Positions 1 through 51,143 of a DNA stretch of 51,143 bases are shown here, piece after piece. Source of the stretch: an uncultured Eubacteriales bacterium. Lineage in GTDB: Bacteria; Bacillota; Clostridia; Christensenellales; Aristaeellaceae. The position numbers and the translations under genes are program-made. Where the stretch lies: contig CACXBB010000018.1 in NCBI GenBank assembly GCA_902765735.1, positions 1 through 51,143 of the forward strand, given 5' to 3'. The notes below the pieces were generated by a model, which did no database searches, was not told the DNA's origin, and worked only from the letters and a program-made list of their open reading frames with translations. Within the stretch, counting starts at the first letter, position 1; every line of letters starts with the position of its first letter.

Positions 1-98
1 AGCGGAGTAGCGGCGGTGCGTACAAGTCAAGGGAAATCAACGCAGAAATGCAGCCAAAGACGCCGAAAATGCGCTTCAGGCATTTTAGAAACACACTC
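1..98. repeat. Right part of a small inverted-repeat element (family B)
   Basis: From about position 25 to 98 this matches the right half of the complete element at 39587-39732, including the shared run ending in GGCATTTTAGAAACACACTC. The left end is either outside the window or too diverged to see. No reading frame of note lies in it. It is a probable MITE-like non-autonomous element; the family's transposase is not in the window. Confidence 0.6.
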
Positions 99-177
99 TG
101 ATTTCCTATCTCCTAATTCCTCATTTACACACACATATTTCCCTTCATCGGAATGACTGAATAATCCCCCTCAGGGA

Positions 178-206
178 TTGGAAATACAGGAATAATGTGG
201 TATAAT
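178..206 (+). promoter_or_regulatory. Promoter of the flavodiiron protein gene
   Basis: A TTGGAA -35 (178-183), a 17-base spacer and a TATAAT -10 (201-206) preceded by TGG, which makes an extended -10. It lies 35 bases upstream of the TTG start at 241. Confidence 0.7.
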
Positions 207-240
207 CTATAATAATCGGAGAATCAAGGAGGCGGTTTCA

Positions 241-2082
241 TTGTATTGCGTGAAGCAGATCACGTCGGACATGTACTGGGTGGGCGGCAGCGACCGGCGG
301 CTGGCCCTGTTTGAGAACGTTTACCCCATCCCCCGCGGCGTTTCCTACAACGCCTATCTGGTGCTGGACGAGCAGACCGTGCTGCTCGACACCGTCGACA
401 AGTCCGTGAGCGAGGTGTTCTTTGAGAACATCGCCCACCTGCTCAATGGTCGGAAGCTCGACTACCTGGTAGTCAACCACATGGAGCCCGACCACGCCGC
501 CACCATGGCGGAGCTGGTGCTGCGCTACCCCGAGGTGAAGATCGTCACCAACGCCAAGGCCGTGGCGATGATCAAGAACTACTTCACCTTCGACATCACA
601 AGCCGCGTGCAGATCGTCAAGGAGAAGGACACCCTGTGCACCGGCAAACACACCTACGCCTTCGTGATGGCCCCCATGGTGCACTGGCCGGAGGCTATGG
701 TGAGCTACGACACCGTGGACAAGGTGCTGTTCTCCGCCGACGCCTTCGGCACCTTCGGCGCGCTGGACGGCAACATCTTCGCCGACGAGCTCAACTGGGA
801 GACCGAGTTCCTGGACGAGGCCCGCCGCTACTACACCAACATCGTGGGCAAGTACGGCACCCAGGTGCAGGCGCTGCTCAAGAAGGCCGCCGCCCTCGAC
901 ATTCAGATGCTCTGCCCGCTGCACGGCCCCGTGTGGCGCAAGCACATCGACTGGTTCGTCGAAAAGTACATGAAGTGGGCGACCTACACTCCCGAGGAGA
1001 ACACCGTGATGGTGGCCTACGCCAGCGTGTACGGCCACACGGAAAACCTGGCCGGCATCATCGCCAGCAAGCTGGCCGACGCGGGCGTTCGGAACGTGAG
1101 GATGTACGACGTGTCGGTGACCCATCCCTCGGTGATCGTGTCCGAGGCCTTCCGGGTCAGCCACATCGTGTTCGCCTCCACCACCTACAACGCGGGCATA
1201 TTCGTCAACATGGAGAACGCCCTGCACGACGTGGTGGCCCACAACCTGCAAAACCGCACCATCGCCATCGTGGAGAACGGCTCCTGGGCCGCCACCTCCG
1301 GCGGGCTGATGCGCGAGCTGCTCTCCAAGCTCAAGAACTGCACGATCCTCGAGGACACCGTCAGCCTGAAGTCCGCCCTCAAGGAGGAGCAGATGCACGA
1401 CGTGGACGCGCTGGTGGACGCCATACTGGCCACCATGCCCAAGCCCGAGGTCGCAGAGCACGCGCCCAGCGAGGTCGTGGAGCCCAACGCCATGTTCAAG
1501 CTGAGCTACGGCCTGTTCGTGCTGACCGCGAAGGACGGCAAGAAGGACAACGGCTGCATCATCAACACCGCGCAGCAGGTGACCTCCCAGCCCAACCGCA
1601 TCTCCATCTGCGTCAACAAGAACAACTTCACCCACGATATGATCGCCAGGACCGGCGAGTTCAACGTCAACATACTCTCCACCGACGCCACCTTCGACAT
1701 CTTCAAGTGGTACGGCTTCCAGTCCGGCCGCGACACCGAGAAGATCCAGGGCGAGAAGCTGCCCCGCGCCCGCAACGGCATCGTGTACGTGGAGGGCTGC
1801 ACCAACGGCTTCATCTCCGGCAAGGTCGTCGAATCCCACGACTACGGCACCCACACGCTGTTCGTGGCCGACGTGACCGAGGCCCGCGTGTTCAACAACG
1901 CGCCCTCCGTGACCTACGCCTACTACTTCGCCAACATCAAGCCCAAGCCGCAAAAGCCCGCCGAGAAGAAGGTCGGCTGGGTGTGCAAGATCTGCGGCTA
2001 TGTGTACGAGGGCGAGGAGCTGCCCGCGGACTTCATCTGCCCGCTGTGCAAGCACCCCGCGTCGGATTTTGAAAAGCTGTAA
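241..2082 (+). CDS. Flavodiiron protein fused to flavin reductase and rubredoxin domains
   Basis: Cytoplasmic oxygen (or nitric oxide) reductase of the A-type flavoprotein family, 613 residues. Residues 1-250 are the metallo-beta-lactamase-like diiron domain with H80-x-E82-x-D84-H85 and later ligands in PMVHWPE, SADAFG and LCPLHGP. Residues about 254-400 are a flavodoxin domain (ASVYGHTEN). Residues about 415-560 are a flavin-reductase-like FMN domain. The last 45 residues are a rubredoxin with two CxxC pairs (WVCKICGYVYEGEE and CPLC). The fusion puts electron entry, transfer and O2 reduction in one chain. The start is TTG at 241, with AAGGAGG seven bases upstream; no better ATG exists. It has its own promoter and a repeat element just after the stop, so it is likely monocistronic. 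Expected role: oxygen detoxification in an anaerobe. Confidence 0.93.
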   Translation: MYCVKQITSDMYWVGGSDRRLALFENVYPIPRGVSYNAYLVLDEQTVLLDTVDKSVSEVFFENIAHLLNGRKLDYLVVNHMEPDHAATMAELVLRYPEVKIVTNAKAVAMIKNYFTFDITSRVQIVKEKDTLCTGKHTYAFVMAPMVHWPEAMVSYDTVDKVLFSADAFGTFGALDGNIFADELNWETEFLDEARRYYTNIVGKYGTQVQALLKKAAALDIQMLCPLHGPVWRKHIDWFVEKYMKWATYTPEENTVMVAYASVYGHTENLAGIIASKLADAGVRNVRMYDVSVTHPSVIVSEAFRVSHIVFASTTYNAGIFVNMENALHDVVAHNLQNRTIAIVENGSWAATSGGLMRELLSKLKNCTILEDTVSLKSALKEEQMHDVDALVDAILATMPKPEVAEHAPSEVVEPNAMFKLSYGLFVLTAKDGKKDNGCIINTAQQVTSQPNRISICVNKNNFTHDMIARTGEFNVNILSTDATFDIFKWYGFQSGRDTEKIQGEKLPRARNGIVYVEGCTNGFISGKVVESHDYGTHTLFVADVTEARVFNNAPSVTYAYYFANIKPKPQKPAEKKVGWVCKICGYVYEGEELPADFICPLCKHPASDFEKL

Positions 2083-2090
2083 AGCCGAAG

Positions 2091-2242
2091 GAGGCTGTCT
2101 CAAAACGCATATAAAACCCACGTAGGGGCGCCGATGCGGCGCCCGCCCGGGTACGAAACGCAACGTACTTCGCGGCGGGCGGCGCATCGCCGCCCCTACA
2201 ACATGCGCACCCCTGAATGCCTGTGCGTTTTGAGACAGTCCC
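2091..2242. repeat. Palindromic MITE-like element, family A, copy 1
   Basis: Ends are GAGGCTGTCTCAAAACGCA and its near-inverted partner ending GAGACAGTCCC. The interior holds GC-rich palindromes (GGGGCGCCGATGCGGCGCCC and GGCGGGCGGCGCATCGCCGCCC). It begins 8 bases after the flavodiiron stop codon, where it may also act as a terminator. No transposase is encoded. Confidence 0.75.
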
Positions 2243-2294
2243 TGTATCACGGTCCGAACATCCGGCAAACAGACCAACTTTTAACCGCCGATAC

Positions 2295-2323
2295 TTGCAT
2301 TATTACCGAAAATATGATAAGAT
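2295..2323 (+). promoter_or_regulatory. Candidate promoter of the PanE-like/yiaK/TRAP operon
   Basis: TTGCAT (2295-2300), 17-base spacer, TAAGAT (2318-2323). It lies about 170 bases upstream of the first start codon, leaving a long leader that contains the hairpin at 2353-2413. Confidence 0.4.
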
Positions 2324-2352
2324 AATTATGAACGTTAACTCCACATTAGATG

Positions 2353-2413
2353 AATGCCTCCTTTGTTAACACAACACTCCCCTATTGGGCCGCGTACCAA
2401 CGGAGGCATTTTT
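2353..2413 (+). promoter_or_regulatory. Leader hairpin followed by T run, attenuator-like
   Basis: AATGCCTCC (2353-2361) can pair perfectly with GGAGGCATT (2402-2410), which runs into five T (2409-2413). The 40-base loop is long, so an alternative fold is likely in the loop. The position, between a candidate promoter and the ribosome-binding site at 2480, fits a conditional terminator. I do not recognise a known riboswitch class. Confidence 0.35.
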
Positions 2414-2496
2414 CACAGCTTTCGGTCCGGTTCGGGGAAGCGGGCGGACCGCGCGCCGTTCCGGCAGCTCTATCGACAGAAGGAGGGGGTAAACCT

Positions 2497-3414
2497 ATGA
2501 GAATCGTGGTTCTCGGCGCGGGCGCCATGGGCGGCCTGTACGGCTCCTATCTCAGCCGCAAAAACGACGTGACGATGGTGGACATCAACGCCTCGGTGGT
2601 CGAGAAGATCAACAACCAGGGCTTCGAGGTGCGCGAGCCGGACGGCTCCAGCAACATCTTCCACCAGAAGGCCGTGACCTCCACCGACGGCATGGCCCCG
2701 GTGGACCTCATCATCATCTTCCTGAACTCCCGCTTCAGCGAGAGCGCGCTGAACGCCAACAAGGGCATCATCGGGCCGGACACCTGCCTGATGACGCTTC
2801 AGAACGGCAGCGGGCACGAGAACACCCTGGGCAAGTTCGTGCCCCAGGAGAACATCATCATCGGCACCACCCAACACAACGCCAACGTCGGCGGCCCCGG
2901 CATCACCAACCACGGCGGCTCGGGCATGACCCACATCGGCTGCGTGACCGGATCCGCCAGCCGCTTCCAGGCCATCGCGGACAACTTCACCGCCTGCGGG
3001 CTCAAGACCGACGTCAGCGACGACGTGCAGAAGATGATCTGGAACAAGATGTTCACCAACGTCTCCGCCTCCGCGCTGACCGCGGTGTTGCAGATGCCGC
3101 TGGGCTACATCTCCACCGATCCCTTCGCCTGGGCGCTGTGCCAGAAGCTCATCCGCGAGACGGTGGACGTGGCCGCGGCGCTGGGCATGGACTTCGACTA
3201 CGATGAAAAGGTGGCCGAGGTCAAGGCGGTTTGCGACAACTCGCCCAACGGTTTGACCAGCATCTACACTGACCTCAAGAAGGGCCGCCGCAGCGAGGTG
3301 GACACCATCAGCGGCAGCATCGTGCGCGCCGGCGAGAAGGCGGGCGTGCCCACGCCGAACCATTCCTTCATGGTGGCGCTGATTCATGCGATGGAGGACC
3401 GCGCCGCGAAATAA
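2497..3414 (+). CDS. Ketopantoate reductase-family (PanE/ApbA) oxidoreductase
   Basis: NAD(P)-dependent 2-keto acid reductase family, 305 residues. The N-terminus has the Rossmann signature GAGAMGGLYG at residues 8-17, and the C-terminal domain carries the family lysine in MIWNKMFTNVSASALTAVL. The start is ATG at 2497, with AAGGAGGG at 2480-2487; an upstream in-frame ATG at 2350 has no ribosome-binding site and would add a non-family extension. It heads a run with a cyclase-family protein (25-base gap), YiaK and a TRAP transporter. The context therefore points to catabolic reduction of a sugar-derived keto acid rather than pantothenate synthesis. The substrate is unknown. Confidence 0.85.
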   Translation: MRIVVLGAGAMGGLYGSYLSRKNDVTMVDINASVVEKINNQGFEVREPDGSSNIFHQKAVTSTDGMAPVDLIIIFLNSRFSESALNANKGIIGPDTCLMTLQNGSGHENTLGKFVPQENIIIGTTQHNANVGGPGITNHGGSGMTHIGCVTGSASRFQAIADNFTACGLKTDVSDDVQKMIWNKMFTNVSASALTAVLQMPLGYISTDPFAWALCQKLIRETVDVAAALGMDFDYDEKVAEVKAVCDNSPNGLTSIYTDLKKGRRSEVDTISGSIVRAGEKAGVPTPNHSFMVALIHAMEDRAAK

Positions 3415-3439
3415 ACGATACTCATAAGGAGGAAAGACC

Positions 3440-4189
3440 ATGCCCGCAAGCTCTCTGTATGATTTTGTCGCGGGTACGCCCAAGCGCGTACCGGAGCAGC
3501 TGCCGCCGAAGGAGTTCACCATCGGCAATCTGCACATCGTCGATCTGACCAAGATCCTCGATCCCAACACGGAGACCCGCCGCTGCCGCCTGTGGCGCTT
3601 CAACACCGGCGGTACCATACCGGATTTCCACACGCTGATGGACCTGACCAGCCACCTGGGCACCCACTGCGAGTGCCCCTATCATCACGACGACAACTGG
3701 CCCAGCGTCGCGGAGCTGCCGCTTTCTCAGTTCATCGGGCGCGGCCTCTACGAGGTGCTCGACGAGTTGCCGGAGAACGCCGAGATCTCCGCGGAGTCGC
3801 TGGAGAGGCACCTCGGCAAAAAGATCCGCCCGGGCGACACCGTCATACTGGACAGCCCCTACCGCATTCCCCCCTTCACCCCTGCCACCAACGGCCCCAC
3901 CGACAAGCGCCTCCACGTGGGCGCGGAATCCGCCCAGTGGCTGGCGGACCACGGCGTGCAGAGCGTGGGCTTCGGCGACGGCGTGACCATCGAGGACTAC
4001 GAGGCCAACGTCAAGCCCTTCCACGACATACTGATGGCGAAGAACGTCACCTTCCTGGAAGTGCTGCAGAACCTCGATCTTCTGAAGACCGACACCTTCT
4101 TCATCAGCTACGCGCCGCTGCCCATCGTGGGGCTGGACTCCTGCCCCGTGCGCGCCTACGCCATCGAGGGCCTGGCGGAGTTCAGCTAA
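3440..4189 (+). CDS. Cyclase-family protein (kynurenine formamidase-like metal hydrolase)
   Basis: Member of the cyclase superfamily of metal-dependent hydrolases, 249 residues. The family motif H-x-G-T-H-x-D-x-P-x-H appears at residues 72-82 as HLGTHCECPYH, with Glu78 in place of the usual Asp. Family members hydrolyse formylkynurenine, isatin or cyclic and lactone-like substrates. The ATG at 3440 has AAGGAGGA seven bases upstream. It sits between the PanE-like gene and yiaK with gaps of about 25 bases, so it is almost certainly co-transcribed. In this setting a lactonase or ring-opening role on a sugar acid is plausible, but that is inference. Confidence 0.8.
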   Translation: MPASSLYDFVAGTPKRVPEQLPPKEFTIGNLHIVDLTKILDPNTETRRCRLWRFNTGGTIPDFHTLMDLTSHLGTHCECPYHHDDNWPSVAELPLSQFIGRGLYEVLDELPENAEISAESLERHLGKKIRPGDTVILDSPYRIPPFTPATNGPTDKRLHVGAESAQWLADHGVQSVGFGDGVTIEDYEANVKPFHDILMAKNVTFLEVLQNLDLLKTDTFFISYAPLPIVGLDSCPVRAYAIEGLAEFS

Positions 4190-4214
4190 CGCACATCCCG
4201 GAGGGAGGGATTCC

Positions 4215-5219
4215 ATGACACGGGTCAGATACGAGGACATGCGCCTCGAATTCAAGCGCATCCTGATGAAGCGGGGCTTCACGGAGGATGACGCCGGCGC
4301 CGCCGCGGCGGTGTTCGCGGACAACAGCCTGGACGGCGTGTACAGCCACGGCTACATCCGCTTTCCCCGGATGGTGAGCTACCTGGACCAGGGCGTCATC
4401 GACCCGAAGGTCGAGGCGACCTGCGAGATGGCCTTCGGCGCCATGGAGCGCTGGGACGGCCACCGGGGCTTCGGCCCCTTGAACGCCCGCAAGGCCATGG
4501 ACCGCGCCTGCGCCCTGGCGCGCGAGTTCGGCATCGGCCTGGTGGCCCTGGGCAACAACAACCACTGGCTGCGCGGCGGCAGCTACGGCTGGCAGGCCGC
4601 CAATCAGGGCATGATCGGCATCTGCTGGTCCAACACCACGCCCAACATGCCCGCCTGGGGCGGCAGGGACCGGAAGATCGGCAACAACCCCATCATATTC
4701 GCGGTGCCCCAGTCCAACGGCGAGCACGTGGTGGTGGACTGCGCCCTGTCCCAGTTCTCCTTCGGCAAGCTGGAGGAGGCCAAGCTGGCCGGCAAGCGGA
4801 TGCCCCTGCCCTGCGGCTATGACGACGACGACAACCTGACCACCGACCCCGCGCCGGTGATGGCGAACCTCCGGCTGGCGCCCATGGGCTACTGGAAGGG
4901 CAGCGGCATATCGATGCTGCTGGACCTGATCGCCACCGTGCTGACCAACGCCAACTCCGTTCAGAAGATCGGCACCTTCGGCGCTGAGGTGGGGCTTTCG
5001 CAGATCATGATCGCCATCGACCCCGGCAGATTCAACGAAGCGGCGCTGACGGATGAGATCGTCCGCGCCCTCATCGCGGATGTCAAGTCCTCCGAGCCCT
5101 TGAAGGGCGGCCCGCCGGTGCGCTACCCCGGGGAGCGGGACGTCAGGACCCGCAGGGAGAACATGGAAAACGGGATCCCCGTCAACGACGAGGTCTGGAC
5201 GCAGATTCAGCGTCTCTGA
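4215..5219 (+). CDS. yiaK: 2,3-diketo-L-gulonate reductase-like (YiaK, LDH2/malate dehydrogenase family)
   Basis: NAD(P)H-dependent reductase of the LDH2 family, 334 residues, close in length to E. coli YiaK. Recognisable YiaK-type blocks are GVYSHGYIRFPR near residue 40, NNNHWLRGGSYGWQAA near 115, IGICWSN, IGNNPIIFAVP and PMGYWKGSGISMLLD near 225. YiaK reduces 2,3-diketo-L-gulonate to 3-keto-L-gulonate. The gene is directly followed by a TRAP transporter and, further on, a YiaL-family gene, the same gene types as the E. coli yia operon. The ATG at 4215 has GGAGGGA upstream. A ureidoglycolate or sulfolactate dehydrogenase role is possible within the family, but the block similarity and the context favour YiaK. 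Confidence 0.85.
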   Translation: MTRVRYEDMRLEFKRILMKRGFTEDDAGAAAAVFADNSLDGVYSHGYIRFPRMVSYLDQGVIDPKVEATCEMAFGAMERWDGHRGFGPLNARKAMDRACALAREFGIGLVALGNNNHWLRGGSYGWQAANQGMIGICWSNTTPNMPAWGGRDRKIGNNPIIFAVPQSNGEHVVVDCALSQFSFGKLEEAKLAGKRMPLPCGYDDDDNLTTDPAPVMANLRLAPMGYWKGSGISMLLDLIATVLTNANSVQKIGTFGAEVGLSQIMIAIDPGRFNEAALTDEIVRALIADVKSSEPLKGGPPVRYPGERDVRTRRENMENGIPVNDEVWTQIQRL

Positions 5220-5315
5220 TATCCATTATGATCGTACAGGAAGGAGGATAGCAAGAATCCCGAGAGCATTCCTGAACGCATAACCACAAAAACCCAAATC
5301 AGAAAGGAGAACACC

Positions 5316-6320
5316 ATGAAGAAGTTTTTTGCCATTCTGCTGACCCTGTGCCTGTTCGCCATGTGCGTCCCCGCCTTTGCCGCGGAGCTGACCCTGAACA
5401 TCGCCTCCAACGCCACCGACCCCACCAACCCCTACAGCTACGGCCTTGACAAGTTCAAGGAGGTCGCGGAGGAGATTTCCGGCGGTAAGATTGAAGTCAT
5501 CGTCCACAAGGGCACCCTGGGCCAGGACGAGACCGAGCTGGTGCAGAAGCTCGCCATGGAAGCGGTTGACATCGTGGTCTCCTCCCCCGGCTTCATGACC
5601 GGCGTCGGCGTGCCCGAGGTGGACTTCCTGTCCCTGGAGTACCTGTTCGACAGCTTCGATCACTGGGAAGCCTGCATGGACGGCGAGTTCGGCGACAGCA
5701 TGCGCGAGATCATCAAGCAGAAGACCGGCAACATGTACCGCATCCTGGGCTACTGGTCCTCCGGCGTGCGCGACGTGTACGCCAAGAAGGCCATCACCAG
5801 CCCCGACGACATGAAGGGCCTGAAGATCCGCACCCAGAACTCCAAGGTGCAGCAGGACTTCTTCATCGCCTGCGGCGCGGTGCCCACCAGCGTGGCCTGG
5901 GGCGAGCTGTACCAGGCGCTGCAGCAGGGCGTTGCCGACGGCGCTGAGAACGACTACACCAACCTGACCCTCAAGGAGCACCACAAGACCCCCAACGGCT
6001 GCTTCATCAACGAGACCCATCACGACTACACCACCCGCCTGTTCATGATGAGCGGCAACAAGTATGACCGTCTCACCGACGAGCAGAAGGCCTGGATCGA
6101 CGAAGCCGCCGCGGCCTGCACCGCCGAGGAGCGCCAGATCACCTACAACATGCTCGCGGAATCCAAGCAGAAGGCCATCGACGACGGCGCCACCATCACC
6201 GAGCACGACGACATCGACATCGCCGCCTTCAAGGCCATCGCCGAGCCCATCCAGGACGAGTTCGCCGCCAAGATCGGCATGACCGAGCAGCTGGAGACGA
6301 TCCGCTCCCTGTCCAAGTGA
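5316..6320 (+). CDS. dctP: TRAP transporter solute-binding protein (DctP family)
   Basis: Extracytoplasmic ligand-binding subunit of a tripartite ATP-independent transporter, 334 residues. It has a signal peptide (MKKFF, then a hydrophobic run to VPAFA at about residue 22) with a type I cleavage site and no usable lipobox: the Cys in FAMC is preceded by Met. The body shows the DctP pattern, with the ligand-site block WSSGVRDVYAKK followed by MKGLKIRTQNS near residues 147-174, and VAWGELYQALQQGVADGAEN near 193. AGAAAGGAGA precedes the ATG. The 96-base gap after yiaK holds no terminator. The likely cargo is a sugar-acid carboxylate such as 2,3-diketogulonate, by analogy with YiaO. Confidence 0.92.
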   Translation: MKKFFAILLTLCLFAMCVPAFAAELTLNIASNATDPTNPYSYGLDKFKEVAEEISGGKIEVIVHKGTLGQDETELVQKLAMEAVDIVVSSPGFMTGVGVPEVDFLSLEYLFDSFDHWEACMDGEFGDSMREIIKQKTGNMYRILGYWSSGVRDVYAKKAITSPDDMKGLKIRTQNSKVQQDFFIACGAVPTSVAWGELYQALQQGVADGAENDYTNLTLKEHHKTPNGCFINETHHDYTTRLFMMSGNKYDRLTDEQKAWIDEAAAACTAEERQITYNMLAESKQKAIDDGATITEHDDIDIAAFKAIAEPIQDEFAAKIGMTEQLETIRSLSK

Positions 6321-6357
6321 TCGAATAACGGCTCAGTCATATCCCATTGAATCGAGC

Positions 6358-6385
6358 GGTTCTCCGCCCCGACGGGCGGGGAACC
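6358..6385 (+). other. Intercistronic hairpin between dctP and dctQ
   Basis: A 12-bp stem (GGTTCTCCGCCC against GGGCGGGGAACC, one G-T pair) with a CGAC loop and no T tract. It is typical of mRNA-stabilising structures that raise binding-protein levels over membrane subunits. Confidence 0.6.
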
Positions 6386-6417
6386 ACTCGCCATAATTGA
6401 AAATGTAGGAGATGGCT

Positions 6418-6900
6418 ATGAAAAAAGCGATTGATACGCTGCAGAAGATACAGATCGCCATCGGCGGTGTTTTTCTGCTGATCTTTCTGGTGACCGTCGT
6501 CTACCAGATGGCCTGCCGCTATCTCGGCATCGCCGCCATGTGGACGGAGGAGGTTTCCATGTACTCCTTCATCTGGGCGGTGTTCGTCGGCGCAGGCGCG
6601 ATGGTGCATTCAAAGGCCCACTTCGCCTTCACCATCTTCAGCGATTCGCTGAAATCCCCGAAAGCCAAGGCGGTGCTTCACATCTTCATCGACATCGTCA
6701 TGCTGATCTTCTCCGTACTGATGGTCAAGTACGGCATCGACGCCGCCAAGCAGTTCTGGAATTTCCGCTGGATCAACTTCCCCGAGATGCGCAGCGGTCC
6801 GACCTGGCTGTGCATCCCCTTTTGCGGGCTGACCTCGAGCATCTACCTGCTCTGGGCCATCTTTGAGGAGATCCAGATTCTGAAAGGAGGTCAGGCCTGA
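6418..6900 (+). CDS. dctQ: TRAP transporter small permease (DctQ family)
   Basis: Small four-helix membrane subunit, 160 residues. Hydrophobic segments lie near residues 13-33 (IAIGGVFLLIFLVTVVYQMA), 45-65, 85-105 and 130-155. The family block WTEEVSMYSFIWAVFVGAGAMVHSKAHF is present. The ATG at 6418 is preferred over the one at 6412, which directly abuts the TAGGAG sequence. Its stop overlaps the dctM start by one base (TGATG), implying translational coupling. Confidence 0.9.
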   Translation: MKKAIDTLQKIQIAIGGVFLLIFLVTVVYQMACRYLGIAAMWTEEVSMYSFIWAVFVGAGAMVHSKAHFAFTIFSDSLKSPKAKAVLHIFIDIVMLIFSVLMVKYGIDAAKQFWNFRWINFPEMRSGPTWLCIPFCGLTSSIYLLWAIFEEIQILKGGQA

Positions 6901-8189
6901 TGTTGGGTGCGATACTGGTCATCATGTTCGTCGTCCTGGTGGCAATCGGCACGCCGATCGCCTTTGCGCTGGGCCTGGTGTCCTTCACGGGCATCGCCTG
7001 CCTGCCGGACATCCCGAACATGGTGGTGTTCACCAAGATGTTCAACGGCTTGAACAGCTTTACGCTGCTGGCCGTGCCGCTGTTCATACTGGCCGCGAAC
7101 CTCATGAATGAGGGCGGCATCACCGAGAAGCTGATCGAGTGCATCTGCGACCTGGTGGGCCACTGGCGCGGCGGCCTGGCCCACGCCAACGTGCTGGTGT
7201 CCATGGTGTTCGCCGGCATCTCCGGCTCCTCCCAGGCGGATACCTCCGGCGTCGGCAAGATCTTCATCCCCGCGATGGAGAAGCAGGGCTATGACAAGGG
7301 CACCTCCGTGGGCGTCACGGCGGCCTCCTCCACCCTGGGCTCCATCATACCGCCGAGCATCACGATGGTGGTGTACTCCGGCATCGCCAACGTCTCCACC
7401 GGCGCGCTGTTCATGTCCGGCATCGTGCCCGGCATACTGCTGGGCATCGCGATGATGCTGGTGGTCAAGATGTTCTCCAAGAAGAAGAACTTCCCCAAGC
7501 GCGAGCGCGTGCCGGTCAAGACCGCCATTGCGCACACGCTGAAGTCCCTGCCGGCCCTGATGACCCCCATCATCCTGATCGGCGGCATCGTGTCCGGCCT
7601 GTTCACCCCCACCGAGTCCGCGGCTTTCGCGTGCATCTACGCGCTCCTAGTCGGCATCTTCTTCTATCGCTCCATCAAGGTCAGCCGCCTGCCGGCGATA
7701 CTGATCGAGACGATGAAGATGGCGTCCCTGTCGCTGTTCGCGCTGGCCACCGCCAACGCCCTGGGCGAGCTTTTAAGCTACTATCGCCTGAACGTGATCG
7801 CGCAGCAGTTCTTCACCAGCCTGCCCGGCGGCAGCCTGATCTTCCTGCTGGTGGTCGTGGCGTTCTTCCTGTTCGTCGGCACCTTCATGGACGCGGTTCC
7901 CGCCATGATCCTCTTCGTGCCGATCATACTGCCCTCCGCCGCGGCGCTGGGCCTGAGCCCCATCATACTGGGCCTCATCATCATCGTCACCCTGGCCCTG
8001 GGCCTGGTGACGCCCCCCTACGGACTGTGCCTGCTGTTAGCCTGTAATATCAGCGGGACGACGATCGAGGAAGGCTTCAAGGGCGCACTGCCCTACTTCC
8101 TGTCCTCCCTGGCCGTGCTGTTCCTGCTGATACTGTTCCCGAACTTCTGGCTGGCGATACCGAAGGCCATCTTCCCGGCACTGTTCTAA
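6900..8189 (+). CDS. dctM: TRAP transporter large permease (DctM family)
   Basis: Large, Na+-coupled transport channel subunit of about 12 helices, 429 residues, the usual family length. Characteristic blocks are VLVAIGTPIAFALG at the N-terminus, the SGSSQADTSGVGKIFIPAMEKQGY re-entrant region near residue 108, IIPPSITMVVY near 148 and GLVTPPYGLCLLLACNI near 365. It starts at 6900, overlapping the dctQ stop, with AAAGGAGG inside dctQ. A rho-independent terminator follows at 8199-8240. Confidence 0.94.
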   Translation: MLGAILVIMFVVLVAIGTPIAFALGLVSFTGIACLPDIPNMVVFTKMFNGLNSFTLLAVPLFILAANLMNEGGITEKLIECICDLVGHWRGGLAHANVLVSMVFAGISGSSQADTSGVGKIFIPAMEKQGYDKGTSVGVTAASSTLGSIIPPSITMVVYSGIANVSTGALFMSGIVPGILLGIAMMLVVKMFSKKKNFPKRERVPVKTAIAHTLKSLPALMTPIILIGGIVSGLFTPTESAAFACIYALLVGIFFYRSIKVSRLPAILIETMKMASLSLFALATANALGELLSYYRLNVIAQQFFTSLPGGSLIFLLVVVAFFLFVGTFMDAVPAMILFVPIILPSAAALGLSPIILGLIIIVTLALGLVTPPYGLCLLLACNISGTTIEEGFKGALPYFLSSLAVLFLLILFPNFWLAIPKAIFPALF

Positions 8190-8198
8190 TGGACCCCT

Positions 8199-8240
8199 GC
8201 TGGAGCCGCGCCGCGTGGCGGGCTCCAGCTATTATTTTGT
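8199..8240 (+). terminator. Rho-independent terminator after dctM
   Basis: A perfect 9-bp stem (GCTGGAGCC, 8199-8207, with GGCTCCAGC, 8221-8229), 13-base loop and tail TATTATTTTGT. It would separate the enzyme/TRAP genes from the EamA and YhcH genes, unless read through. Confidence 0.75.
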
Positions 8241-8260
8241 CCGATCGTGAGGCTTCGCGC

Positions 8261-9121
8261 ATGGGTTACGTCTACCTGCTGCTCCAGGCGCTGATATTCA
8301 GCTTCGGCGGCATACTCATCAAGACCGCCGCCGCGTCCTTTTCGCCCTTCATGGTGTCCTTCCTGCGCTTTGCGCTTGGCGTGCTGTTTTTGCTGGCACT
8401 GCAGCTCATTCGCGGCAAAAGGCCGCGCCTTGTGCTCCTGAACCGGGTGATCGTGTTCGGCGGCATCGCCAAGACCCTCCACTACCTGGGCGAGAACTAC
8501 GGCGTGACGCACGGCTTCTCCTACGGCAACGTGGTGATCTGGCCGGTGCAGACCGTGGTGATCCTGCTGATCTCGGTGTTCTTCCTCCGGGAAAAGGTGA
8601 CGAAGCGCGCCGTGGCGGGGGCGTTCCTGTGCGTGACCGGCATCGGGCTTCTGACCTGGAACGGCGCGCCGCCCGAGGCCTTCTTCGGCGGGCAGGGCGT
8701 GCTGCTTCTGTCCTTCGTCATCGCGGGCATCGGAGCGTCGCTGTTCTCCGTGGCGCAGAAGAAGCTGCTCGACCGCATGGACACCGTGGATCTGAACACC
8801 TCCATGTTCTTGATCGGCGGCCTTTGCGCGGCGTGCGTGCTGCCCGCGACCGACGCGCCGGTGACGGGGCTTCACATCCCCGCCGCCGTCGCCATGCTGA
8901 TCCTCGGCGCCATCACCGGCGCGGGGTTCCTCTTGCAGGCCGAAGGGCTCAAGACAGTGCCCATATTCACCGCCACGCTGGTGCAGAGCTCCACGGTCAT
9001 ACTGTCGCTCACGTGGGCGGCGCTTCTGTACCACGAGCGCATCACGGGCTGGATCGTCGCCGGGACCGCGCTGTTTTTGATCGGCATACTCATCGTCAAT
9101 CTAAAACCCAAACAACGATAA
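8261..9121 (+). CDS. EamA/DMT-family transporter
   Basis: Drug/metabolite transporter superfamily membrane protein, 286 residues with two EamA repeats of about five helices each. It begins MGYVYLLLQALIFSFGGILIK, and the second repeat starts near residue 147. The ATG at 8261 is chosen because it opens directly into the first helix; there is no strong ribosome-binding site, and an earlier ATG at 8189 would translate the terminator hairpin. Members export metabolites or amino acids; the substrate cannot be told here. It is followed after 14 bases by the YhcH gene, so the two are probably co-expressed. Confidence 0.85.
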   Translation: MGYVYLLLQALIFSFGGILIKTAAASFSPFMVSFLRFALGVLFLLALQLIRGKRPRLVLLNRVIVFGGIAKTLHYLGENYGVTHGFSYGNVVIWPVQTVVILLISVFFLREKVTKRAVAGAFLCVTGIGLLTWNGAPPEAFFGGQGVLLLSFVIAGIGASLFSVAQKKLLDRMDTVDLNTSMFLIGGLCAACVLPATDAPVTGLHIPAAVAMLILGAITGAGFLLQAEGLKTVPIFTATLVQSSTVILSLTWAALLYHERITGWIVAGTALFLIGILIVNLKPKQR

Positions 9122-9135
9122 TACGGAGGCGCAAC

Positions 9136-9636
9136 ATGATTTACGGCAATGTCAACAACGCATTCTTTGAGCAGCAGGCCGCGATCCTCCCCAAGCCGCT
9201 AGCGGACGCGCTGCGCTTTTTGAAGACCTCCGACCTGGCCAACCACGCGCCCGGCCGGTTCCCGATGGATCTGAACGGTGTGGACGTGATCCTGCAGGTG
9301 ATGGACCTGAACACCAACCCCCGGGAAAAGCTGAGCCCCGAGATCCACCGCAAGTACATCGACGTGCAATTCTGCGTGTCCGGCGGCCCGGAGCGCGCGA
9401 CCTTCTTCAACGACGACGGCAGCAATGTCGTCAAGTCCGACGAGCTCAACACCGAGCGCGACATACTGTTCTATGACAACAACGCCGCCGTGCTGGAGAA
9501 CACTGTGTTCCTGACCCCCGGCGACTACGCCGTGTACCTGCCCTGGGACGTGCATGTGCCCGGCCAGAATGCCTTCGACGAATCCCGCCCCTTCCGCAAG
9601 ATCGTCATGAAGGTGCCCATGGCGGCGTGTCTGTGA
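9136..9636 (+). CDS. YhcH/YjgK/YiaL-family protein
   Basis: A 166-residue cupin-fold protein of the YhcH/YjgK/YiaL family. The block EIHRKYIDVQFCVSG near residue 72 and the C-terminal YLPWDVHVPG...KIVMKVP are typical, with the conserved His and Glu residues that bind metal in family structures. Members occur with sialic acid and ketogulonate genes; YiaL of E. coli lies in the same operon as YiaK and the YiaMNO TRAP transporter. GGAGGC precedes the ATG by five bases. The biochemical function is not firmly known; a role in sugar-acid processing such as anomerisation is suspected. Confidence 0.88.
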   Translation: MIYGNVNNAFFEQQAAILPKPLADALRFLKTSDLANHAPGRFPMDLNGVDVILQVMDLNTNPREKLSPEIHRKYIDVQFCVSGGPERATFFNDDGSNVVKSDELNTERDILFYDNNAAVLENTVFLTPGDYAVYLPWDVHVPGQNAFDESRPFRKIVMKVPMAACL

Positions 9637-9638
9637 TC

Positions 9639-9790
9639 TGACAAAACAAGAGGCTGTCTCAAAACGACGATCATACGCTGCAATTCATCCGTAGGGACGC
9701 CATTCATGGCGTCCGCGGGCGGCATTAATGCCGCCCCTACGACGAATTGTCCCGCGTTGGTTCGTATCGAGACAGCCTCTTGTTTTGTCA
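9639..9790. repeat. Family A element, copy 2, with 22-bp perfect outer arms; likely bidirectional terminator
   Basis: AGGCTGTCTC and GAGACAGCCT ends are extended outward into perfect inverted arms at 9639-9660 and 9769-9790. The interior carries two palindromes, GGGACGCCATTCATGGCGTCC and GGGCGGCATTAATGCCGCCC. The right arm includes the stop codon of the ferritin-like gene. Because it separates two convergent genes, it probably terminates transcription in both directions. Confidence 0.8.
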
Positions 9791-11047
9791 CTTGTTCGCC
9801 ATCGCCAAACTCTCCCGCCCGACCATGATATTGTCGTGCTTGCGGTCCCTGAGGGCCTTGACGGGGTTCTCGGCGGTCTCATAGCGGTAGTCCCTCCCCT
9901 CCCGCTCGATCAGGCGCTCGATGATGTCATGGCTCTCCACGGTCTCGGGATTGCCGTTCACGCCGGCCTGATAGCGGAAGAAGTCCGCGTCGTCATTCAG
10001 TTGGTCCACCGGCGTCCAGGACTCCCGGTCGGCGGTCAGCGTGACGGTGTTCTTCAATACGTCGCGCACGTAGTCTACATTGCTGGTGAGCTTCAGCGGC
10101 TCGGGGAAGTTGCCGTCGGGCATGATCTGCTGCCAGGTGCGGCCCTCATAGGCCAGCAGAAGCTGGGCGGCGGCGTGCAGGTGGGCGACCTCCATGTCGA
10201 ACAGGCGCTCCCAGATCGCGCGGATGTGCCGGTCGGTCTCAGTCTCCATGGCGGACCAGTACAGATACGCCTCCGCGTACTGGTGGTTCACCAGGCACTC
10301 AAGCCACGTGGGGTTCGGGTCGATGAGGCTTCCGTAGTGGGTCACGTGCTGCTCCTCCACCATGCCGATCTCCCGGTACAACCTTCGGCCGTACTCCTTG
10401 GGATAGAAGGGCGCCACGTTCATATAGTAGTTCATGGTCTGCTGCTCAGCGGCGGTGATGATGGCCGAGCACAGCTTGGTGACCGGCGAGGCGGACTGGC
10501 TGAGGATCGGGTAGTTGACGCTGTCGAAGGGGTGCCTGTGGTGGGCGATGGTCGGCCGGCCCGGCATGATCTCGGTGTAGCGCCCCACCAGCTCCTCGGC
10601 GTGCATGCGGCTGTCGAAGCTCATCAGGTCGGCGTAGCGGTACAGGTGGTCGAAGTCCTCCAACAGTGCGAAGTCCAGCGCCTCCTTGACATAGGGGTTC
10701 TCCTCCCGCCTGGCCAGTGCCGCGGTCAGATCGACGGCCAACTGCTCGTAGCCGATGGTGTGCACCAGTATGTCCTCGTCCAGCGGCTTGAGGGCGCTCA
10801 CCAGCTTTTGCTGCTGCTGCTCCTGCCGGCGCATCTGCGCCAGCGCCCGCCTGAGGTCGTTGTCAACGGTGTGCCGCGTAAACTGGTGGGAGAACCACAC
10901 GGCCTCGAACTCCGTGCCGTTCATCAGTATCACGCGGGTCTTGGTGTAGGGGTCGGTCTCGCGGCTGTCGTAGGGCACCGGGGACATCTCCTGCCAGTCC
11001 AGATACAGGTTTTCAAGGCTTTGGGGCTTCAGTTCAAAGGGATTCAT
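9788..11047 (-). CDS. Ferritin-like diiron-type protein of unknown function
   Basis: A 419-residue soluble protein that I do not recognise by name. The middle third looks like a ferritin-like four-helix bundle. Candidate metal ligands are E101, E130 with H134, E201, the E231-x-x-H234 motif in MVEEQHVTHYGS, and E286-x-x-H289 in DMEVAHLHAA. The N-terminal 90 residues and C-terminal 110 residues have no clear domain; residues 72-80 are Gln-rich. No signal peptide or membrane segment. The ATG at 11047 has AAGGAG 11 bases upstream. It is divergent from ftsH and convergent with yhcH, so it stands alone. A role in iron or peroxide handling would fit an anaerobe but is inferred only from the fold-like pattern. 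Confidence 0.6.
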   Translation of the reverse strand: MNPFELKPQSLENLYLDWQEMSPVPYDSRETDPYTKTRVILMNGTEFEAVWFSHQFTRHTVDNDLRRALAQMRRQEQQQQKLVSALKPLDEDILVHTIGYEQLAVDLTAALARREENPYVKEALDFALLEDFDHLYRYADLMSFDSRMHAEELVGRYTEIMPGRPTIAHHRHPFDSVNYPILSQSASPVTKLCSAIITAAEQQTMNYYMNVAPFYPKEYGRRLYREIGMVEEQHVTHYGSLIDPNPTWLECLVNHQYAEAYLYWSAMETETDRHIRAIWERLFDMEVAHLHAAAQLLLAYEGRTWQQIMPDGNFPEPLKLTSNVDYVRDVLKNTVTLTADRESWTPVDQLNDDADFFRYQAGVNGNPETVESHDIIERLIEREGRDYRYETAENPVKALRDRKHDNIMVGRESLAMANK

Positions 11048-11207
11048 GGACGCACGCTCCTTCTATTTGGGATGATCATAGCGTGCGCCAAAGCAGGTTA
11101 ATTATGCGTTATTTCCAGAAAACTGACTTTCTTTGACTTTTTGTTGATGCTAAATTTACATTGGCGGTGTAGAATAGGCGTGGTCAATCCGAAAGCGAGG
11201 GAAGTCT

Positions 11208-13055
11208 ATGAACGAAGTCAAGCGACCCAGAAAACCCCTGATGTTCTATTACGCCATCGTACTGCTGGCGCTGATACTCTTCAACGCCCTGGTGATGCCG
11301 TTTCTGGCCAATCCCAACGTCACGCAGGTGGATTACGGCGAATTCATGAATATGACCAACGAAAAGCTGGTGTCCGAGGTGATGATCGAGGACAACCAGA
11401 TACTGTTCAAGGGCAAGAACGACAAGCTGTACCGGACCGGCCTGATGAACGACCCCGAGCTCACCCAGCGGCTCTACGCCAGCGGGGCGAAGTTCTCCAC
11501 CCAGATCGTGGAGCAGATGAGCCCTGTGCTGTCCATACTGCTCTCCTGGATACTGCCCATGGTGCTGATCATCGGCGTGGGCAACTATTTCAGCAAGAAG
11601 CTGGTGGAGAAGGCCGGCGGCGGCGCGGGCAGCATGATGTTCGGCATGGGCAAGTCCAACGCCAAGGTGTACGTGAAGTCCACCAGCGGCATCAAATTTG
11701 ACGACGTCGCCGGCGAGGACGAGGCCAAGGAGATATTGAGCGAGATCGTGGACTTCCTGGAGAATCCGAAGAAATACGAGGCCATCGGCGCGAAGATGCC
11801 CAAGGGCGCGCTGCTGGTGGGCCCTCCCGGCACCGGCAAGACGCTGCTGGCGAAGGCCGTGGCCGGCGAGGCGAACGTGCCCTTCTTCTCGATCTCCGGC
11901 TCGGAGTTCGTGGAGATGTTCGTGGGCATGGGCGCGGCGAAGGTGCGCGACCTGTTCAGGCAGGCCAATGAGAAGGCCCCCTGCATCGTGTTCATCGACG
12001 AGGTGGACGCCATCGGCGGCAAGCGCGACGGGCGCATCGGCGGCAACGACGAGCGCGAGCAGACCCTCAACCAGCTCCTGACCGAGATGGACGGCTTCGA
12101 CAGCTCCAAGGGCGTGGTGATCCTGGCTGCCACCAACCGCCCCGAGAGCCTGGACCCGGCGCTTCTGCGCCCCGGCCGGTTTGACCGCCGGGTGCCCGTG
12201 GAGCTGCCCGACTTAAAGGGCCGCGAGGAGATATTGAAGGTCCATGCCCGAAAGGTCAACATACAGCCCAACGTGGACTTCGGCGCGGTGGCCCGGGCGG
12301 CCGCCGGCGCCAGCGGCGCGGAGCTGGCGAATATCGTCAACGAGGCGGCGCTCAGGGCCGTTCGCGACGGGCGCAAGACCGTCACCCAGGCCGACCTGGA
12401 GGAGAGCGTGGAGGTCATCATCGCGGGCTATCAGAAGAAGAACCGGGTGCTGTCCGACAAGGAAAAGATGGTCGTCGCCTACCACGAGATCGGCCACGCG
12501 CTGGTGGCGGCGAAGCAGTCCGAATCCGCGCCGGTGCACAAGATCACCATCATCCCCCGCACCAACGGCGCACTGGGCTACACCATGCAGGTCGAGGAGA
12601 ACGAGCACTTCCTGCTGACCAAGGAGGAGCTCGAGAACAAGATTGCCACCTTCACCGGCGGCCGCGCGGCGGAGGCGCTGATCTTCAACCAGATCACCAC
12701 CGGCGCCGCCAACGACATCGAGCAGGCCACGCGGCTGGCCCGGGCGATGATCACCCGCTACGGCATGTCCGACGAGTTCGGCATGGTGGCCATGGAGCAG
12801 CTCACCAACCAGTACCTCGGCGGCGACACCACCCTGGCCTGCTCCGACGAGACCTCCAACCGCATCGACCAGGTGGTGCGCAACCTCATCGCCGCCCAGT
12901 ACGACAAGGCCTTCAACCTCTTAAAGGATAACGCGCCCCAGCTCCACGCGCTGGCGAAGTACCTCTATGAGCACGAGACCATCACCGGCGACGAGTTCAT
13001 GGATATCCTCCATAAAATGGAAAACCCGCCCGCGCTGGGTGTGGGTGAGGGGTGA
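11208..13055 (+). CDS. ftsH: ATP-dependent zinc metalloprotease FtsH
   Basis: Membrane-anchored AAA+ protease for quality control of membrane and regulatory proteins, 615 residues. Transmembrane helices lie at residues 12-33 and about 106-128, bracketing the small extracytoplasmic domain. The AAA module has Walker A GPPGTGKT at 205-212, Walker B VFIDEVDA near 263 and the second region of homology ([21 protein letters not shown]). The zinc site is H426-E-I-G-H430, a variant of the common HEAGH that keeps HExxH. GCGAGGGA precedes the ATG. A TAGAAT hexamer at 11170-11175 may be the -10. A strong terminator follows at 13106-13139. Confidence 0.96.
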
Positions 13056-13105
13056 TATTAAATCTTAAACGTATTAATCAGACAAGCTGTGTCGTCTTTT
13101 CGTAT

Positions 13106-13139
13106 CCCGTTTCTGGAAACAGGAGCGGGTTATTATTTT
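13106..13139 (+). terminator. Terminator after ftsH
   Basis: A 10-bp stem (13106-13115 with 13120-13129, two G-T pairs) capped by a GAAA tetraloop and followed by TTATTATTTT. The tail overlaps the 3' end of the convergent gene. Confidence 0.85.
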
Positions 13140-14197
13140 ACATACCAGGCTGGTCTGCCTGACGTGCTTCGACTCCCCTTCTCTGCATAGCCGATATGAT
13201 ATCCCTTGCCTTTAAGTTCTTCCGCTATGGCTTCAGAGAAAAAGTAAAGTCCACCGCCTTTATGTGTCATGTCTATGTACTCCGCACCTTCATCCATCAA
13301 GTGCTTCACGATGGCGTCATGTACCAGTTTGTCACTCCTGGCGATCATCTTCTTTTCCTCCTTCACAGATTGCTTTCGTTCTTTCGACGCTTCTTTATCT
13401 GACAGGGAAACAAAGTATCTACTTCCCAACTTCACTTCAACAAGCCTATTTGACTTAATGAGCGCCCGGTAGCAGCACTTGGCTTCATCTACGGTATAAC
13501 CGTCAAACTTCTTTTTCTGCAAATCCGCTCTGGAAATGCTTCCTCGCGCTGCAACATAATTCACAATTATATCAAACAATGCTTGTTTGCGCTTGTACTC
13601 CGGCCTCATCTTATCCACGATGGAGGATAGTTTCTTTTCCAGCGCGTCATGACTTTCCATGCAAGGGTCATAATCCTCGCCCATCCATTCGCGCATGTAC
13701 CGTTTCGGATAGATCGTCGTTTGATATTCTTCCAGATTGATAGCATAATATCGCTGCCACAGGTCGATACACCGTTTCTTTGCCTTAAAAAGCTGTTCCA
13801 CATCCTGAAAACTTTGAAAATCACCTGCTTCAAGCATCATGTAGTAATCGAGGAATTCCTGTAAATACCTATCTGCTTTCTTCTCCCATTTTGCTTGTTC
13901 AAGATCGCGCAACTGTTCTACAAGCATTTTTCGATCTTCCTGATACATACCATCGCCGTGGGTGTTCATAACATCCTGGACTTTGGTGTACTCATAATCG
14001 AGTTGATTAATACTCTCCTTCACCCTCTTAATCGAATTACTGGAAATCGCTGATATGAGTTTATCGGATGCCTCCATATATTGTAACCTACGCTGCCTTA
14101 TTTCGTCACGTTCCTTTTGTTTTTTGCCAACGCGAATAAGAATAATGGGAAGCACGAAAAAAAAGAAAACGATAAACCCTACTATCGCAATCCGCAA
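13133..14197 (-). CDS. Membrane-anchored coiled-coil protein with C-terminal winged-helix-like part, unknown
   Basis: A 354-residue protein not assignable to a named family. Residues 4-22 (a Val/Ile/Phe-rich run) form one membrane anchor. They are followed by a basic stretch (RVGKKQKERDEIRQRR), a long helical charged region to about 200, and two short basic blocks after 225 that look like small alpha/beta or winged-helix units (RGSISRADLQKKKFDGYTVD, and a final YIDMTHKGGGLYFFSEAIAEELKGKGYHIG). It starts with TTG at 14197 behind AGGAGAG. Base composition is clearly AT-richer than its neighbours, and it lies beside tRNA-Val, so it may have been acquired. Function unknown. Confidence 0.75.
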   Translation of the reverse strand: MRIAIVGFIVFFFFVLPIILIRVGKKQKERDEIRQRRLQYMEASDKLISAISSNSIKRVKESINQLDYEYTKVQDVMNTHGDGMYQEDRKMLVEQLRDLEQAKWEKKADRYLQEFLDYYMMLEAGDFQSFQDVEQLFKAKKRCIDLWQRYYAINLEEYQTTIYPKRYMREWMGEDYDPCMESHDALEKKLSSIVDKMRPEYKRKQALFDIIVNYVAARGSISRADLQKKKFDGYTVDEAKCCYRALIKSNRLVEVKLGSRYFVSLSDKEASKERKQSVKEEKKMIARSDKLVHDAIVKHLMDEGAEYIDMTHKGGGLYFFSEAIAEELKGKGYHIGYAEKGSRSTSGRPAWYVK

Positions 14198-14311
14198 CCT
14201 TATCTCTCCTCAACGTTTAAGTTATCAGGATATTGTCCCTCTGAACCAGTTAGAAACAGACCCCTGCGAAACCTTCCCGTGTTCCACGATCTCGAAATAG
14301 TTTTCTGTGAA

Positions 14312-14344
14312 GAGAAAAGCGACCACTCAACGCCGAGTGATCGC
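14312..14344 (-). terminator. Terminator of tRNA-Val
   Basis: On the minus strand a 10-bp stem (GCGATCACTC with GAGTGGTCGC, one G-T pair), six-base loop and TTTTCTCTT tail, starting right after the CCA end of the tRNA. Confidence 0.85.
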
Positions 14345-14346
14345 TT

Positions 14347-14423
14347 TGGTGGGGTTAAATGGGCTCGAACCATCGACCTTTACGATGTCAACGTAACGCT
14401 CTGACCAACTGAGCTATAACCCC
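14347..14423 (-). tRNA. tRNA-Val(GAC), CCA encoded
   Basis: The minus strand folds into a complete cloverleaf. The acceptor is GGGGTTA with TAACCCC, the D arm is GCTC...GAGC, and the anticodon stem TTACG/CGTAA carries loop TTGACAT (anticodon GAC). There is a five-base variable loop, and the T arm is GATGG-TTCGAGC-CCATT. Discriminator A and an encoded CCA end it. It has its own consensus promoter and terminator. Confidence 0.96.
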
Positions 14424-14435
14424 GTAACAAAAGGA

Positions 14436-14464
14436 ATTATAGCACATTTCGGCCGGGGTGTCAA
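14436..14464 (-). promoter_or_regulatory. Promoter of tRNA-Val
   Basis: On the minus strand: perfect TTGACA (14464-14459), 17-base spacer and perfect TATAAT (14441-14436) with a TGC extended -10. Strength fits a stable RNA gene. Confidence 0.9.
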
Positions 14465-14517
14465 CCTGTTTGGGTCATTCATTACAAATTGTTATCAATG
14501 ATCGACGACTACTGTTG

Positions 14518-16668
14518 TTACATCCTGTCCTCCACCATGGTCAGGGCGATGCGCTTCTTTCGCGCGTCCACGCTGACGACCCAGACCTTCACCACATCCC
14601 CCACCTTGACGACCTCGGAGGGATGCCGTATGAAGCGGTCCGCCATGCGGGAGATATGGACCAGCCCGTCCTGATGCACGCCTATATCGATGAACGCGCC
14701 GAAGTCGATGACGTTTCGCACGGTGCCGGTCAGCGCCATACCGGGCTTGAGGTCCCCGATGTCCAGCACGTCGGTCCTGAGCACCGGCCTGGGCAGGTCG
14801 TCGCGGGGGTCCCTGCCGGGCTTCTGAAGCTCGGAGAGCATGTCTTTAAGCGTGGGCAGGCCGATGTTCAGCGCCCCGGCCAGCTTCTCCAGGCCATAGC
14901 GTTCGGCGCGCACGCCGATGTCCGCAATGCCGCCGCCCTTCACGGCGTTAAGGTCGTAGCCCAGCGTGTCCAGCAGCGCCTTCGCGGCGTCGTAGCTCTC
15001 GGGGTGCACGGCAGTGGCGTCCAGCGGGTTCTTGCTGTCCATCACCCGCAAAAAGCCCGCGCACTGCTCAAAGGCCCTCGGCCCCAGCTTGGGCACCTTT
15101 TTCAGCGCCGCGCGGGACGGGATGCCGTTTGCCTCCCGGTAGGCCACGATGTTCTTTGCCAGCGCGGGGCCGATGCCCGCCACATGGCTCAGAAGCTCCG
15201 CCGACGCCGTGGAGACCTCCACTCCCACCAGGTTCACGCACTGCTCCACCACGCCGTCCAGCGCGGCGGTGAGCTCGTTCTGCTTCAGATCGTGCTGATA
15301 CTGCCCCACGCCGATGGCCTTGGGGTCGATCTTCACCAGCTCGGCCAGCGGGTCCTGCATGCGCCGGGCGATGGACACCGCGCTGCGCTGGGTGACGTCG
15401 AAGTCCGGGAACTCCTCGGCGGCCAGCTTGCTGGCGGAATACACCGATGCCCCCGCCTCGGACACGATCACATAGGCCACCCCGGGCAGCTCCGGCAGCA
15501 GGGACGCGATGAACTGCTCGCTCTCGCGGCTGGCGGTGCCGTTGCCGATGGCGATGGCCGTGATGCCGTACTTCTTTACAAAGCCCCTGATCAGCTTCGC
15601 GGCGGCCTCCTTCGCCGCCTCCTTGCCGGGCAGGGTGAAGTACCCCACCCCGGTGTCCAGCACCTTGCCGGTTGCATCGACCACCGCCAGCTTGCAGCCC
15701 GTGCGGAAGCCGGGATCGACGCCCAGCGTCACCCGGCCCTTGATCGGCGGCTGCATCAGCAGCTGGTGCAGGTTCTGGGAGAACACCCGGATGGCGGAGA
15801 CGTTGGCGCGGTCGGTGAGCGCGCCGCGGATCTCGCGCTCCAGGGACGGGAACAGCAGCCGGTCCCAGGCGTCCGCGCAGGCCAGGGCCACCTGTTCGGC
15901 GGCTCTGGACGTGCCGCGCACGTATGTCGCCTTCACCGCGGCCAGGGCCTTCTCCTCCGGGACCTCAAGGCCGACCTTCAGAAAGCCCTCGCGTTCGCCC
16001 CGGTTCACCGCCAGTATGCGGTGCGGCGCGATGGCGCGCACGGGTTCGCGGAAGTCGTAGTACATGCTGTAGACGCTGTCCTCCTCCTTGGCGGGGCGGG
16101 TCTCCAGCACGGCCTCCCGGTTCAAAAGCGCCCGCAGGGACTTGCGCAGCGCGGCGTCGTCGCTGACGATCTCCGCCAGTATGTCCCGCGCGCCCGAGAG
16201 CGCCGCGTCGGCATCGGGCACGTCCTTTTCGGGATCGACGTACCTCTCCGCCTGCGCGACGGGATCGCCCTTGGGCGGCTGCATTTGCAGCCACGCGGCC
16301 AGCCCCTCCAGCCCGCGCTCCCGGGCGACGGTGGCGCGGGTGCGGCGCTTGGGCCGGAAGGGGCGGTAGATGTCCTCCAGCTCCGACAGCGTCCGCGCGT
16401 CCGAAAGCTGCTTTTGAAGCTCCGGGGTCAGCACACCCTGCTCGGTCAGCGCCTTTTCGATCTCCTGACGACGCTTATCCAGATTGCGCAGGTACTCCAG
16501 CCGCTCTGCAAGCTCCCGGAGAATCTGATCGTCCAGCGAGCCGGTGGCCTCCTTGCGGTAGCGGGCGATGAAGGGGATGGTGTTCCCCGCGTCCAATAGC
16601 TCGATCACGGCGCGCACCTGCGCTTCGCGCAGCTTGAATTCCCTGGCGAGTATGGCGATAAAGTCCAA
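14518..16668 (-). CDS. tex: Tex-family RNA-binding transcription accessory protein
   Basis: Cytoplasmic nucleic-acid-binding protein of the Tex/Spt6-like family, 716 residues, the standard length. It has the helical N-terminal region with IPFIARYRKEATGSLDDQ near residue 32, a YqgF/RuvC-like domain near 320-450 (VTLGVDPGFRTGCKLAVVD), helix-hairpin-helix repeats near 490-560 and a C-terminal S1 domain near 640-710 (GMALTGTVRNVIDFGAFIDIG). The start is TTG at 16668 with AAGGAGG eight bases upstream. A family A element lies between it and iorB, so it may share the iorAB transcript or start within the element. Role: RNA metabolism and transcription. Confidence 0.95.
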   Translation of the reverse strand: MDFIAILAREFKLREAQVRAVIELLDAGNTIPFIARYRKEATGSLDDQILRELAERLEYLRNLDKRRQEIEKALTEQGVLTPELQKQLSDARTLSELEDIYRPFRPKRRTRATVARERGLEGLAAWLQMQPPKGDPVAQAERYVDPEKDVPDADAALSGARDILAEIVSDDAALRKSLRALLNREAVLETRPAKEEDSVYSMYYDFREPVRAIAPHRILAVNRGEREGFLKVGLEVPEEKALAAVKATYVRGTSRAAEQVALACADAWDRLLFPSLEREIRGALTDRANVSAIRVFSQNLHQLLMQPPIKGRVTLGVDPGFRTGCKLAVVDATGKVLDTGVGYFTLPGKEAAKEAAAKLIRGFVKKYGITAIAIGNGTASRESEQFIASLLPELPGVAYVIVSEAGASVYSASKLAAEEFPDFDVTQRSAVSIARRMQDPLAELVKIDPKAIGVGQYQHDLKQNELTAALDGVVEQCVNLVGVEVSTASAELLSHVAGIGPALAKNIVAYREANGIPSRAALKKVPKLGPRAFEQCAGFLRVMDSKNPLDATAVHPESYDAAKALLDTLGYDLNAVKGGGIADIGVRAERYGLEKLAGALNIGLPTLKDMLSELQKPGRDPRDDLPRPVLRTDVLDIGDLKPGMALTGTVRNVIDFGAFIDIGVHQDGLVHISRMADRFIRHPSEVVKVGDVVKVWVVSVDARKKRIALTMVEDRM

Positions 16669-16690
16669 TGGGGGTTCCTCCTTGTAAAAG

Positions 16691-16824
16691 ACGGGGCTGT
16701 CTCAAAAACGACGATCCCACATGGCAAAACCTCCGTAGGGACGCCATTCATGGCGTCCGCGGGCGGCATGAATGCCGCCCCTACAGTGTATTGCCCTGCG
16801 TTGGTTCGTTTTGAAACAGCCCGT
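16691..16824. repeat. Family A element, copy 3
   Basis: Ends ACGGGGCTGTCTCAAAAACG and CGTTTTGAAACAGCCCGT, with the same two inner palindromes as copy 2. It fills the gap between iorB (stop at 16832) and the tex start (16668), both on the minus strand. It therefore either ends the iorAB transcript or is read through into tex. Confidence 0.8.
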
Positions 16825-16831
16825 CGGTGTA

Positions 16832-17401
16832 TCATGCGTTGCGTCCCAGCGCGAACGCCTTTTTATTGAGCTCCAGGAACTTGGGCGGCACGGTCTCGTC
16901 GATGGCTTTAAGCCAGACCTCCTCGGGGATGTCCATGATCCTGGACAGCACGCCGATCAGCACCACGTTCACGGCCTTGGGGGACCCGGCCTCCGTGGCC
17001 AGCCTGAGCGCGTCCACAGCCCGCACGTCGGCCATCTGCGACAGCTTCTCCACGATGCCCTCGGGGTAGGCCATCGCCCCGGTGATGACGGGCATGGGCC
17101 AGGTCTTCTGGGTGTTCGTGATGAGTTTCCCGCCCTTCTTGAGATACGATATCCACCGCGCGGATTCCAGGATCTCGAAGGACAGGATGTAATCCGCCTC
17201 GCCCTGATCCACGATGGGCGAATACACCTTGTCGCCGTAGCGCACATAGGTGACCACGCTGCCGCCGCGCTGGGACATGCCGTGCACCTCGCTGAGCTTG
17301 ACGTCATAGCCCTGCTTCAGGAGCACGTTGCCCAGCAGCTTCGAGGCCAGCAGGGTGCCCTGCCCGCCGACGCCGACGATCATGATGGAAGTGGTCTTCA
17401 T
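16832..17401 (-). CDS. iorB: Indolepyruvate oxidoreductase subunit beta
   Basis: Gamma-type (pyruvate:ferredoxin oxidoreductase-like) subunit of indolepyruvate:ferredoxin oxidoreductase, 189 residues. It begins with the nucleotide-like fold GVGGQGTLLASKLLG at residues 10-24 and has the conserved SEVHGMSQRGGSVVTYVRYG block. With IorA it converts aryl pyruvates to aryl-acetyl-CoA, reducing ferredoxin, in aromatic amino acid fermentation. Its ATG overlaps the iorA stop (ATGA), so the two are translationally coupled. Confidence 0.95.
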   Translation of the reverse strand: MKTTSIMIVGVGGQGTLLASKLLGNVLLKQGYDVKLSEVHGMSQRGGSVVTYVRYGDKVYSPIVDQGEADYILSFEILESARWISYLKKGGKLITNTQKTWPMPVITGAMAYPEGIVEKLSQMADVRAVDALRLATEAGSPKAVNVVLIGVLSRIMDIPEEVWLKAIDETVPPKFLELNKKAFALGRNA

Positions 17402-19137
17402 TTCGCGGCACCCCCTTCAAACGCGCCGAATTTGCACATCTGCTCGCACAGGCCGCAGCCCACGCAGATGGTGCGGTCGATGGACGCCTTCTTGTCGGCG
17501 AACCGTATGGCCGGACAGCCGATCTTCATGCAGCTCTTGCAGCCCTTGCACTTGTCCGGGTTGACGGACAGCGGCGGGTTGTGTTTGACGTATTTGAGCA
17601 GCGCGCAGGGCCTGCGGACGATGATCACCGAAGGCTCGGCGATGGCGATCTCCTCCTTGATGGCGGCCTCGGTGGCGGCCATGTCCTGCGGGTCCACCAC
17701 GCGCACGCGCTTCACACCCACGGCCTGACAGAAGTCCTCGATGCGGATCGGGTAGGTGGGCTCGTTTTGAAGTGTCAGCCCGGTGGTGGGGTTCTGCTGG
17801 TGGCCGGTCATGCCGGTGATGCTGTTGTCCAGCACCAGCACGGTGGCGATGCCCCTGTTGTACACCAGATTCACGATGCCGGTCATGCCGGAGTGCATGA
17901 AGGTGGAGTCGCCGATGACCGCCACGGTCTTCGCGGCGGCCTCCGTGCCCAGCATCTTCGTGTAGCCGTGGGCCATGCCGACGGACGCGCCCATGCACAG
18001 CACGCTGTCCACCGCGTTGAGCGGCGCGCCACTGCCCAGGGTGTAGCAGCCGATGTCGCCCAGCACCGTGAGCTTCAATTTTGAGAGCACCGTGAACAGG
18101 CCCCTGTGGGGACAGCCGGGGCACATCACCGGGGGACGGCCCGGCACGGCCTCGTCGTAGCTGTCAAACGCCGGCAGCGCCGCGCCCACCCGGGCCCTGA
18201 TCCTGTTCTGGGAAAGCTCGCCCAGCAGGCCGAACAGGTCCTTGCCGCCGTCCACGCGAATGCCGTGGGCGCGCATGTGGCTCTCGATCACGCCGTCCAG
18301 CTCCTCCACGACGATCAGCTTCTTCACCTTCGCGGCGAAGTCCCTGAGCCGCTTCACGGGCAGTGGGTTCACCAGACCCAGCTTGAACACGCTGGCGTCC
18401 GGGAGGGCCTCCTTCACGTACAGATAGCAGGTGCCGGAGGTGACGAAGCCGATGTCTGTCTCCCCCATCTCCTCGCGGTTGAGCGCCGTGGTCTCGGCCA
18501 GCTCCTGAAGCGCCAGCATGCGCTTCTCCACCTCGACGTGCCGCTTCACGGCGTTGGCCGGGGCGGCGACGTACTTCTGGGGGTTGCGCTCGTAGGGTTT
18601 AAGGGCGCGCTCGTCGCGGTCCTTCAGCTCCACCAGGCTCTGGCTGTGGGCCACGCGGGTGCAGGTGCGCAGCATCACGGGGGTGTCGTATGCCTCGGAG
18701 ATGGCGTAGGCCTCGGCCACGAAGTCCTTGCACTCCTGAGAATCGGAGGGCTCCAGCATCGCCAGCTTCGCGGCGACGGCGTAGTGGCGGGAGTCCTGCT
18801 CGTTCTGGGAGGAGTGCATGCCCGGGTCGTCGGCCACGGTGATCACCAGGCCCCCGTTCACGCCGGTGTAGGAGGCCGTGAACAGCGGGTCGGCGGCCAC
18901 GTTGAAGCCCACATGCTTCATGGCGCAGAATGCCCGCGCCCCCGCCAGGCTCGCGCCCACGGCGGCCTCCGCCGCCGCCTTCTCGTTGGGGGCCCACTCG
19001 GCGTAGACTTCGTCGTACTCCGCCGCCTGCTCGGTGATCTCCGTGGACGGCGTGCCCGGATAGGACGAAACAAAACGGCAGCCCGCCTCATACAGCCCGC
19101 AGGCCACCGCCTGATTGCCCAGCATCAGTTTCTTCAT
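17398..19137 (-). CDS. iorA: Indolepyruvate ferredoxin oxidoreductase subunit alpha
   Basis: Thiamine-diphosphate-dependent catalytic subunit, 579 residues. The N-terminal pyrimidine-binding domain starts MKKLMLGNQAVACGLYEAG, with YPGTPSTEIT near residue 25. The TPP motif is in GDIGCYTLG to GDSTFMHSGMTGIVN near 370-415, and the C-terminus carries two [4Fe-4S] ferredoxin clusters (CKGCKSCMKIGC and CVGCGLCEQMC). The ATG at 19137 behind AAGGAAGG is preferred over an upstream ATG at 19182 that lacks a site. Transcribed from the promoter at 19188-19216. Cytoplasmic; oxygen-sensitive, so a marker of anaerobic life. Confidence 0.95.
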   Translation of the reverse strand: MKKLMLGNQAVACGLYEAGCRFVSSYPGTPSTEITEQAAEYDEVYAEWAPNEKAAAEAAVGASLAGARAFCAMKHVGFNVAADPLFTASYTGVNGGLVITVADDPGMHSSQNEQDSRHYAVAAKLAMLEPSDSQECKDFVAEAYAISEAYDTPVMLRTCTRVAHSQSLVELKDRDERALKPYERNPQKYVAAPANAVKRHVEVEKRMLALQELAETTALNREEMGETDIGFVTSGTCYLYVKEALPDASVFKLGLVNPLPVKRLRDFAAKVKKLIVVEELDGVIESHMRAHGIRVDGGKDLFGLLGELSQNRIRARVGAALPAFDSYDEAVPGRPPVMCPGCPHRGLFTVLSKLKLTVLGDIGCYTLGSGAPLNAVDSVLCMGASVGMAHGYTKMLGTEAAAKTVAVIGDSTFMHSGMTGIVNLVYNRGIATVLVLDNSITGMTGHQQNPTTGLTLQNEPTYPIRIEDFCQAVGVKRVRVVDPQDMAATEAAIKEEIAIAEPSVIIVRRPCALLKYVKHNPPLSVNPDKCKGCKSCMKIGCPAIRFADKKASIDRTICVGCGLCEQMCKFGAFEGGAAK

Positions 19138-19187
19138 CGATGAACCTTCCTTTCGGTAAAACCACAGGGTATAAAAAACCATATCCT

Positions 19188-19216
19188 ATAATACCACAAC
19201 GCGCCCCGGGTTTCAA
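19188..19216 (-). promoter_or_regulatory. Promoter of iorAB
   Basis: On the minus strand TTGAAA (19216-19211), 17-base spacer, TATTAT (19193-19188), about 50 bases before the iorA start. Confidence 0.75.
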
Positions 19217-19239
19217 GCGCGCAAACGTTTCCTTTACAA

Positions 19240-19265
19240 TAGAAATCCCCGCCGGAGCGGGGATT
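19240..19265 (-). terminator. Terminator after the secreted protein gene
   Basis: A 9-bp perfect stem (AATCCCCGC with GCGGGGATT) and four-base loop, 22 bases past the stop codon. The tail TTCTATTGT is only moderately T-rich. Confidence 0.6.
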
Positions 19266-19287
19266 CGGGGAGGATAAAGGCCCGGTG

Positions 19288-20958
19288 TTACTTCTTTGTC
19301 TTGACCTTCTTGGTAGCGCTCCAGTTGGACACGCCCCCGGCGCCGTCGGTGTATCGCACGCGGACATAATACGTCGTCTTCGTTTGCAGCTTCAGCGTCA
19401 CCTTGGTCTTCTTCTTTGAAACTACTTTGCTGACCACATCCGTTGAAAAGTTCGGGTCGGTGGAATACTCTACCTCGATACCCTTGATCTGATTGAGCAG
19501 GGCCTTGTTCTTCTTGTTCTTCTTGATCTTCTTCCATGATACAGTCACCTTGTTTCTCTTCGCCCTGGCTTTAACAGAAGAGGGAGACTGGGAAATAGCG
19601 ATGGCGGGGCTGGATACAGTATCCGTTTTTGAAGGTGTACTTGAGTTGGAAGGATCGTTATCAGTTTTTGTGGTTGAGGTAGTTGTTTGGGTAGATTCAT
19701 CTGTTTTTGTGTTTGATTTCGGGTTTGGAACAAAAGCTGTTACTCCGCAGGAAGTTTTATTGCCAGCCGCATCATACGCATATATATGTGTAGTATATGT
19801 GCAGCCAGTCTTGTTATTATGGTCGGATACTCTGATATAGCAAGAGGCTGTGTTTCCAGATATAGATCCTTCATGCCATGTAGCGTCCTCACCTTTCTGA
19901 CCATCATACCATGATGGAAATAGCACTTTTGTTACACCAACATTATCTGACACATTACATGATACAGTGTAACCTTCGGAGGACACATTGCTAACCTGAA
20001 CATTTGTGATGGTCGGGTTGGATGTATCATTAGCATAAGCAGTTGCATTCGGCCATTTAATATATTTGATATATGGATAACTTCTCCCCCAATAATTCAC
20101 AAAACCCTGCCAAGTGTAATACCTTGTCCAAACAGCATAAGCAGCGTTGTTGGATGGCCTCGAATTCTCTACCGTTGTGAAGCCATTGGCATCCTTTTGA
20201 ACGATAATCATGCTATGTCCGTGATGTCCACAAGCGAGGCTGTCATTTCCCCAGGAGGAACAGCCCGAAGTGCAGCCGCATATTCTAAGCGTTGCGCCCA
20301 ACTGAGCATTTCCGATGTATGCCTTGATATGATCCACCGTTACAGTTCGATTCGCATCGGATAGTTCTCTGAGAGAATTCAATCCCGCAGACGCAGTTCC
20401 GACAAAATCAGAAGAGAATGAAGTGTTCCATATCTTTTGATAGATCAATGAAGCGTATGTCCAACAGTTGTTTTGATTGGCTACCGAAGAGGCGGATATG
20501 GATTTTCCTTGAACACTGAAAGAAGTGCTATTGTTTTGCACATCAAAATTAGCCTCTGCCAAAAACATTCCTGCCTCTGCTTGTATTGCATCTCCTTGTA
20601 AACTGTCCAATGAATCCAAATCGAAATCGGTGTCGCTCTGCGCTTCAAGCATGGGCAGGTCAGAAAGATCAGCGTCTTCGGCCTCTTCTACAACCGCATC
20701 GACTGGTTCAGAAGTAATCTCCTGTTCAGCTTCGGTAACATCTTCTTCGGGTTGTGCTACATCTTCAACGGGTTCAGTCTCTTCTGTGTCGGGTTGGGCA
20801 GCATCGGCTTCTGGTTCGGTCTTTACTTCCTCCTCAACAACTGGCGCGACTTCCTCCAAAACCACATCTTGAGTTCCTTGCAGCTCTTCCATCAGTGCGA
20901 TAGGGCTCAGCAGCAGCGCCGCAACGAGCACCGCAACCAACAGGGTCTTGATCTTCAT
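19288..20958 (-). CDS. Secreted papain-fold-like protein with acidic linker, GBS-Bsp-like and Fn3-like domains
   Basis: A 556-residue exported protein. Signal peptide at residues 1-24; an Asp/Glu/Pro-rich low-complexity linker at about 32-125; then a domain at about 150-300 with a candidate cysteine-hydrolase triad: C165 in NNCWTYAS, H248 in HGHSMIIVQ and N265 in TVENSRPS. Residues 313-408 resemble a GBS Bsp-like repeat (PTITNVQVSN...YDAAGNKTS). A Ser/Thr-rich spacer follows, then a basic Fn3-like domain at 460-556 (YYVRVRYTDGAGGVSNWS). The ATG at 20958 follows GGAGGAGAGG. It is AT-richer than its neighbours and has a consensus promoter that overlaps the one for the adjacent XRE regulator. 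Likely acts at the cell wall; the substrate is unknown. Confidence 0.8.
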   Translation of the reverse strand: MKIKTLLVAVLVAALLLSPIALMEELQGTQDVVLEEVAPVVEEEVKTEPEADAAQPDTEETEPVEDVAQPEEDVTEAEQEITSEPVDAVVEEAEDADLSDLPMLEAQSDTDFDLDSLDSLQGDAIQAEAGMFLAEANFDVQNNSTSFSVQGKSISASSVANQNNCWTYASLIYQKIWNTSFSSDFVGTASAGLNSLRELSDANRTVTVDHIKAYIGNAQLGATLRICGCTSGCSSWGNDSLACGHHGHSMIIVQKDANGFTTVENSRPSNNAAYAVWTRYYTWQGFVNYWGRSYPYIKYIKWPNATAYANDTSNPTITNVQVSNVSSEGYTVSCNVSDNVGVTKVLFPSWYDGQKGEDATWHEGSISGNTASCYIRVSDHNNKTGCTYTTHIYAYDAAGNKTSCGVTAFVPNPKSNTKTDESTQTTTSTTKTDNDPSNSSTPSKTDTVSSPAIAISQSPSSVKARAKRNKVTVSWKKIKKNKKNKALLNQIKGIEVEYSTDPNFSTDVVSKVVSKKKTKVTLKLQTKTTYYVRVRYTDGAGGVSNWSATKKVKTKK

Positions 20959-20988
20959 GGTGTTCCTCTCCTCCATCACCATATATTT

Positions 20989-21009
20989 GCGTTAACGTTC
21001 ACGTAACGC
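20989..21009. promoter_or_regulatory. Inverted repeat downstream of the secreted protein promoter
   Basis: GCGTTA and TAACGC arms separated by nine bases, lying just downstream of the -10 (21025-21020) on the minus strand. A plausible operator for the divergently encoded XRE protein. Confidence 0.4.
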
Positions 21010-21019
21010 TCATGTCACC

Positions 21020-21048
21020 ATTATACATAATATTTGATGTAAAGTCAA
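21020..21048 (-). promoter_or_regulatory. Promoter of the secreted protein gene
   Basis: On the minus strand TTGACT (21048-21043), 17-base spacer, TATAAT (21025-21020). Its -35 region is interleaved with that of the plus-strand promoter at 21034-21063. Confidence 0.85.
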
Positions 21049-21063
21049 TACACCAGATATGAT
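21034..21063 (+). promoter_or_regulatory. Promoter of the XRE regulator
   Basis: TTGATG (21034-21039), 18-base spacer, TATGAT (21058-21063). The octamer TGATGTAA occurs at 21035-21042 and again at 21060-21067, possible regulator half-sites. Confidence 0.6.
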
Positions 21064-21093
21064 GTAATTATACTTTTTCATGAGGTGAACGTC

Positions 21094-21306
21094 ATGAAGG
21101 AGTATTGGGAGATCATACGTGAACTGAGGGAGGACAGGGACATCAAGCAATACGCTATCGCAAGGCTTTTAGGCACGACACAGCAAATGTATTCCAGATA
21201 CGAAAACGGCATCAACGAGATGCCGATACGCCATTTGAGAACGCTGTGCCAGTATTACAATGTCAGTGCGGATTACATATTGGGGTTAAAGAAGGAAATG
21301 CGATAA
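21094..21306 (+). CDS. Small XRE/Cro-CI-type helix-turn-helix regulator
   Basis: A 70-residue single-domain DNA-binding protein. The helix-turn-helix covers about residues 18-45 (KQYAIARLLGTTQQMYSRYENGINEMP), followed by the helix LRTLCQYYNVSADYILGLKK typical of phage-repressor-like regulators in Clostridia. The ATG at 21094 follows GAGGTG by six bases; the GTG at 21085 is part of that site. It diverges from the secreted protein gene with overlapping promoters, so local control of that gene and of itself is likely (inference). Confidence 0.85.
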   Translation: MKEYWEIIRELREDRDIKQYAIARLLGTTQQMYSRYENGINEMPIRHLRTLCQYYNVSADYILGLKKEMR

Positions 21307-21332
21307 ACTGCATGCTATGAAATTCCAAAAGC

Positions 21333-21362
21333 AAAAAGAGAAATGTCCCTGTGACATTTCCC
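21333..21362 (-). terminator. Terminator of rpsT
   Basis: On the minus strand a 10-bp stem (GGGAAATGTC with GACATTTCTC, one G-T pair) with a five-base loop, then TTTTTGCTTTTGG. Confidence 0.85.
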
Positions 21363-21383
21363 TCTTCGTGCACTTGCGCGTGT

Positions 21384-21644
21384 TTAACCCGCAGTCTTGG
21401 CAAGGCGCTTGGCCAGACGAGCCTTTTTGCGATTCGCAGCGTTCTTATGCATAACGCCCTTAGCGGCGGCCTTGTCAACCGCACCCTGGGTCGCGCTCAG
21501 CAGCTTGGCATCGGCCTCACCCGCGGCAATGGCGGTTTCAAACTTTTTGATCTGAGTCTTCATGGCGGACTTGATCATCCGGTTGCGCAGGTTCTTCTTT
21601 TCGGTCACCTTCACGCGCTTGATGGCAGATTTGATATTCGGCAA
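21384..21644 (-). CDS. rpsT: 30S ribosomal protein S20
   Basis: Small-subunit ribosomal protein binding 16S rRNA, 86 residues, standard length. The sequence [21 protein letters not shown] at the N-terminus and [20 protein letters not shown] at the C-terminus are diagnostic. Translation starts at TTG 21644, six to seven bases after GGAGGTG; an upstream ATG at 21665 would add a non-homologous extension and overlap the site. It is divergent from gpr, as in many endospore formers. Confidence 0.97.
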
Positions 21645-21717
21645 ATTTTTCACCTCCCTACGCAATTTAGCAAATCATATTTTACCACGAATTTCGGCAA
21701 AAAGCAATAGTTTGGGC

Positions 21718-21746
21718 GCATTCGGATGAAAAACTTGGGTAAACTA
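21718..21746 (+). promoter_or_regulatory. Possible forespore (sigma F/G-type) promoter of gpr
   Basis: GCATT (21718-21722) and GTAAACTA (21739-21746) resemble forespore sigma -35 and -10 sequences with near-correct spacing. Assigned mainly because gpr is under sigma F/G control in Bacillus. Confidence 0.3.
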
Positions 21747-21777
21747 AAGGGTAAAATCGATAAAAAGAGGCGTCGGA

Positions 21778-22689
21778 ATGCACAATTATCGCACGGATCT
21801 GGCCATGGAGGCCTTCGACGGAGCCCAGCAATCGAGCCCCTGCGGGGTGGACGTCCACCGCTGGGAGACGGGCGGCGTGACGCTGACGGAGGTGGTGGTG
21901 TCCACCGACGACGCCGCCCGTGCGCTGGGCAAGCCCGCGGGCCGCTACCTGACGATGGAATCGCCGCTTCTCAAGAAGCGGGACCCGGACGTGCGCAGCG
22001 CCATGGCGTCGCTGTTGTCCGAGGAGCTCTCGCGGCTTTTGCCCGCGTGGGACGGGCAGTCCTGCGCGCTGGTGATCGGCCTCGGGAACCGACAGATCAC
22101 CCCCGACGCCCTGGGGCCCGCGGTGATCGACCGCACGCTGGTCACGCGCCACCTGTCCGACCACCTGTTTCCGCTGTCCGACATGCGGCCGGTCAGCGCC
22201 ATCGCCCCGGGGGTGCTGGGGGTGACCGGCATCGAGACCATGGACGTGGTGGAGAGCCTCGTGAAGCTCGTCAACCCCTGCGCGGTGATCTGCGTGGACA
22301 GCCTGGCCGCCCGGGATTCCGGCCGCATCGGGTCAACCCTCCAGCTCACCGACACGGGCATACAGCCCGGCGCGGGGGTCGGCAACCATCGCCGCGCCCT
22401 GACGCGCCAGAGCGTCGGCGCGCCGGTGATCGCCATCGGCATGCCCACCGTGATCCACGCCGCCACCCTCGCCCGGGACGCCTTTGAATGGCTGGACCGC
22501 CAGGCGGACGACGCGGCCCTCTCCGAGATGGAGCGCAGCCTGCTGGACACGGCCCTCGGGGAGATGATCGTCACCCCCCGGGAGATCGACGCGCTCATAC
22601 AGGACGCCGCCGGCATCATCGCCGCGGGCATCAACCGCGCCCTGCAGCCGGAGCTCTCCGACGCCGAGATCGCCGCCATGATGGACTGA
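21778..22689 (+). CDS. gpr: GPR endopeptidase, spore germination protease
   Basis: Aspartic-type protease (family A25) that degrades small acid-soluble spore proteins during germination, 303 residues. It begins MHNYRTDLAMEAFD, the segment cut during autoprocessing in known GPRs. Family blocks are VVIGLGN-type ALVIGLGNRQITPDALGP near residue 98, IAPGVLGVTGIET near 140, AVICVDSLAARD near 165 and the long IQPGAGVGNHRRALTRQSVGAPVIAIGMPTVI near 195. AAAGAGG precedes the ATG. Its presence shows an endospore-former. The spoIIP gene that follows gpr in Bacillus is absent. Confidence 0.96.
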   Translation: MHNYRTDLAMEAFDGAQQSSPCGVDVHRWETGGVTLTEVVVSTDDAARALGKPAGRYLTMESPLLKKRDPDVRSAMASLLSEELSRLLPAWDGQSCALVIGLGNRQITPDALGPAVIDRTLVTRHLSDHLFPLSDMRPVSAIAPGVLGVTGIETMDVVESLVKLVNPCAVICVDSLAARDSGRIGSTLQLTDTGIQPGAGVGNHRRALTRQSVGAPVIAIGMPTVIHAATLARDAFEWLDRQADDAALSEMERSLLDTALGEMIVTPREIDALIQDAAGIIAAGINRALQPELSDAEIAAMMD

Positions 22690-22735
22690 GTTCCGGTGAC
22701 ACAGATGCGCCACAAACTTTTTGCAAAAATTACGG

Positions 22736-22764
22736 TTGTAATCGCATTCCACTGGTGCTATAAT
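22736..22764 (+). promoter_or_regulatory. Promoter of the candidate small RNA
   Basis: TTGTAA (22736-22741), 17-base spacer, TATAAT (22759-22764) with a TGC extended -10. Predicted start near 22771, and no coding gene follows on this strand before the terminator at 22820-22874. Confidence 0.8.
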
Positions 22765-22770
22765 AAAGCC

Positions 22771-22868
22771 GCCGATGAGGTCATCGGCAGAGGTTAATAC
22801 CCAACCTTCTTCTTCCCCCGGGCGCAGGATATCCTTGAGCAAGATGTCCTGCGCCCTCTTCCTTTTTC
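22771..22868 (+). ncRNA. Candidate small RNA, about 98 nt
   Basis: Predicted transcript between gpr and a convergent gene. It would start with a hairpin (GCCGATGAGGTCATCGGC, 22771-22788), then a weak AGGTT/AACCT stem and an unpaired pyrimidine tract (CCTTCTTCTTCCCCC, 22805-22819). A 14-bp terminator stem (22820-22833 with 22843-22856) and a U-rich tail close it. No start codon with a ribosome-binding site is seen. The C/U tract is complementary to purine-rich Shine-Dalgarno sequences, so it could act by base-pairing with mRNAs. I do not recognise a named family. The 5' hairpin resembles the palindromes in the repeat region at 27648-27708. Confidence 0.6.
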
Positions 22869-22874
22869 TTTCAT
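22820..22874 (+). terminator. Strong terminator of the small RNA
   Basis: A 14-bp stem with one G-T pair, nine-base loop and TCTTCCTTTTTCTTT tail on the plus strand. On the minus strand the downstream side is purine-rich, so it is directional. Confidence 0.9.
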
Positions 22875-23512
22875 TTTAATATCTGCCTGATCTTCTCCGC
22901 CATGGCCTCCGCAAGCCGGAGGTGGCCCTCGGCGGTCATGTGCACGGCGTCCAGCCTGGAGACCTCGGCGTAGGGCGCGGCGTCGAAGAAATCCACCCGC
23001 AACAGCTTCGAGACCCGGAGAAGCTCCGGCCCCAGCCCTCTGGAGACCTCGATCGCCTGCTCGCCGAAGCACTCCGCGTGGCGGGTCTGCATCAGGTTGT
23101 CCAGTATCGGCGGCGGCGCGACGATGACGATGCGCGGCGCATCTCCGTTTTGATCCATGCCGTACAGCTTGCAGGCGCGCACCAGCTGCATCATGCTCTG
23201 GCCGATGGTCATGGGGGTCAGGTTGAAGCGGCGCTTGGTGTCGTTGGAGCCCAGCATGATGGCCACGGCGTCCAGCGGGTTGTGGCTCATCAGGCATGGC
23301 GGCAGGTAGTTTAAGCCGCTCTTGAAGCCGCCCTCCACGGGATCGTCGTACACGCAGGTGCGGCCGTTGAAGCCCTCCTCGATCACCGCGTAGCCCTCCC
23401 CCAGCAGCTCGGCCATGCGCATGGGCCAGCGGGTGTGGGCGTCGTAGCGGCCGCCGGTGGGGATGTAGCCCCAGGTGTTGGAGTCGCCGAAGCAGAGTAT
23501 ACGCCTTTGCAT
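22871..23512 (-). CDS. SGNH/GDSL-family hydrolase
   Basis: A 213-residue serine esterase or lipase-like enzyme of the SGNH fold. Block I is FGDSNTWG with nucleophile S11, block III is LGSND with N90, and block V is LDAVHMT with D188 and H191. It resembles acyl-CoA thioesterase I-type or carbohydrate acetylesterase members; the true substrate is unknown. No signal peptide, so likely cytoplasmic. It is the last gene of the cdaA operon: its ATG directly follows the stop codon of the upstream gene, and its GGAGGAG lies inside that gene. Confidence 0.9.
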   Translation of the reverse strand: MQRRILCFGDSNTWGYIPTGGRYDAHTRWPMRMAELLGEGYAVIEEGFNGRTCVYDDPVEGGFKSGLNYLPPCLMSHNPLDAVAIMLGSNDTKRRFNLTPMTIGQSMMQLVRACKLYGMDQNGDAPRIVIVAPPPILDNLMQTRHAECFGEQAIEVSRGLGPELLRVSKLLRVDFFDAAPYAEVSRLDAVHMTAEGHLRLAEAMAEKIRQILK

Positions 23513-24235
23513 TTACATCTCCTCCGAATCCTGCCGATCCTCAGGGGACCATGCGTTGGCCCTGGGCAGGTTGTTGACGTTGAACACCTCGTCCTCGTAG
23601 AAGTCGGTCACATCGGGCTGGTTGCCGTCCATGCCGAACAGGTCGGCCTCCCGCTCGGAGCGTATGCGCCGCGCCTTCTCCTCGGACTCCTTCAGCCGCC
23701 TCTGGTGCAGCTCGTGGGACGCCGCGCCGCCCTTGCGCCGGCGCTCGCCCCGCTGGAAGCTGCCCCTGCCGTCGCCGCCGCGCCTGACCACGGTGGCGCC
23801 GTCGCTGCCGCGCCTGCGGACGGACCCGGGCGCCCGGGTCGAGGGGCGGCTGCCGTCCTGCTGCCGCACCAGCGTGCTGGCCACCACGTAGTCCCGCTCC
23901 TGCCAGTTCTTCTCCAGCAGGTCGTCGGGCACCAGTTCGAGCTGGTCACGGATGTCGGAATCATTGAAGAAGTTCTCGTCGTTGACGATCACCCGCTCCT
24001 TGTGGAACCACACCCAATGGGGACGCCAGCGCACCAGCCACACCAGTATGTCCCCCGCCACGCCGACGGCCATCAGCACGATCAGCAGAAACAGCCAGTT
24101 GCGCGACAGCCACAATAGCGGGTTCGCGCCCGCGCTGCCCGCCAGGTGGAAAAGCCTCAGCACCCAGTTGGCAAAGCCCTTCAGCCAGCCCAGCATGGTG
24201 TCCACGATGGCGCTGGAATAGGCGGATATTGTCAT
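23513..24235 (-). CDS. Membrane-anchored protein with basic disordered region, unknown
   Basis: A 240-residue protein in the cdaA-cdaR operon. Residues 11-65 hold one or two membrane segments (LLWLSRNWLFLLIVLMAVGVAGDILVWLV is the clearest). Then come a short folded-looking block (VIVNDENFFNDSDIRDQLELVPDDLLEKN), a strongly basic Arg/Gly/Ser-rich stretch at about 125-185, and an acidic tail. I recognise no family. AGGAGG precedes the ATG at 24235, and the gap to cdaR is 21 bases. Its consistent setting beside the c-di-AMP cyclase suggests an envelope or signalling partner, but no function can be stated. Confidence 0.8.
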   Translation of the reverse strand: MTISAYSSAIVDTMLGWLKGFANWVLRLFHLAGSAGANPLLWLSRNWLFLLIVLMAVGVAGDILVWLVRWRPHWVWFHKERVIVNDENFFNDSDIRDQLELVPDDLLEKNWQERDYVVASTLVRQQDGSRPSTRAPGSVRRRGSDGATVVRRGGDGRGSFQRGERRRKGGAASHELHQRRLKESEEKARRIRSEREADLFGMDGNQPDVTDFYEDEVFNVNNLPRANAWSPEDRQDSEEM

Positions 24236-24256
24236 GGAAAGTCCTCCTGAATCGTA

Positions 24257-25579
24257 TTACTCCTCGTTGCCGACCTCCGTCAGCGTGACGGTCATCTTCT
24301 CGTGCTCGGGCTGGAAGGTGACGTTGGGGAAGCGCTCGTTGTCGAACACGGGCTCGATCTCATAGGTGCCCGCCTTCAGGCCGGTCAGATCGACGCTGAC
24401 GAACACGCCGTCCTTCTGCAGCTGCTCCACGACGCTGCGGGGGCCGGTGACATAGACGCTCATGGTGTTGTACTCCACGCTGAGCCCCTCGCCCTTGCCG
24501 GCCACCAGCACGCCGACGTTCTCGATGTGCCCGCTGATGCTGGCCTCGGAGATGGTGACGTTCACGTACACCTGCTCGCTGGACAGGTTCTTGACCCCGG
24601 ACAGCGGCGTGATGGTCGCGCGCTCGGTGAAGCTCTGGGACATGCCCTCCACGGACACGGACTGTATCATCAGTTCCGTAAGGCCGTCCAGCAGGTCCTC
24701 GTCGGCGGCCACGGTGATGGTCTCCGGCTGTATGGTCACCGACTGCACCACGTAGCCCTCCGCCGGCTGTCCCGTGACCACGTTGGCCAGATCGGTGGAG
24801 ACCGGCAGCTCCTTGGTGGGATAGATGTCCACGCTCACCGACACGGAGGAGGAGGACAGGTTGAGCATCTCGGCGCTGATCTCCTCCCCGGCGGCGTCCA
24901 GCAGCACGTAGGGCTGGGCCTGGGTGAAGGGGCTGTCATGCCCGGTGATGTCCACATACACCGTGGCGGAGCCGATGTTGCGCACCACGGAGCCCGCGCC
25001 GCTGACCGTCAGGCTGGACGGGTTCATGCGGGTGATGTTGTACCAGTAGTTCTCCTGCATGTCGCCGGAGAGCACCGAGTTGATCGGCACGGAACGGGAG
25101 TCCAGCGCCTCGAAGGTGAGGGTCAGCGAGTCCGGGACGATGTCGGTCACCCGGCCGTAGACGCTGGACGCCCGCAGCGGCACCTCCTGGGTGCCGGCGG
25201 TGCGCACGCTGGACAGGTCCAGCGACACCTGTATGTTGTCCCCGGACAGCCGGGCGTAGTAGGCCTGCGGCGCGTCCACGGTGACGGTGATGTTGCTCAG
25301 GTCCTCCGTGGGGTCGTCCAGCAGCGCCAGGCGGTTGGCGTTTAAAGTGGTCTGGCCCGTGACGTAGCCCGTCAGCCCGCCGATGGTCTTGGACCGGGTG
25401 ATGGAGGTGTTGCTGGAGATCACGTAGTTCCACAGCAGTATCGCCAGCAGAAGGGACAGCACCTTCAGCCACACGTTGTTGGCCAGCATGCCCCAGAAGC
25501 TGCGCAGCGACCACACCACGCGGTCCAGGAAGGTCGTCTTCGGCCTGAGGTTCTCGTTTTCGGGGGTTTTATTCTCCAT
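24257..25579 (-). CDS. cdaR: YbbR-domain protein, CdaA regulator CdaR
   Basis: Membrane-anchored regulator of the diadenylate cyclase CdaA, 440 residues. Residues 1-32 are cytoplasmic, 37-56 form the single helix (NVWLKVLSLLLAILLWNYVISS, the classic YbbR start), and the rest is extracytoplasmic with about four YbbR repeats (for example SNITVTVDAPQAYYARL, PSSLTVSGAGSVVRNI and PETITVAADEDLLDGL). Its start lies inside the 3' end of cdaA (11-base overlap), so they are coupled. In Bacillus CdaR binds and modulates CdaA. Confidence 0.93.
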   Translation of the reverse strand: MENKTPENENLRPKTTFLDRVVWSLRSFWGMLANNVWLKVLSLLLAILLWNYVISSNTSITRSKTIGGLTGYVTGQTTLNANRLALLDDPTEDLSNITVTVDAPQAYYARLSGDNIQVSLDLSSVRTAGTQEVPLRASSVYGRVTDIVPDSLTLTFEALDSRSVPINSVLSGDMQENYWYNITRMNPSSLTVSGAGSVVRNIGSATVYVDITGHDSPFTQAQPYVLLDAAGEEISAEMLNLSSSSVSVSVDIYPTKELPVSTDLANVVTGQPAEGYVVQSVTIQPETITVAADEDLLDGLTELMIQSVSVEGMSQSFTERATITPLSGVKNLSSEQVYVNVTISEASISGHIENVGVLVAGKGEGLSVEYNTMSVYVTGPRSVVEQLQKDGVFVSVDLTGLKAGTYEIEPVFDNERFPNVTFQPEHEKMTVTLTEVGNEE

Positions 25580-26444
25580 CTTCCGGCTCCTCTCTGCGCA
25601 GCGTTCCGATCCAGGAATACATGCTTCGATCCGGCGTGAAAAGCTCCGTGAGCAGTATGGTCAGCGAGCGCCCGTCCAGGTGCCGGGTCAGCCGGCCCTC
25701 CCTGGCCATGGAGATGATGCCCGTCTCCTCCGACACGATCAGGGAGACGGCGTCGGTGGTCTCGGTGATGCCGATGGCGGCGCGGTGGCGGGTGCCCAGG
25801 TCCCGGCTGATGGTGATGTCCTCCGACAGCGGCAGTATGCAGGCGGCCGCCTCGATGCGGCGGTTGCGGATCACCATCGCCCCGTCGTGCAGGGGGGTGT
25901 TGGGCTCGAAGATGTTCTCGATCAGCGGCTGGGAGATCTGAGCGTCCACCCGGGTGCCGGACTCGATCACGTCCCCCAGCCCGGTGTGGCGCTCCACCAC
26001 GATCAGCGCGCCGATGCGCTTGCGGGACATGTTGCTCATCGCCCGCACGATCTCCGCCACGTTCTCCTCCACGCGCTCCGGATTCTGCTTGCTCGGCAGG
26101 CCGATGATCCGCCGCATCATCCGCGACCGGCCGATCTGCTCCAGGCCGCGCCGGAACTCCGGCTGGAACAGTATCACGATGAACAGGAGGCCCATGCTGA
26201 TGATCTGCGTCAGAAGCCAGCTCACCGCGCTCAGGTGCAGCGCGTTGGCCAGCCACGCCATCACCAGCACCACCGCGATGCCCTTGAACAGCGAGCTGGA
26301 CCGGGTGTGCATGACCAGCTTGATGACCTGATAGATGAGCAGCGTCAGTATCAGCACATCGGCCATGTTGCGCCAGTCCGGATGCAGGAACAAATTGGCA
26401 AAGAGCGACCCGATGGACAGCAGGAACTCCCGCAGCTGTATCAT
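25569..26444 (-). CDS. cdaA: Diadenylate cyclase CdaA
   Basis: Makes c-di-AMP from two ATP at the membrane, 291 residues. Three membrane helices lie within residues 28-93. The DAC domain spans about 105-265, with the catalytic D187-G-A189 in PLHDGAMVI and R219-H-R221 in LGTRHRAAIG. The ATG at 26444 is preceded by GGAGGTGGAGAC; an upstream in-frame ATG at 26501 has no site. It opens the operon cdaA-cdaR-unknown-SGNH. A TATAAT (minus strand, 26512-26507) lies about 63 bases upstream. Unlike in Bacillus, glmM does not follow. c-di-AMP controls potassium and osmolyte balance and wall integrity. Confidence 0.95.
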   Translation of the reverse strand: MIQLREFLLSIGSLFANLFLHPDWRNMADVLILTLLIYQVIKLVMHTRSSSLFKGIAVVLVMAWLANALHLSAVSWLLTQIISMGLLFIVILFQPEFRRGLEQIGRSRMMRRIIGLPSKQNPERVEENVAEIVRAMSNMSRKRIGALIVVERHTGLGDVIESGTRVDAQISQPLIENIFEPNTPLHDGAMVIRNRRIEAAACILPLSEDITISRDLGTRHRAAIGITETTDAVSLIVSEETGIISMAREGRLTRHLDGRSLTILLTELFTPDRSMYSWIGTLRREEPEDGE

Positions 26445-26506
26445 GTCTCCACCTCCGAATGCTATGAAAAGGCGCCGGACGCCCAAAACACAATTCCTCA
26501 CTTTCT

Positions 26507-26535
26507 ATTATAATACATCCGCGCGCAAAATGAAA
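26507..26535 (-). promoter_or_regulatory. Candidate promoter of the cdaA operon
   Basis: Minus-strand TATAAT (26512-26507) with a poor TTTCAT -35 at 17-base spacing. Confidence 0.45.
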
Positions 26536-26588
26536 TTCTATTTTGTTGCTTTTATTGTAAAAATGTATGGGGTTTATGCCCGCGGCGG

Positions 26589-26617
26589 TTGCAGAGAATA
26601 CCGGTTGATGGTATACT
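26589..26617 (+). promoter_or_regulatory. Promoter of the araD-type gene
   Basis: TTGCAG (26589-26594), 17-base spacer and TATACT (26612-26617) with a TGG extended -10, 38 bases before the start codon. Confidence 0.8.
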
Positions 26618-26654
26618 GTTGACAGGAAAATACACTAATCGGGAGGCAAGAAGC

Positions 26655-27350
26655 ATGAAAGCATTGAAGCAACGGGTCTACGAGGCCAACATGGAGCTCT
26701 ATCGCCGCAATCTGGTGATCTACACCTGGGGCAACGTCTCCGAGATCGACCGCGAAAAGGGCATCGTGGCCATCAAGCCCAGCGGCGTGCCCTACGAAAA
26801 GCTGACCCCGGACATGATCGTGCTGATGGACCTTGAGTCCGGCAAAACCGTGGACAGCGACCTGAACCCCTCCTCCGACGCCCCCACCCACCTGGCGCTG
26901 TACCGGGCGTTTAAAGACATCGGCGGCGTGACCCACACCCACTCCCCCTACGCCGTGGCCTGGGCCCAGGCGGGGCGCGCCATCCCCTGCTTCGGCACCA
27001 CCCACGCCGACTACTTCCACGGCGACATCCCGCTGACCCGCTTTCTGACCCCCGAAGAGACCGAGGAGGCCTACGAGGCCAACACCGGCAAGGTGATCAT
27101 CGAGGCGTTCGAGGGCATCAACCCCGTGCACACCCCCGCGGTGCTCACCCGCGGCCACGGCCCCTTCACCTGGGGCAAGGACGGCGCGCAGTCCGTCTAC
27201 CACGCCGTGGTGCTCGAGGAGGTGGCCAGGATGGGCCTGTGGTCCCTCCAGCTGAACCCCGCGCTCACCGCCCTGCCGAGCCACGTCTCCGATAAGCACT
27301 TCCTGCGCAAGCATGGACCCAATGCGTATTATGGGCAGAAAGGTTTGTGA
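26655..27350 (+). CDS. araD: L-ribulose-5-phosphate 4-epimerase-family protein (AraD/UlaF/SgbE)
   Basis: Zn-dependent class II aldolase-fold epimerase, 231 residues, exactly the AraD/SgbE length. Conserved residues are D75 in NPSSDAPTH, the zinc ligands H94 and H96 in GVTHTHSPYA, D119 in THADYFHGDIP and H168 in LTRGHGPFTWG. It interconverts L-ribulose-5-phosphate and D-xylulose-5-phosphate. It is monocistronic with its own promoter; GGGAGGC precedes the ATG. It could serve arabinose use, or the last step of ketogulonate breakdown started by the yiaK locus, as SgbE does in E. coli. The window does not decide between these. Confidence 0.92.
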   Translation: MKALKQRVYEANMELYRRNLVIYTWGNVSEIDREKGIVAIKPSGVPYEKLTPDMIVLMDLESGKTVDSDLNPSSDAPTHLALYRAFKDIGGVTHTHSPYAVAWAQAGRAIPCFGTTHADYFHGDIPLTRFLTPEETEEAYEANTGKVIIEAFEGINPVHTPAVLTRGHGPFTWGKDGAQSVYHAVVLEEVARMGLWSLQLNPALTALPSHVSDKHFLRKHGPNAYYGQKGL

Positions 27351-27450
27351 TTGAATTGTCAGGCGGTGCCGGGTAATTCAGGGAACAGGGAACAGGGAAC
27401 AGGAATAGTGGCTACCGCGCATTGAATCTGTCGCAACTGTTCGATCCGAC

Positions 27451-27605
27451 GAGGCTGTCTCAAACAGATGATCATACATTCCAACGTCATGTAGGGGCGC
27501 CGATGCGGCGCCCGCCCAGCAAGAATCCCTGGTATTTGTCGGGCGGGCGGCCATTGGCCGCCCCTACATCGAGTTGCTGTATAATCATTCTTTTCGAGAC
27601 AGCCC
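27451..27605. repeat. Family A element, copy 4
   Basis: Ends GAGGCTGTCTCAAAC and TTTTCGAGACAGCCC; the interior has GGGGCGCCGATGCGGCGCCC and GGGCGGCCATTGGCCGCCCC palindromes. About 100 bases after araD. Confidence 0.75.
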
Positions 27606-27767
27606 CATACAGAATTTGTAGTCTGCCATAACTGTTCAATCCGATGGGCGATCAGGGGATCGCCCCTGCGGAACCCGTGCCGTTGTAGGGGCGATGACCT
27701 CATCGCCCCCCCGGAAACACACTCCAACAATTACAATCTGTCATCCTACAAAAACGCGGCAGCGGCA

Positions 27768-27807
27768 TTCCCTGTTCCCTGTTCCCTGTTCCCTGTTCCC
27801 TGTTCCC
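27768..27807. repeat. Heptamer tandem repeat TTCCCTG
   Basis: Five full TTCCCTG units plus a partial one. The inverse heptamer GGGAACA is tandem at 27380-27403, and each array is joined to a related sequence, GGAATAGTGGCTACCGCG on one side and CGCGGCAGCGGCATTCC on the other, so they form an inverted pair. Confidence 0.85.
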
Positions 27808-27976
27808 TCGTCACGAGCCCCCATAGCAAATCCCCCCATCCTCTACCGCCCATACAAACCTCATATTACGCTCTCTCGACGGCATATTGTCATTTTGCCG
27901 CAAGCGACTGTTCGGTTTTTGTCTACTCTGCCAGCGCGTAGAAAAAGGGCCTCGGCTTTTTGTTGAATCGAACCAT

Positions 27977-28005
27977 TCACAAAAAAGTCACGGTCTGCTA
28001 TAATA
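27977..28005 (+). promoter_or_regulatory. Promoter of the MsmK/UgpC-type ATPase gene
   Basis: TTCACA (27977-27982), 17-base spacer, TATAAT (28000-28005), 33 bases upstream of the ATG. Confidence 0.8.
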
Positions 28006-28038
28006 ACATTATACAAATAAGCAAGGGAGGAATTCAGT

Positions 28039-29160
28039 ATGGCAAGTCTGTCTCTTCGCAATATCTACAAGATCTATCCCGGCGACGTCACCGCGGTTAC
28101 CGATTTCAACCTTGAAATCGAGGATAAGGAATTTATCATCCTGGTCGGCCCGTCCGGCTGCGGCAAGTCCACCACCCTGCGCATGGTCGCCGGCCTGGAG
28201 GATATCTCCAAGGGCGAATTGTACATCGATGACAAGCTGGTCAACCATGTGCCGCCGAAGGATCGCGATATTGCGATGGTGTTCCAGAGCTACGCTCTGT
28301 ATCCGCACATGACGGTCTATGACAACATGGCCTTCGGCCTGAAGCTCAGGAAGATGCCCAAGGACGAGATCGACCGCCGCGTCAAGGAGGCCGCCTCCAT
28401 ACTGAGCATCGAGCAGTACCTCAACCGCAAGCCTGCCGCGCTGTCCGGCGGCCAGCGCCAGCGCGTCGCGCTGGGCCGCGCCATCGTGCGTGAGCCGAAG
28501 GTCTTCCTGATGGACGAGCCTCTGTCCAACCTGGACGCCAAGCTGCGCGTGCAGATGAGATCCGAGATCACCAAGCTGCACAAGAGGCTTCAGACCACCT
28601 TCATCTATGTTACCCACGACCAGACCGAGGCCATGACGATGGGCACCCGCATCGTGGTCATGAAGGACGGCTTCATCCAGCAGGTCGATTCCCCGCAGAA
28701 CCTGTACGACTATCCCGCCAACCTCTTCGTCGCCGGCTTCATCGGCATGCCGCAGATGAACATCTTCCGCTCCAAGCTGGAGAAGCGCGCCGACGGTGTT
28801 TGGGCCATCTTCGGCCAGAACGCCATCAAGGTGCCCGAGGGCAAGGTGCAGCGCATGACCGGCGATTACATCGGCAAGGAAGTCTATCTGGGCATCCGTC
28901 CCGAGAACATCAACGATTCCTCCGAGTTCACCTCCACCTATCCCGATGCCTGCATCGACGTGGGCGTCGAGCTGATCGAACTGATGGGCTCCGAGACCTA
29001 CCTGTACCTGACCACCAGCGGCAAGGACGAGAACTTCGTCGCCCGCGTCGATCCCCGCACCTCCTCCCGGTCCGGCGATCACATCAAGGTGGGCTTCGAC
29101 GTCAATCGCCTCCACTTCTTCGACGTGGACACCGAAAAGACCATCCTCTCCCGCGACTGA
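28039..29160 (+). CDS. Sugar ABC transporter ATPase, MsmK/UgpC type
   Basis: Cytoplasmic ATPase of the CUT1 family, 373 residues. Walker A GPSGCGKST at 37-45, Q loop FQSYALYPHMTV near 83, signature LSGGQRQR near 134, Walker B VFLMDEPLSNLDAKL near 154, switch His in VTHDQTEAMTMG, and a C-terminal OB-type (TOBE) domain from about 240. GGGAGG precedes the ATG. No permease or binding-protein gene is adjacent and a double terminator follows. It is therefore an orphan ATPase likely shared by several oligosaccharide importers encoded elsewhere, as known for MsmK of streptococci and MsmX of Bacillus. Confidence 0.93.
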   Translation: MASLSLRNIYKIYPGDVTAVTDFNLEIEDKEFIILVGPSGCGKSTTLRMVAGLEDISKGELYIDDKLVNHVPPKDRDIAMVFQSYALYPHMTVYDNMAFGLKLRKMPKDEIDRRVKEAASILSIEQYLNRKPAALSGGQRQRVALGRAIVREPKVFLMDEPLSNLDAKLRVQMRSEITKLHKRLQTTFIYVTHDQTEAMTMGTRIVVMKDGFIQQVDSPQNLYDYPANLFVAGFIGMPQMNIFRSKLEKRADGVWAIFGQNAIKVPEGKVQRMTGDYIGKEVYLGIRPENINDSSEFTSTYPDACIDVGVELIELMGSETYLYLTTSGKDENFVARVDPRTSSRSGDHIKVGFDVNRLHFFDVDTEKTILSRD

Positions 29161-29170
29161 TTCGCAGGAC

Positions 29171-29209
29171 AAAAGCGGAGCCGCCGGTTTTCCGGCGGCT
29201 TTGCTTTTG
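29171..29209. terminator. Terminator after the ATPase gene
   Basis: Stem GCCGCCGG/CCGGCGGC with a TTTT loop, flanked by AAAAGC and GCTTTT that extend the pairing; T-rich tail on the plus strand. Confidence 0.9.
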
Positions 29210-29214
29210 TATAC

Positions 29215-29246
29215 AAAACGACCGTGCCGTGCGGCACGGTCGTTTT
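29215..29246. terminator. Second, bidirectional terminator
   Basis: A perfect 14-bp stem (29215-29228 with 29233-29246), GTGC loop, A-rich on one side and TTTT on the other. It lies between the stops of two convergent genes and fits termination of the minus-strand gene. Confidence 0.9.
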
Positions 29247-29250
29247 ATCA

Positions 29251-29598
29251 TCATGTCATATCGATCATCCTGAGCTTTTCCATCCCTGTCCGTATGATCC
29301 TCAGCTGCTTTTCGAGCACGGCGCTGTCGCCCTGGAGCTGAAGGCACAGTATCATCTGCTCGAACTGCTGCGCCAGCGGGTTGATCGCCAGGCTGGCGGC
29401 CGTCTCCGACAGGGCATAGGCCGTGTGCAGCGCCAGCAGGGTGTCCATGTTCTCCACCGCCGCGCACAGCGTGTCGAAGCGCGCGTCGTTCATCAGCATC
29501 TCCACCAGACCGAGGTAAAAGCGCTCATTGTTCAGGCATCGCGCCAATCCCGCCCGCGTATCCGCGCCGTAAGCGTCGAGCGCATCAATGGTTAGCAT
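29251..29598 (-). CDS. Hpt-like domain protein lacking the phosphorylatable histidine
   Basis: A 115-residue single-domain protein. Its start (LDAYGADTRAGLARCLNNERFYLGLVEMLMND) matches the opening of stand-alone histidine phosphotransfer domains of Clostridia. In those, the next helix carries A-H-x-L-K-G; here the aligned segment reads A60-Y-A-L-S-E65, so the His, Lys and Gly are all replaced. H58 is nearby but in the wrong register. It is therefore probably unable to accept a phosphate. The ATG at 29598 behind AAGGGGGA is preferred to an upstream ATG at 29697 with no site. No kinase or receiver gene is adjacent. Confidence 0.7.
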   Translation of the reverse strand: MLTIDALDAYGADTRAGLARCLNNERFYLGLVEMLMNDARFDTLCAAVENMDTLLALHTAYALSETAASLAINPLAQQFEQMILCLQLQGDSAVLEKQLRIIRTGMEKLRMIDMT

Positions 29599-29769
29599 AG
29601 CGCATCCCCCTTCACAATCGTGATCGGCTTCACGTTTTTGTCTATATTCTACTTTCCCCAGGTTACGGGTACGGTTACATTTCGACCTTTTTATCATTCA
29701 CTATGTTAAATCAAATGTAGTTTTGTGTGGCGGAACGTATGCCCGCGTGTATATTTAACCGGTCCCGGG

Positions 29770-29799
29770 TTGCGCGGCATTCCCCAATACCTCTATAAT
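29770..29799 (+). promoter_or_regulatory. Candidate promoter of the glycosyltransferase gene
   Basis: TTGCGC (29770-29775), 18-base spacer, TATAAT (29794-29799). The rest of the 29599-29857 gap shows nothing else I can name. Confidence 0.55.
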
Positions 29800-29857
29800 G
29801 TCATTGTTTGTCGTGTTTTATGCGCGCCGTGCCTGTTCTGAGAGGAAAAATTAAGAA

Positions 29858-31078
29858 ATGACTGCTTTACTGACCATCTTCGGCCTTGTCGGGCTGCTGT
29901 TCGGCGTCTATTTTGTGATCACCAGCCTGGGCGGCTTCCTGTCCGGGCGGCATTACCGCCTGCCCGACGTGGCGCCCGCCGCCCGCATCGCGGCGATCAT
30001 CCCCGCCCGCAACGAGGCCGCGGTGGTGCCGAACCTGGTGAAATCGCTGCTGGACCAGCGCTATCCGCGGGCGCTGTTCGACATCTACGTCGTCCCCAAC
30101 AACTGCGACGACGACACCGAGGCCGCCGCACGCCGCGCCGGCGCAAAGATACTGCGCTGCACGGAGCCGGTCTCCCGCAAGGGCGACGTGCTACGGCAGG
30201 TCTTCTCGCAGCTCTCCGCCACGGGTCTATACGACGCCTACTGCGTGTTCGACGCGGACAACGTGGTCCACCCGGACTTCTTGAGCCACGTCAGCCGCGC
30301 TGTGAGCGCGGGCTATGACGTCGCCCAGGGCTTCCGCGACAGCAAGAACCCCTTCGACAGCTGGATCTCCGGCGGCACCTCGGTGTTCTACTGGTTCATG
30401 AGCCGGATATTCAACGAGAGCCGCGCCCGGCTGGGCCTCAACTGCCACCTGAACGGCACCGGCTTCATGGTGACCGACGCGCTGATGCGGCGCATGGACT
30501 GGGACACCCGCACCCTCACCGAGGATCTGGAGTTCACCGGCCTGTGCGCGCTGAACGACGCCCGCATCGGCTGGATGCCCGGGGCCCGGGTGTACGACGA
30601 ACAGCCCATCCTCTTGAAAGATTCGGCCGTACAGCGCCGCCGCTGGACCGCCGGGGCGCTCCAGTGCATGCGCCGCTACAGCCTGCGCCTTCTGAAAAAG
30701 GGCACGCCGTGCAGCCTCGACATTGGCCTTCTGTTCCTCGGGAACCTGATGAACTACGTGGGGCTTCTGTCCGTCATACTGTCCGTCGCGCGGTTCTGGC
30801 CCCTGCTGACGGACCACCCGTCGGGCCTCATCGCCTTCGGCGTCGCCTACGTGGCCGCGCTGTGGATCGTCTGTTCCGTCGCGGCGCTGCTGGTGGTGCG
30901 GGGCGAGGGCCGGCTATGCCGCGAGGCCCTGCCCACGATACTGCTGTTTCCGCTGTTTCTGTTCAGCTGGATGCCCATCAACCTCTACGCCTGCCTGACC
31001 CCGCCGCCCCGCTGGCGCATGATCGGGCACACGCGCAGCCTGTCGCTCAACGACATCTCCGAGAAAGGTCAATCATGA
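29858..31078 (+). CDS. Family 2 (GT2) membrane glycosyltransferase
   Basis: A 406-residue processive-type glycosyltransferase. One N-terminal helix (residues 3-28), the GT-A domain at about 43-270 with IIPARNE near 48, the FDADN metal-binding DxD motif near 130, LTEDLEFT near 220 (catalytic TED) and the QRRRW motif near 259, then three or four C-terminal helices. It resembles synthases of beta-linked polysaccharide such as poly-N-acetylglucosamine, but the sugar is not readable from sequence. The stop overlaps the next start (ATGA), so it is coupled to a YdcF-like gene. The ribosome-binding site (GAGAGG) is about 11 bases from the ATG. Confidence 0.88.
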   Translation: MTALLTIFGLVGLLFGVYFVITSLGGFLSGRHYRLPDVAPAARIAAIIPARNEAAVVPNLVKSLLDQRYPRALFDIYVVPNNCDDDTEAAARRAGAKILRCTEPVSRKGDVLRQVFSQLSATGLYDAYCVFDADNVVHPDFLSHVSRAVSAGYDVAQGFRDSKNPFDSWISGGTSVFYWFMSRIFNESRARLGLNCHLNGTGFMVTDALMRRMDWDTRTLTEDLEFTGLCALNDARIGWMPGARVYDEQPILLKDSAVQRRRWTAGALQCMRRYSLRLLKKGTPCSLDIGLLFLGNLMNYVGLLSVILSVARFWPLLTDHPSGLIAFGVAYVAALWIVCSVAALLVVRGEGRLCREALPTILLFPLFLFSWMPINLYACLTPPPRWRMIGHTRSLSLNDISEKGQS

Positions 31079-31818
31079 AGAAGCTGTTGAAGATCGCCTA
31101 CATCGCGCTCGGCGTCGCCTGCGTCGCCTACTACTTCGTGCTGTGGCATGCCTCCCGGCTGGGCCTGTCCATGAGCGGCATGTGGCCCGCCCTCGGCGCG
31201 GTGCTGATCGCCTGCGGGCTGCTGTGCGACAGCCCCGCCATCCCCCGCTGGCTGCACGTCGCCTGGCGCGCCTGCCTGTGCCTGGGACTGGCGGGCATCA
31301 TGGCGCTGGAGTGCCTGGTGATCTCCGGGCTGCACGCCGCCGCGCCCGCCAGCATGGACTACCTGATCGTGCTGGGCGCGCGGGTGGACCCGGACGGCCC
31401 CAGCCCCGCCCTCACGCGGCGGCTGAACGCGGTGATGGCCTGCCTGGGCGACCACCCCGACGCGCTGATCATCGCCTCCGGCGGGCAGGGACGCGACGAG
31501 CCCATGAGCGAGGCTCAGTGCATCCGGGAGGAACTCATCAAACGCGGCGTGGACGCGAATCGCATCATTACCGAGGATCAATCCACCTCCACCATCGAGA
31601 ACATACGCTTCTCCATGGCGCTGATGGACGATCCCCACGCCCAAACCGGCCTCATCACCAACAACTACCACGTGTACCGGGCGACCCGCATCGCCCGAAA
31701 GGCGGGGCTTATCAATGTGCACGGCATCGCCGCCATGTACACCGGCCACACCAAGTTTCACTATATGATCCGCGAGGCCATCTGTCTCGTCGTGGATTTC
31801 CTGCGGGGAAACCTGTGA
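31075..31818 (+). CDS. YdcF-family (DUF218) membrane protein
   Basis: A 247-residue protein with three or four N-terminal hydrophobic segments (residues 5-90), followed by a DUF218 domain. DYLIVLGARVDPDGPSPALTRRLN lies near residue 97, IIASGGQGRDEPMSEAQCIREELIKRGV near 137, and TNNYHVYRATRIARKAGL near 197. Members such as ElyC/SanA/YdcF are linked to envelope polysaccharide or wall maintenance; the reaction is not established. Translationally coupled to the glycosyltransferase, which supports an envelope role. It ends 4 bases before the convergent DUF2284 gene. Confidence 0.88.
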   Translation: MKKLLKIAYIALGVACVAYYFVLWHASRLGLSMSGMWPALGAVLIACGLLCDSPAIPRWLHVAWRACLCLGLAGIMALECLVISGLHAAAPASMDYLIVLGARVDPDGPSPALTRRLNAVMACLGDHPDALIIASGGQGRDEPMSEAQCIREELIKRGVDANRIITEDQSTSTIENIRFSMALMDDPHAQTGLITNNYHVYRATRIARKAGLINVHGIAAMYTGHTKFHYMIREAICLVVDFLRGNL

Positions 31819-31822
31819 TCCT

Positions 31823-32356
31823 TTAGAGTAAAAAGCAGCTGTTGTAGGCCATCTTGTCCGACCCGTAGTAGTATTGCAGCCCGTTGGCCCTGCACACCTC
31901 CAGCACCAGCAGCCCGTAGGCCTCCATGGAGGCCATCGCCCTGTCCGGGAAGCGGCAGGGGGCGTCGGGATAGGTGCACTCCCGGCACTGGGTACAGCAG
32001 CCCGCCCCCAGCGCCAGCACTTCCTCCCCCGTAGCGCGCAGGGCGGCGTACATCTCCTGCAGATGGGCCTTGTGGTCGGCCTCGATCTCCATCATGGTCT
32101 CGAAGTCGAAGCCGTCCTCCACGTCGCCGCAGGTCTGCACCAGTATGCCGCGGCTGTACCTTTTGAGCCGCTCGGCGCACTCCTCCAGCGTGCCGCAGCC
32201 CGGCGGACAGCTCCAGCGCTTCTCATACGCGCCGCAGGTGTTGTCGGCGCACATGTCGCGCACCTCCTGCTTGACCGCCAGGGTGGACACGTCCAGCGGC
32301 GCCCAGGCGGTAAAGCCGCACCGTTTTGCCAGTTCGGCCAGTTTTTCGTAATCCAT
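31823..32356 (-). CDS. DUF2284 cysteine-rich metal-binding protein
   Basis: A 177-residue predicted metal-binding protein. Cysteine blocks are DMCADNTCGAYEKRWSCPPGCGTLEEC near residue 37 and ALGAGCCTQCRECTYPDAPCRFP near 115, the DUF2284 pattern. DUF2284 genes often occur beside corrinoid methyltransferase genes, as here. A role in delivering electrons to, or assembling, the corrinoid system is possible but unproven. The ATG at 32356 follows GGGGGAG; a longer frame upstream lacks a site. A repeat element and a terminator separate it from the corrinoid protein gene, so it may have its own transcript. Confidence 0.85.
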   Translation of the reverse strand: MDYEKLAELAKRCGFTAWAPLDVSTLAVKQEVRDMCADNTCGAYEKRWSCPPGCGTLEECAERLKRYSRGILVQTCGDVEDGFDFETMMEIEADHKAHLQEMYAALRATGEEVLALGAGCCTQCRECTYPDAPCRFPDRAMASMEAYGLLVLEVCRANGLQYYYGSDKMAYNSCFLL

Positions 32357-32403
32357 ATTATCGCTCCCCCATGATGATCGTCGTATTGTCCGTACTGAAG
32401 CGA

Positions 32404-32532
32404 ACTCCCTCCGACCCGCTTCGCGGGCCACCTCCCTCTAAGAGGGAGGCTTTTTCATCACTGACCGGGAGGTTCTCGCTCCCAAAAGGCTCCCTCTCTG
32501 AGGGAGCTGTCAGCGAAGCTGACTGAGGGAGT
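32404..32532. repeat. Third MITE-like element (family C)
   Basis: Ends ACTCCCTC and GAGGGAGT are inverted. Inside are four strong palindromes: CCCGCTTCGCGGG, CCTCCCTCTAAGAGGGAGG followed by CTTTTT, GCTCCCTCTCTGAGGGAGC and GTCAGCGAAGCTGAC. No coding capacity. Similar palindrome-rich elements are familiar from gut Clostridia. Confidence 0.7.
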
Positions 32533-32574
32533 CGACCCAGGCCGGACTGAACAGATACCCATGATCATTATATA

Positions 32575-32606
32575 ATAAAGCAGACCGGAATACAATCCCG
32601 GTCTGC
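32575..32606 (-). terminator. Terminator of the corrinoid protein gene
   Basis: On the minus strand a 9-bp stem GCAGACCGG/CCGGTCTGC with a nine-base loop and TTTATTATATAAT tail, 22 bases after the stop codon. Confidence 0.8.
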
Positions 32607-32627
32607 AATTCGTCATGGGGAAACCGA

Positions 32628-33257
32628 TCAGGAAACGAGCTCCTTGGCGGCCTTGGCGGCGGAGGCGGCGTCGGGGGTATAGCAATCCGCGCCGATCTTG
32701 TCCGCGAACTCCTGGGTGATGGGCGCGCCGCCCACCATGACCTTGACCTTGCTGCGCCACGGCGCGGCGTTGATGGCGGCCACGGTGTCCGCCAGGGCGG
32801 GCATGGTGGTGGTCAGCAGCGCGGAGCAGCCGATGATCTTGGTGTCGGGATTCTCCTCATAGGTGGAAATGAACTTCTCCAGCGGCACGTCAACGCCCAG
32901 GTCGATGACCTCGAAGCCGGCGGATTCGATCATCATGATGACCAGGTTCTTGCCGATGTCGTGCAGGTCGCCCGCCACGGTGCCCATGATCATCTTGCCC
33001 ATGCTGCCCACTTCGCCGCTGGCCAGGTGGGGCTTCAGGACCTCGACGCCCTTCTTCATGGCCTTGGCGGAGATCAGCATCTCAGGCACGAAAATCTCGT
33101 TGTTCTTGAACTTCTCGCCGACCACGTCCATGGCGGCAATCATGGTGTCCAGAATTTCGGTTGCGGCGACGCCCTCGTCCAGGGTCTCCTGCACGGCGGC
33201 GGGCACCAGCTTGGCCTTGCCACGGGTTACCAGATCGTTGACATTCTGAAGGCTCAT
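32628..33257 (-). CDS. Corrinoid (cobalamin-binding) protein of a methyltransferase system
   Basis: Methyl carrier between methyltransferases, 209 residues. A helical cap domain (residues 1-85) is followed by a B12-binding Rossmann domain with base-off motif D97-L-H99-D-I-G102 in TVAGDLHDIGKNL, then GCSALLTTTM near 143 and VMVGGAPIT near 173. It is the MtbC/MttC/MtvC type. The only corrinoid protein in the window; the matching methyltransferase precedes it by 41 bases. AAAGGAG lies about 10 bases before the ATG. It could carry methyl groups for both methyltransferases described here. Confidence 0.95.
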   Translation of the reverse strand: MSLQNVNDLVTRGKAKLVPAAVQETLDEGVAATEILDTMIAAMDVVGEKFKNNEIFVPEMLISAKAMKKGVEVLKPHLASGEVGSMGKMIMGTVAGDLHDIGKNLVIMMIESAGFEVIDLGVDVPLEKFISTYEENPDTKIIGCSALLTTTMPALADTVAAINAAPWRSKVKVMVGGAPITQEFADKIGADCYTPDAASAAKAAKELVS

Positions 33258-33298
33258 AGTAATATTACTCCTTTCATAATAACCACGTCAATGGTTTG

Positions 33299-34351
33299 TC
33301 AGAACATGATGGTGATGGGCAGGCGGTTGGCCTCGATGTCCTCCTGCTTGAAGCCGAACTTCTCGCAGTTGTACTTGTCGATGGCGTCCCAGATGCCCTT
33401 GTAGGTGCCGTCGTACAGGGAGCCGGGGCCGCCCTGTGAGATGCACGGTATGAAGTACTTGCCGTCGGCGACGGACCCGCAGGTGTTGATGGCGTTCAGC
33501 GCGGCCTTCTCGCAGTCGGCGTAGGTCCAGCCGTCGAAGTCCACCTGCTTGTTGTCGATCTCGCCCATGAAGGTCATCTTGCCGCCGTACTGCCTGATCA
33601 GCTCCGGCACGTTGTTGGAGTGCATGCAGCCCTGCCACACGTCGATGCCCATCTCGATCATGATCGGCACGATGTTGGCGCAGTAGCTGTCGGAGTGGTG
33701 GATGATGAACTCCACGCCGTGGCTCTTGTAGTAGCCGTAGATCTGCTTGTAGGCGTCCAGGAAGAAGTCCTCGAACACGCTGGGACGCAGGAAGGAGTTG
33801 CGCTCGGAACCAAAGTCGTCGTGATGGAAGATGGTGTCCGGGTGCAGGTTGGAGCAGATGCCCTCGGCAAGCTCCAGCTCCCAGTCGGTGAGGTACTTGA
33901 TGAGATCGTGCATCTCATCCGGATACTCCATGTAGTTCATCAGCGCCTCTTCCATGGAGCACAGGTGATGGCTCTGCTCGAACAGGCCGGGGGCCACGAA
34001 GGTGGCCTTGAAGGCTTTGGTGCCGTCCACGGCGGCGTACATGTCCTTGCACACGTTCCACAGCTCATCCGGGAACTTGAGGCTCGGGGCGTGCACGTAG
34101 TCGCGCCAGTGCTCGATGTCCTTCACCACGATCTTGTCCGGGGTGTGCACCGGGAAGGCGCCGGGGGTGTTGCCCGGGAAGGAGTTGGTGACGCCCCAGG
34201 CGTTCACCACGTTCATGTCGCCCTTTTTCAGAAGCGGCGACGCCAGCAGGAACGGATGGAACAGCAGGGCCACGGCCTCGTACTGGTTGACGAACCGGTC
34301 CGGCTTGCCGCCCAGTATGACCTGGCGCATGTTCTCTTTCGCCGTCAGCAT
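33299..34351 (-). CDS. UroD-family corrinoid methyltransferase (probable substrate:corrinoid enzyme)
   Basis: TIM-barrel protein of the uroporphyrinogen decarboxylase/MtaA-like family, 350 residues. It is paired with a corrinoid protein, so it is a methyltransferase, not UroD. It lacks the H-x-C...C zinc signature of MtaA/MtbA: the equivalent region reads H218-H-S-D-S-Y-C224, and the later strand reads F-M-G-E264-I-D266. This pattern is found in substrate-demethylating partners of corrinoid proteins (my recollection of the family). AAAGGAGG precedes the ATG at 34351. It is transcribed from a consensus promoter at 34451-34479 with an inverted repeat in the leader. The substrate is unknown; an O-methyl compound is the usual type. 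Confidence 0.87.
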   Translation of the reverse strand: MLTAKENMRQVILGGKPDRFVNQYEAVALLFHPFLLASPLLKKGDMNVVNAWGVTNSFPGNTPGAFPVHTPDKIVVKDIEHWRDYVHAPSLKFPDELWNVCKDMYAAVDGTKAFKATFVAPGLFEQSHHLCSMEEALMNYMEYPDEMHDLIKYLTDWELELAEGICSNLHPDTIFHHDDFGSERNSFLRPSVFEDFFLDAYKQIYGYYKSHGVEFIIHHSDSYCANIVPIMIEMGIDVWQGCMHSNNVPELIRQYGGKMTFMGEIDNKQVDFDGWTYADCEKAALNAINTCGSVADGKYFIPCISQGGPGSLYDGTYKGIWDAIDKYNCEKFGFKQEDIEANRLPITIMF

Positions 34352-34393
34352 GTCGATTCGACCTCCTTTATGCCAGAATGATGATCACTCCGC

Positions 34394-34438
34394 GTTGCAC
34401 AAAAATACGCATTCACGATCCCACTTATTTTGTGCAAC
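34394..34438. promoter_or_regulatory. Long inverted repeat, candidate operator
   Basis: GTTGCACAAAA (34394-34404) and its exact inverse TTTTGTGCAAC (34428-34438), arms 11 bp perfect with partial extension, spaced by 23 bases. It lies just downstream of the minus-strand promoter between the methyltransferase gene and the divergent PucR-type gene. Confidence 0.65.
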
Positions 34439-34450
34439 TTTCTCGTGAAA

Positions 34451-34479
34451 ATACTATCATTTCCGGCCAATTCTGTCAA
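34451..34479 (-). promoter_or_regulatory. Promoter of the methyltransferase-corrinoid operon
   Basis: Minus strand perfect TTGACA (34479-34474), 17-base spacer, TAGTAT (34456-34451). Confidence 0.75.
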
Positions 34480-34529
34480 TTCTTTTGACATTCGCCGTCG
34501 AATTTTCCACACTTTATGAAAAATGGCGC

Positions 34530-34558
34530 TTTACAATCCGCATTTTTGAGGATAAAAT
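34530..34558 (+). promoter_or_regulatory. Promoter of the PucR-type regulator gene
   Basis: TTTACA (34530-34535), 17-base spacer, TAAAAT (34553-34558), giving a short leader before AGGAGGG and the ATG at 34581. Confidence 0.7.
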
Positions 34559-34580
34559 AGTGTCATAGGAGGGTGCGACG

Positions 34581-36107
34581 ATGGCAAACGACAGGCTCAT
34601 GCACATGGAACCGGATATGCGGATGCTCGCGGAAGCCCTGACGGAGGCGGGCATCGCCTGCCGCGTCGAGGGGCCGCGGGACGGTGCGCGCTTCCGGGGC
34701 GTCAGACTGTTCACCGGCCAGGCGGACCCGGAGGCGCGGCTTCTGTACCTCGTCCAGCCGGAGGACGCCGGGCGCTTCCCGCCGGGCTGTGCCTGCGCAA
34801 GTCCCGCGCACGTGAGCGGCGGGGCGTGCCTGCGCTGTCCGGAGGCGGACGTTTTCGCGCTGATGGGCGCGCTGGAGGCGCTGTTTGACCGTTACCGCCG
34901 ATGGGAGCAGCGGCTGGACGAGCTGGTCTACCGGAACGTGGCCCTCGCCGCGCTGTGTGAGTCGGGGGCGGCGCTGCTGGGCAACCCCGTGTGCGTCCAC
35001 GACGACTGGTTCGTGATGATCGCCCGGTCCCGGGAGCTGGACAAAGTGCTGCCGCCGGACACCATCATGAGCTCGGAGCGGGAATTCCTGCCCCGGATCA
35101 TCGTGGAGGACTTCACCAATGACGCGGAATACCTGGAGACCTACGCCCATCGCTCGCCCCGGATCTGGGAGGGCACCCCGGGCCAGCCGCCCTGGCTGTA
35201 CGTGAACCTGTGGGCGGGCGACGTGTACCGCGGGCGGCTGTTGGTGGTGCAGTATCACCGGGCCTTTCAGAGCGCGGACTACATGGTGGCGGAGGTGCTG
35301 GCCCAGCGGATCATGGCGCTTTTGGACCGCAAGCAGCTGGGCGTGGACCGTCCCCACCGGGGCATGGACGACATCGTGTTCGACGTGCTCTCCGGCCGCC
35401 AGCCCGAGGCCGACGAGATCACCCGGCTGATGAACTCGCTGCACTGGAACCCCCGGGACCGGGTGGTGTGCGTCCGCCTCCGGGAGCAGCGGGACGAGGG
35501 CAGCGCCATACTGGACCACGCGCTGCACAGCGGGCTGTTCCAGGCTTTTCCCCGGGGCTACATCATGTTCAACGAGCGGGAACAGTGCGTGCTTCTGAAC
35601 CTGAGCCTCGACCCCATGAGCCTCGCCATGATCCGCCACACGCTGGCCCCGATCTGCCGCGACTACTGCCTCTACGCCGGCATGTCCTCCCCCGTGGACG
35701 GGCTGCAGGAGTGGCACGTGGCCTGGGTGGAGGCCCGCGACGCCTTGAACCGGGCCTACGAGCTACGGGGCGACAAGTGGATCATGCTGTTCTCGGACTG
35801 CATTCCCGCGCTGCTGCTCAACAGCCTCCAGCCGCCGCTGCGGCCCCGGCACGTCATCGCCCCGGAGCTCACCGCCCTGATGGAGTACGACGCCAAAAAC
35901 GACACCCAGTACTTCGACACCCTGCGGGTCTTCCTGCTGGAGGAGCGCAACATCCCCCGCGCCTCCGAGAAGCTCATCATCCACCGCACCACGCTTCTGT
36001 ACCGGCTTCGCAAGATCGAGAGCCTGGTCACCCTCAACCTCGACGACCCCTGGCGGCGGCTGTATCTGATGCTCTCTTTGAAGATACTGGACGGGACGCA
36101 GGCGTAG
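34581..36107 (+). CDS. PucR/CdaR-family transcriptional regulator
   Basis: A 508-residue regulator. The N-terminal two thirds are sensory: residues 79-88 contain a Cys cluster (SGGACLRCPEAD), and a GAF-like part follows at about 120-240. The C-terminal PucR helix-turn-helix is at about 445-480 (FLLEERNIPRASEKLIIHRTTLLYRLRKIESL). It is divergent from the UroD-type methyltransferase and corrinoid protein genes with a shared 230-base control region, so it most likely regulates them in response to the substrate. AGGAGGG precedes the ATG. Confidence 0.88.
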   Translation: MANDRLMHMEPDMRMLAEALTEAGIACRVEGPRDGARFRGVRLFTGQADPEARLLYLVQPEDAGRFPPGCACASPAHVSGGACLRCPEADVFALMGALEALFDRYRRWEQRLDELVYRNVALAALCESGAALLGNPVCVHDDWFVMIARSRELDKVLPPDTIMSSEREFLPRIIVEDFTNDAEYLETYAHRSPRIWEGTPGQPPWLYVNLWAGDVYRGRLLVVQYHRAFQSADYMVAEVLAQRIMALLDRKQLGVDRPHRGMDDIVFDVLSGRQPEADEITRLMNSLHWNPRDRVVCVRLREQRDEGSAILDHALHSGLFQAFPRGYIMFNEREQCVLLNLSLDPMSLAMIRHTLAPICRDYCLYAGMSSPVDGLQEWHVAWVEARDALNRAYELRGDKWIMLFSDCIPALLLNSLQPPLRPRHVIAPELTALMEYDAKNDTQYFDTLRVFLLEERNIPRASEKLIIHRTTLLYRLRKIESLVTLNLDDPWRRLYLMLSLKILDGTQA

Positions 36108-36120
36108 AGATAAAACGAAC

Positions 36121-36250
36121 GGGGCTGTCTCAAAACGAACCGACGCCGCGCAATTCACTGTAGGGGCGGCATTCATGCCGCCCGCGGACGCCATGAATGG
36201 CGTCCCTACGAATGGATCGCAATGTTTTTTCGTCGTTTTGAGACAGCCCC
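36121..36250. repeat. Family A element, copy 5
   Basis: Perfect 18-bp ends GGGGCTGTCTCAAAACGA and its inverse; inner palindromes GGGGCGGCATTCATGCCGCCC and GGACGCCATGAATGGCGTCC, in reversed order relative to copies 2 and 3. It lies between two convergent genes. Confidence 0.85.
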
Positions 36251-36277
36251 GTCGCAGCGCGTCTCCCGGTTCTTCGG

Positions 36278-36967
36278 TCAGTCCTTCCTCTTGGACATGA
36301 TCTCCAGTATGCGCAGGAACAGGTTGATGATGTCCAGATACAGGTTGGCCGCCAGGTCGATGGCGTTGTTCACAGTGCGGGCGCAGGTGTTGGCCAGGGC
36401 CCAGTCGTAGCCGATGAACAGCGAGAAGATCGCGACGAACACCCACTCGTAAACGGAGCTGTGGGTGCGGAAGATCAGCGTGGTCACCAGCTCGGCGGCG
36501 ATGGCGATCAGCAGCCCCACGCCCAGCGCGCTGCCCATGCTCAGGAAGAAGCCGGGGAACACGGTGGCCAGGATCATGAAGGACAGCGTGACGATGGCGG
36601 TGACCAGCACCGCGGACTTCACAATGCTCACCGGCACGCCCGTGACGCAGGCGCACACCACCACGCCGATGGGCAGCGCGATCAGGTTGTAGCCGATGAA
36701 GCTCAATACCGGGCTATCCTTGCTCAGCAGCACGCTGCCGGCGATGACCATCACAAAGTAGCCCACCAGGAACAAAAGCGGATTGACGCTGACCATCATC
36801 TGGCTGATCTGCGCGCCGAACAGCGCCACCATCAGGTAGTTGAGCACAAAGCCCCACAGCAGCACGCCGCCGATGATCAGATTGAAGCCGCGCTCCGAGA
36901 TCTCCACCTCGCCCGCCTTCAGATAGCGTCTTTCTTCATATAATTTTGCGGAATTTCCGATTGCCAT
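36278..36967 (-). CDS. Bax inhibitor-1/YccA-family membrane protein
   Basis: A seven-helix membrane protein of the BI-1 (TMBIM) family, 229 residues. ERGFNLIIGGVLLWGFVLNYLM opens the first helix near residue 25, and the C-terminal SLFIGYDWALANTCA and YLDIINLFLRILEIM match the family, including the late Asp-containing helix. Bacterial homologues behave as pH-sensitive calcium leaks. GGGAGG precedes the ATG. It stands alone, divergent from ddl. Confidence 0.92.
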   Translation of the reverse strand: MAIGNSAKLYEERRYLKAGEVEISERGFNLIIGGVLLWGFVLNYLMVALFGAQISQMMVSVNPLLFLVGYFVMVIAGSVLLSKDSPVLSFIGYNLIALPIGVVVCACVTGVPVSIVKSAVLVTAIVTLSFMILATVFPGFFLSMGSALGVGLLIAIAAELVTTLIFRTHSSVYEWVFVAIFSLFIGYDWALANTCARTVNNAIDLAANLYLDIINLFLRILEIMSKRKD

Positions 36968-37117
36968 GGTTGTAACCTCCCTTCAAGACGTCATCATAAC
37001 AGCAAATCATTAACTGAGTATTACAAAACCATGTGTTTGCGGTCAAATCCGGCGCATACGCTGGTAAAGCGAACTGTTAAATGTGTTTCGGACGGAAAAC
37101 GCAACGGATATTTAGCA

Positions 37118-37146
37118 TTGGCGTGTTAGAATATATTCTGTATAAG
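37118..37146 (+). promoter_or_regulatory. Candidate promoter of ddl-murF
   Basis: TTGGCG (37118-37123), 17-base spacer, TATAAG (37141-37146). Confidence 0.6.
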
Positions 37147-37168
37147 CATGTGAAAGGCGGAAAAACCG

Positions 37169-38218
37169 ATGAAAATAGTGGTACTCTGCGGCGGGCTGAG
37201 CATGGAGCGCAACGTCTCCATCACCAGCGGCACGCTGATTTGCCGGGCCCTGCGGGAGATGGGACATAAGGCCGTGCTCGTGGACATGTTCTACGGGCTG
37301 GAGGACATCGACACCCCGATCGATCGTCTGTTTGACGAGTTGCCGCCGCTTAAGGACGCCCAGGTGGGCAGTCTGGAGCCCGATCTCAGGGCGGTCGTCG
37401 CCTCCCGGAAGTGGAAAAGCCCCAGCAAGGTCGGCAAGGGCGTGTTCGAGCTGTGCGCGCTCTCGGACGTGGTGTTCCTGGGGCTGCACGGCGCCTGCGG
37501 CGAGGACGGGCGCATCCAGGCGGCCTTCGACCTGATGGGCATCCCCTACACCGGCTCGGGCTATCTGGGCAGCGCCATCGCCATGGACAAGAACCTCACC
37601 AAGAAGCTGGCCGCCGCTGCGGGGATCCGCACGCCCCGCTGGCAGATGGTGTACTACGACCGGGGCGACTCGCTGATGCAGGCGTCCTCCGTGGGGCTGC
37701 CCTGCGTGGTGAAGCCCGTGGACAGCGGCTCCTCCATCGGCGTGGCCATCGCCAACACCCCCGACGAGCTCTCGGCGGCGCTGGAGATGAACCGCCCGCT
37801 GGGGCGGTGCATCGTGGAGCAGTACATCAAGGGCCGGGAGATCGACGTGGGCGTTTTGAAGGGCGAGGCCCTGCCGTCCATTGAGATCCGGCCGAAGCAC
37901 GGCTTCTACGACTACGTGAACAAGTACCAGGCCGGGGCCACGGTGGAGCTGTGTCCCTCCCCCATCGAGCCCGCCATCGAAAAGGAGCTGCGGCGCATGG
38001 CGGAAAAGGTGCACGCGCTGCTGGGCCTTGAGGGGTATTCGCGCTCTGACTATATGGTGGATGAGAACAACGACGTGTACTTCATCGAGATGAACACCCT
38101 GCCGGGCATGACCCCCACCAGCCTGATGCCCCAGGAGGCCGCCGCGGTGGGCATCGACTACAAGGCGCTGTGCCAGTCCATACTGGACGACGCGCTGGAG
38201 AGGAGCAAGGACGCATGA
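37169..38218 (+). CDS. ddl: D-alanine--D-alanine ligase
   Basis: ATP-grasp ligase making the D-Ala-D-Ala dipeptide of peptidoglycan, 349 residues. Motifs are LHGACGEDGRIQ near residue 110, YTGSGYLGSAIAMDK near 128, KPVDSGSSIGV near 185 and EMNTLPGMTPTSLMP near 310. The omega-loop reads KHGFYDYVNKY, the Tyr-containing form typical of D-Ala-D-Ala rather than D-lactate ligases, so intrinsic vancomycin resistance is not indicated here. AAAGGCGG precedes the ATG. Its stop overlaps the murF start (ATGA). Confidence 0.96.
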   Translation: MKIVVLCGGLSMERNVSITSGTLICRALREMGHKAVLVDMFYGLEDIDTPIDRLFDELPPLKDAQVGSLEPDLRAVVASRKWKSPSKVGKGVFELCALSDVVFLGLHGACGEDGRIQAAFDLMGIPYTGSGYLGSAIAMDKNLTKKLAAAAGIRTPRWQMVYYDRGDSLMQASSVGLPCVVKPVDSGSSIGVAIANTPDELSAALEMNRPLGRCIVEQYIKGREIDVGVLKGEALPSIEIRPKHGFYDYVNKYQAGATVELCPSPIEPAIEKELRRMAEKVHALLGLEGYSRSDYMVDENNDVYFIEMNTLPGMTPTSLMPQEAAAVGIDYKALCQSILDDALERSKDA

Positions 38219-39573
38219 AGCCCTTTTATGTGAAGGACGCCGTGGCCGCCTGCGGGGGCCGCTATGTGGGGCCGGAGGCGGGGCTCACGCGCGAGGTGCG
38301 CTTCGTGACCAGCGACAGCCGCACCGCCGAGGCGGGCGCGCTGTTCGTGGCCTTCAAGGGCGAGCGCGTGGACGGACACCGCTTCATGGCCGACTGCCTC
38401 AGTAAGGGCGCGGCGTGCTGCGTGTCCGAGCGGGAGCCCGCCGACGCATCGGAGACCCCCTGCATCGTGGTGGACTCGTCGCTTCGGGCCATCGGGGCCA
38501 TCGCGGCGTGGCATCGCGGCCGGTTCGACATCCCCGTGATCGGCGTCACCGGGTCGGTGGGCAAGACCACCACCAAGGAGATGATCGCCGCGGTGCTGTC
38601 CGTGCGGTTCAACACCCACCGCACCGAGAAGAACTTCAACAACGAGCTGGGCGTGCCGTGGACGCTCCTCAGGCTGGACGGCGAAAACCAGGTGTCCGTG
38701 GTGGAGATGGGCATCAACCGCTTTGGCGAGATGCGCCGCCTGACCCATATGGTGCGCCCCACCATCGCGGTGTTCACCGTGATCGGCGACGCGCACCTGG
38801 AGTTCCTGGGCGACCGGCCCGGGGTGCTGCGGGCCAAGGGCGAGATCTTCGAGGGTATGGACGCAGGCGGCCTGGCCGTTTTAAACGGCGACGACCCGCT
38901 GCTTCAAGCGTGCCACCCCGACATGCGCCGGGTCACCTACGGCAAGGACCCGTCAAACGACGTGTGGGCGGATGACATACGCTTCGACGGCGTGCACGGC
39001 CTGCGGTTCACCGTGCATCATCCGGAAGGTTCTTTTGAGGCGGAGATCGCCGAGTACGGCGCCCACCTGGTTTACGCGGCGCTGGCGGCGGCGGCGGTGG
39101 GCATGGCGCTGGGCATGCGCCCCGAGGAGATCGCCGAGGGCTTTAAACGCTACAGGACCGTGGGCAACCGCGCACGGGTGATCGACGCCGGCGGGCTCAA
39201 GATCGTCAGCGACTGCTACAATGCCAACCCCAACTCCATGCGCGCCGCCATCGACTCCCTGGCGGGCATCGAGGGCCGCAAGGTCGCCATACTGGGCGAC
39301 ATGCTGGAGTTGGGCGACGCCTCCGAGGCGCTGCACCGCGGCGTCGGCGAATACGCCGCGAAGGGCGGGGTCGATCTGGTGATCGGCTGCGGCAAACTGG
39401 CGAAGGCCGTCGCAGAGGGCGCGGAGGACGCGGGCGCAAGGGCGCTCTACTACGCCGACAGGGACGCCCTCATCGCCGATCTGCCGAAAATCGTCCGGCC
39501 CGGCGACGTCGTGCTCGTCAAGGCCTCGCACAGCCTCGCGTTTGAGAGGATCGTGGAGGCGTTGGAGAAATAG
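38215..39573 (+). CDS. murF: UDP-MurNAc-tripeptide--D-Ala-D-Ala ligase MurF
   Basis: Adds D-Ala-D-Ala to the UDP-MurNAc-tripeptide in the cytoplasm, 452 residues. The Mur ligase fold has TSDSRTAEAGALFVAFKGERVDGH near residue 32, the ATP loop GVTGSVGKTTTKE at 110-122, FNNELGVPWTLL near 145, MGINRFGEMRRLT near 170 and SDCYNANPNSMRAAI near 330. The ATG at 38215 lies within the ddl stop, the normal coupled ddl-murF order. No mraY or other dcw gene follows; a repeat cluster does. Confidence 0.96.
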   Translation: MKPFYVKDAVAACGGRYVGPEAGLTREVRFVTSDSRTAEAGALFVAFKGERVDGHRFMADCLSKGAACCVSEREPADASETPCIVVDSSLRAIGAIAAWHRGRFDIPVIGVTGSVGKTTTKEMIAAVLSVRFNTHRTEKNFNNELGVPWTLLRLDGENQVSVVEMGINRFGEMRRLTHMVRPTIAVFTVIGDAHLEFLGDRPGVLRAKGEIFEGMDAGGLAVLNGDDPLLQACHPDMRRVTYGKDPSNDVWADDIRFDGVHGLRFTVHHPEGSFEAEIAEYGAHLVYAALAAAAVGMALGMRPEEIAEGFKRYRTVGNRARVIDAGGLKIVSDCYNANPNSMRAAIDSLAGIEGRKVAILGDMLELGDASEALHRGVGEYAAKGGVDLVIGCGKLAKAVAEGAEDAGARALYYADRDALIADLPKIVRPGDVVLVKASHSLAFERIVEALEK

Positions 39574-39586
39574 GGAACAGGGACAA

Positions 39587-39732
39587 GAGTGTGTTTCTAA
39601 ATGCCGGGAGATGCAGTTTCGAGCGGATTTGGCTGCATTTCAAGGCGATTTTCCGCAGGCTTAGTGGGGCTAAGTCAAGGGAAACAGCCAAAGACGCCGA
39701 AAATGCGCTTCAGGCATTTTAGAAACACACTC
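39587..39732. repeat. Complete family B MITE-like element
   Basis: A 146-base element with inverted ends GAGTGTGTTTCTAAATGCC and GGCATTTTAGAAACACACTC (one-base indel). It sits between two GGGAACA heptamer blocks, as if inserted into that array. The right half recurs at 25-98. Confidence 0.8.
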
Positions 39733-39831
39733 AAGGGAACAGGGAACAGGAAAAGCTCCTGCCGGGTTCGTGTACAGCGATTGCTTCACAACGCGGCAGC
39801 CACTATTCCTGTTCCCTGTTCCCTGTTCCCT
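39733..39831. repeat. Inverted pair of GGGAACA heptamer arrays
   Basis: GGGAACAGGGAACAGG at the left and CCTGTTCCCTGTTCCCTGTT at the right flank a 50-base core. The right array is preceded by CGCGGCAGCCACTATT, the same boundary sequence, inverted, as at 27404-27420. The array runs up to the end of the AraC gene. Confidence 0.8.
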
Positions 39832-40737
39832 CTACTCCTCCCGTATCCTCCTCCCCCCATGCTTCTTCTGATACAGCACGCTCCCCGTCCGATACGCCAT
39901 GGGGGTAACGCCCTTTATCGCCTTGAAGCGCTGTATGAAGTGGGAGATATCGCAAAAGCCCAGCTCCTGGGCGATGCGCTCCACGGGCCAGGCGGTGGTC
40001 TCCAGCAGGTAGCTGGCGTGGCTGACCTTGCGGTTCATGACGTACTTGGAGTAGGTGGTGCCCATCATGCGGGAGAAGAAGCTGGAGAAGTAGGCGGGAT
40101 GGTAGCCGAAGGCCTGGGAGATCTCCGTGAGGCTGAGGCGGCGCTCGATGTTGTCGTCGATATACTTGAGGATGTCGTGGTTGACCGAGCGCCCGCCGGA
40201 CTCGATCTCCACCCGCTTGCACAGCGTCATGAGGATCTCGTAGAGCTTGAGGCTGATGCCCGGGCCCATGTGGGAGGGCTGGTAGAGTATGGAGGTGCAG
40301 ATGTTCATCACGTCCACGAAGGTGCTGCCCTCGTAGATCGGCCCGCCCACGTCCAGCACGTGGGTGGTCAGCTGGGCGGAATTGCCCCCGCCGTACTCCA
40401 CCCACACCAGCCCCATGGGGTCCTTGGGGTCGGAGGAGTACAGGTGCCCCTCGTTGGGCGCCAGCACGAACGCCTGGCCCGCATGCACGTTGTACATGTG
40501 CCCGCGGCAGGACACGCTGCCCTTCCCGTGGAAGCAGCAGTGGATCAGGCTGTAGCGGTAGGCGTCGTCCCGGGAGATCACGAAGTCCGTCGGGGTCTTG
40601 AGCACGATGCCCGCCCGGTTGACCTGCATGTACAGCGCGTTCAGGTCCACCGGCTTGGAGGATATGTAGTAATCGTCGTGGGGCACGGTGCCCACGATGT
40701 CGTGTTCGAGATCGTCCGCGTAGTAGTTGCGCTTCAT
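39832..40737 (-). CDS. AraC-family transcriptional regulator
   Basis: A 301-residue sugar-responsive regulator. N-terminal cupin-type sensor (about residues 30-130; HCCFHGKGSVSCRGHMYNVHAGQAFVLAPNEGHLY) and two C-terminal helix-turn-helix motifs at about 195-290 (LSLTEISQAFGYHPAYFSSFFSRMMG and WPVERIAQELGFCDISHFIQRFKAIKGVTP). GGAGGACACACCC precedes the ATG. It diverges from the ABC importer and so probably activates that operon on sensing its sugar. Confidence 0.92.
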   Translation of the reverse strand: MKRNYYADDLEHDIVGTVPHDDYYISSKPVDLNALYMQVNRAGIVLKTPTDFVISRDDAYRYSLIHCCFHGKGSVSCRGHMYNVHAGQAFVLAPNEGHLYSSDPKDPMGLVWVEYGGGNSAQLTTHVLDVGGPIYEGSTFVDVMNICTSILYQPSHMGPGISLKLYEILMTLCKRVEIESGGRSVNHDILKYIDDNIERRLSLTEISQAFGYHPAYFSSFFSRMMGTTYSKYVMNRKVSHASYLLETTAWPVERIAQELGFCDISHFIQRFKAIKGVTPMAYRTGSVLYQKKHGGRRIREE

Positions 40738-40777
40738 GGGTGTGTCCTCCGCAGTCCGTTGAATTGCCTACATCAAA

Positions 40778-40806
40778 ATTATACAGCATAATATTTTGTT
40801 TGTCTA
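40778..40806 (-). promoter_or_regulatory. Promoter of the AraC-family gene
   Basis: Minus strand TAGACA (40806-40801), 17-base spacer, TATAAT (40783-40778). Confidence 0.8.
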
Positions 40807-40960
40807 CCATTAGTTATGATTGGTCCGAATAATTTTACGCCGCCATAAAGCGACATTCTCAAAAAACAGTTAAATTATACAAATAGTCCGGCGCATAACA
40901 GCAAGGGATATTGTTTATTTAAGATTGCCCGCCGCACTCCCGTCTTCCACACCGTTGAAG

Positions 40961-40990
40961 TTGACAACAGCGCCGAAATCATAACATATT
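40961..40990 (+). promoter_or_regulatory. Possible promoter of the importer operon
   Basis: Perfect TTGACA (40961-40966), 18-base spacer, weak CATATT (40985-40990), as expected for an activator-dependent promoter. Confidence 0.4.
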
Positions 40991-41082
40991 AAAAATATAC
41001 AGTTTTATCTTTGAAACATCAATAGCAATCGTGACATTGATTTGATATGATAATTTTAACGTTACCGCCTGTTGTGAAGATG

Positions 41083-41110
41083 ATCCTCCCCGGCGCGGGA
41101 GGATTATTAT
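41083..41110 (+). promoter_or_regulatory. Leader hairpin before the binding-protein gene
   Basis: An 8-bp perfect stem ATCCTCCC/GGGAGGAT with a six-base loop and TATTAT after it, ending 15 bases before the GAGGAGG ribosome-binding site. Could be an attenuator or a 5' stabilising hairpin. Confidence 0.45.
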
Positions 41111-41132
41111 AAAAACCGAGGAGGAAATCGTC

Positions 41133-42125
41133 ATGAAGAAAATCGTCGCAGCAATCCTGGCTCTGATGTTGGTTCTGTCCGTGGCCGCGTTCGCCGAGGG
41201 CAATCCGACCATCGCCTACGTGCCGAAGGTCATCGGCCAGCCCTGGTGGGACCACGTGCAGCAGGGCGTTGAAGCCTGGGCCGCCGACAAGGGCATCGAT
41301 GTGATCTACAAGGGTGGCACCACCACCGACTCCGCCGAGCAGGTGCAGATCATGACCGACCTGGTCAACCAGGGCATCGACATCCTGTGCTTCTCCCCCA
41401 ACGATCCCGACGCCTGCGAGCAGATCTGCAAGCAGGCCCGCGACAAGGGCGTCATCGTCATCGCCACCGAGGCCTCCGGCATGGAGAACGTGGACTTTGA
41501 CATCGAGGCCTTCGACGAGGCCGGTCTGGGCGCGTTCCTGATGGACGAGCTGGCCGCGCAGATGGGCGAAGAGGGCGAGTACATCACCATGGTCGGCTCC
41601 ATGACCATGGAGTCCCAGAACAACTGGGCCGACGCCGCCATCGCCCGCCAGGAGGCCGCCTATCCGAACATGACCCTGGTGCCCGACAAGCGCGTCGAGG
41701 ACAACTCCGACGCTCAGGAGGCCTACAACCTCACCATGCAGCTCAAGGAGAAGTATCCGGACCTCAAGGGCATCCTGGGCACCGGCTCCTTCGACGCTCC
41801 CGGCGCCGCCCGCGCCATCGAGGAGATGGGCCTGACCGGTGAGATGTTCGCCATCTCCGTGGCCATGCCGGCCGAGGTCTCCGACTACCTGATCAACGGC
41901 ACCCTCAAGTCCGTCGCGCTGTGGGACGCCAGCGTCACCGCCAAGGTGCAGCTCAACGCCGCCATGAAGCTCTTCGCCGGCGAGTCCATCGAGGAGGGCT
42001 CCGACCTGGGCGAGGAGGGCTACGCCGCCATCCACATCGCCGACAACGGCAAGGGCAAGAACTACATCTACGGCGACGGCTATCTGGCCGTGACCGTGGA
42101 CAACTGGGAGTCCTTCGGCTTCTGA
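41133..42125 (+). CDS. Sugar ABC transporter substrate-binding protein (RhaS/RbsB-like)
   Basis: Extracytoplasmic binding protein of the periplasmic-binding-protein type 4 group, 330 residues. Signal peptide at residues 1-21 (MKKIVAAILALMLVLSVAAFA), cleavable, with no lipobox Cys. The mature part begins NPTIAYVPKVIGQPWWDHVQQGVEAWAADKGIDVIY, has VNQGIDILCFSPNDPDA near 87 and ILGTGSFDAPGAARAIEEMG near 212. This is like rhamnose (RhaS) or AI-2 type binding proteins. A rhamnose mutarotase gene downstream supports a deoxyhexose ligand. GAGGAGGA precedes the ATG. Confidence 0.9.
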   Translation: MKKIVAAILALMLVLSVAAFAEGNPTIAYVPKVIGQPWWDHVQQGVEAWAADKGIDVIYKGGTTTDSAEQVQIMTDLVNQGIDILCFSPNDPDACEQICKQARDKGVIVIATEASGMENVDFDIEAFDEAGLGAFLMDELAAQMGEEGEYITMVGSMTMESQNNWADAAIARQEAAYPNMTLVPDKRVEDNSDAQEAYNLTMQLKEKYPDLKGILGTGSFDAPGAARAIEEMGLTGEMFAISVAMPAEVSDYLINGTLKSVALWDASVTAKVQLNAAMKLFAGESIEEGSDLGEEGYAAIHIADNGKGKNYIYGDGYLAVTVDNWESFGF

Positions 42126-42145
42126 TCGATCAAACGACCTCTTGC

Positions 42146-42175
42146 GAGGCAGGGAAGGTGTGCCTTCCCTGCCTC
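42146..42175 (+). other. Strong intercistronic hairpin
   Basis: A perfect 13-bp stem (42146-42158 with 42163-42175) and four-base loop, with no T tract, between the binding protein and ATPase genes. Fits differential mRNA stability favouring the binding protein. Confidence 0.8.
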
Positions 42176-42268
42176 GATTCACGATTGACCGTCCGCTGAT
42201 GAGATCGGCATCGCGCGGGCGATGCGATGTCATGAACGGACCACGAACGACAAAGGAGCAAACAAAAC

Positions 42269-43753
42269 ATGTCTGAATACCTGCTTCAAATGACGGGGAT
42301 TGACAAGTCCTTCGGCGGCGTGCACGCGCTGGACCACGTCAATTTCGCCATCAAGCCCGGCAAGGTGATGTGCCTGGCCGGGGAAAACGGGTGCGGCAAG
42401 TCCACGCTGGTGAAGATCATCTCCGGCGTGTACACCCGCGATTCGGGCGAGGTGATGTTCGAGGGCAGGGCCATTGAGAAAATCACCCCGGCGGACGCCA
42501 CGCGCATGGGCATACAGGTCATCTACCAGGACCTCTCCATCTTCCCGAACCTGACGGTGATGGAGAACCTGGCCATCAACTCGGAGATCACCGCCAACCG
42601 CAAGATCGTCAACCGGAAGCGCTGGGAGCAGACCGCGCGGGAGGCGCTTTCCAAGATCGGCTATGAGATCGACCTGCACAAGAAGATGGGCGAGCTGTCC
42701 GTGGCGGACAAGCAGCTGGTGGCCATCTGCCGCGCGCTGCTGTTCAACGCGAAGCTCATCATCATGGACGAGCCCACCACCGCGCTGACAAAAAAAGAGG
42801 TGGACGCGCTGTTCAAGACCGTGCGGCAGCTTCGGGACTCCGGCATCGCCATCATGTTCATCAGCCACAAGACGGAGGAGATCTTCGAAATCTCCGACGA
42901 CGTGTGCATCATGCGCAACGGCAAAAACGTGTTCCTCGGGGAGACGGCCACGCTGACGAAGAAGGACTTCACCTACTACATGACCGGCCGCGAGATCGAG
43001 GACGACTACTTCGTGCCCACCAACATCTCAAAGGAGCCGGTGCTGAAGGTCGAGCATCTGACCTGGAGGGACAAGTTCCACGACGTGTCGTTCGAGCTTC
43101 GAAAGGGCGAGATCCTCGGCATCACGGGCCTGCTGGGCTCGGGCCGCACGGAGCTGGCGCTTTCACTGTTCGGGCTGGGCAAGGTGCACTCCGGCACCAT
43201 CACATTAAACGGCCGGCCGGTCAAAATCTCATCGCCCATCGAGGCCCAGAGGCTGCGCATCGGCTACGTGCCGGAGGACCGGCTGACCGAGGGCCTGTGC
43301 CTGCGGCAGCCCATCGCGGACAACATCATGCTCTCCTCATTAAAGCAACTCACCCGGGCGCTGGGCATGATCCGGCATCAGGAGCTGTTTGAGAAGTCCA
43401 ACGAGTGGGTGAAGACCTTCTCCATCGCCACCGACGACGCCCACAAGCACGCCTCCACGCTCTCCGGCGGCAACCAGCAGAAGATCGTGCTGTCCAAGTG
43501 GCTCAACAACGACCTGGACGTGCTGATCCTGAACGGCCCCACCGTGGGCGTGGACATCGGCGCCAAGCAGGACATCCACGCGCTGGTGCACGACCTGGCC
43601 AACAAGGGGCTGGCGGTCATCATCATCTCCGACGACCTGGCGGAGGTGGTGGTCAACTGCAACCGCGTGATCGTCATGAAGGACGGCGGCATCGTGGGCG
43701 AGATGACCGGCGACAGGATCACCGAGGAGAACATCCTCGACATCATACGATGA
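42269..43753 (+). CDS. Sugar ABC transporter ATPase with two nucleotide-binding domains (RhaT/RbsA-like)
   Basis: A 494-residue tandem ATPase of the CUT2 class. The first domain is intact: Walker A GENGCGKST at 38-46, signature LSVADKQL near 146 and Walker B IIMDEPTTALT near 166. The second has LLGSGRTELALSLFG in place of Walker A, signature LSGGNQQKIVLSKWL near 396, and a Walker B segment reading LILN422-G423-PTVGVD where the usual form is LILDEPTRGVD. The catalytic acidic pair is therefore missing, and this site is likely non-hydrolytic. AAAGGAG precedes the ATG. It is co-transcribed with two permease genes. Confidence 0.93.
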   Translation: MSEYLLQMTGIDKSFGGVHALDHVNFAIKPGKVMCLAGENGCGKSTLVKIISGVYTRDSGEVMFEGRAIEKITPADATRMGIQVIYQDLSIFPNLTVMENLAINSEITANRKIVNRKRWEQTAREALSKIGYEIDLHKKMGELSVADKQLVAICRALLFNAKLIIMDEPTTALTKKEVDALFKTVRQLRDSGIAIMFISHKTEEIFEISDDVCIMRNGKNVFLGETATLTKKDFTYYMTGREIEDDYFVPTNISKEPVLKVEHLTWRDKFHDVSFELRKGEILGITGLLGSGRTELALSLFGLGKVHSGTITLNGRPVKISSPIEAQRLRIGYVPEDRLTEGLCLRQPIADNIMLSSLKQLTRALGMIRHQELFEKSNEWVKTFSIATDDAHKHASTLSGGNQQKIVLSKWLNNDLDVLILNGPTVGVDIGAKQDIHALVHDLANKGLAVIIISDDLAEVVVNCNRVIVMKDGGIVGEMTGDRITEENILDIIR

Positions 43754-43765
43754 GGAGGCGCGCAC

Positions 43766-44779
43766 ATGAATAAGGCTGCATTGAAGCGCATGACGCGCAG
43801 AACCGAGTTTTACATGTTTATCGTGCTGATCCTGCTGTGCGTGCTGGTTCAGATCAAGTCCGGCGGCAAGCTGATCGCCTTCCCGGGCATATTCACCCGG
43901 CTGAACGTCACGGTGCTTCGGACCATGGTGGTGAACGGCATGTTCGCCATGTGCTCGCTGGTGGTCATGATCTCCGGCGGCTTCGACCTGTCCTTCCCCG
44001 CCATCGCGGCGCTGTCGTACTCGCTAACCTGCACCATCTGCTTAAACAACGGCTGGTGCCAGAACAGCCCCGTCGTGGGCTTTCTGCTGGCGGCGGCCAT
44101 CGGCTGGGTGCTGGGCATGCTGAACGGCTGGATCATCTCAAACTTCAAGCTCAACACCATGATCGTCACCCTGGGCACGCAGACGCTGTTCACCGGCATC
44201 TCCATGGGCCTGCTGGCGCTGAAGGAGATCACCTCCACCCTGCCCAACGGCTTCAAGACCTTCGGCAAGCTGTATATCCTGGAGGGCGTGGACGGCAAGA
44301 TCCGCTTCACGCTGTCGGCGATGGTGATCTTCCTGATACTGCTGTGCGCCATCGTGTCGTTCATACTCAACAAGACCATGTTCGGCCGGGCGCTTTACGC
44401 CATCGGCGGCAACGAGGTCTCCGCCGAGCGCGCCGGCTACAACGTCAAAAAGGTCAAGTTCCTGCTGTACTCCTCCGTGGGCGCGCTTTCGGGCTTCGTG
44501 GGCATGATCCGCGTGTGCATGGAGAGCCAGTCCATCCCCAAGGCCATGGTGGGCCGCGAGATGACCATCATCCCCGCGGTCATACTGGGCGGCGCGTCGA
44601 TCTTCGGCGGCGAGGGCACCGTGTTCGGCACGGTGGTGGCGGTGGCCATCATATCGCTGGTGTCCAACTCCATGCTGCTGCTGGGCATCGACACCTACTG
44701 GCAGCAGTTCTTCAACGGCCTGGTGATACTGGTCGGCGTCACCGTGTCCGCCCTGCAGGCCAAGCGCCAGAAGCAGTAA
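43766..44779 (+). CDS. Sugar ABC transporter permease 1 (RbsC/RhaP-like)
   Basis: A CUT2-type inner membrane permease, 337 residues and about ten helices. Conserved blocks are LVVMISGGFDLSFPAIAALS near residue 70, LNGWIISNFKLNTMIVTLGTQTLFTGI near 120, ALYAIGGNEVSAERAGYNVKKVKF near 210 and VILGGASIFGGEGTVFGTVVAV near 272. Twelve bases after the ATPase gene, with GAGGAGG upstream. Forms a heterodimer with the next gene product. Confidence 0.93.
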   Translation: MNKAALKRMTRRTEFYMFIVLILLCVLVQIKSGGKLIAFPGIFTRLNVTVLRTMVVNGMFAMCSLVVMISGGFDLSFPAIAALSYSLTCTICLNNGWCQNSPVVGFLLAAAIGWVLGMLNGWIISNFKLNTMIVTLGTQTLFTGISMGLLALKEITSTLPNGFKTFGKLYILEGVDGKIRFTLSAMVIFLILLCAIVSFILNKTMFGRALYAIGGNEVSAERAGYNVKKVKFLLYSSVGALSGFVGMIRVCMESQSIPKAMVGREMTIIPAVILGGASIFGGEGTVFGTVVAVAIISLVSNSMLLLGIDTYWQQFFNGLVILVGVTVSALQAKRQKQ

Positions 44780-44792
44780 AGGGAGGTGCGCA

Positions 44793-45800
44793 ATGATGAA
44801 ATCCAAGACCTTTGAAAAGCACAGCTACACCTTCATGCTGCTGGGCCTGATGGCCGTGGTGCTGCTGTTCTTCACCGCCTTAAAGGGCGGCATGATGTGG
44901 AAGGGCGACGTGTGGCTGGGCATCGCCATGCAGTTTCCGGAGTACGGCGTGGTCACGCTGGGGCTGATGTTCTGCTTCATCTGCGGCAAGATGGACATGT
45001 CCTTCATGGCGCTGGGCAACTTCGCCACCATCATGGCGGTCATGTACATGGGCGCCCACGCGGATTCCCCGGCGGGCGGCGTGATACTGGTGGGCATCGC
45101 GATCGCCCTGGGCATCGCGGTCGTCGGCGGCCTGATCAACGGCCTGCTGGTGGCATACCTCGACATCCCGCCGGTGATGGCCACCATCTCCATGCAGCTG
45201 GTGTGGACGGGCCTCTCGGTGGCGCTGACCAACGGCAACACCGTCAAGGGCCTGCCGAGCCTGTACACCGACATCGGCCACACCTACCTGCTGGGCTTTC
45301 TGCCGGTGCCGCTTCTGATCTTCCTGGTGATATTCGCCGTCGCCTGGTGGCTTTTGCAGCACACCGTGTACGGCGAGAAGCTCTACATGGTGGGCACCAA
45401 CATCAAGGCCGCCGAGTTCTCCGCCATCAACACCAGGCGCATGGTGATCGGCACCTATATCCTCTGCGACGTGATCTGCTGCATCGGCTGCCTGATCATG
45501 ATCTCCACCATGGCCAGCGCCAAGGCGGACTACGGCACCTCCTACGTGATGCGCTGCATACTGATCCTCGTGCTGGCCGGCGTGCTGCCGGACGGCGGCA
45601 TGGGCAGGATCGACAATGTGCTCATCGCCATCGTCACCATACAGATCATCGCCACCGGCGTCAACATGTTCCCCAACCTCAATACATACTACGCCAGCCT
45701 CATATGGGGCGCCCTGCTGCTGGTGGTGCTGGTGATGTCCACCCGTATGAGCAGCGGAGGATTCTTGAGGCTGCGGGCTAAAAAGGCTGCGAAGGCGTGA
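44793..45800 (+). CDS. Sugar ABC transporter permease 2 (RbsC/RhaQ-like)
   Basis: Second permease subunit, 335 residues, about ten helices. Family blocks are LMFCFICGKMDMSFMALGNFATIMAV near residue 50, LINGLLVAYLDIPPVMATISMQLVWTGLSVALTNG near 110, KLYMVGTNIKAAEFSAINTRRMVI near 195 and VLPDGGMGRIDNVLIAIVTIQIIATGVNMF near 265. It starts at the first of two adjacent ATG codons, behind GGGAGG. Having two different permeases matches the RhaP/RhaQ arrangement rather than single-permease ribose systems. Confidence 0.92.
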   Translation: MMKSKTFEKHSYTFMLLGLMAVVLLFFTALKGGMMWKGDVWLGIAMQFPEYGVVTLGLMFCFICGKMDMSFMALGNFATIMAVMYMGAHADSPAGGVILVGIAIALGIAVVGGLINGLLVAYLDIPPVMATISMQLVWTGLSVALTNGNTVKGLPSLYTDIGHTYLLGFLPVPLLIFLVIFAVAWWLLQHTVYGEKLYMVGTNIKAAEFSAINTRRMVIGTYILCDVICCIGCLIMISTMASAKADYGTSYVMRCILILVLAGVLPDGGMGRIDNVLIAIVTIQIIATGVNMFPNLNTYYASLIWGALLLVVLVMSTRMSSGGFLRLRAKKAAKA

Positions 45801-45810
45801 GAATAATTAG

Positions 45811-45977
45811 AGTGGAGAGTGGAGAGTGAAGAGTGAAGATCAGGATGAAATCCTTACGGATTTCTTTTGATTGAAGGCTGCGAAGCATCGTACAATCATT
45901 GATTATTATATATAAATTAAAACAAATCCGAAGGATTTGTACCACAACTCCACTCTCCACTCTTCACTCTCCACTCT
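45811..45977. repeat. AT-rich insert flanked by inverted GAGAGTG heptamer arrays
   Basis: GAGTGGAGAGTGGAGAGTG at the left and its inverse CACTCTCCACTCTTCACTCT at the right surround about 115 bases of low-GC DNA. The core holds two hairpins, GAAATCCTTACGGATTTC and CAAATCCGAAGGATTTG. It lies between the permease gene and the methyltransferase gene. Confidence 0.8.
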
Positions 45978-45991
45978 CGGGCGCAGCCCGA

Positions 45992-45997
45992 TATAAT
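45992..45997 (+). promoter_or_regulatory. Candidate -10 of the methyl-transfer gene run
   Basis: TATAAT 40 bases upstream of the ATG at 46037, with no good -35 at normal spacing. Either weak, activator-dependent, or not used if the importer transcript reads through. Confidence 0.3.
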
Positions 45998-46036
45998 AGA
46001 CGAACCACATAACAATACGCATGGGAGGAACCTGAC

Positions 46037-47083
46037 ATGAACAGCCTGGAGAGATTCTACAAGACCATCGCCTACGAGCCTGTGGATCGTCCCGCCTGCT
46101 GGCTGGGCGACCCGACCCCGGAGGAGGCCAAAAAGCTTTGCAAATACTACGGCGTCGCCAACACCAGCGAGCTCAAGAAGGTGGTCGGGGACGACTTCTA
46201 CGCGGTGGAGATCCCCTATCACTCCCCCACCTGCAACGCCATATTCGCGGCGTTTGACTGGTACATGAACGGCACCAACGTGGACACCGAGCACCGCACG
46301 CTGACGGCGGACGGCTGCTTTGCCCACTGTGAGGACCTTGACGACGTGAAGGCCGTGAACTTCCCCTGGCCGGACCCGGAGAAGTACATCGACCCCGAGC
46401 TGTGCCGCAGGCTGGTGGGCGAGGCTCCCGAGGGCAAGACGGTCATGGGCATGCTGTGGGCGTGCCACTTCCAGGACACCTGCGCGGCCTTCGGCATGCA
46501 GACGGCACTGATGAACATGGTGGCGGAGCCGGAGATGGTGCACTACGTGGACGACCACATCGTAGCGTTCTACGAAAAGGCCCTGCGCATCTTCCTCGAT
46601 GCCACGAAGGGCAAGGTGCACGCGCTGCTCATCGGCGACGATGTGGGCAGCCAGCGCGGCCTGATGATCTCCCCGGCGCTGGTGAAGGAATTCGTGATCC
46701 CCGGCGCGAAGAAGCTCATCGACATCGCCCACAGCTACGGCGTGAAGATCGTGTACCACTCCTGCGGCTCCATCGTGGACGCCATACCGCTTTTGATCGA
46801 GGCGGGCGTGGACGCCGTGCATCCCATACAGGCCAAGGCCGCGGGCATGAACCCCGAGAACCTCAAGGAGAAGTTCTACGGCAAGGTGGCCTTCTGCGGC
46901 GGCGTGGACACCCAGGACCTGCTGCCCTTCGGCACGCCGGAGCAGGTGGCGCAGCGCGTCAGGGAGCTCCGGGCGATCTTCCCCACCGGATTGATCGTCT
47001 CCCCCAGCCACGAGGCGCTCCAGGCGGACGTTCCTCCGGAAAATGTTAAATCTTTATTTGACGAAGCGGGAAAAATATATTAA
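46037..47083 (+). CDS. UroD-family corrinoid methyltransferase, MtaA/MtbA-like zinc type
   Basis: TIM-barrel methyltransferase-like protein, 348 residues. The MtaA/MtbA zinc signature is present: H241-S-C243 in VYHSCGSIVD and C287 in VAFCGGVDTQDLLP. The latter is followed by PFGTPEQVAQRVRELRAIFP and the family C-terminus. True UroD enzymes lack this Cys pattern. Twenty-four bases separate it from a rhamnose mutarotase gene and 23 more separate that from a methyltetrahydrofolate methyltransferase, so the three are surely one transcript. GGGAGG precedes the ATG. Likely role: moving a methyl group from a substrate to a corrinoid protein, or between corrinoid and a thiol or pterin. Confidence 0.85.
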   Translation: MNSLERFYKTIAYEPVDRPACWLGDPTPEEAKKLCKYYGVANTSELKKVVGDDFYAVEIPYHSPTCNAIFAAFDWYMNGTNVDTEHRTLTADGCFAHCEDLDDVKAVNFPWPDPEKYIDPELCRRLVGEAPEGKTVMGMLWACHFQDTCAAFGMQTALMNMVAEPEMVHYVDDHIVAFYEKALRIFLDATKGKVHALLIGDDVGSQRGLMISPALVKEFVIPGAKKLIDIAHSYGVKIVYHSCGSIVDAIPLLIEAGVDAVHPIQAKAAGMNPENLKEKFYGKVAFCGGVDTQDLLPFGTPEQVAQRVRELRAIFPTGLIVSPSHEALQADVPPENVKSLFDEAGKIY

Positions 47084-47107
47084 AATAGACGTAGGAGGGA
47101 AAAGCAC

Positions 47108-47434
47108 ATGCTTCTGCGCTTTGGACAGATGATCAAGGTCAGGCCCGACTGCCTGGCCGCCTACAAGAAGTGGCACGCCAACCCCATGCCCGGGGTCAAC
47201 GAGATGATCAAGGCCTGCCACCTGAAGAACTATTCCATCTACAGCAGAGGGGACTACCTGTTCGCCTACTTCGAGTATGACGGGGACGACTTCGACGCCG
47301 ACATGGCGAAGATGGCCGCCGACCCCAATACCCAGGCCTGGTGGGACGTGGTGAAGCCCCTGATGCAGCCGCTGGAAGATCGCAAGGAAGGCGAATTCTG
47401 GTCCGACATGGAGGAAGTGTATCACCTCGATTAA
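47108..47434 (+). CDS. rhaM: L-rhamnose mutarotase
   Basis: A 108-residue mutarotase of the RhaM/RhaU (DUF718) family, full length. It interconverts alpha and beta anomers of L-rhamnose. Conserved features are LRFGQMIKVRPDCLAAYKKWH with H23, the CHLKNYSIYSRGDYLFAYFEY strand region and TQAWWDVVKPLMQPL with the double Trp. AGGAGGG precedes the ATG. Its placement between two methyltransferase genes, downstream of a RhaSTPQ-type importer, is the main clue that the methyl donor could be a sugar. Confidence 0.92.
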   Translation: MLLRFGQMIKVRPDCLAAYKKWHANPMPGVNEMIKACHLKNYSIYSRGDYLFAYFEYDGDDFDADMAKMAADPNTQAWWDVVKPLMQPLEDRKEGEFWSDMEEVYHLD

Positions 47435-47456
47435 TAACACAGGGGGATGAAATCAC

Positions 47457-48266
47457 ATGATTATCATCGGCGAGAAGATCAACGGCTCCATTCCGATTGT
47501 GGCGGATGCCATCGCCCGCAGGGACAGCGAGTTCATCAAGGCCCGCGCCAGGATGCAGGAGGAGGCCGGCGCCACCTTCATCGACTGCTGCGCGTCCGTG
47601 CCCGAGGCCCAGGAGGTCGAGACCCTCAAGTGGATGATCGACTGCATTCAGGAGGTCTCCGACCTGCCCATCTCCGTGGACAGCCCCAGCGCCAAGGTGC
47701 TCTCGGAGGCCTACAAGTTCTGCAAGAGGCCCGGCCTGTTCAACTCCGTGTCCGGCGAGGGCGACAAGATCGACATCATCTTCCCGATCATGGCGGAGAA
47801 CAAGAAGTGGGAGTGCATCGCCCTGTGCTCCGACGACACGGGCATCCCGAAGAACGCCGCCGACCGCCTGAAGGTGTTCGACAAGATCATGGCCAAGGCC
47901 AAGGAGTACGGCATCACGCCCAACCGGCTGCACATCGATCCGCTGGTGGAGATGCTGTGTACCTCCGAGAATGGCATCGAGACGAACACCGAGGTCATCT
48001 CGACCATCCGCGAAAAGTATCCCAGCATCCACATCACCGCCGCCGTGTCCAACATCTCCTTCAACCTGCCGGTGCGCAAGATGGTGAACCTGGGCTTCAC
48101 GGTGCTGGCGATGAACGCCGGCCTGGACAGCGCCATTCTCGATCCCACCAACCGCGACATGATGGGCGTCATCTTCGCCACCGAGGCGCTGCTGGGCATG
48201 GACGACTACTGCATGGAGTACATCTCCGCCTACCGCGAAGGCCTGTTCGGACCGAAGAAGGACTGA
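47457..48266 (+). CDS. Methyltetrahydrofolate:corrinoid methyltransferase (MeTr/AcsE-MtvA type)
   Basis: Pterin-binding TIM-barrel methyltransferase, 269 residues, the usual MeTr length. Opening MIIIGEKINGSIPIV, then LPISVDSPSAKVL near residue 67, LHIDPLVEML near 160, SNISFNLPVRKMVN near 200 and LDSAILDPTNRDMMG near 224 fit the dihydropteroate-synthase-like family that moves methyl groups between corrinoid protein and tetrahydrofolate. In a catabolic run it would be methyltransferase II, feeding one-carbon metabolism. AGGGGGA precedes the ATG. No CO dehydrogenase/acetyl-CoA synthase genes are nearby, which argues for a demethylation role. Confidence 0.93.
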   Translation: MIIIGEKINGSIPIVADAIARRDSEFIKARARMQEEAGATFIDCCASVPEAQEVETLKWMIDCIQEVSDLPISVDSPSAKVLSEAYKFCKRPGLFNSVSGEGDKIDIIFPIMAENKKWECIALCSDDTGIPKNAADRLKVFDKIMAKAKEYGITPNRLHIDPLVEMLCTSENGIETNTEVISTIREKYPSIHITAAVSNISFNLPVRKMVNLGFTVLAMNAGLDSAILDPTNRDMMGVIFATEALLGMDDYCMEYISAYREGLFGPKKD

Positions 48267-48362
48267 CTTAACGCAACCGAAGCACAATGAATCGAGCCTT
48301 TCCGACCGGTGAAGCCGCGTCGGAAAGGCTGTATTGGTATGCGATCAAACAGGGAGGCCGCC

Positions 48363-50057
48363 ATGGAATATCATGTGAACTACATCGCCGAGGGCCGATG
48401 CGTGACCGTCCCGGCGGGAACGACGCTGCTGGAGGCCCAGCGGCTTGCGCAGCTGCCCGCCGACGCGCCTTGCGGCGGCAAGGGGACCTGCAAGAAGTGC
48501 GCCGTGGAGTACCGCGGGGCGGGAGAGGCCGCGTGGCGGCGGGAGCTGGCCTGCCGCGTGACGGTGGACCGCGACATGGAGGTGCGCCTGCTGCGCGGCG
48601 ACGAGAAGCTGCAGGTGCTGACCGACAGCGCCCAAACCGACGGACAGGCGTGGGACCCCATGGTGCGCGCGCGCCCGATCCACGTCGCGCCCTGCGCCCG
48701 GGGCGACAGCACCGCCGACTGGTCCCGGCTGTGCGCGGCGCTGGGCGACGGCCCCTGGCAGGTCAATATGAAGCTGTGCAGGAACCTGGGCGCGCTGCTC
48801 AAGCGCGCGGGGGGCGACGTGTGGGCCGTGACCGCCGGGGACCGTGTGCTGGACGTCCGGGCGGAGGAGCCCCGGGTGTGCGTCGCGGCCTTCGACCTGG
48901 GCACCACCTCCATCGCGGCGTACCTGATCGAGGTCAACGGCGAGAAGCGGCAGATCGTCGCCGGCATGCGCAATCCCCAGGCCCAGTACGGCGGCGACGT
49001 GATCTCCCGGGCGGACTACGCCCTGGAGCACGGCCCGGAGGCGCTGGCGGACTGCGCCAGGGAGGCCATCGACGGCCTGCTCGGGCGCATGTGCCATCAG
49101 GCGAACATCGCCCGCGAGAGCGTGTACGCCGTGCTGCTGGCCGGCAACACCGCCATGCACCACCTGTTCCTGGGCATCTCGCCGGATTCGCTGGTGCACG
49201 CGCCCTACAACCCGGTCGTCAGCGAGCCGCTGGACCTCTCCGCGTCCCACTTCGACCTGCACGGCCACCCCGCCGCCCGGCTGTACATGCTGCCGGTGAT
49301 CGGGGGCTTCGTGGGCGCGGACACCGTGGGCTGCCTGATCGCCGGGGACTGGCTTGAACGGGAGAAGCTGACATTGATGATCGACATCGGCACCAACGGA
49401 GAGCTGGTACTGGGCGACCGCCGTCGCCGCATCGCCTGCTCCACCGCCGCGGGGCCCGCCTTCGAGGGCGCGAAGATCACCTGCGGCATGCGCGGCGCGG
49501 AGGGGGCCGTCGATCACGTGTGGCTGGAAGACGGGGCTCTGCGCTGGCACGTGCTGGGCGAAGGCGCCGCCGTCGGCATCTGCGGCTCCGGGCTGGTGGA
49601 CCTGGTGGCGATGCTGCTTCAGTCCGGGGCCATGGACGAAAGCGGCCGGCTCGAGGACGGGGACCGCTACGACCTCGGGGACACCGGCGTCTACATCACC
49701 CAGAAGGACATCCGCGAGGTCCAGCTCGCCAAGGCCGCCATGGCCGCCGGCATCGTGCTGATGGCGGAGAAGCTGGGCGTCGGGATCGAGGAGATCGAGG
49801 AGGTCAACATCGCCGGGGCCTTCGGCAACTACATCGACCCGGACAACGCCTGCGCCATCGGGCTGATCCCCCAGGCGCTCCGGCAGCGCATCGTGCCCGT
49901 GGGCAACGCCGCCGGCGAGGGCGCGCGCCGCGCGCTGACAGATCGCGCCGCGTGGCGCTCCGGCGAGACCCTCGCCCGCACCACCGAGTTCCTCGAGCTC
50001 GCCACCATGCCCCAGTTCCAGGATGAATTCGTCGATCAGCTCGGCTTCCCGGAATGA
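48363..50057 (+). CDS. Reductive activator of corrinoid proteins (RACo-like, DUF4445)
   Basis: ATP-dependent activator that restores Co(I) after accidental oxidation, 564 residues. The N-terminal [2Fe-2S] domain has C37-x5-C43-x2-C46-x17-C64. A linker and middle domain lead to the ASKHA ATPase domain, with VAAFDLGTTSIAAYLI near 179, LTLMIDIGTNGELVLG near 338, AAGPAFEGAKITCGMRGAEGA near 365 and VNIAGAFGNYIDPDNA near 480. The ATG at 48363 follows AGGGAGG; an upstream ATG at 48309 has none. A 96-base gap after the MeTr gene has a GCCTTTCCGACCGG/CCGCGTCGGAAAGGC-like hairpin but no T run. Its presence confirms a working corrinoid cycle. Confidence 0.93.
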   Translation: MEYHVNYIAEGRCVTVPAGTTLLEAQRLAQLPADAPCGGKGTCKKCAVEYRGAGEAAWRRELACRVTVDRDMEVRLLRGDEKLQVLTDSAQTDGQAWDPMVRARPIHVAPCARGDSTADWSRLCAALGDGPWQVNMKLCRNLGALLKRAGGDVWAVTAGDRVLDVRAEEPRVCVAAFDLGTTSIAAYLIEVNGEKRQIVAGMRNPQAQYGGDVISRADYALEHGPEALADCAREAIDGLLGRMCHQANIARESVYAVLLAGNTAMHHLFLGISPDSLVHAPYNPVVSEPLDLSASHFDLHGHPAARLYMLPVIGGFVGADTVGCLIAGDWLEREKLTLMIDIGTNGELVLGDRRRRIACSTAAGPAFEGAKITCGMRGAEGAVDHVWLEDGALRWHVLGEGAAVGICGSGLVDLVAMLLQSGAMDESGRLEDGDRYDLGDTGVYITQKDIREVQLAKAAMAAGIVLMAEKLGVGIEEIEEVNIAGAFGNYIDPDNACAIGLIPQALRQRIVPVGNAAGEGARRALTDRAAWRSGETLARTTEFLELATMPQFQDEFVDQLGFPE

Positions 50058-50071
50058 TTTTCAAATGGGTA

Positions 50072-50100
50072 TTGACAAATCGCGGTGACAGGTATATAAT
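50072..50100 (+). promoter_or_regulatory. Promoter of the metal-resistance genes
   Basis: Perfect TTGACA (50072-50077), 17-base spacer, perfect TATAAT (50095-50100). Confidence 0.93.
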
Positions 50101-50101
50101 T

Positions 50102-50125
50102 ACATATGAACAGATGATCATATGT
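50102..50125. promoter_or_regulatory. ArsR/CadC-type operator
   Basis: ACATATGA and TCATATGT arms (8 bp perfect; ACATATGANCA on both sides when extended) centred about 13 bases after the -10. This is the expected position and style of a CadC/SmtB-family repressor site. Confidence 0.8.
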
Positions 50126-50139
50126 TTGGAGGTGGTGGC

Positions 50140-50496
50140 GTGCAGGACCGCATCGAGTGCTGCGAGGAGCACTGCGTGCATCCGGAGATCCTCGAGCACG
50201 TGAAGCTGGAGATGCCAAACGAGGAGGCGCTCTACGACCTGGCGGAGCTGTTCAAGGTGTTCGGTGACACCACGCGCATCCGCATACTGTACGTGCTGTT
50301 CGAATCGGAGATGTGCGTGTGCGACATCGCGGAGCTTCTGAACATGTCCCAATCGGCGATCTCCCATCAGTTGCGGGTGCTCAAGCAGGCCAAGCTGGTG
50401 GGCAACCGGCGGGAGGGCAAGACCATCTACTACTTCCTGGCGGACGACCACGTGCGCACGATCATCGGCCAGGGCATGGAACACATCGAGGAATGA
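50140..50496 (+). CDS. ArsR-family metal-responsive repressor, CadC type
   Basis: A 118-residue winged-helix repressor. N-terminal metal-site residues CCEEHCVHPE (residues 6-15) and C-x-C in SEMCVCDIAELLNMSQSAISHQLRVLKQAKLV match CadC-type sensors of Cd, Pb or Zn; the latter is also the recognition helix region. The wing is NRREGKTIYYFLAD. A GTG start at 50140, seven bases after GGAGG, is preferred; an ATG at 50122 would start before that site. It heads the operon with an HMA protein and a P1B ATPase and should repress them until metal binds. Confidence 0.9.
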   Translation: MQDRIECCEEHCVHPEILEHVKLEMPNEEALYDLAELFKVFGDTTRIRILYVLFESEMCVCDIAELLNMSQSAISHQLRVLKQAKLVGNRREGKTIYYFLADDHVRTIIGQGMEHIEE

Positions 50497-50513
50497 GCGA
50501 GGAGGAAGCAGCA

Positions 50514-50732
50514 ATGAAGAAGACCTACAAGATCGACGTGGACTGCGCAAACTGCGCGAACCTGATGGAAGAGGCCGCCAAGAAGACCCCGGGCGTGGCC
50601 AACTGCGCGGTGAGCTTCATGACCCTCAAGATGAAGGTGGAATTCGACGAGGGCGCGGACGTGGACAAGGTGATGCAGGCGGTGCGGGACAACTGCAAGA
50701 AGGTGGAGCCGGACTGCGAAGTGTTCCTTTGA
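50514..50732 (+). CDS. Heavy-metal-associated (HMA) domain protein
   Basis: A 72-residue metal-binding domain with DCANCAN (CxxC at residues 11-14) and the ferredoxin-like babbab fold, plus two late Cys residues (NCKK and DCEVFL). It probably hands metal to the adjacent P1B ATPase, whose own N-terminus lacks an HMA domain. AGGAGGA precedes the ATG at 50514. Eighteen bases after the repressor gene. Confidence 0.9.
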   Translation: MKKTYKIDVDCANCANLMEEAAKKTPGVANCAVSFMTLKMKVEFDEGADVDKVMQAVRDNCKKVEPDCEVFL

Positions 50733-50734
50733 TA

Positions 50735-50766
50735 ATTGGGAATTGGGAATGGGGAATTGGGAATTT
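50735..50766. repeat. Heptamer-like tandem repeat AATTGGG
   Basis: Four imperfect units (AATTGGG, AATTGGG, AATGGGG, AATTGGG) in the gap between the HMA and ATPase genes. Third heptamer type in the window; no inverted partner seen. Confidence 0.7.
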
Positions 50767-50813
50767 GAATTGCGTCCTGATTCCCTCTTCTTTTTAGGAA
50801 AGGTCGTGCCGGT

Positions 50814-51143
50814 ATGAATCAGAAGCAGAAAAAACTGTTGATTCGCATCATCGTCGCCGCGGTTTTCTTCGTGCCGCTGTACCTGATCTCCGAGGGTATT
50901 GTGAAGGTTCCCCTGCCCCAGTGGGCAATAATCCTGCTGTTCCTTGTTCCCTACCTGACGGTGGGTTACGACATCCTCAGAAAGGCGTTTCTGGGCATCA
51001 AGAACGGCAAGGTGTTCGACGAGTGCTTCCTGATGACCGTGGCGACCGTGGGCGCGATCGCGCTGGGCGAGTACGGCGAGGGCGTGGCGGTCATGCTGCT
51101 CTACCAGGTGGGCGAGCTGTTCCAGAGCTACGCCGTCGGAAAG
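50814..51143 (+). CDS. Heavy-metal P1B-type ATPase (CadA/ZntA-like), N-terminal part
   Basis: The first 110 residues of a metal-exporting P-type ATPase, cut by the window end. Hydrophobic segments are at residues 8-27 and 37-57. The block KNGKVFDECFLMTVATVGAIALGEYGEGVAVMLLYQVGELFQSYAV is the diagnostic Cd/Zn ATPase start, and the absence of an N-terminal HMA domain is explained by the separate HMA gene. AGGAAAGG precedes the ATG at 50814. Expected to export Zn, Cd or Pb from the cell. Confidence 0.93.
   Translation, partial: MNQKQKKLLIRIIVAAVFFVPLYLISEGIVKVPLPQWAIILLFLVPYLTVGYDILRKAFLGIKNGKVFDECFLMTVATVGAIALGEYGEGVAVMLLYQVGELFQSYAVGK

Follow-up and report, generated by a model that had tools for sequence, protein, structure and literature searches.

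A UroD-superfamily protein beside a CUT2 sugar importer as a candidate corrinoid-dependent O-demethylase of an L-fucose-type methyl sugar

The closest described systems are those of the acetogen O-demethylases OdmB, VdmB and MtvB and the archaeal MtoB, which, in the parts of the sources available to us, combine a UroD-superfamily methyltransferase (MT-I) with a corrinoid protein, a second methyltransferase (MT-II) and an activase (PMC13222342, PMC10418091). The system proposed below has the same roles, the same MT-I superfamily and the same acceptor, tetrahydrofolate (THF); the substrates named in those parts are methoxylated aromatics, whereas the importer, mutarotase and fucose or pectin enzymes at the loci considered here suggest an aliphatic sugar ether. 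The chloromethane system CdmBCA of Acetobacterium dehalogenans likewise relies on a UroD-superfamily MT-I, a corrinoid protein and an MT-II, but its substrate is a haloalkane, and the available part of its description mentions no sugar genes (PMC13222342). Type 1 mlp clusters, found in anaerobes including those of the human gut, combine UroD-superfamily proteins, a corrinoid protein and an activase; they differ in being proposed, in the portion of the account on which we draw, for methyl-sulfur and methyl-selenium, and the words 'sugar', 'fucose' and 'rhamnose' are absent from the main text of that paper (PMC10418091). A methylated monosaccharide, 6-O-methyl-D-galactose, is demethylated by a cytochrome P450 of marine bacteria, but that reaction, as given in the part of the report available to us, is oxidative and yields formaldehyde, whereas the present scheme would transfer the methyl group to a cofactor without oxygen (PMC10033563). 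Our literature searches, in sources partly available in full, found no corrinoid system acting on sugars, in agreement with a preliminary description of this DNA that had known of none, and they found no account of oxygen-free methyl removal from 2-O-methyl-L-fucose.

The window analysed here is a stretch of 51,143 nucleotides from an uncultured Eubacteriales bacterium, and we consider it rather probable that it encodes four-component corrinoid O-demethylation of an imported O-methylated sugar of the L-fucose type. This methyl sugar would enter through the CUT2 importer, and an L-fucose-type mutarotase would provide the needed anomer of that sugar or of the freed one. The protein that we call UroD1 would act as MT-I and methylate the Co(I) corrinoid protein with the O-methyl group of the sugar, a role suggested by the fold, conserved residues and neighbours of UroD1; as a leaving group, an aliphatic sugar ether is inferior to a phenol. 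Going by the functions of their families, MeTr would pass the methyl group from the corrinoid protein to THF, and RACo would re-reduce any corrinoid protein that lapses into the Co(II) state. Methyl-THF would probably enter the Wood-Ljungdahl pathway, and the window genome also holds a PF03598 acetyl-CoA synthase-type gene and two MTHFR genes; freed fucose would go to FucI, encoded once in this genome, outside the window and alone on contig C25.

All four components lie on one contig. UroD1 (46037-47083, plus strand), the proposed methyl-sugar:corrinoid protein methyltransferase, matches PF01208, and thus belongs to one of the two superfamilies, UroD and MttB, from which the MT-I of four-component O-demethylases is drawn. 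Its predicted structure (pLDDT 93.5) has MtaA (4ay8) as top fold match and MetE among its neighbours, with HemE decarboxylases scoring near MtaA. The four NCBIfam models listed for it, of MtaA, MtbA or CmuA type, match at E 2e-10 to 3e-5 and stay under their cut-offs (at most 40 bits against 235 to 600), and a profile built from 50 UroD1 sequences matched no solved structure at E 0.01. H241 and C243 are invariant in 50 aligned rows, and the third metal ligand may be either H325, likewise invariant, or C287, a Cys in 48 of them. The option of C287, the HemE scores and the empty profile search weigh against the role proposed for UroD1. MeTr (47457-48266, plus strand) exceeds the cut-off of NF005719 (337 bits against 259) and is predicted as the methyl-corrinoid:tetrahydrofolate methyltransferase, the MT-II that passes methyl to THF; the genome holds one second homologue, at 28% (C6:53069). 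RACo (48309-50057, plus strand), whose true start may lie further inside the frame, carries PF14574, PF17651 and PF17650, domains that predict an ATP-dependent corrinoid reductive activase, and is the sole PF14574 match in the genome. The corrinoid protein (32628-33257, minus strand), with B12-binding_2 and B12-binding domains, is the only PF02607 match in the genome and lies 13 kb from the UroD1 operon on the opposite strand. The preliminary description, whose scheme needs this protein, had missed it.

We compared 69 UroD1 loci from public genomes (L024-L092; 71 were found, and the remote L093 and L094 were dropped). In 44 loci UroD1 has a mutarotase gene on its own strand no more than 200 bases away, and 41 loci have a marked CUT2 importer ATPase (>150 bits) closer than 8 kb. 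Genes for corrinoid protein, MeTr or RACo, one or more of the three, occur within 10 kb in 25 loci; the other 44 have none of them within that distance, some contigs ending early, and in clade II of the UroD1 tree only 4 of 28 loci have one. The adjacency that had been put forward as a check (UroD-family, RhaM, MeTr and RACo genes) is conserved in relatives and not unique to this genome. The corrinoid protein itself is near UroD1 in 16 of the 69 loci, where two copies per 3 Mb would give about 1.4% per locus (binomial 2e-15, or 2e-7 with seven copies, kinship among loci being ignored). These loci fall in both deep clades of the tree (13 and 3) and vary in gene order and strand. In relatives such as L028, L054 and L084 the corrinoid protein stands beside UroD1; in L028 the order of the window, from a minus-strand AraC gene through binding protein, ATPase, permeases and UroD1 to RhaM, runs on into the corrinoid protein, which adjoins the mutarotase, and a PF02574 homocysteine methyltransferase, and L070 reads PF02574-UroD1-corrinoid protein. 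In both, the PF02574 protein may be another methyl acceptor for the same machinery.

Where no corrinoid protein lies near UroD1, a stand-alone one is encoded elsewhere in 46 of 50 genomes; at unstated assembly completeness, three of the other four have none (G307, G336 and G346) and G340 has just a 795-aa frame. The UroD1 of G346 (L092) is 93% like that of the window. RACo is present in 42 of 43 UroD1 genomes, G340 being the one that lacks it. Within the order, a UroD1 match with E no higher than 1e-40 occurs in 8 of 297 genomes (identity at least 55% in three, 31-43% in five), and all eight encode a stand-alone corrinoid protein, which occurs in at least 42 of the 297, or about 80 if all unlisted weak matches count (hypergeometric 9e-8 to 4e-5). 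The earlier proposal of corrinoid demethylation with methyl transfer to THF thus gains comparative support from the conserved adjacency, the corrinoid protein in the window, its operonic setting in relatives and, the four exceptions apart, the genome-level pattern; its biochemical steps stand as predictions.

The importer comprises a CUT2 sugar-binding protein (41133-42125; PF13407, best solved relative 5bra), an ATPase with two ABC domains (42269-43753; PF00005 in two stretches) and two permeases (43766-44779 and 44793-45800; both PF02653). As had been described, the domain matches identify importer, UroD-type, RhaM-family, MeTr and RACo genes, all on the plus strand, with 24 bases between UroD1 and RhaM and 22 between RhaM and MeTr. 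The AraC-family regulator (39832-40737; PF00165/PF12833/PF02311), which had been counted on the same strand and within 41133-50057, lies outside that interval on the minus strand, divergent from the importer; a minus-strand AraC gene likewise lies upstream in L024-L030 and L032. The label 'rhamnose-type' fits the importer poorly: the binding protein reaches 137 bits against the cut-off of 342 of TIGR02637 (RhaS), no model reaches its cut-off for the ATPase among the best 25 of 190, and none of those listed does so for the permeases. Between the importer and the methyl-transfer genes lies a gap of 236 bases (45801-46036) that contains short inverted repeats and, at 45847-45864, a hairpin resembling a terminator; terminator-like sites in this region are no more frequent than in shuffles. 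The corresponding gap is 19-180 bases in 10 of 11 same-order relatives, and 251 in L024, which is near-identical to the window, so the importer and methyl-transfer genes likely form one operon.

The mutarotase (47108-47434, plus strand) belongs to the RhaM family in the wide sense (PF05336, 104.7 bits against a cut-off of 23.4). Its closest solved relative over its whole length is the L-fucose mutarotase 7byu (E 1e-25, residues 4-108), whereas E. coli YiiL/RhaM (1x8d) matches far worse (E 4e-4) and the L-rhamnose mutarotase model TIGR02625 is not passed (47 bits against 99.6). By homology it is an L-fucose-type enzyme of the 7byu kind, and its earlier reading as a rhamnose mutarotase is not upheld. 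We know of no corrinoid link for 7byu. A search for the mutarotase in 391 genomes of the class gave seven matches of at least 50% identity, one of them that of the window itself; each of these seven lies next to a UroD-family gene, which holds for none of the six weaker matches.

FucI, FucU or GH29 lies within 10 kb of UroD1 in 12 of the 69 loci (7/40 in clade I, 5/28 in clade II) and at none of the other 57. L054 reads FGGY kinase-SDR-URO-D-FucI-FucU-corrinoid protein-UroD1-RhaM-importer; PF13204, the apiosidase family, occurs in three loci, and L072 places the rhamnogalacturonan lyases RGL11 and PcRGLX beside UroD1-corrinoid protein-RACo. The imported O-methylated deoxysugar of the preliminary description is supported by comparative evidence, with rhamnose to be corrected to fucose. 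Among the candidate substrates 2-O-methyl-L-fucose from pectin RG-II leads: FucI forms a ketose at C2 and requires a free 2-OH, so that demethylation would be obligatory before FucI. Release of this sugar by a Bacteroides GH139 is described in the part of the source available to us (PMC10154630).

The same corrinoid machinery could serve another substrate, such as 2-O-methyl-xylose, methyl-rhamnose or an O-methyl inositol, or the aglycone of a methyl fucoside, with the mutarotase handling just the sugar product. According to the available part of one source, RG-II also contains 2-O-methyl-xylose (PMC12168206); several clade II loci have apiosidase-family, GH127 or RGL11 genes instead of fucose enzymes, and none of the curated sugar models listed for the importer reaches its cut-off. 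We nevertheless hold this reading unlikely, given the L-fucose type of the mutarotase and the fucose genes counted above in both clades. Still less probable is a reverse, anabolic use, in which methyl-THF would feed MeTr and the corrinoid protein, UroD1 would methylate a thiol (methionine- or coenzyme-M-like) and the importer would be a mere neighbour. MtaA and MetE among the fold neighbours, the PF02574 proteins that L028 and L070 encode next to UroD1 and the corrinoid protein, and the lack of a MetH-length PF02607 protein in the window genome point that way. So does C287: a His-Cys-Cys zinc site is, in the part of the source available, the rule for UroD-superfamily S-methyltransferases of the MtaA/MtbA type (PMC10418091), and UroD1 may have such a site through C287, a Cys in 48 of 50 alignment rows. 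H241, C243 and H325 are invariant in those 50 rows, however, so that the candidate third metal ligand conserved throughout is a His, not a Cys; the mutarotase and importer ATPase accompany UroD1 in 44 and 41 of 69 loci, and PF02574, where present, already fills the homocysteine role, which would leave UroD1 as the methyl donor side.

It is very improbable, in our estimate, that UroD1 is an uncharacterised UroD-fold sugar enzyme without corrinoid methyltransferase function, sharing operons by accident with methyl-transfer genes for UroD2-type substrates. UroD-family genes do occur in CUT2 sugar operons with no corrinoid protein in the stretches examined (L015, L018, L022 and L120), and G340 has UroD1 without stand-alone corrinoid protein and RACo; against this stand the 25 loci, from both clades, that co-locate corrinoid protein, MeTr or RACo with UroD1 and the presence of corrinoid protein and RACo in most UroD1 genomes examined.

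Beyond sugar demethylation at this locus, we give even chances to the wider view that anaerobic gut bacteria possess a class of corrinoid-dependent sugar O-demethylases with UroD1 as its founding member. These enzymes would act on 2-O-methyl-L-fucose and, in sister clades, on further methylated sugars of plants (2-O-methyl-xylose, for example), with the methyl group going to acetate or methionine and the sugar to fermentation; other UroD-superfamily genes in CUT2 sugar operons would then encode additional sugar demethylases. The system of this locus, if it works as proposed, would name an enzyme for oxygen-free demethylation of 2-O-methyl-L-fucose, extend corrinoid chemistry to an unactivated sugar ether with a harder leaving group than the known methoxyaromatics, and connect the breakdown of fibre with acetogenesis or the provision of methionine in gut Blautia that can be cultured. 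It would also hint at what some members of the UroD superfamily do.

The window's corrinoid protein lies within a second unit, in tandem with UroD2 (33299-34351, minus strand; PF01208), and probably serves this unit and the UroD1 pathway in common. Among the 15 window proteins scanned, UroD1 and UroD2 are the two of UroD type and sit in separate units; a Type 1 mlp cluster would comprise three Mlp paralogues together with a corrinoid protein and an activase. The UroD2-corrinoid protein unit also occurs in relatives without UroD1 within the stretches examined. A PucR-type regulator (34581-36107, plus strand; PF13556, PF17853) diverges from UroD2, and the order PucR-UroD2-corrinoid protein recurs in four of six stretches of relatives; a DUF2284 predicted metal-binding protein (31823-32431, minus strand; PF10050) is also encoded here, and DUF2284 is found near UroD1 in 5 of the 69 loci.

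We consider corrinoid-dependent O-demethylation of an imported O-methylated sugar of the L-fucose type to be the best explanation, and a fairly probable one, for the main gene run of the window, which is one entire contig (C18; 51,143 bases) of a 2.92-Mb genome of 73 contigs with a completeness of 96.7%. The run comprises CUT2 importer genes (41133-45800, +), a UroD-superfamily gene (UroD1; 46037-47083, +), a RhaM-family mutarotase (47108-47434, +), a methyl-corrinoid:THF methyltransferase (MeTr; 47457-48266, +) and a corrinoid reductive activase (RACo; 48309-50057, +), as in the preliminary description, whose spacing of 24 and 22 bases between UroD1, the mutarotase and MeTr is also borne out. 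Two items needed correction: the AraC gene, placed there on the same strand within 41133-50057, is on the minus strand and beyond that interval, and the importer, called rhamnose-type, belongs to the CUT2 class of sugar importers and reaches the cut-off of none of the curated sugar models listed. MeTr, RACo and the corrinoid protein have functions established for their families; UroD1 would be the methyltransferase of the MT-I kind, and its substrate presumably a methyl sugar.

The corrinoid protein that this scheme needs, unnamed in the preliminary description, is the single PF02607 match of the genome and lies in the window at 32628-33257 (-), in a unit that also holds another UroD-superfamily gene (UroD2; 33299-34351, -) and a DUF2284 gene, with a PucR-type regulator divergent from them. 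This stretch (31823-36107) is a second methyltransferase unit, and its PucR-UroD2-corrinoid protein order is kept in four of six stretches of relatives (L131, L132, L135 and L136), the exceptions being L133, where UroD2 was not detected, and L134, which has a different order. Because the only PF02607 match sits in the UroD2 unit, UroD1 would either share the corrinoid protein of UroD2 or use one that is absent from the assembly. RACo is present in one copy in the genome, and a second MeTr-like protein (28% identity) is encoded on contig C6, 56 kb from a PF03598 acetyl-CoA synthase-type gene. Given the latter gene, the methyl group may be passed on to acetyl-CoA synthesis.

The conservation of these genes is directly visible in public genomes. 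Scanning the UroD1 alignment against 84,980 species genomes returned 71 loci, 69 of them close (at least 55% identity in the best segment), with the closest one found in a goat-ileum Clostridia MAG (99%). The bearers are nearly all named as Clostridia or its families, among them Blautia schinkii, Blautia massiliensis, Robinsoniella peoriensis, Eisenbergiella tayi and Murimonas intestini, plus two Treponema MAGs. The adjacency of UroD-family, RhaM, MeTr and RACo genes, singled out earlier for checking in other genomes, recurs in relatives; for example, the mutarotase stands beside UroD1, within 200 bases and on the same strand, at 44 of the 69 loci. When every frame of at least 70 aa was scored with phmmer at E 1e-10, the neighbours within 10 kb of UroD1 (n = 69) included the mutarotase (46 loci), the corrinoid protein (16), MeTr (14), RACo (10), FucI (8), FucU (6), a SASA esterase (6), DUF2284 (5) and GH29 (4); a CUT2-type ATPase (>150 bits, within 8 kb) was counted from the listing at 41/69. 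At least one corrinoid component lies near UroD1 at 25 of the 69 loci (21/40 in clade I, 4/28 in clade II and none in one fragment). The UroD1 tree, of 68 rows, splits into two halves with full support for each, and linkage to the corrinoid protein is present in both (13 and 3 loci).

The most telling locus is L028, where the gene order of the window recurs, except that genes for a corrinoid protein and for a homocysteine methyltransferase occupy the place of MeTr and RACo. There and in L070, a PF02574 homocysteine S-methyltransferase (L028:8527-9375; L070:9066-9923) adjoins UroD1 and the corrinoid protein and is an alternative methyl acceptor, so that at these two loci the methyl group would go to homocysteine. 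UroD1, mutarotase, MeTr and corrinoid protein occur together in L084 (in that order), L051, L041 and L064, and L059 has the order RACo-UroD1-MeTr-corrinoid protein without the mutarotase. The UroD1 proteins of L041 and L064, loci labelled as Blautia schinkii MSK.6.26 and Blautia massiliensis GD8, are identical and differ from that of the culturable commensal B. schinkii DSM 10518 (L084), reflecting either transfer or a mislabelled record.

Among 50 genomes with no corrinoid protein near UroD1, a PF02607 match exists in 47 and a stand-alone one in 46. Across the 297 genomes of the order of the window, 172 have a PF02607 match, in most listed rows a MetH-length frame, and at least 42 have a stand-alone corrinoid protein (about 80 if all unlisted weak matches are counted). 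All eight order genomes with a UroD1 match at E 1e-40 or better, of which only three reach at least 55% identity, fall among those 42 (hypergeometric probability 9e-8 to 4e-5, uncorrected for relatedness). RACo was found in 42 of 43 UroD1 genomes examined versus 1 of 14 control genomes, again uncorrected for relatedness.

The UroD1 model (pLDDT 93.5) retrieved the MtaA methyltransferase first in a fold search, with HemE decarboxylases close behind and MetE further off. Against solved structures, a phmmer search with UroD1 yielded four weak matches (E 0.04-0.1), which we take for chance; no structure was matched at E 0.01 by a profile built from 50 UroD1 sequences, nor at E 0.1 by UroD2 in phmmer. 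H241-x-C243 and H325 are invariant in 50/50 UroD1 sequences and C287 is kept in 48/50, while UroD2 bears His-x-Asp at the position of His-x-Cys. An excerpt of one paper describes His-Cys-Cys in S-methyltransferases of the superfamily and the lack of one or both Cys in its O-methyltransferases (PMC10418091). That UroD1 runs in reverse and methylates a thiol strikes us as improbable; one argument against it is weakened because, on the alignment, the third metal ligand could be either H325 or C287. For O-demethylation, the known UroD-superfamily enzymes OdmB, VdmB, MtvB and MtoB act, in the part of the source consulted, on methoxylated aromatics (PMC13222342). The corrinoid demethylation machine itself is of a known kind, and no corrinoid system for sugars appeared among the open-licence PMC papers listed in the literature searches. 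The striking point, if the O-demethylation of a sugar is true, is the chemistry, in which an unactivated sugar methyl ether would be cleaved.

As for the sugar, the rhamnose of the preliminary description was set aside: TIGR02625 and TIGR02637 fall below cut-off, and the mutarotase matches a solved L-fucose mutarotase, to which it is far closer than to E. coli YiiL/RhaM. A GH29 alpha-L-fucosidase directly precedes UroD1 in four clade II loci (L058, L062, L065 and L066). That the same machine serves another methylated carbohydrate, methyl-rhamnose included, we judge unlikely, if less so than thiol methylation. FucI, FucU and GH29 are all absent within 10 kb at 57/69 loci. An apiosidase-family gene adjoins UroD1 in L060 and L083 and lies 5 kb off in L068, and two rhamnogalacturonan-lyase-family genes stand ahead of UroD1-corrinoid protein-RACo in L072. 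The tally of neighbour families behind the rhamnose question covered 25 of 64 families; an FGGY kinase occurs in two UroD1 loci. From these neighbours, RG-II methyl-fucose appears to be the leading candidate. A 1021-aa gene (L083:4581-7646) considered as a rhamnosidase was dropped, having no Pfam match.

A search with the mutarotase in 391 genomes of the class (E 1e-15) gave 13 matches in 12 genomes. All seven with at least 50% identity, the window's own included, adjoin a UroD-family gene, versus none of the six weaker ones, though some contigs end early (Fisher 6e-4, uncorrected for relatedness); this mutarotase subfamily is therefore tied to UroD-family proteins generally, beyond UroD1. Scanned against viral contigs, the mutarotase matched two loci (47% identity). 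In six further stretches (L015, L017, L018, L022, L085 and L121), several paralogues of the UroD superfamily adjoin one another, in most cases accompanied by genes of a CUT2 importer and by FucI, kinase-like or D-lyxose-isomerase-like genes (the latter two by eye); no corrinoid protein was seen in these stretches. Such paralogues are possibly further sugar demethylases.

An Rfam scan of the window for RNAs and riboswitches at gathering scores matched only a tRNA (14350-14423). Between permease 2 and UroD1 (45810-45976) lies a hairpin with a short repeat of the CTCCACTCT type on either side in inverted orientation. The four matches to this repeat found in the window all fall within this interval, which has the look of an inserted repeat element. 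Downstream, RACo is followed by an ArsR gene, which is probably a separate unit because a perfect sigma-70-like promoter (TTGACA-17-TATAAT; 50072-50100) precedes it. In the remainder of this end (50072-51143), ArsR is followed, as judged by eye, by a gene for a small heavy-metal-associated-like protein, after which a P-type-ATPase-like gene begins.
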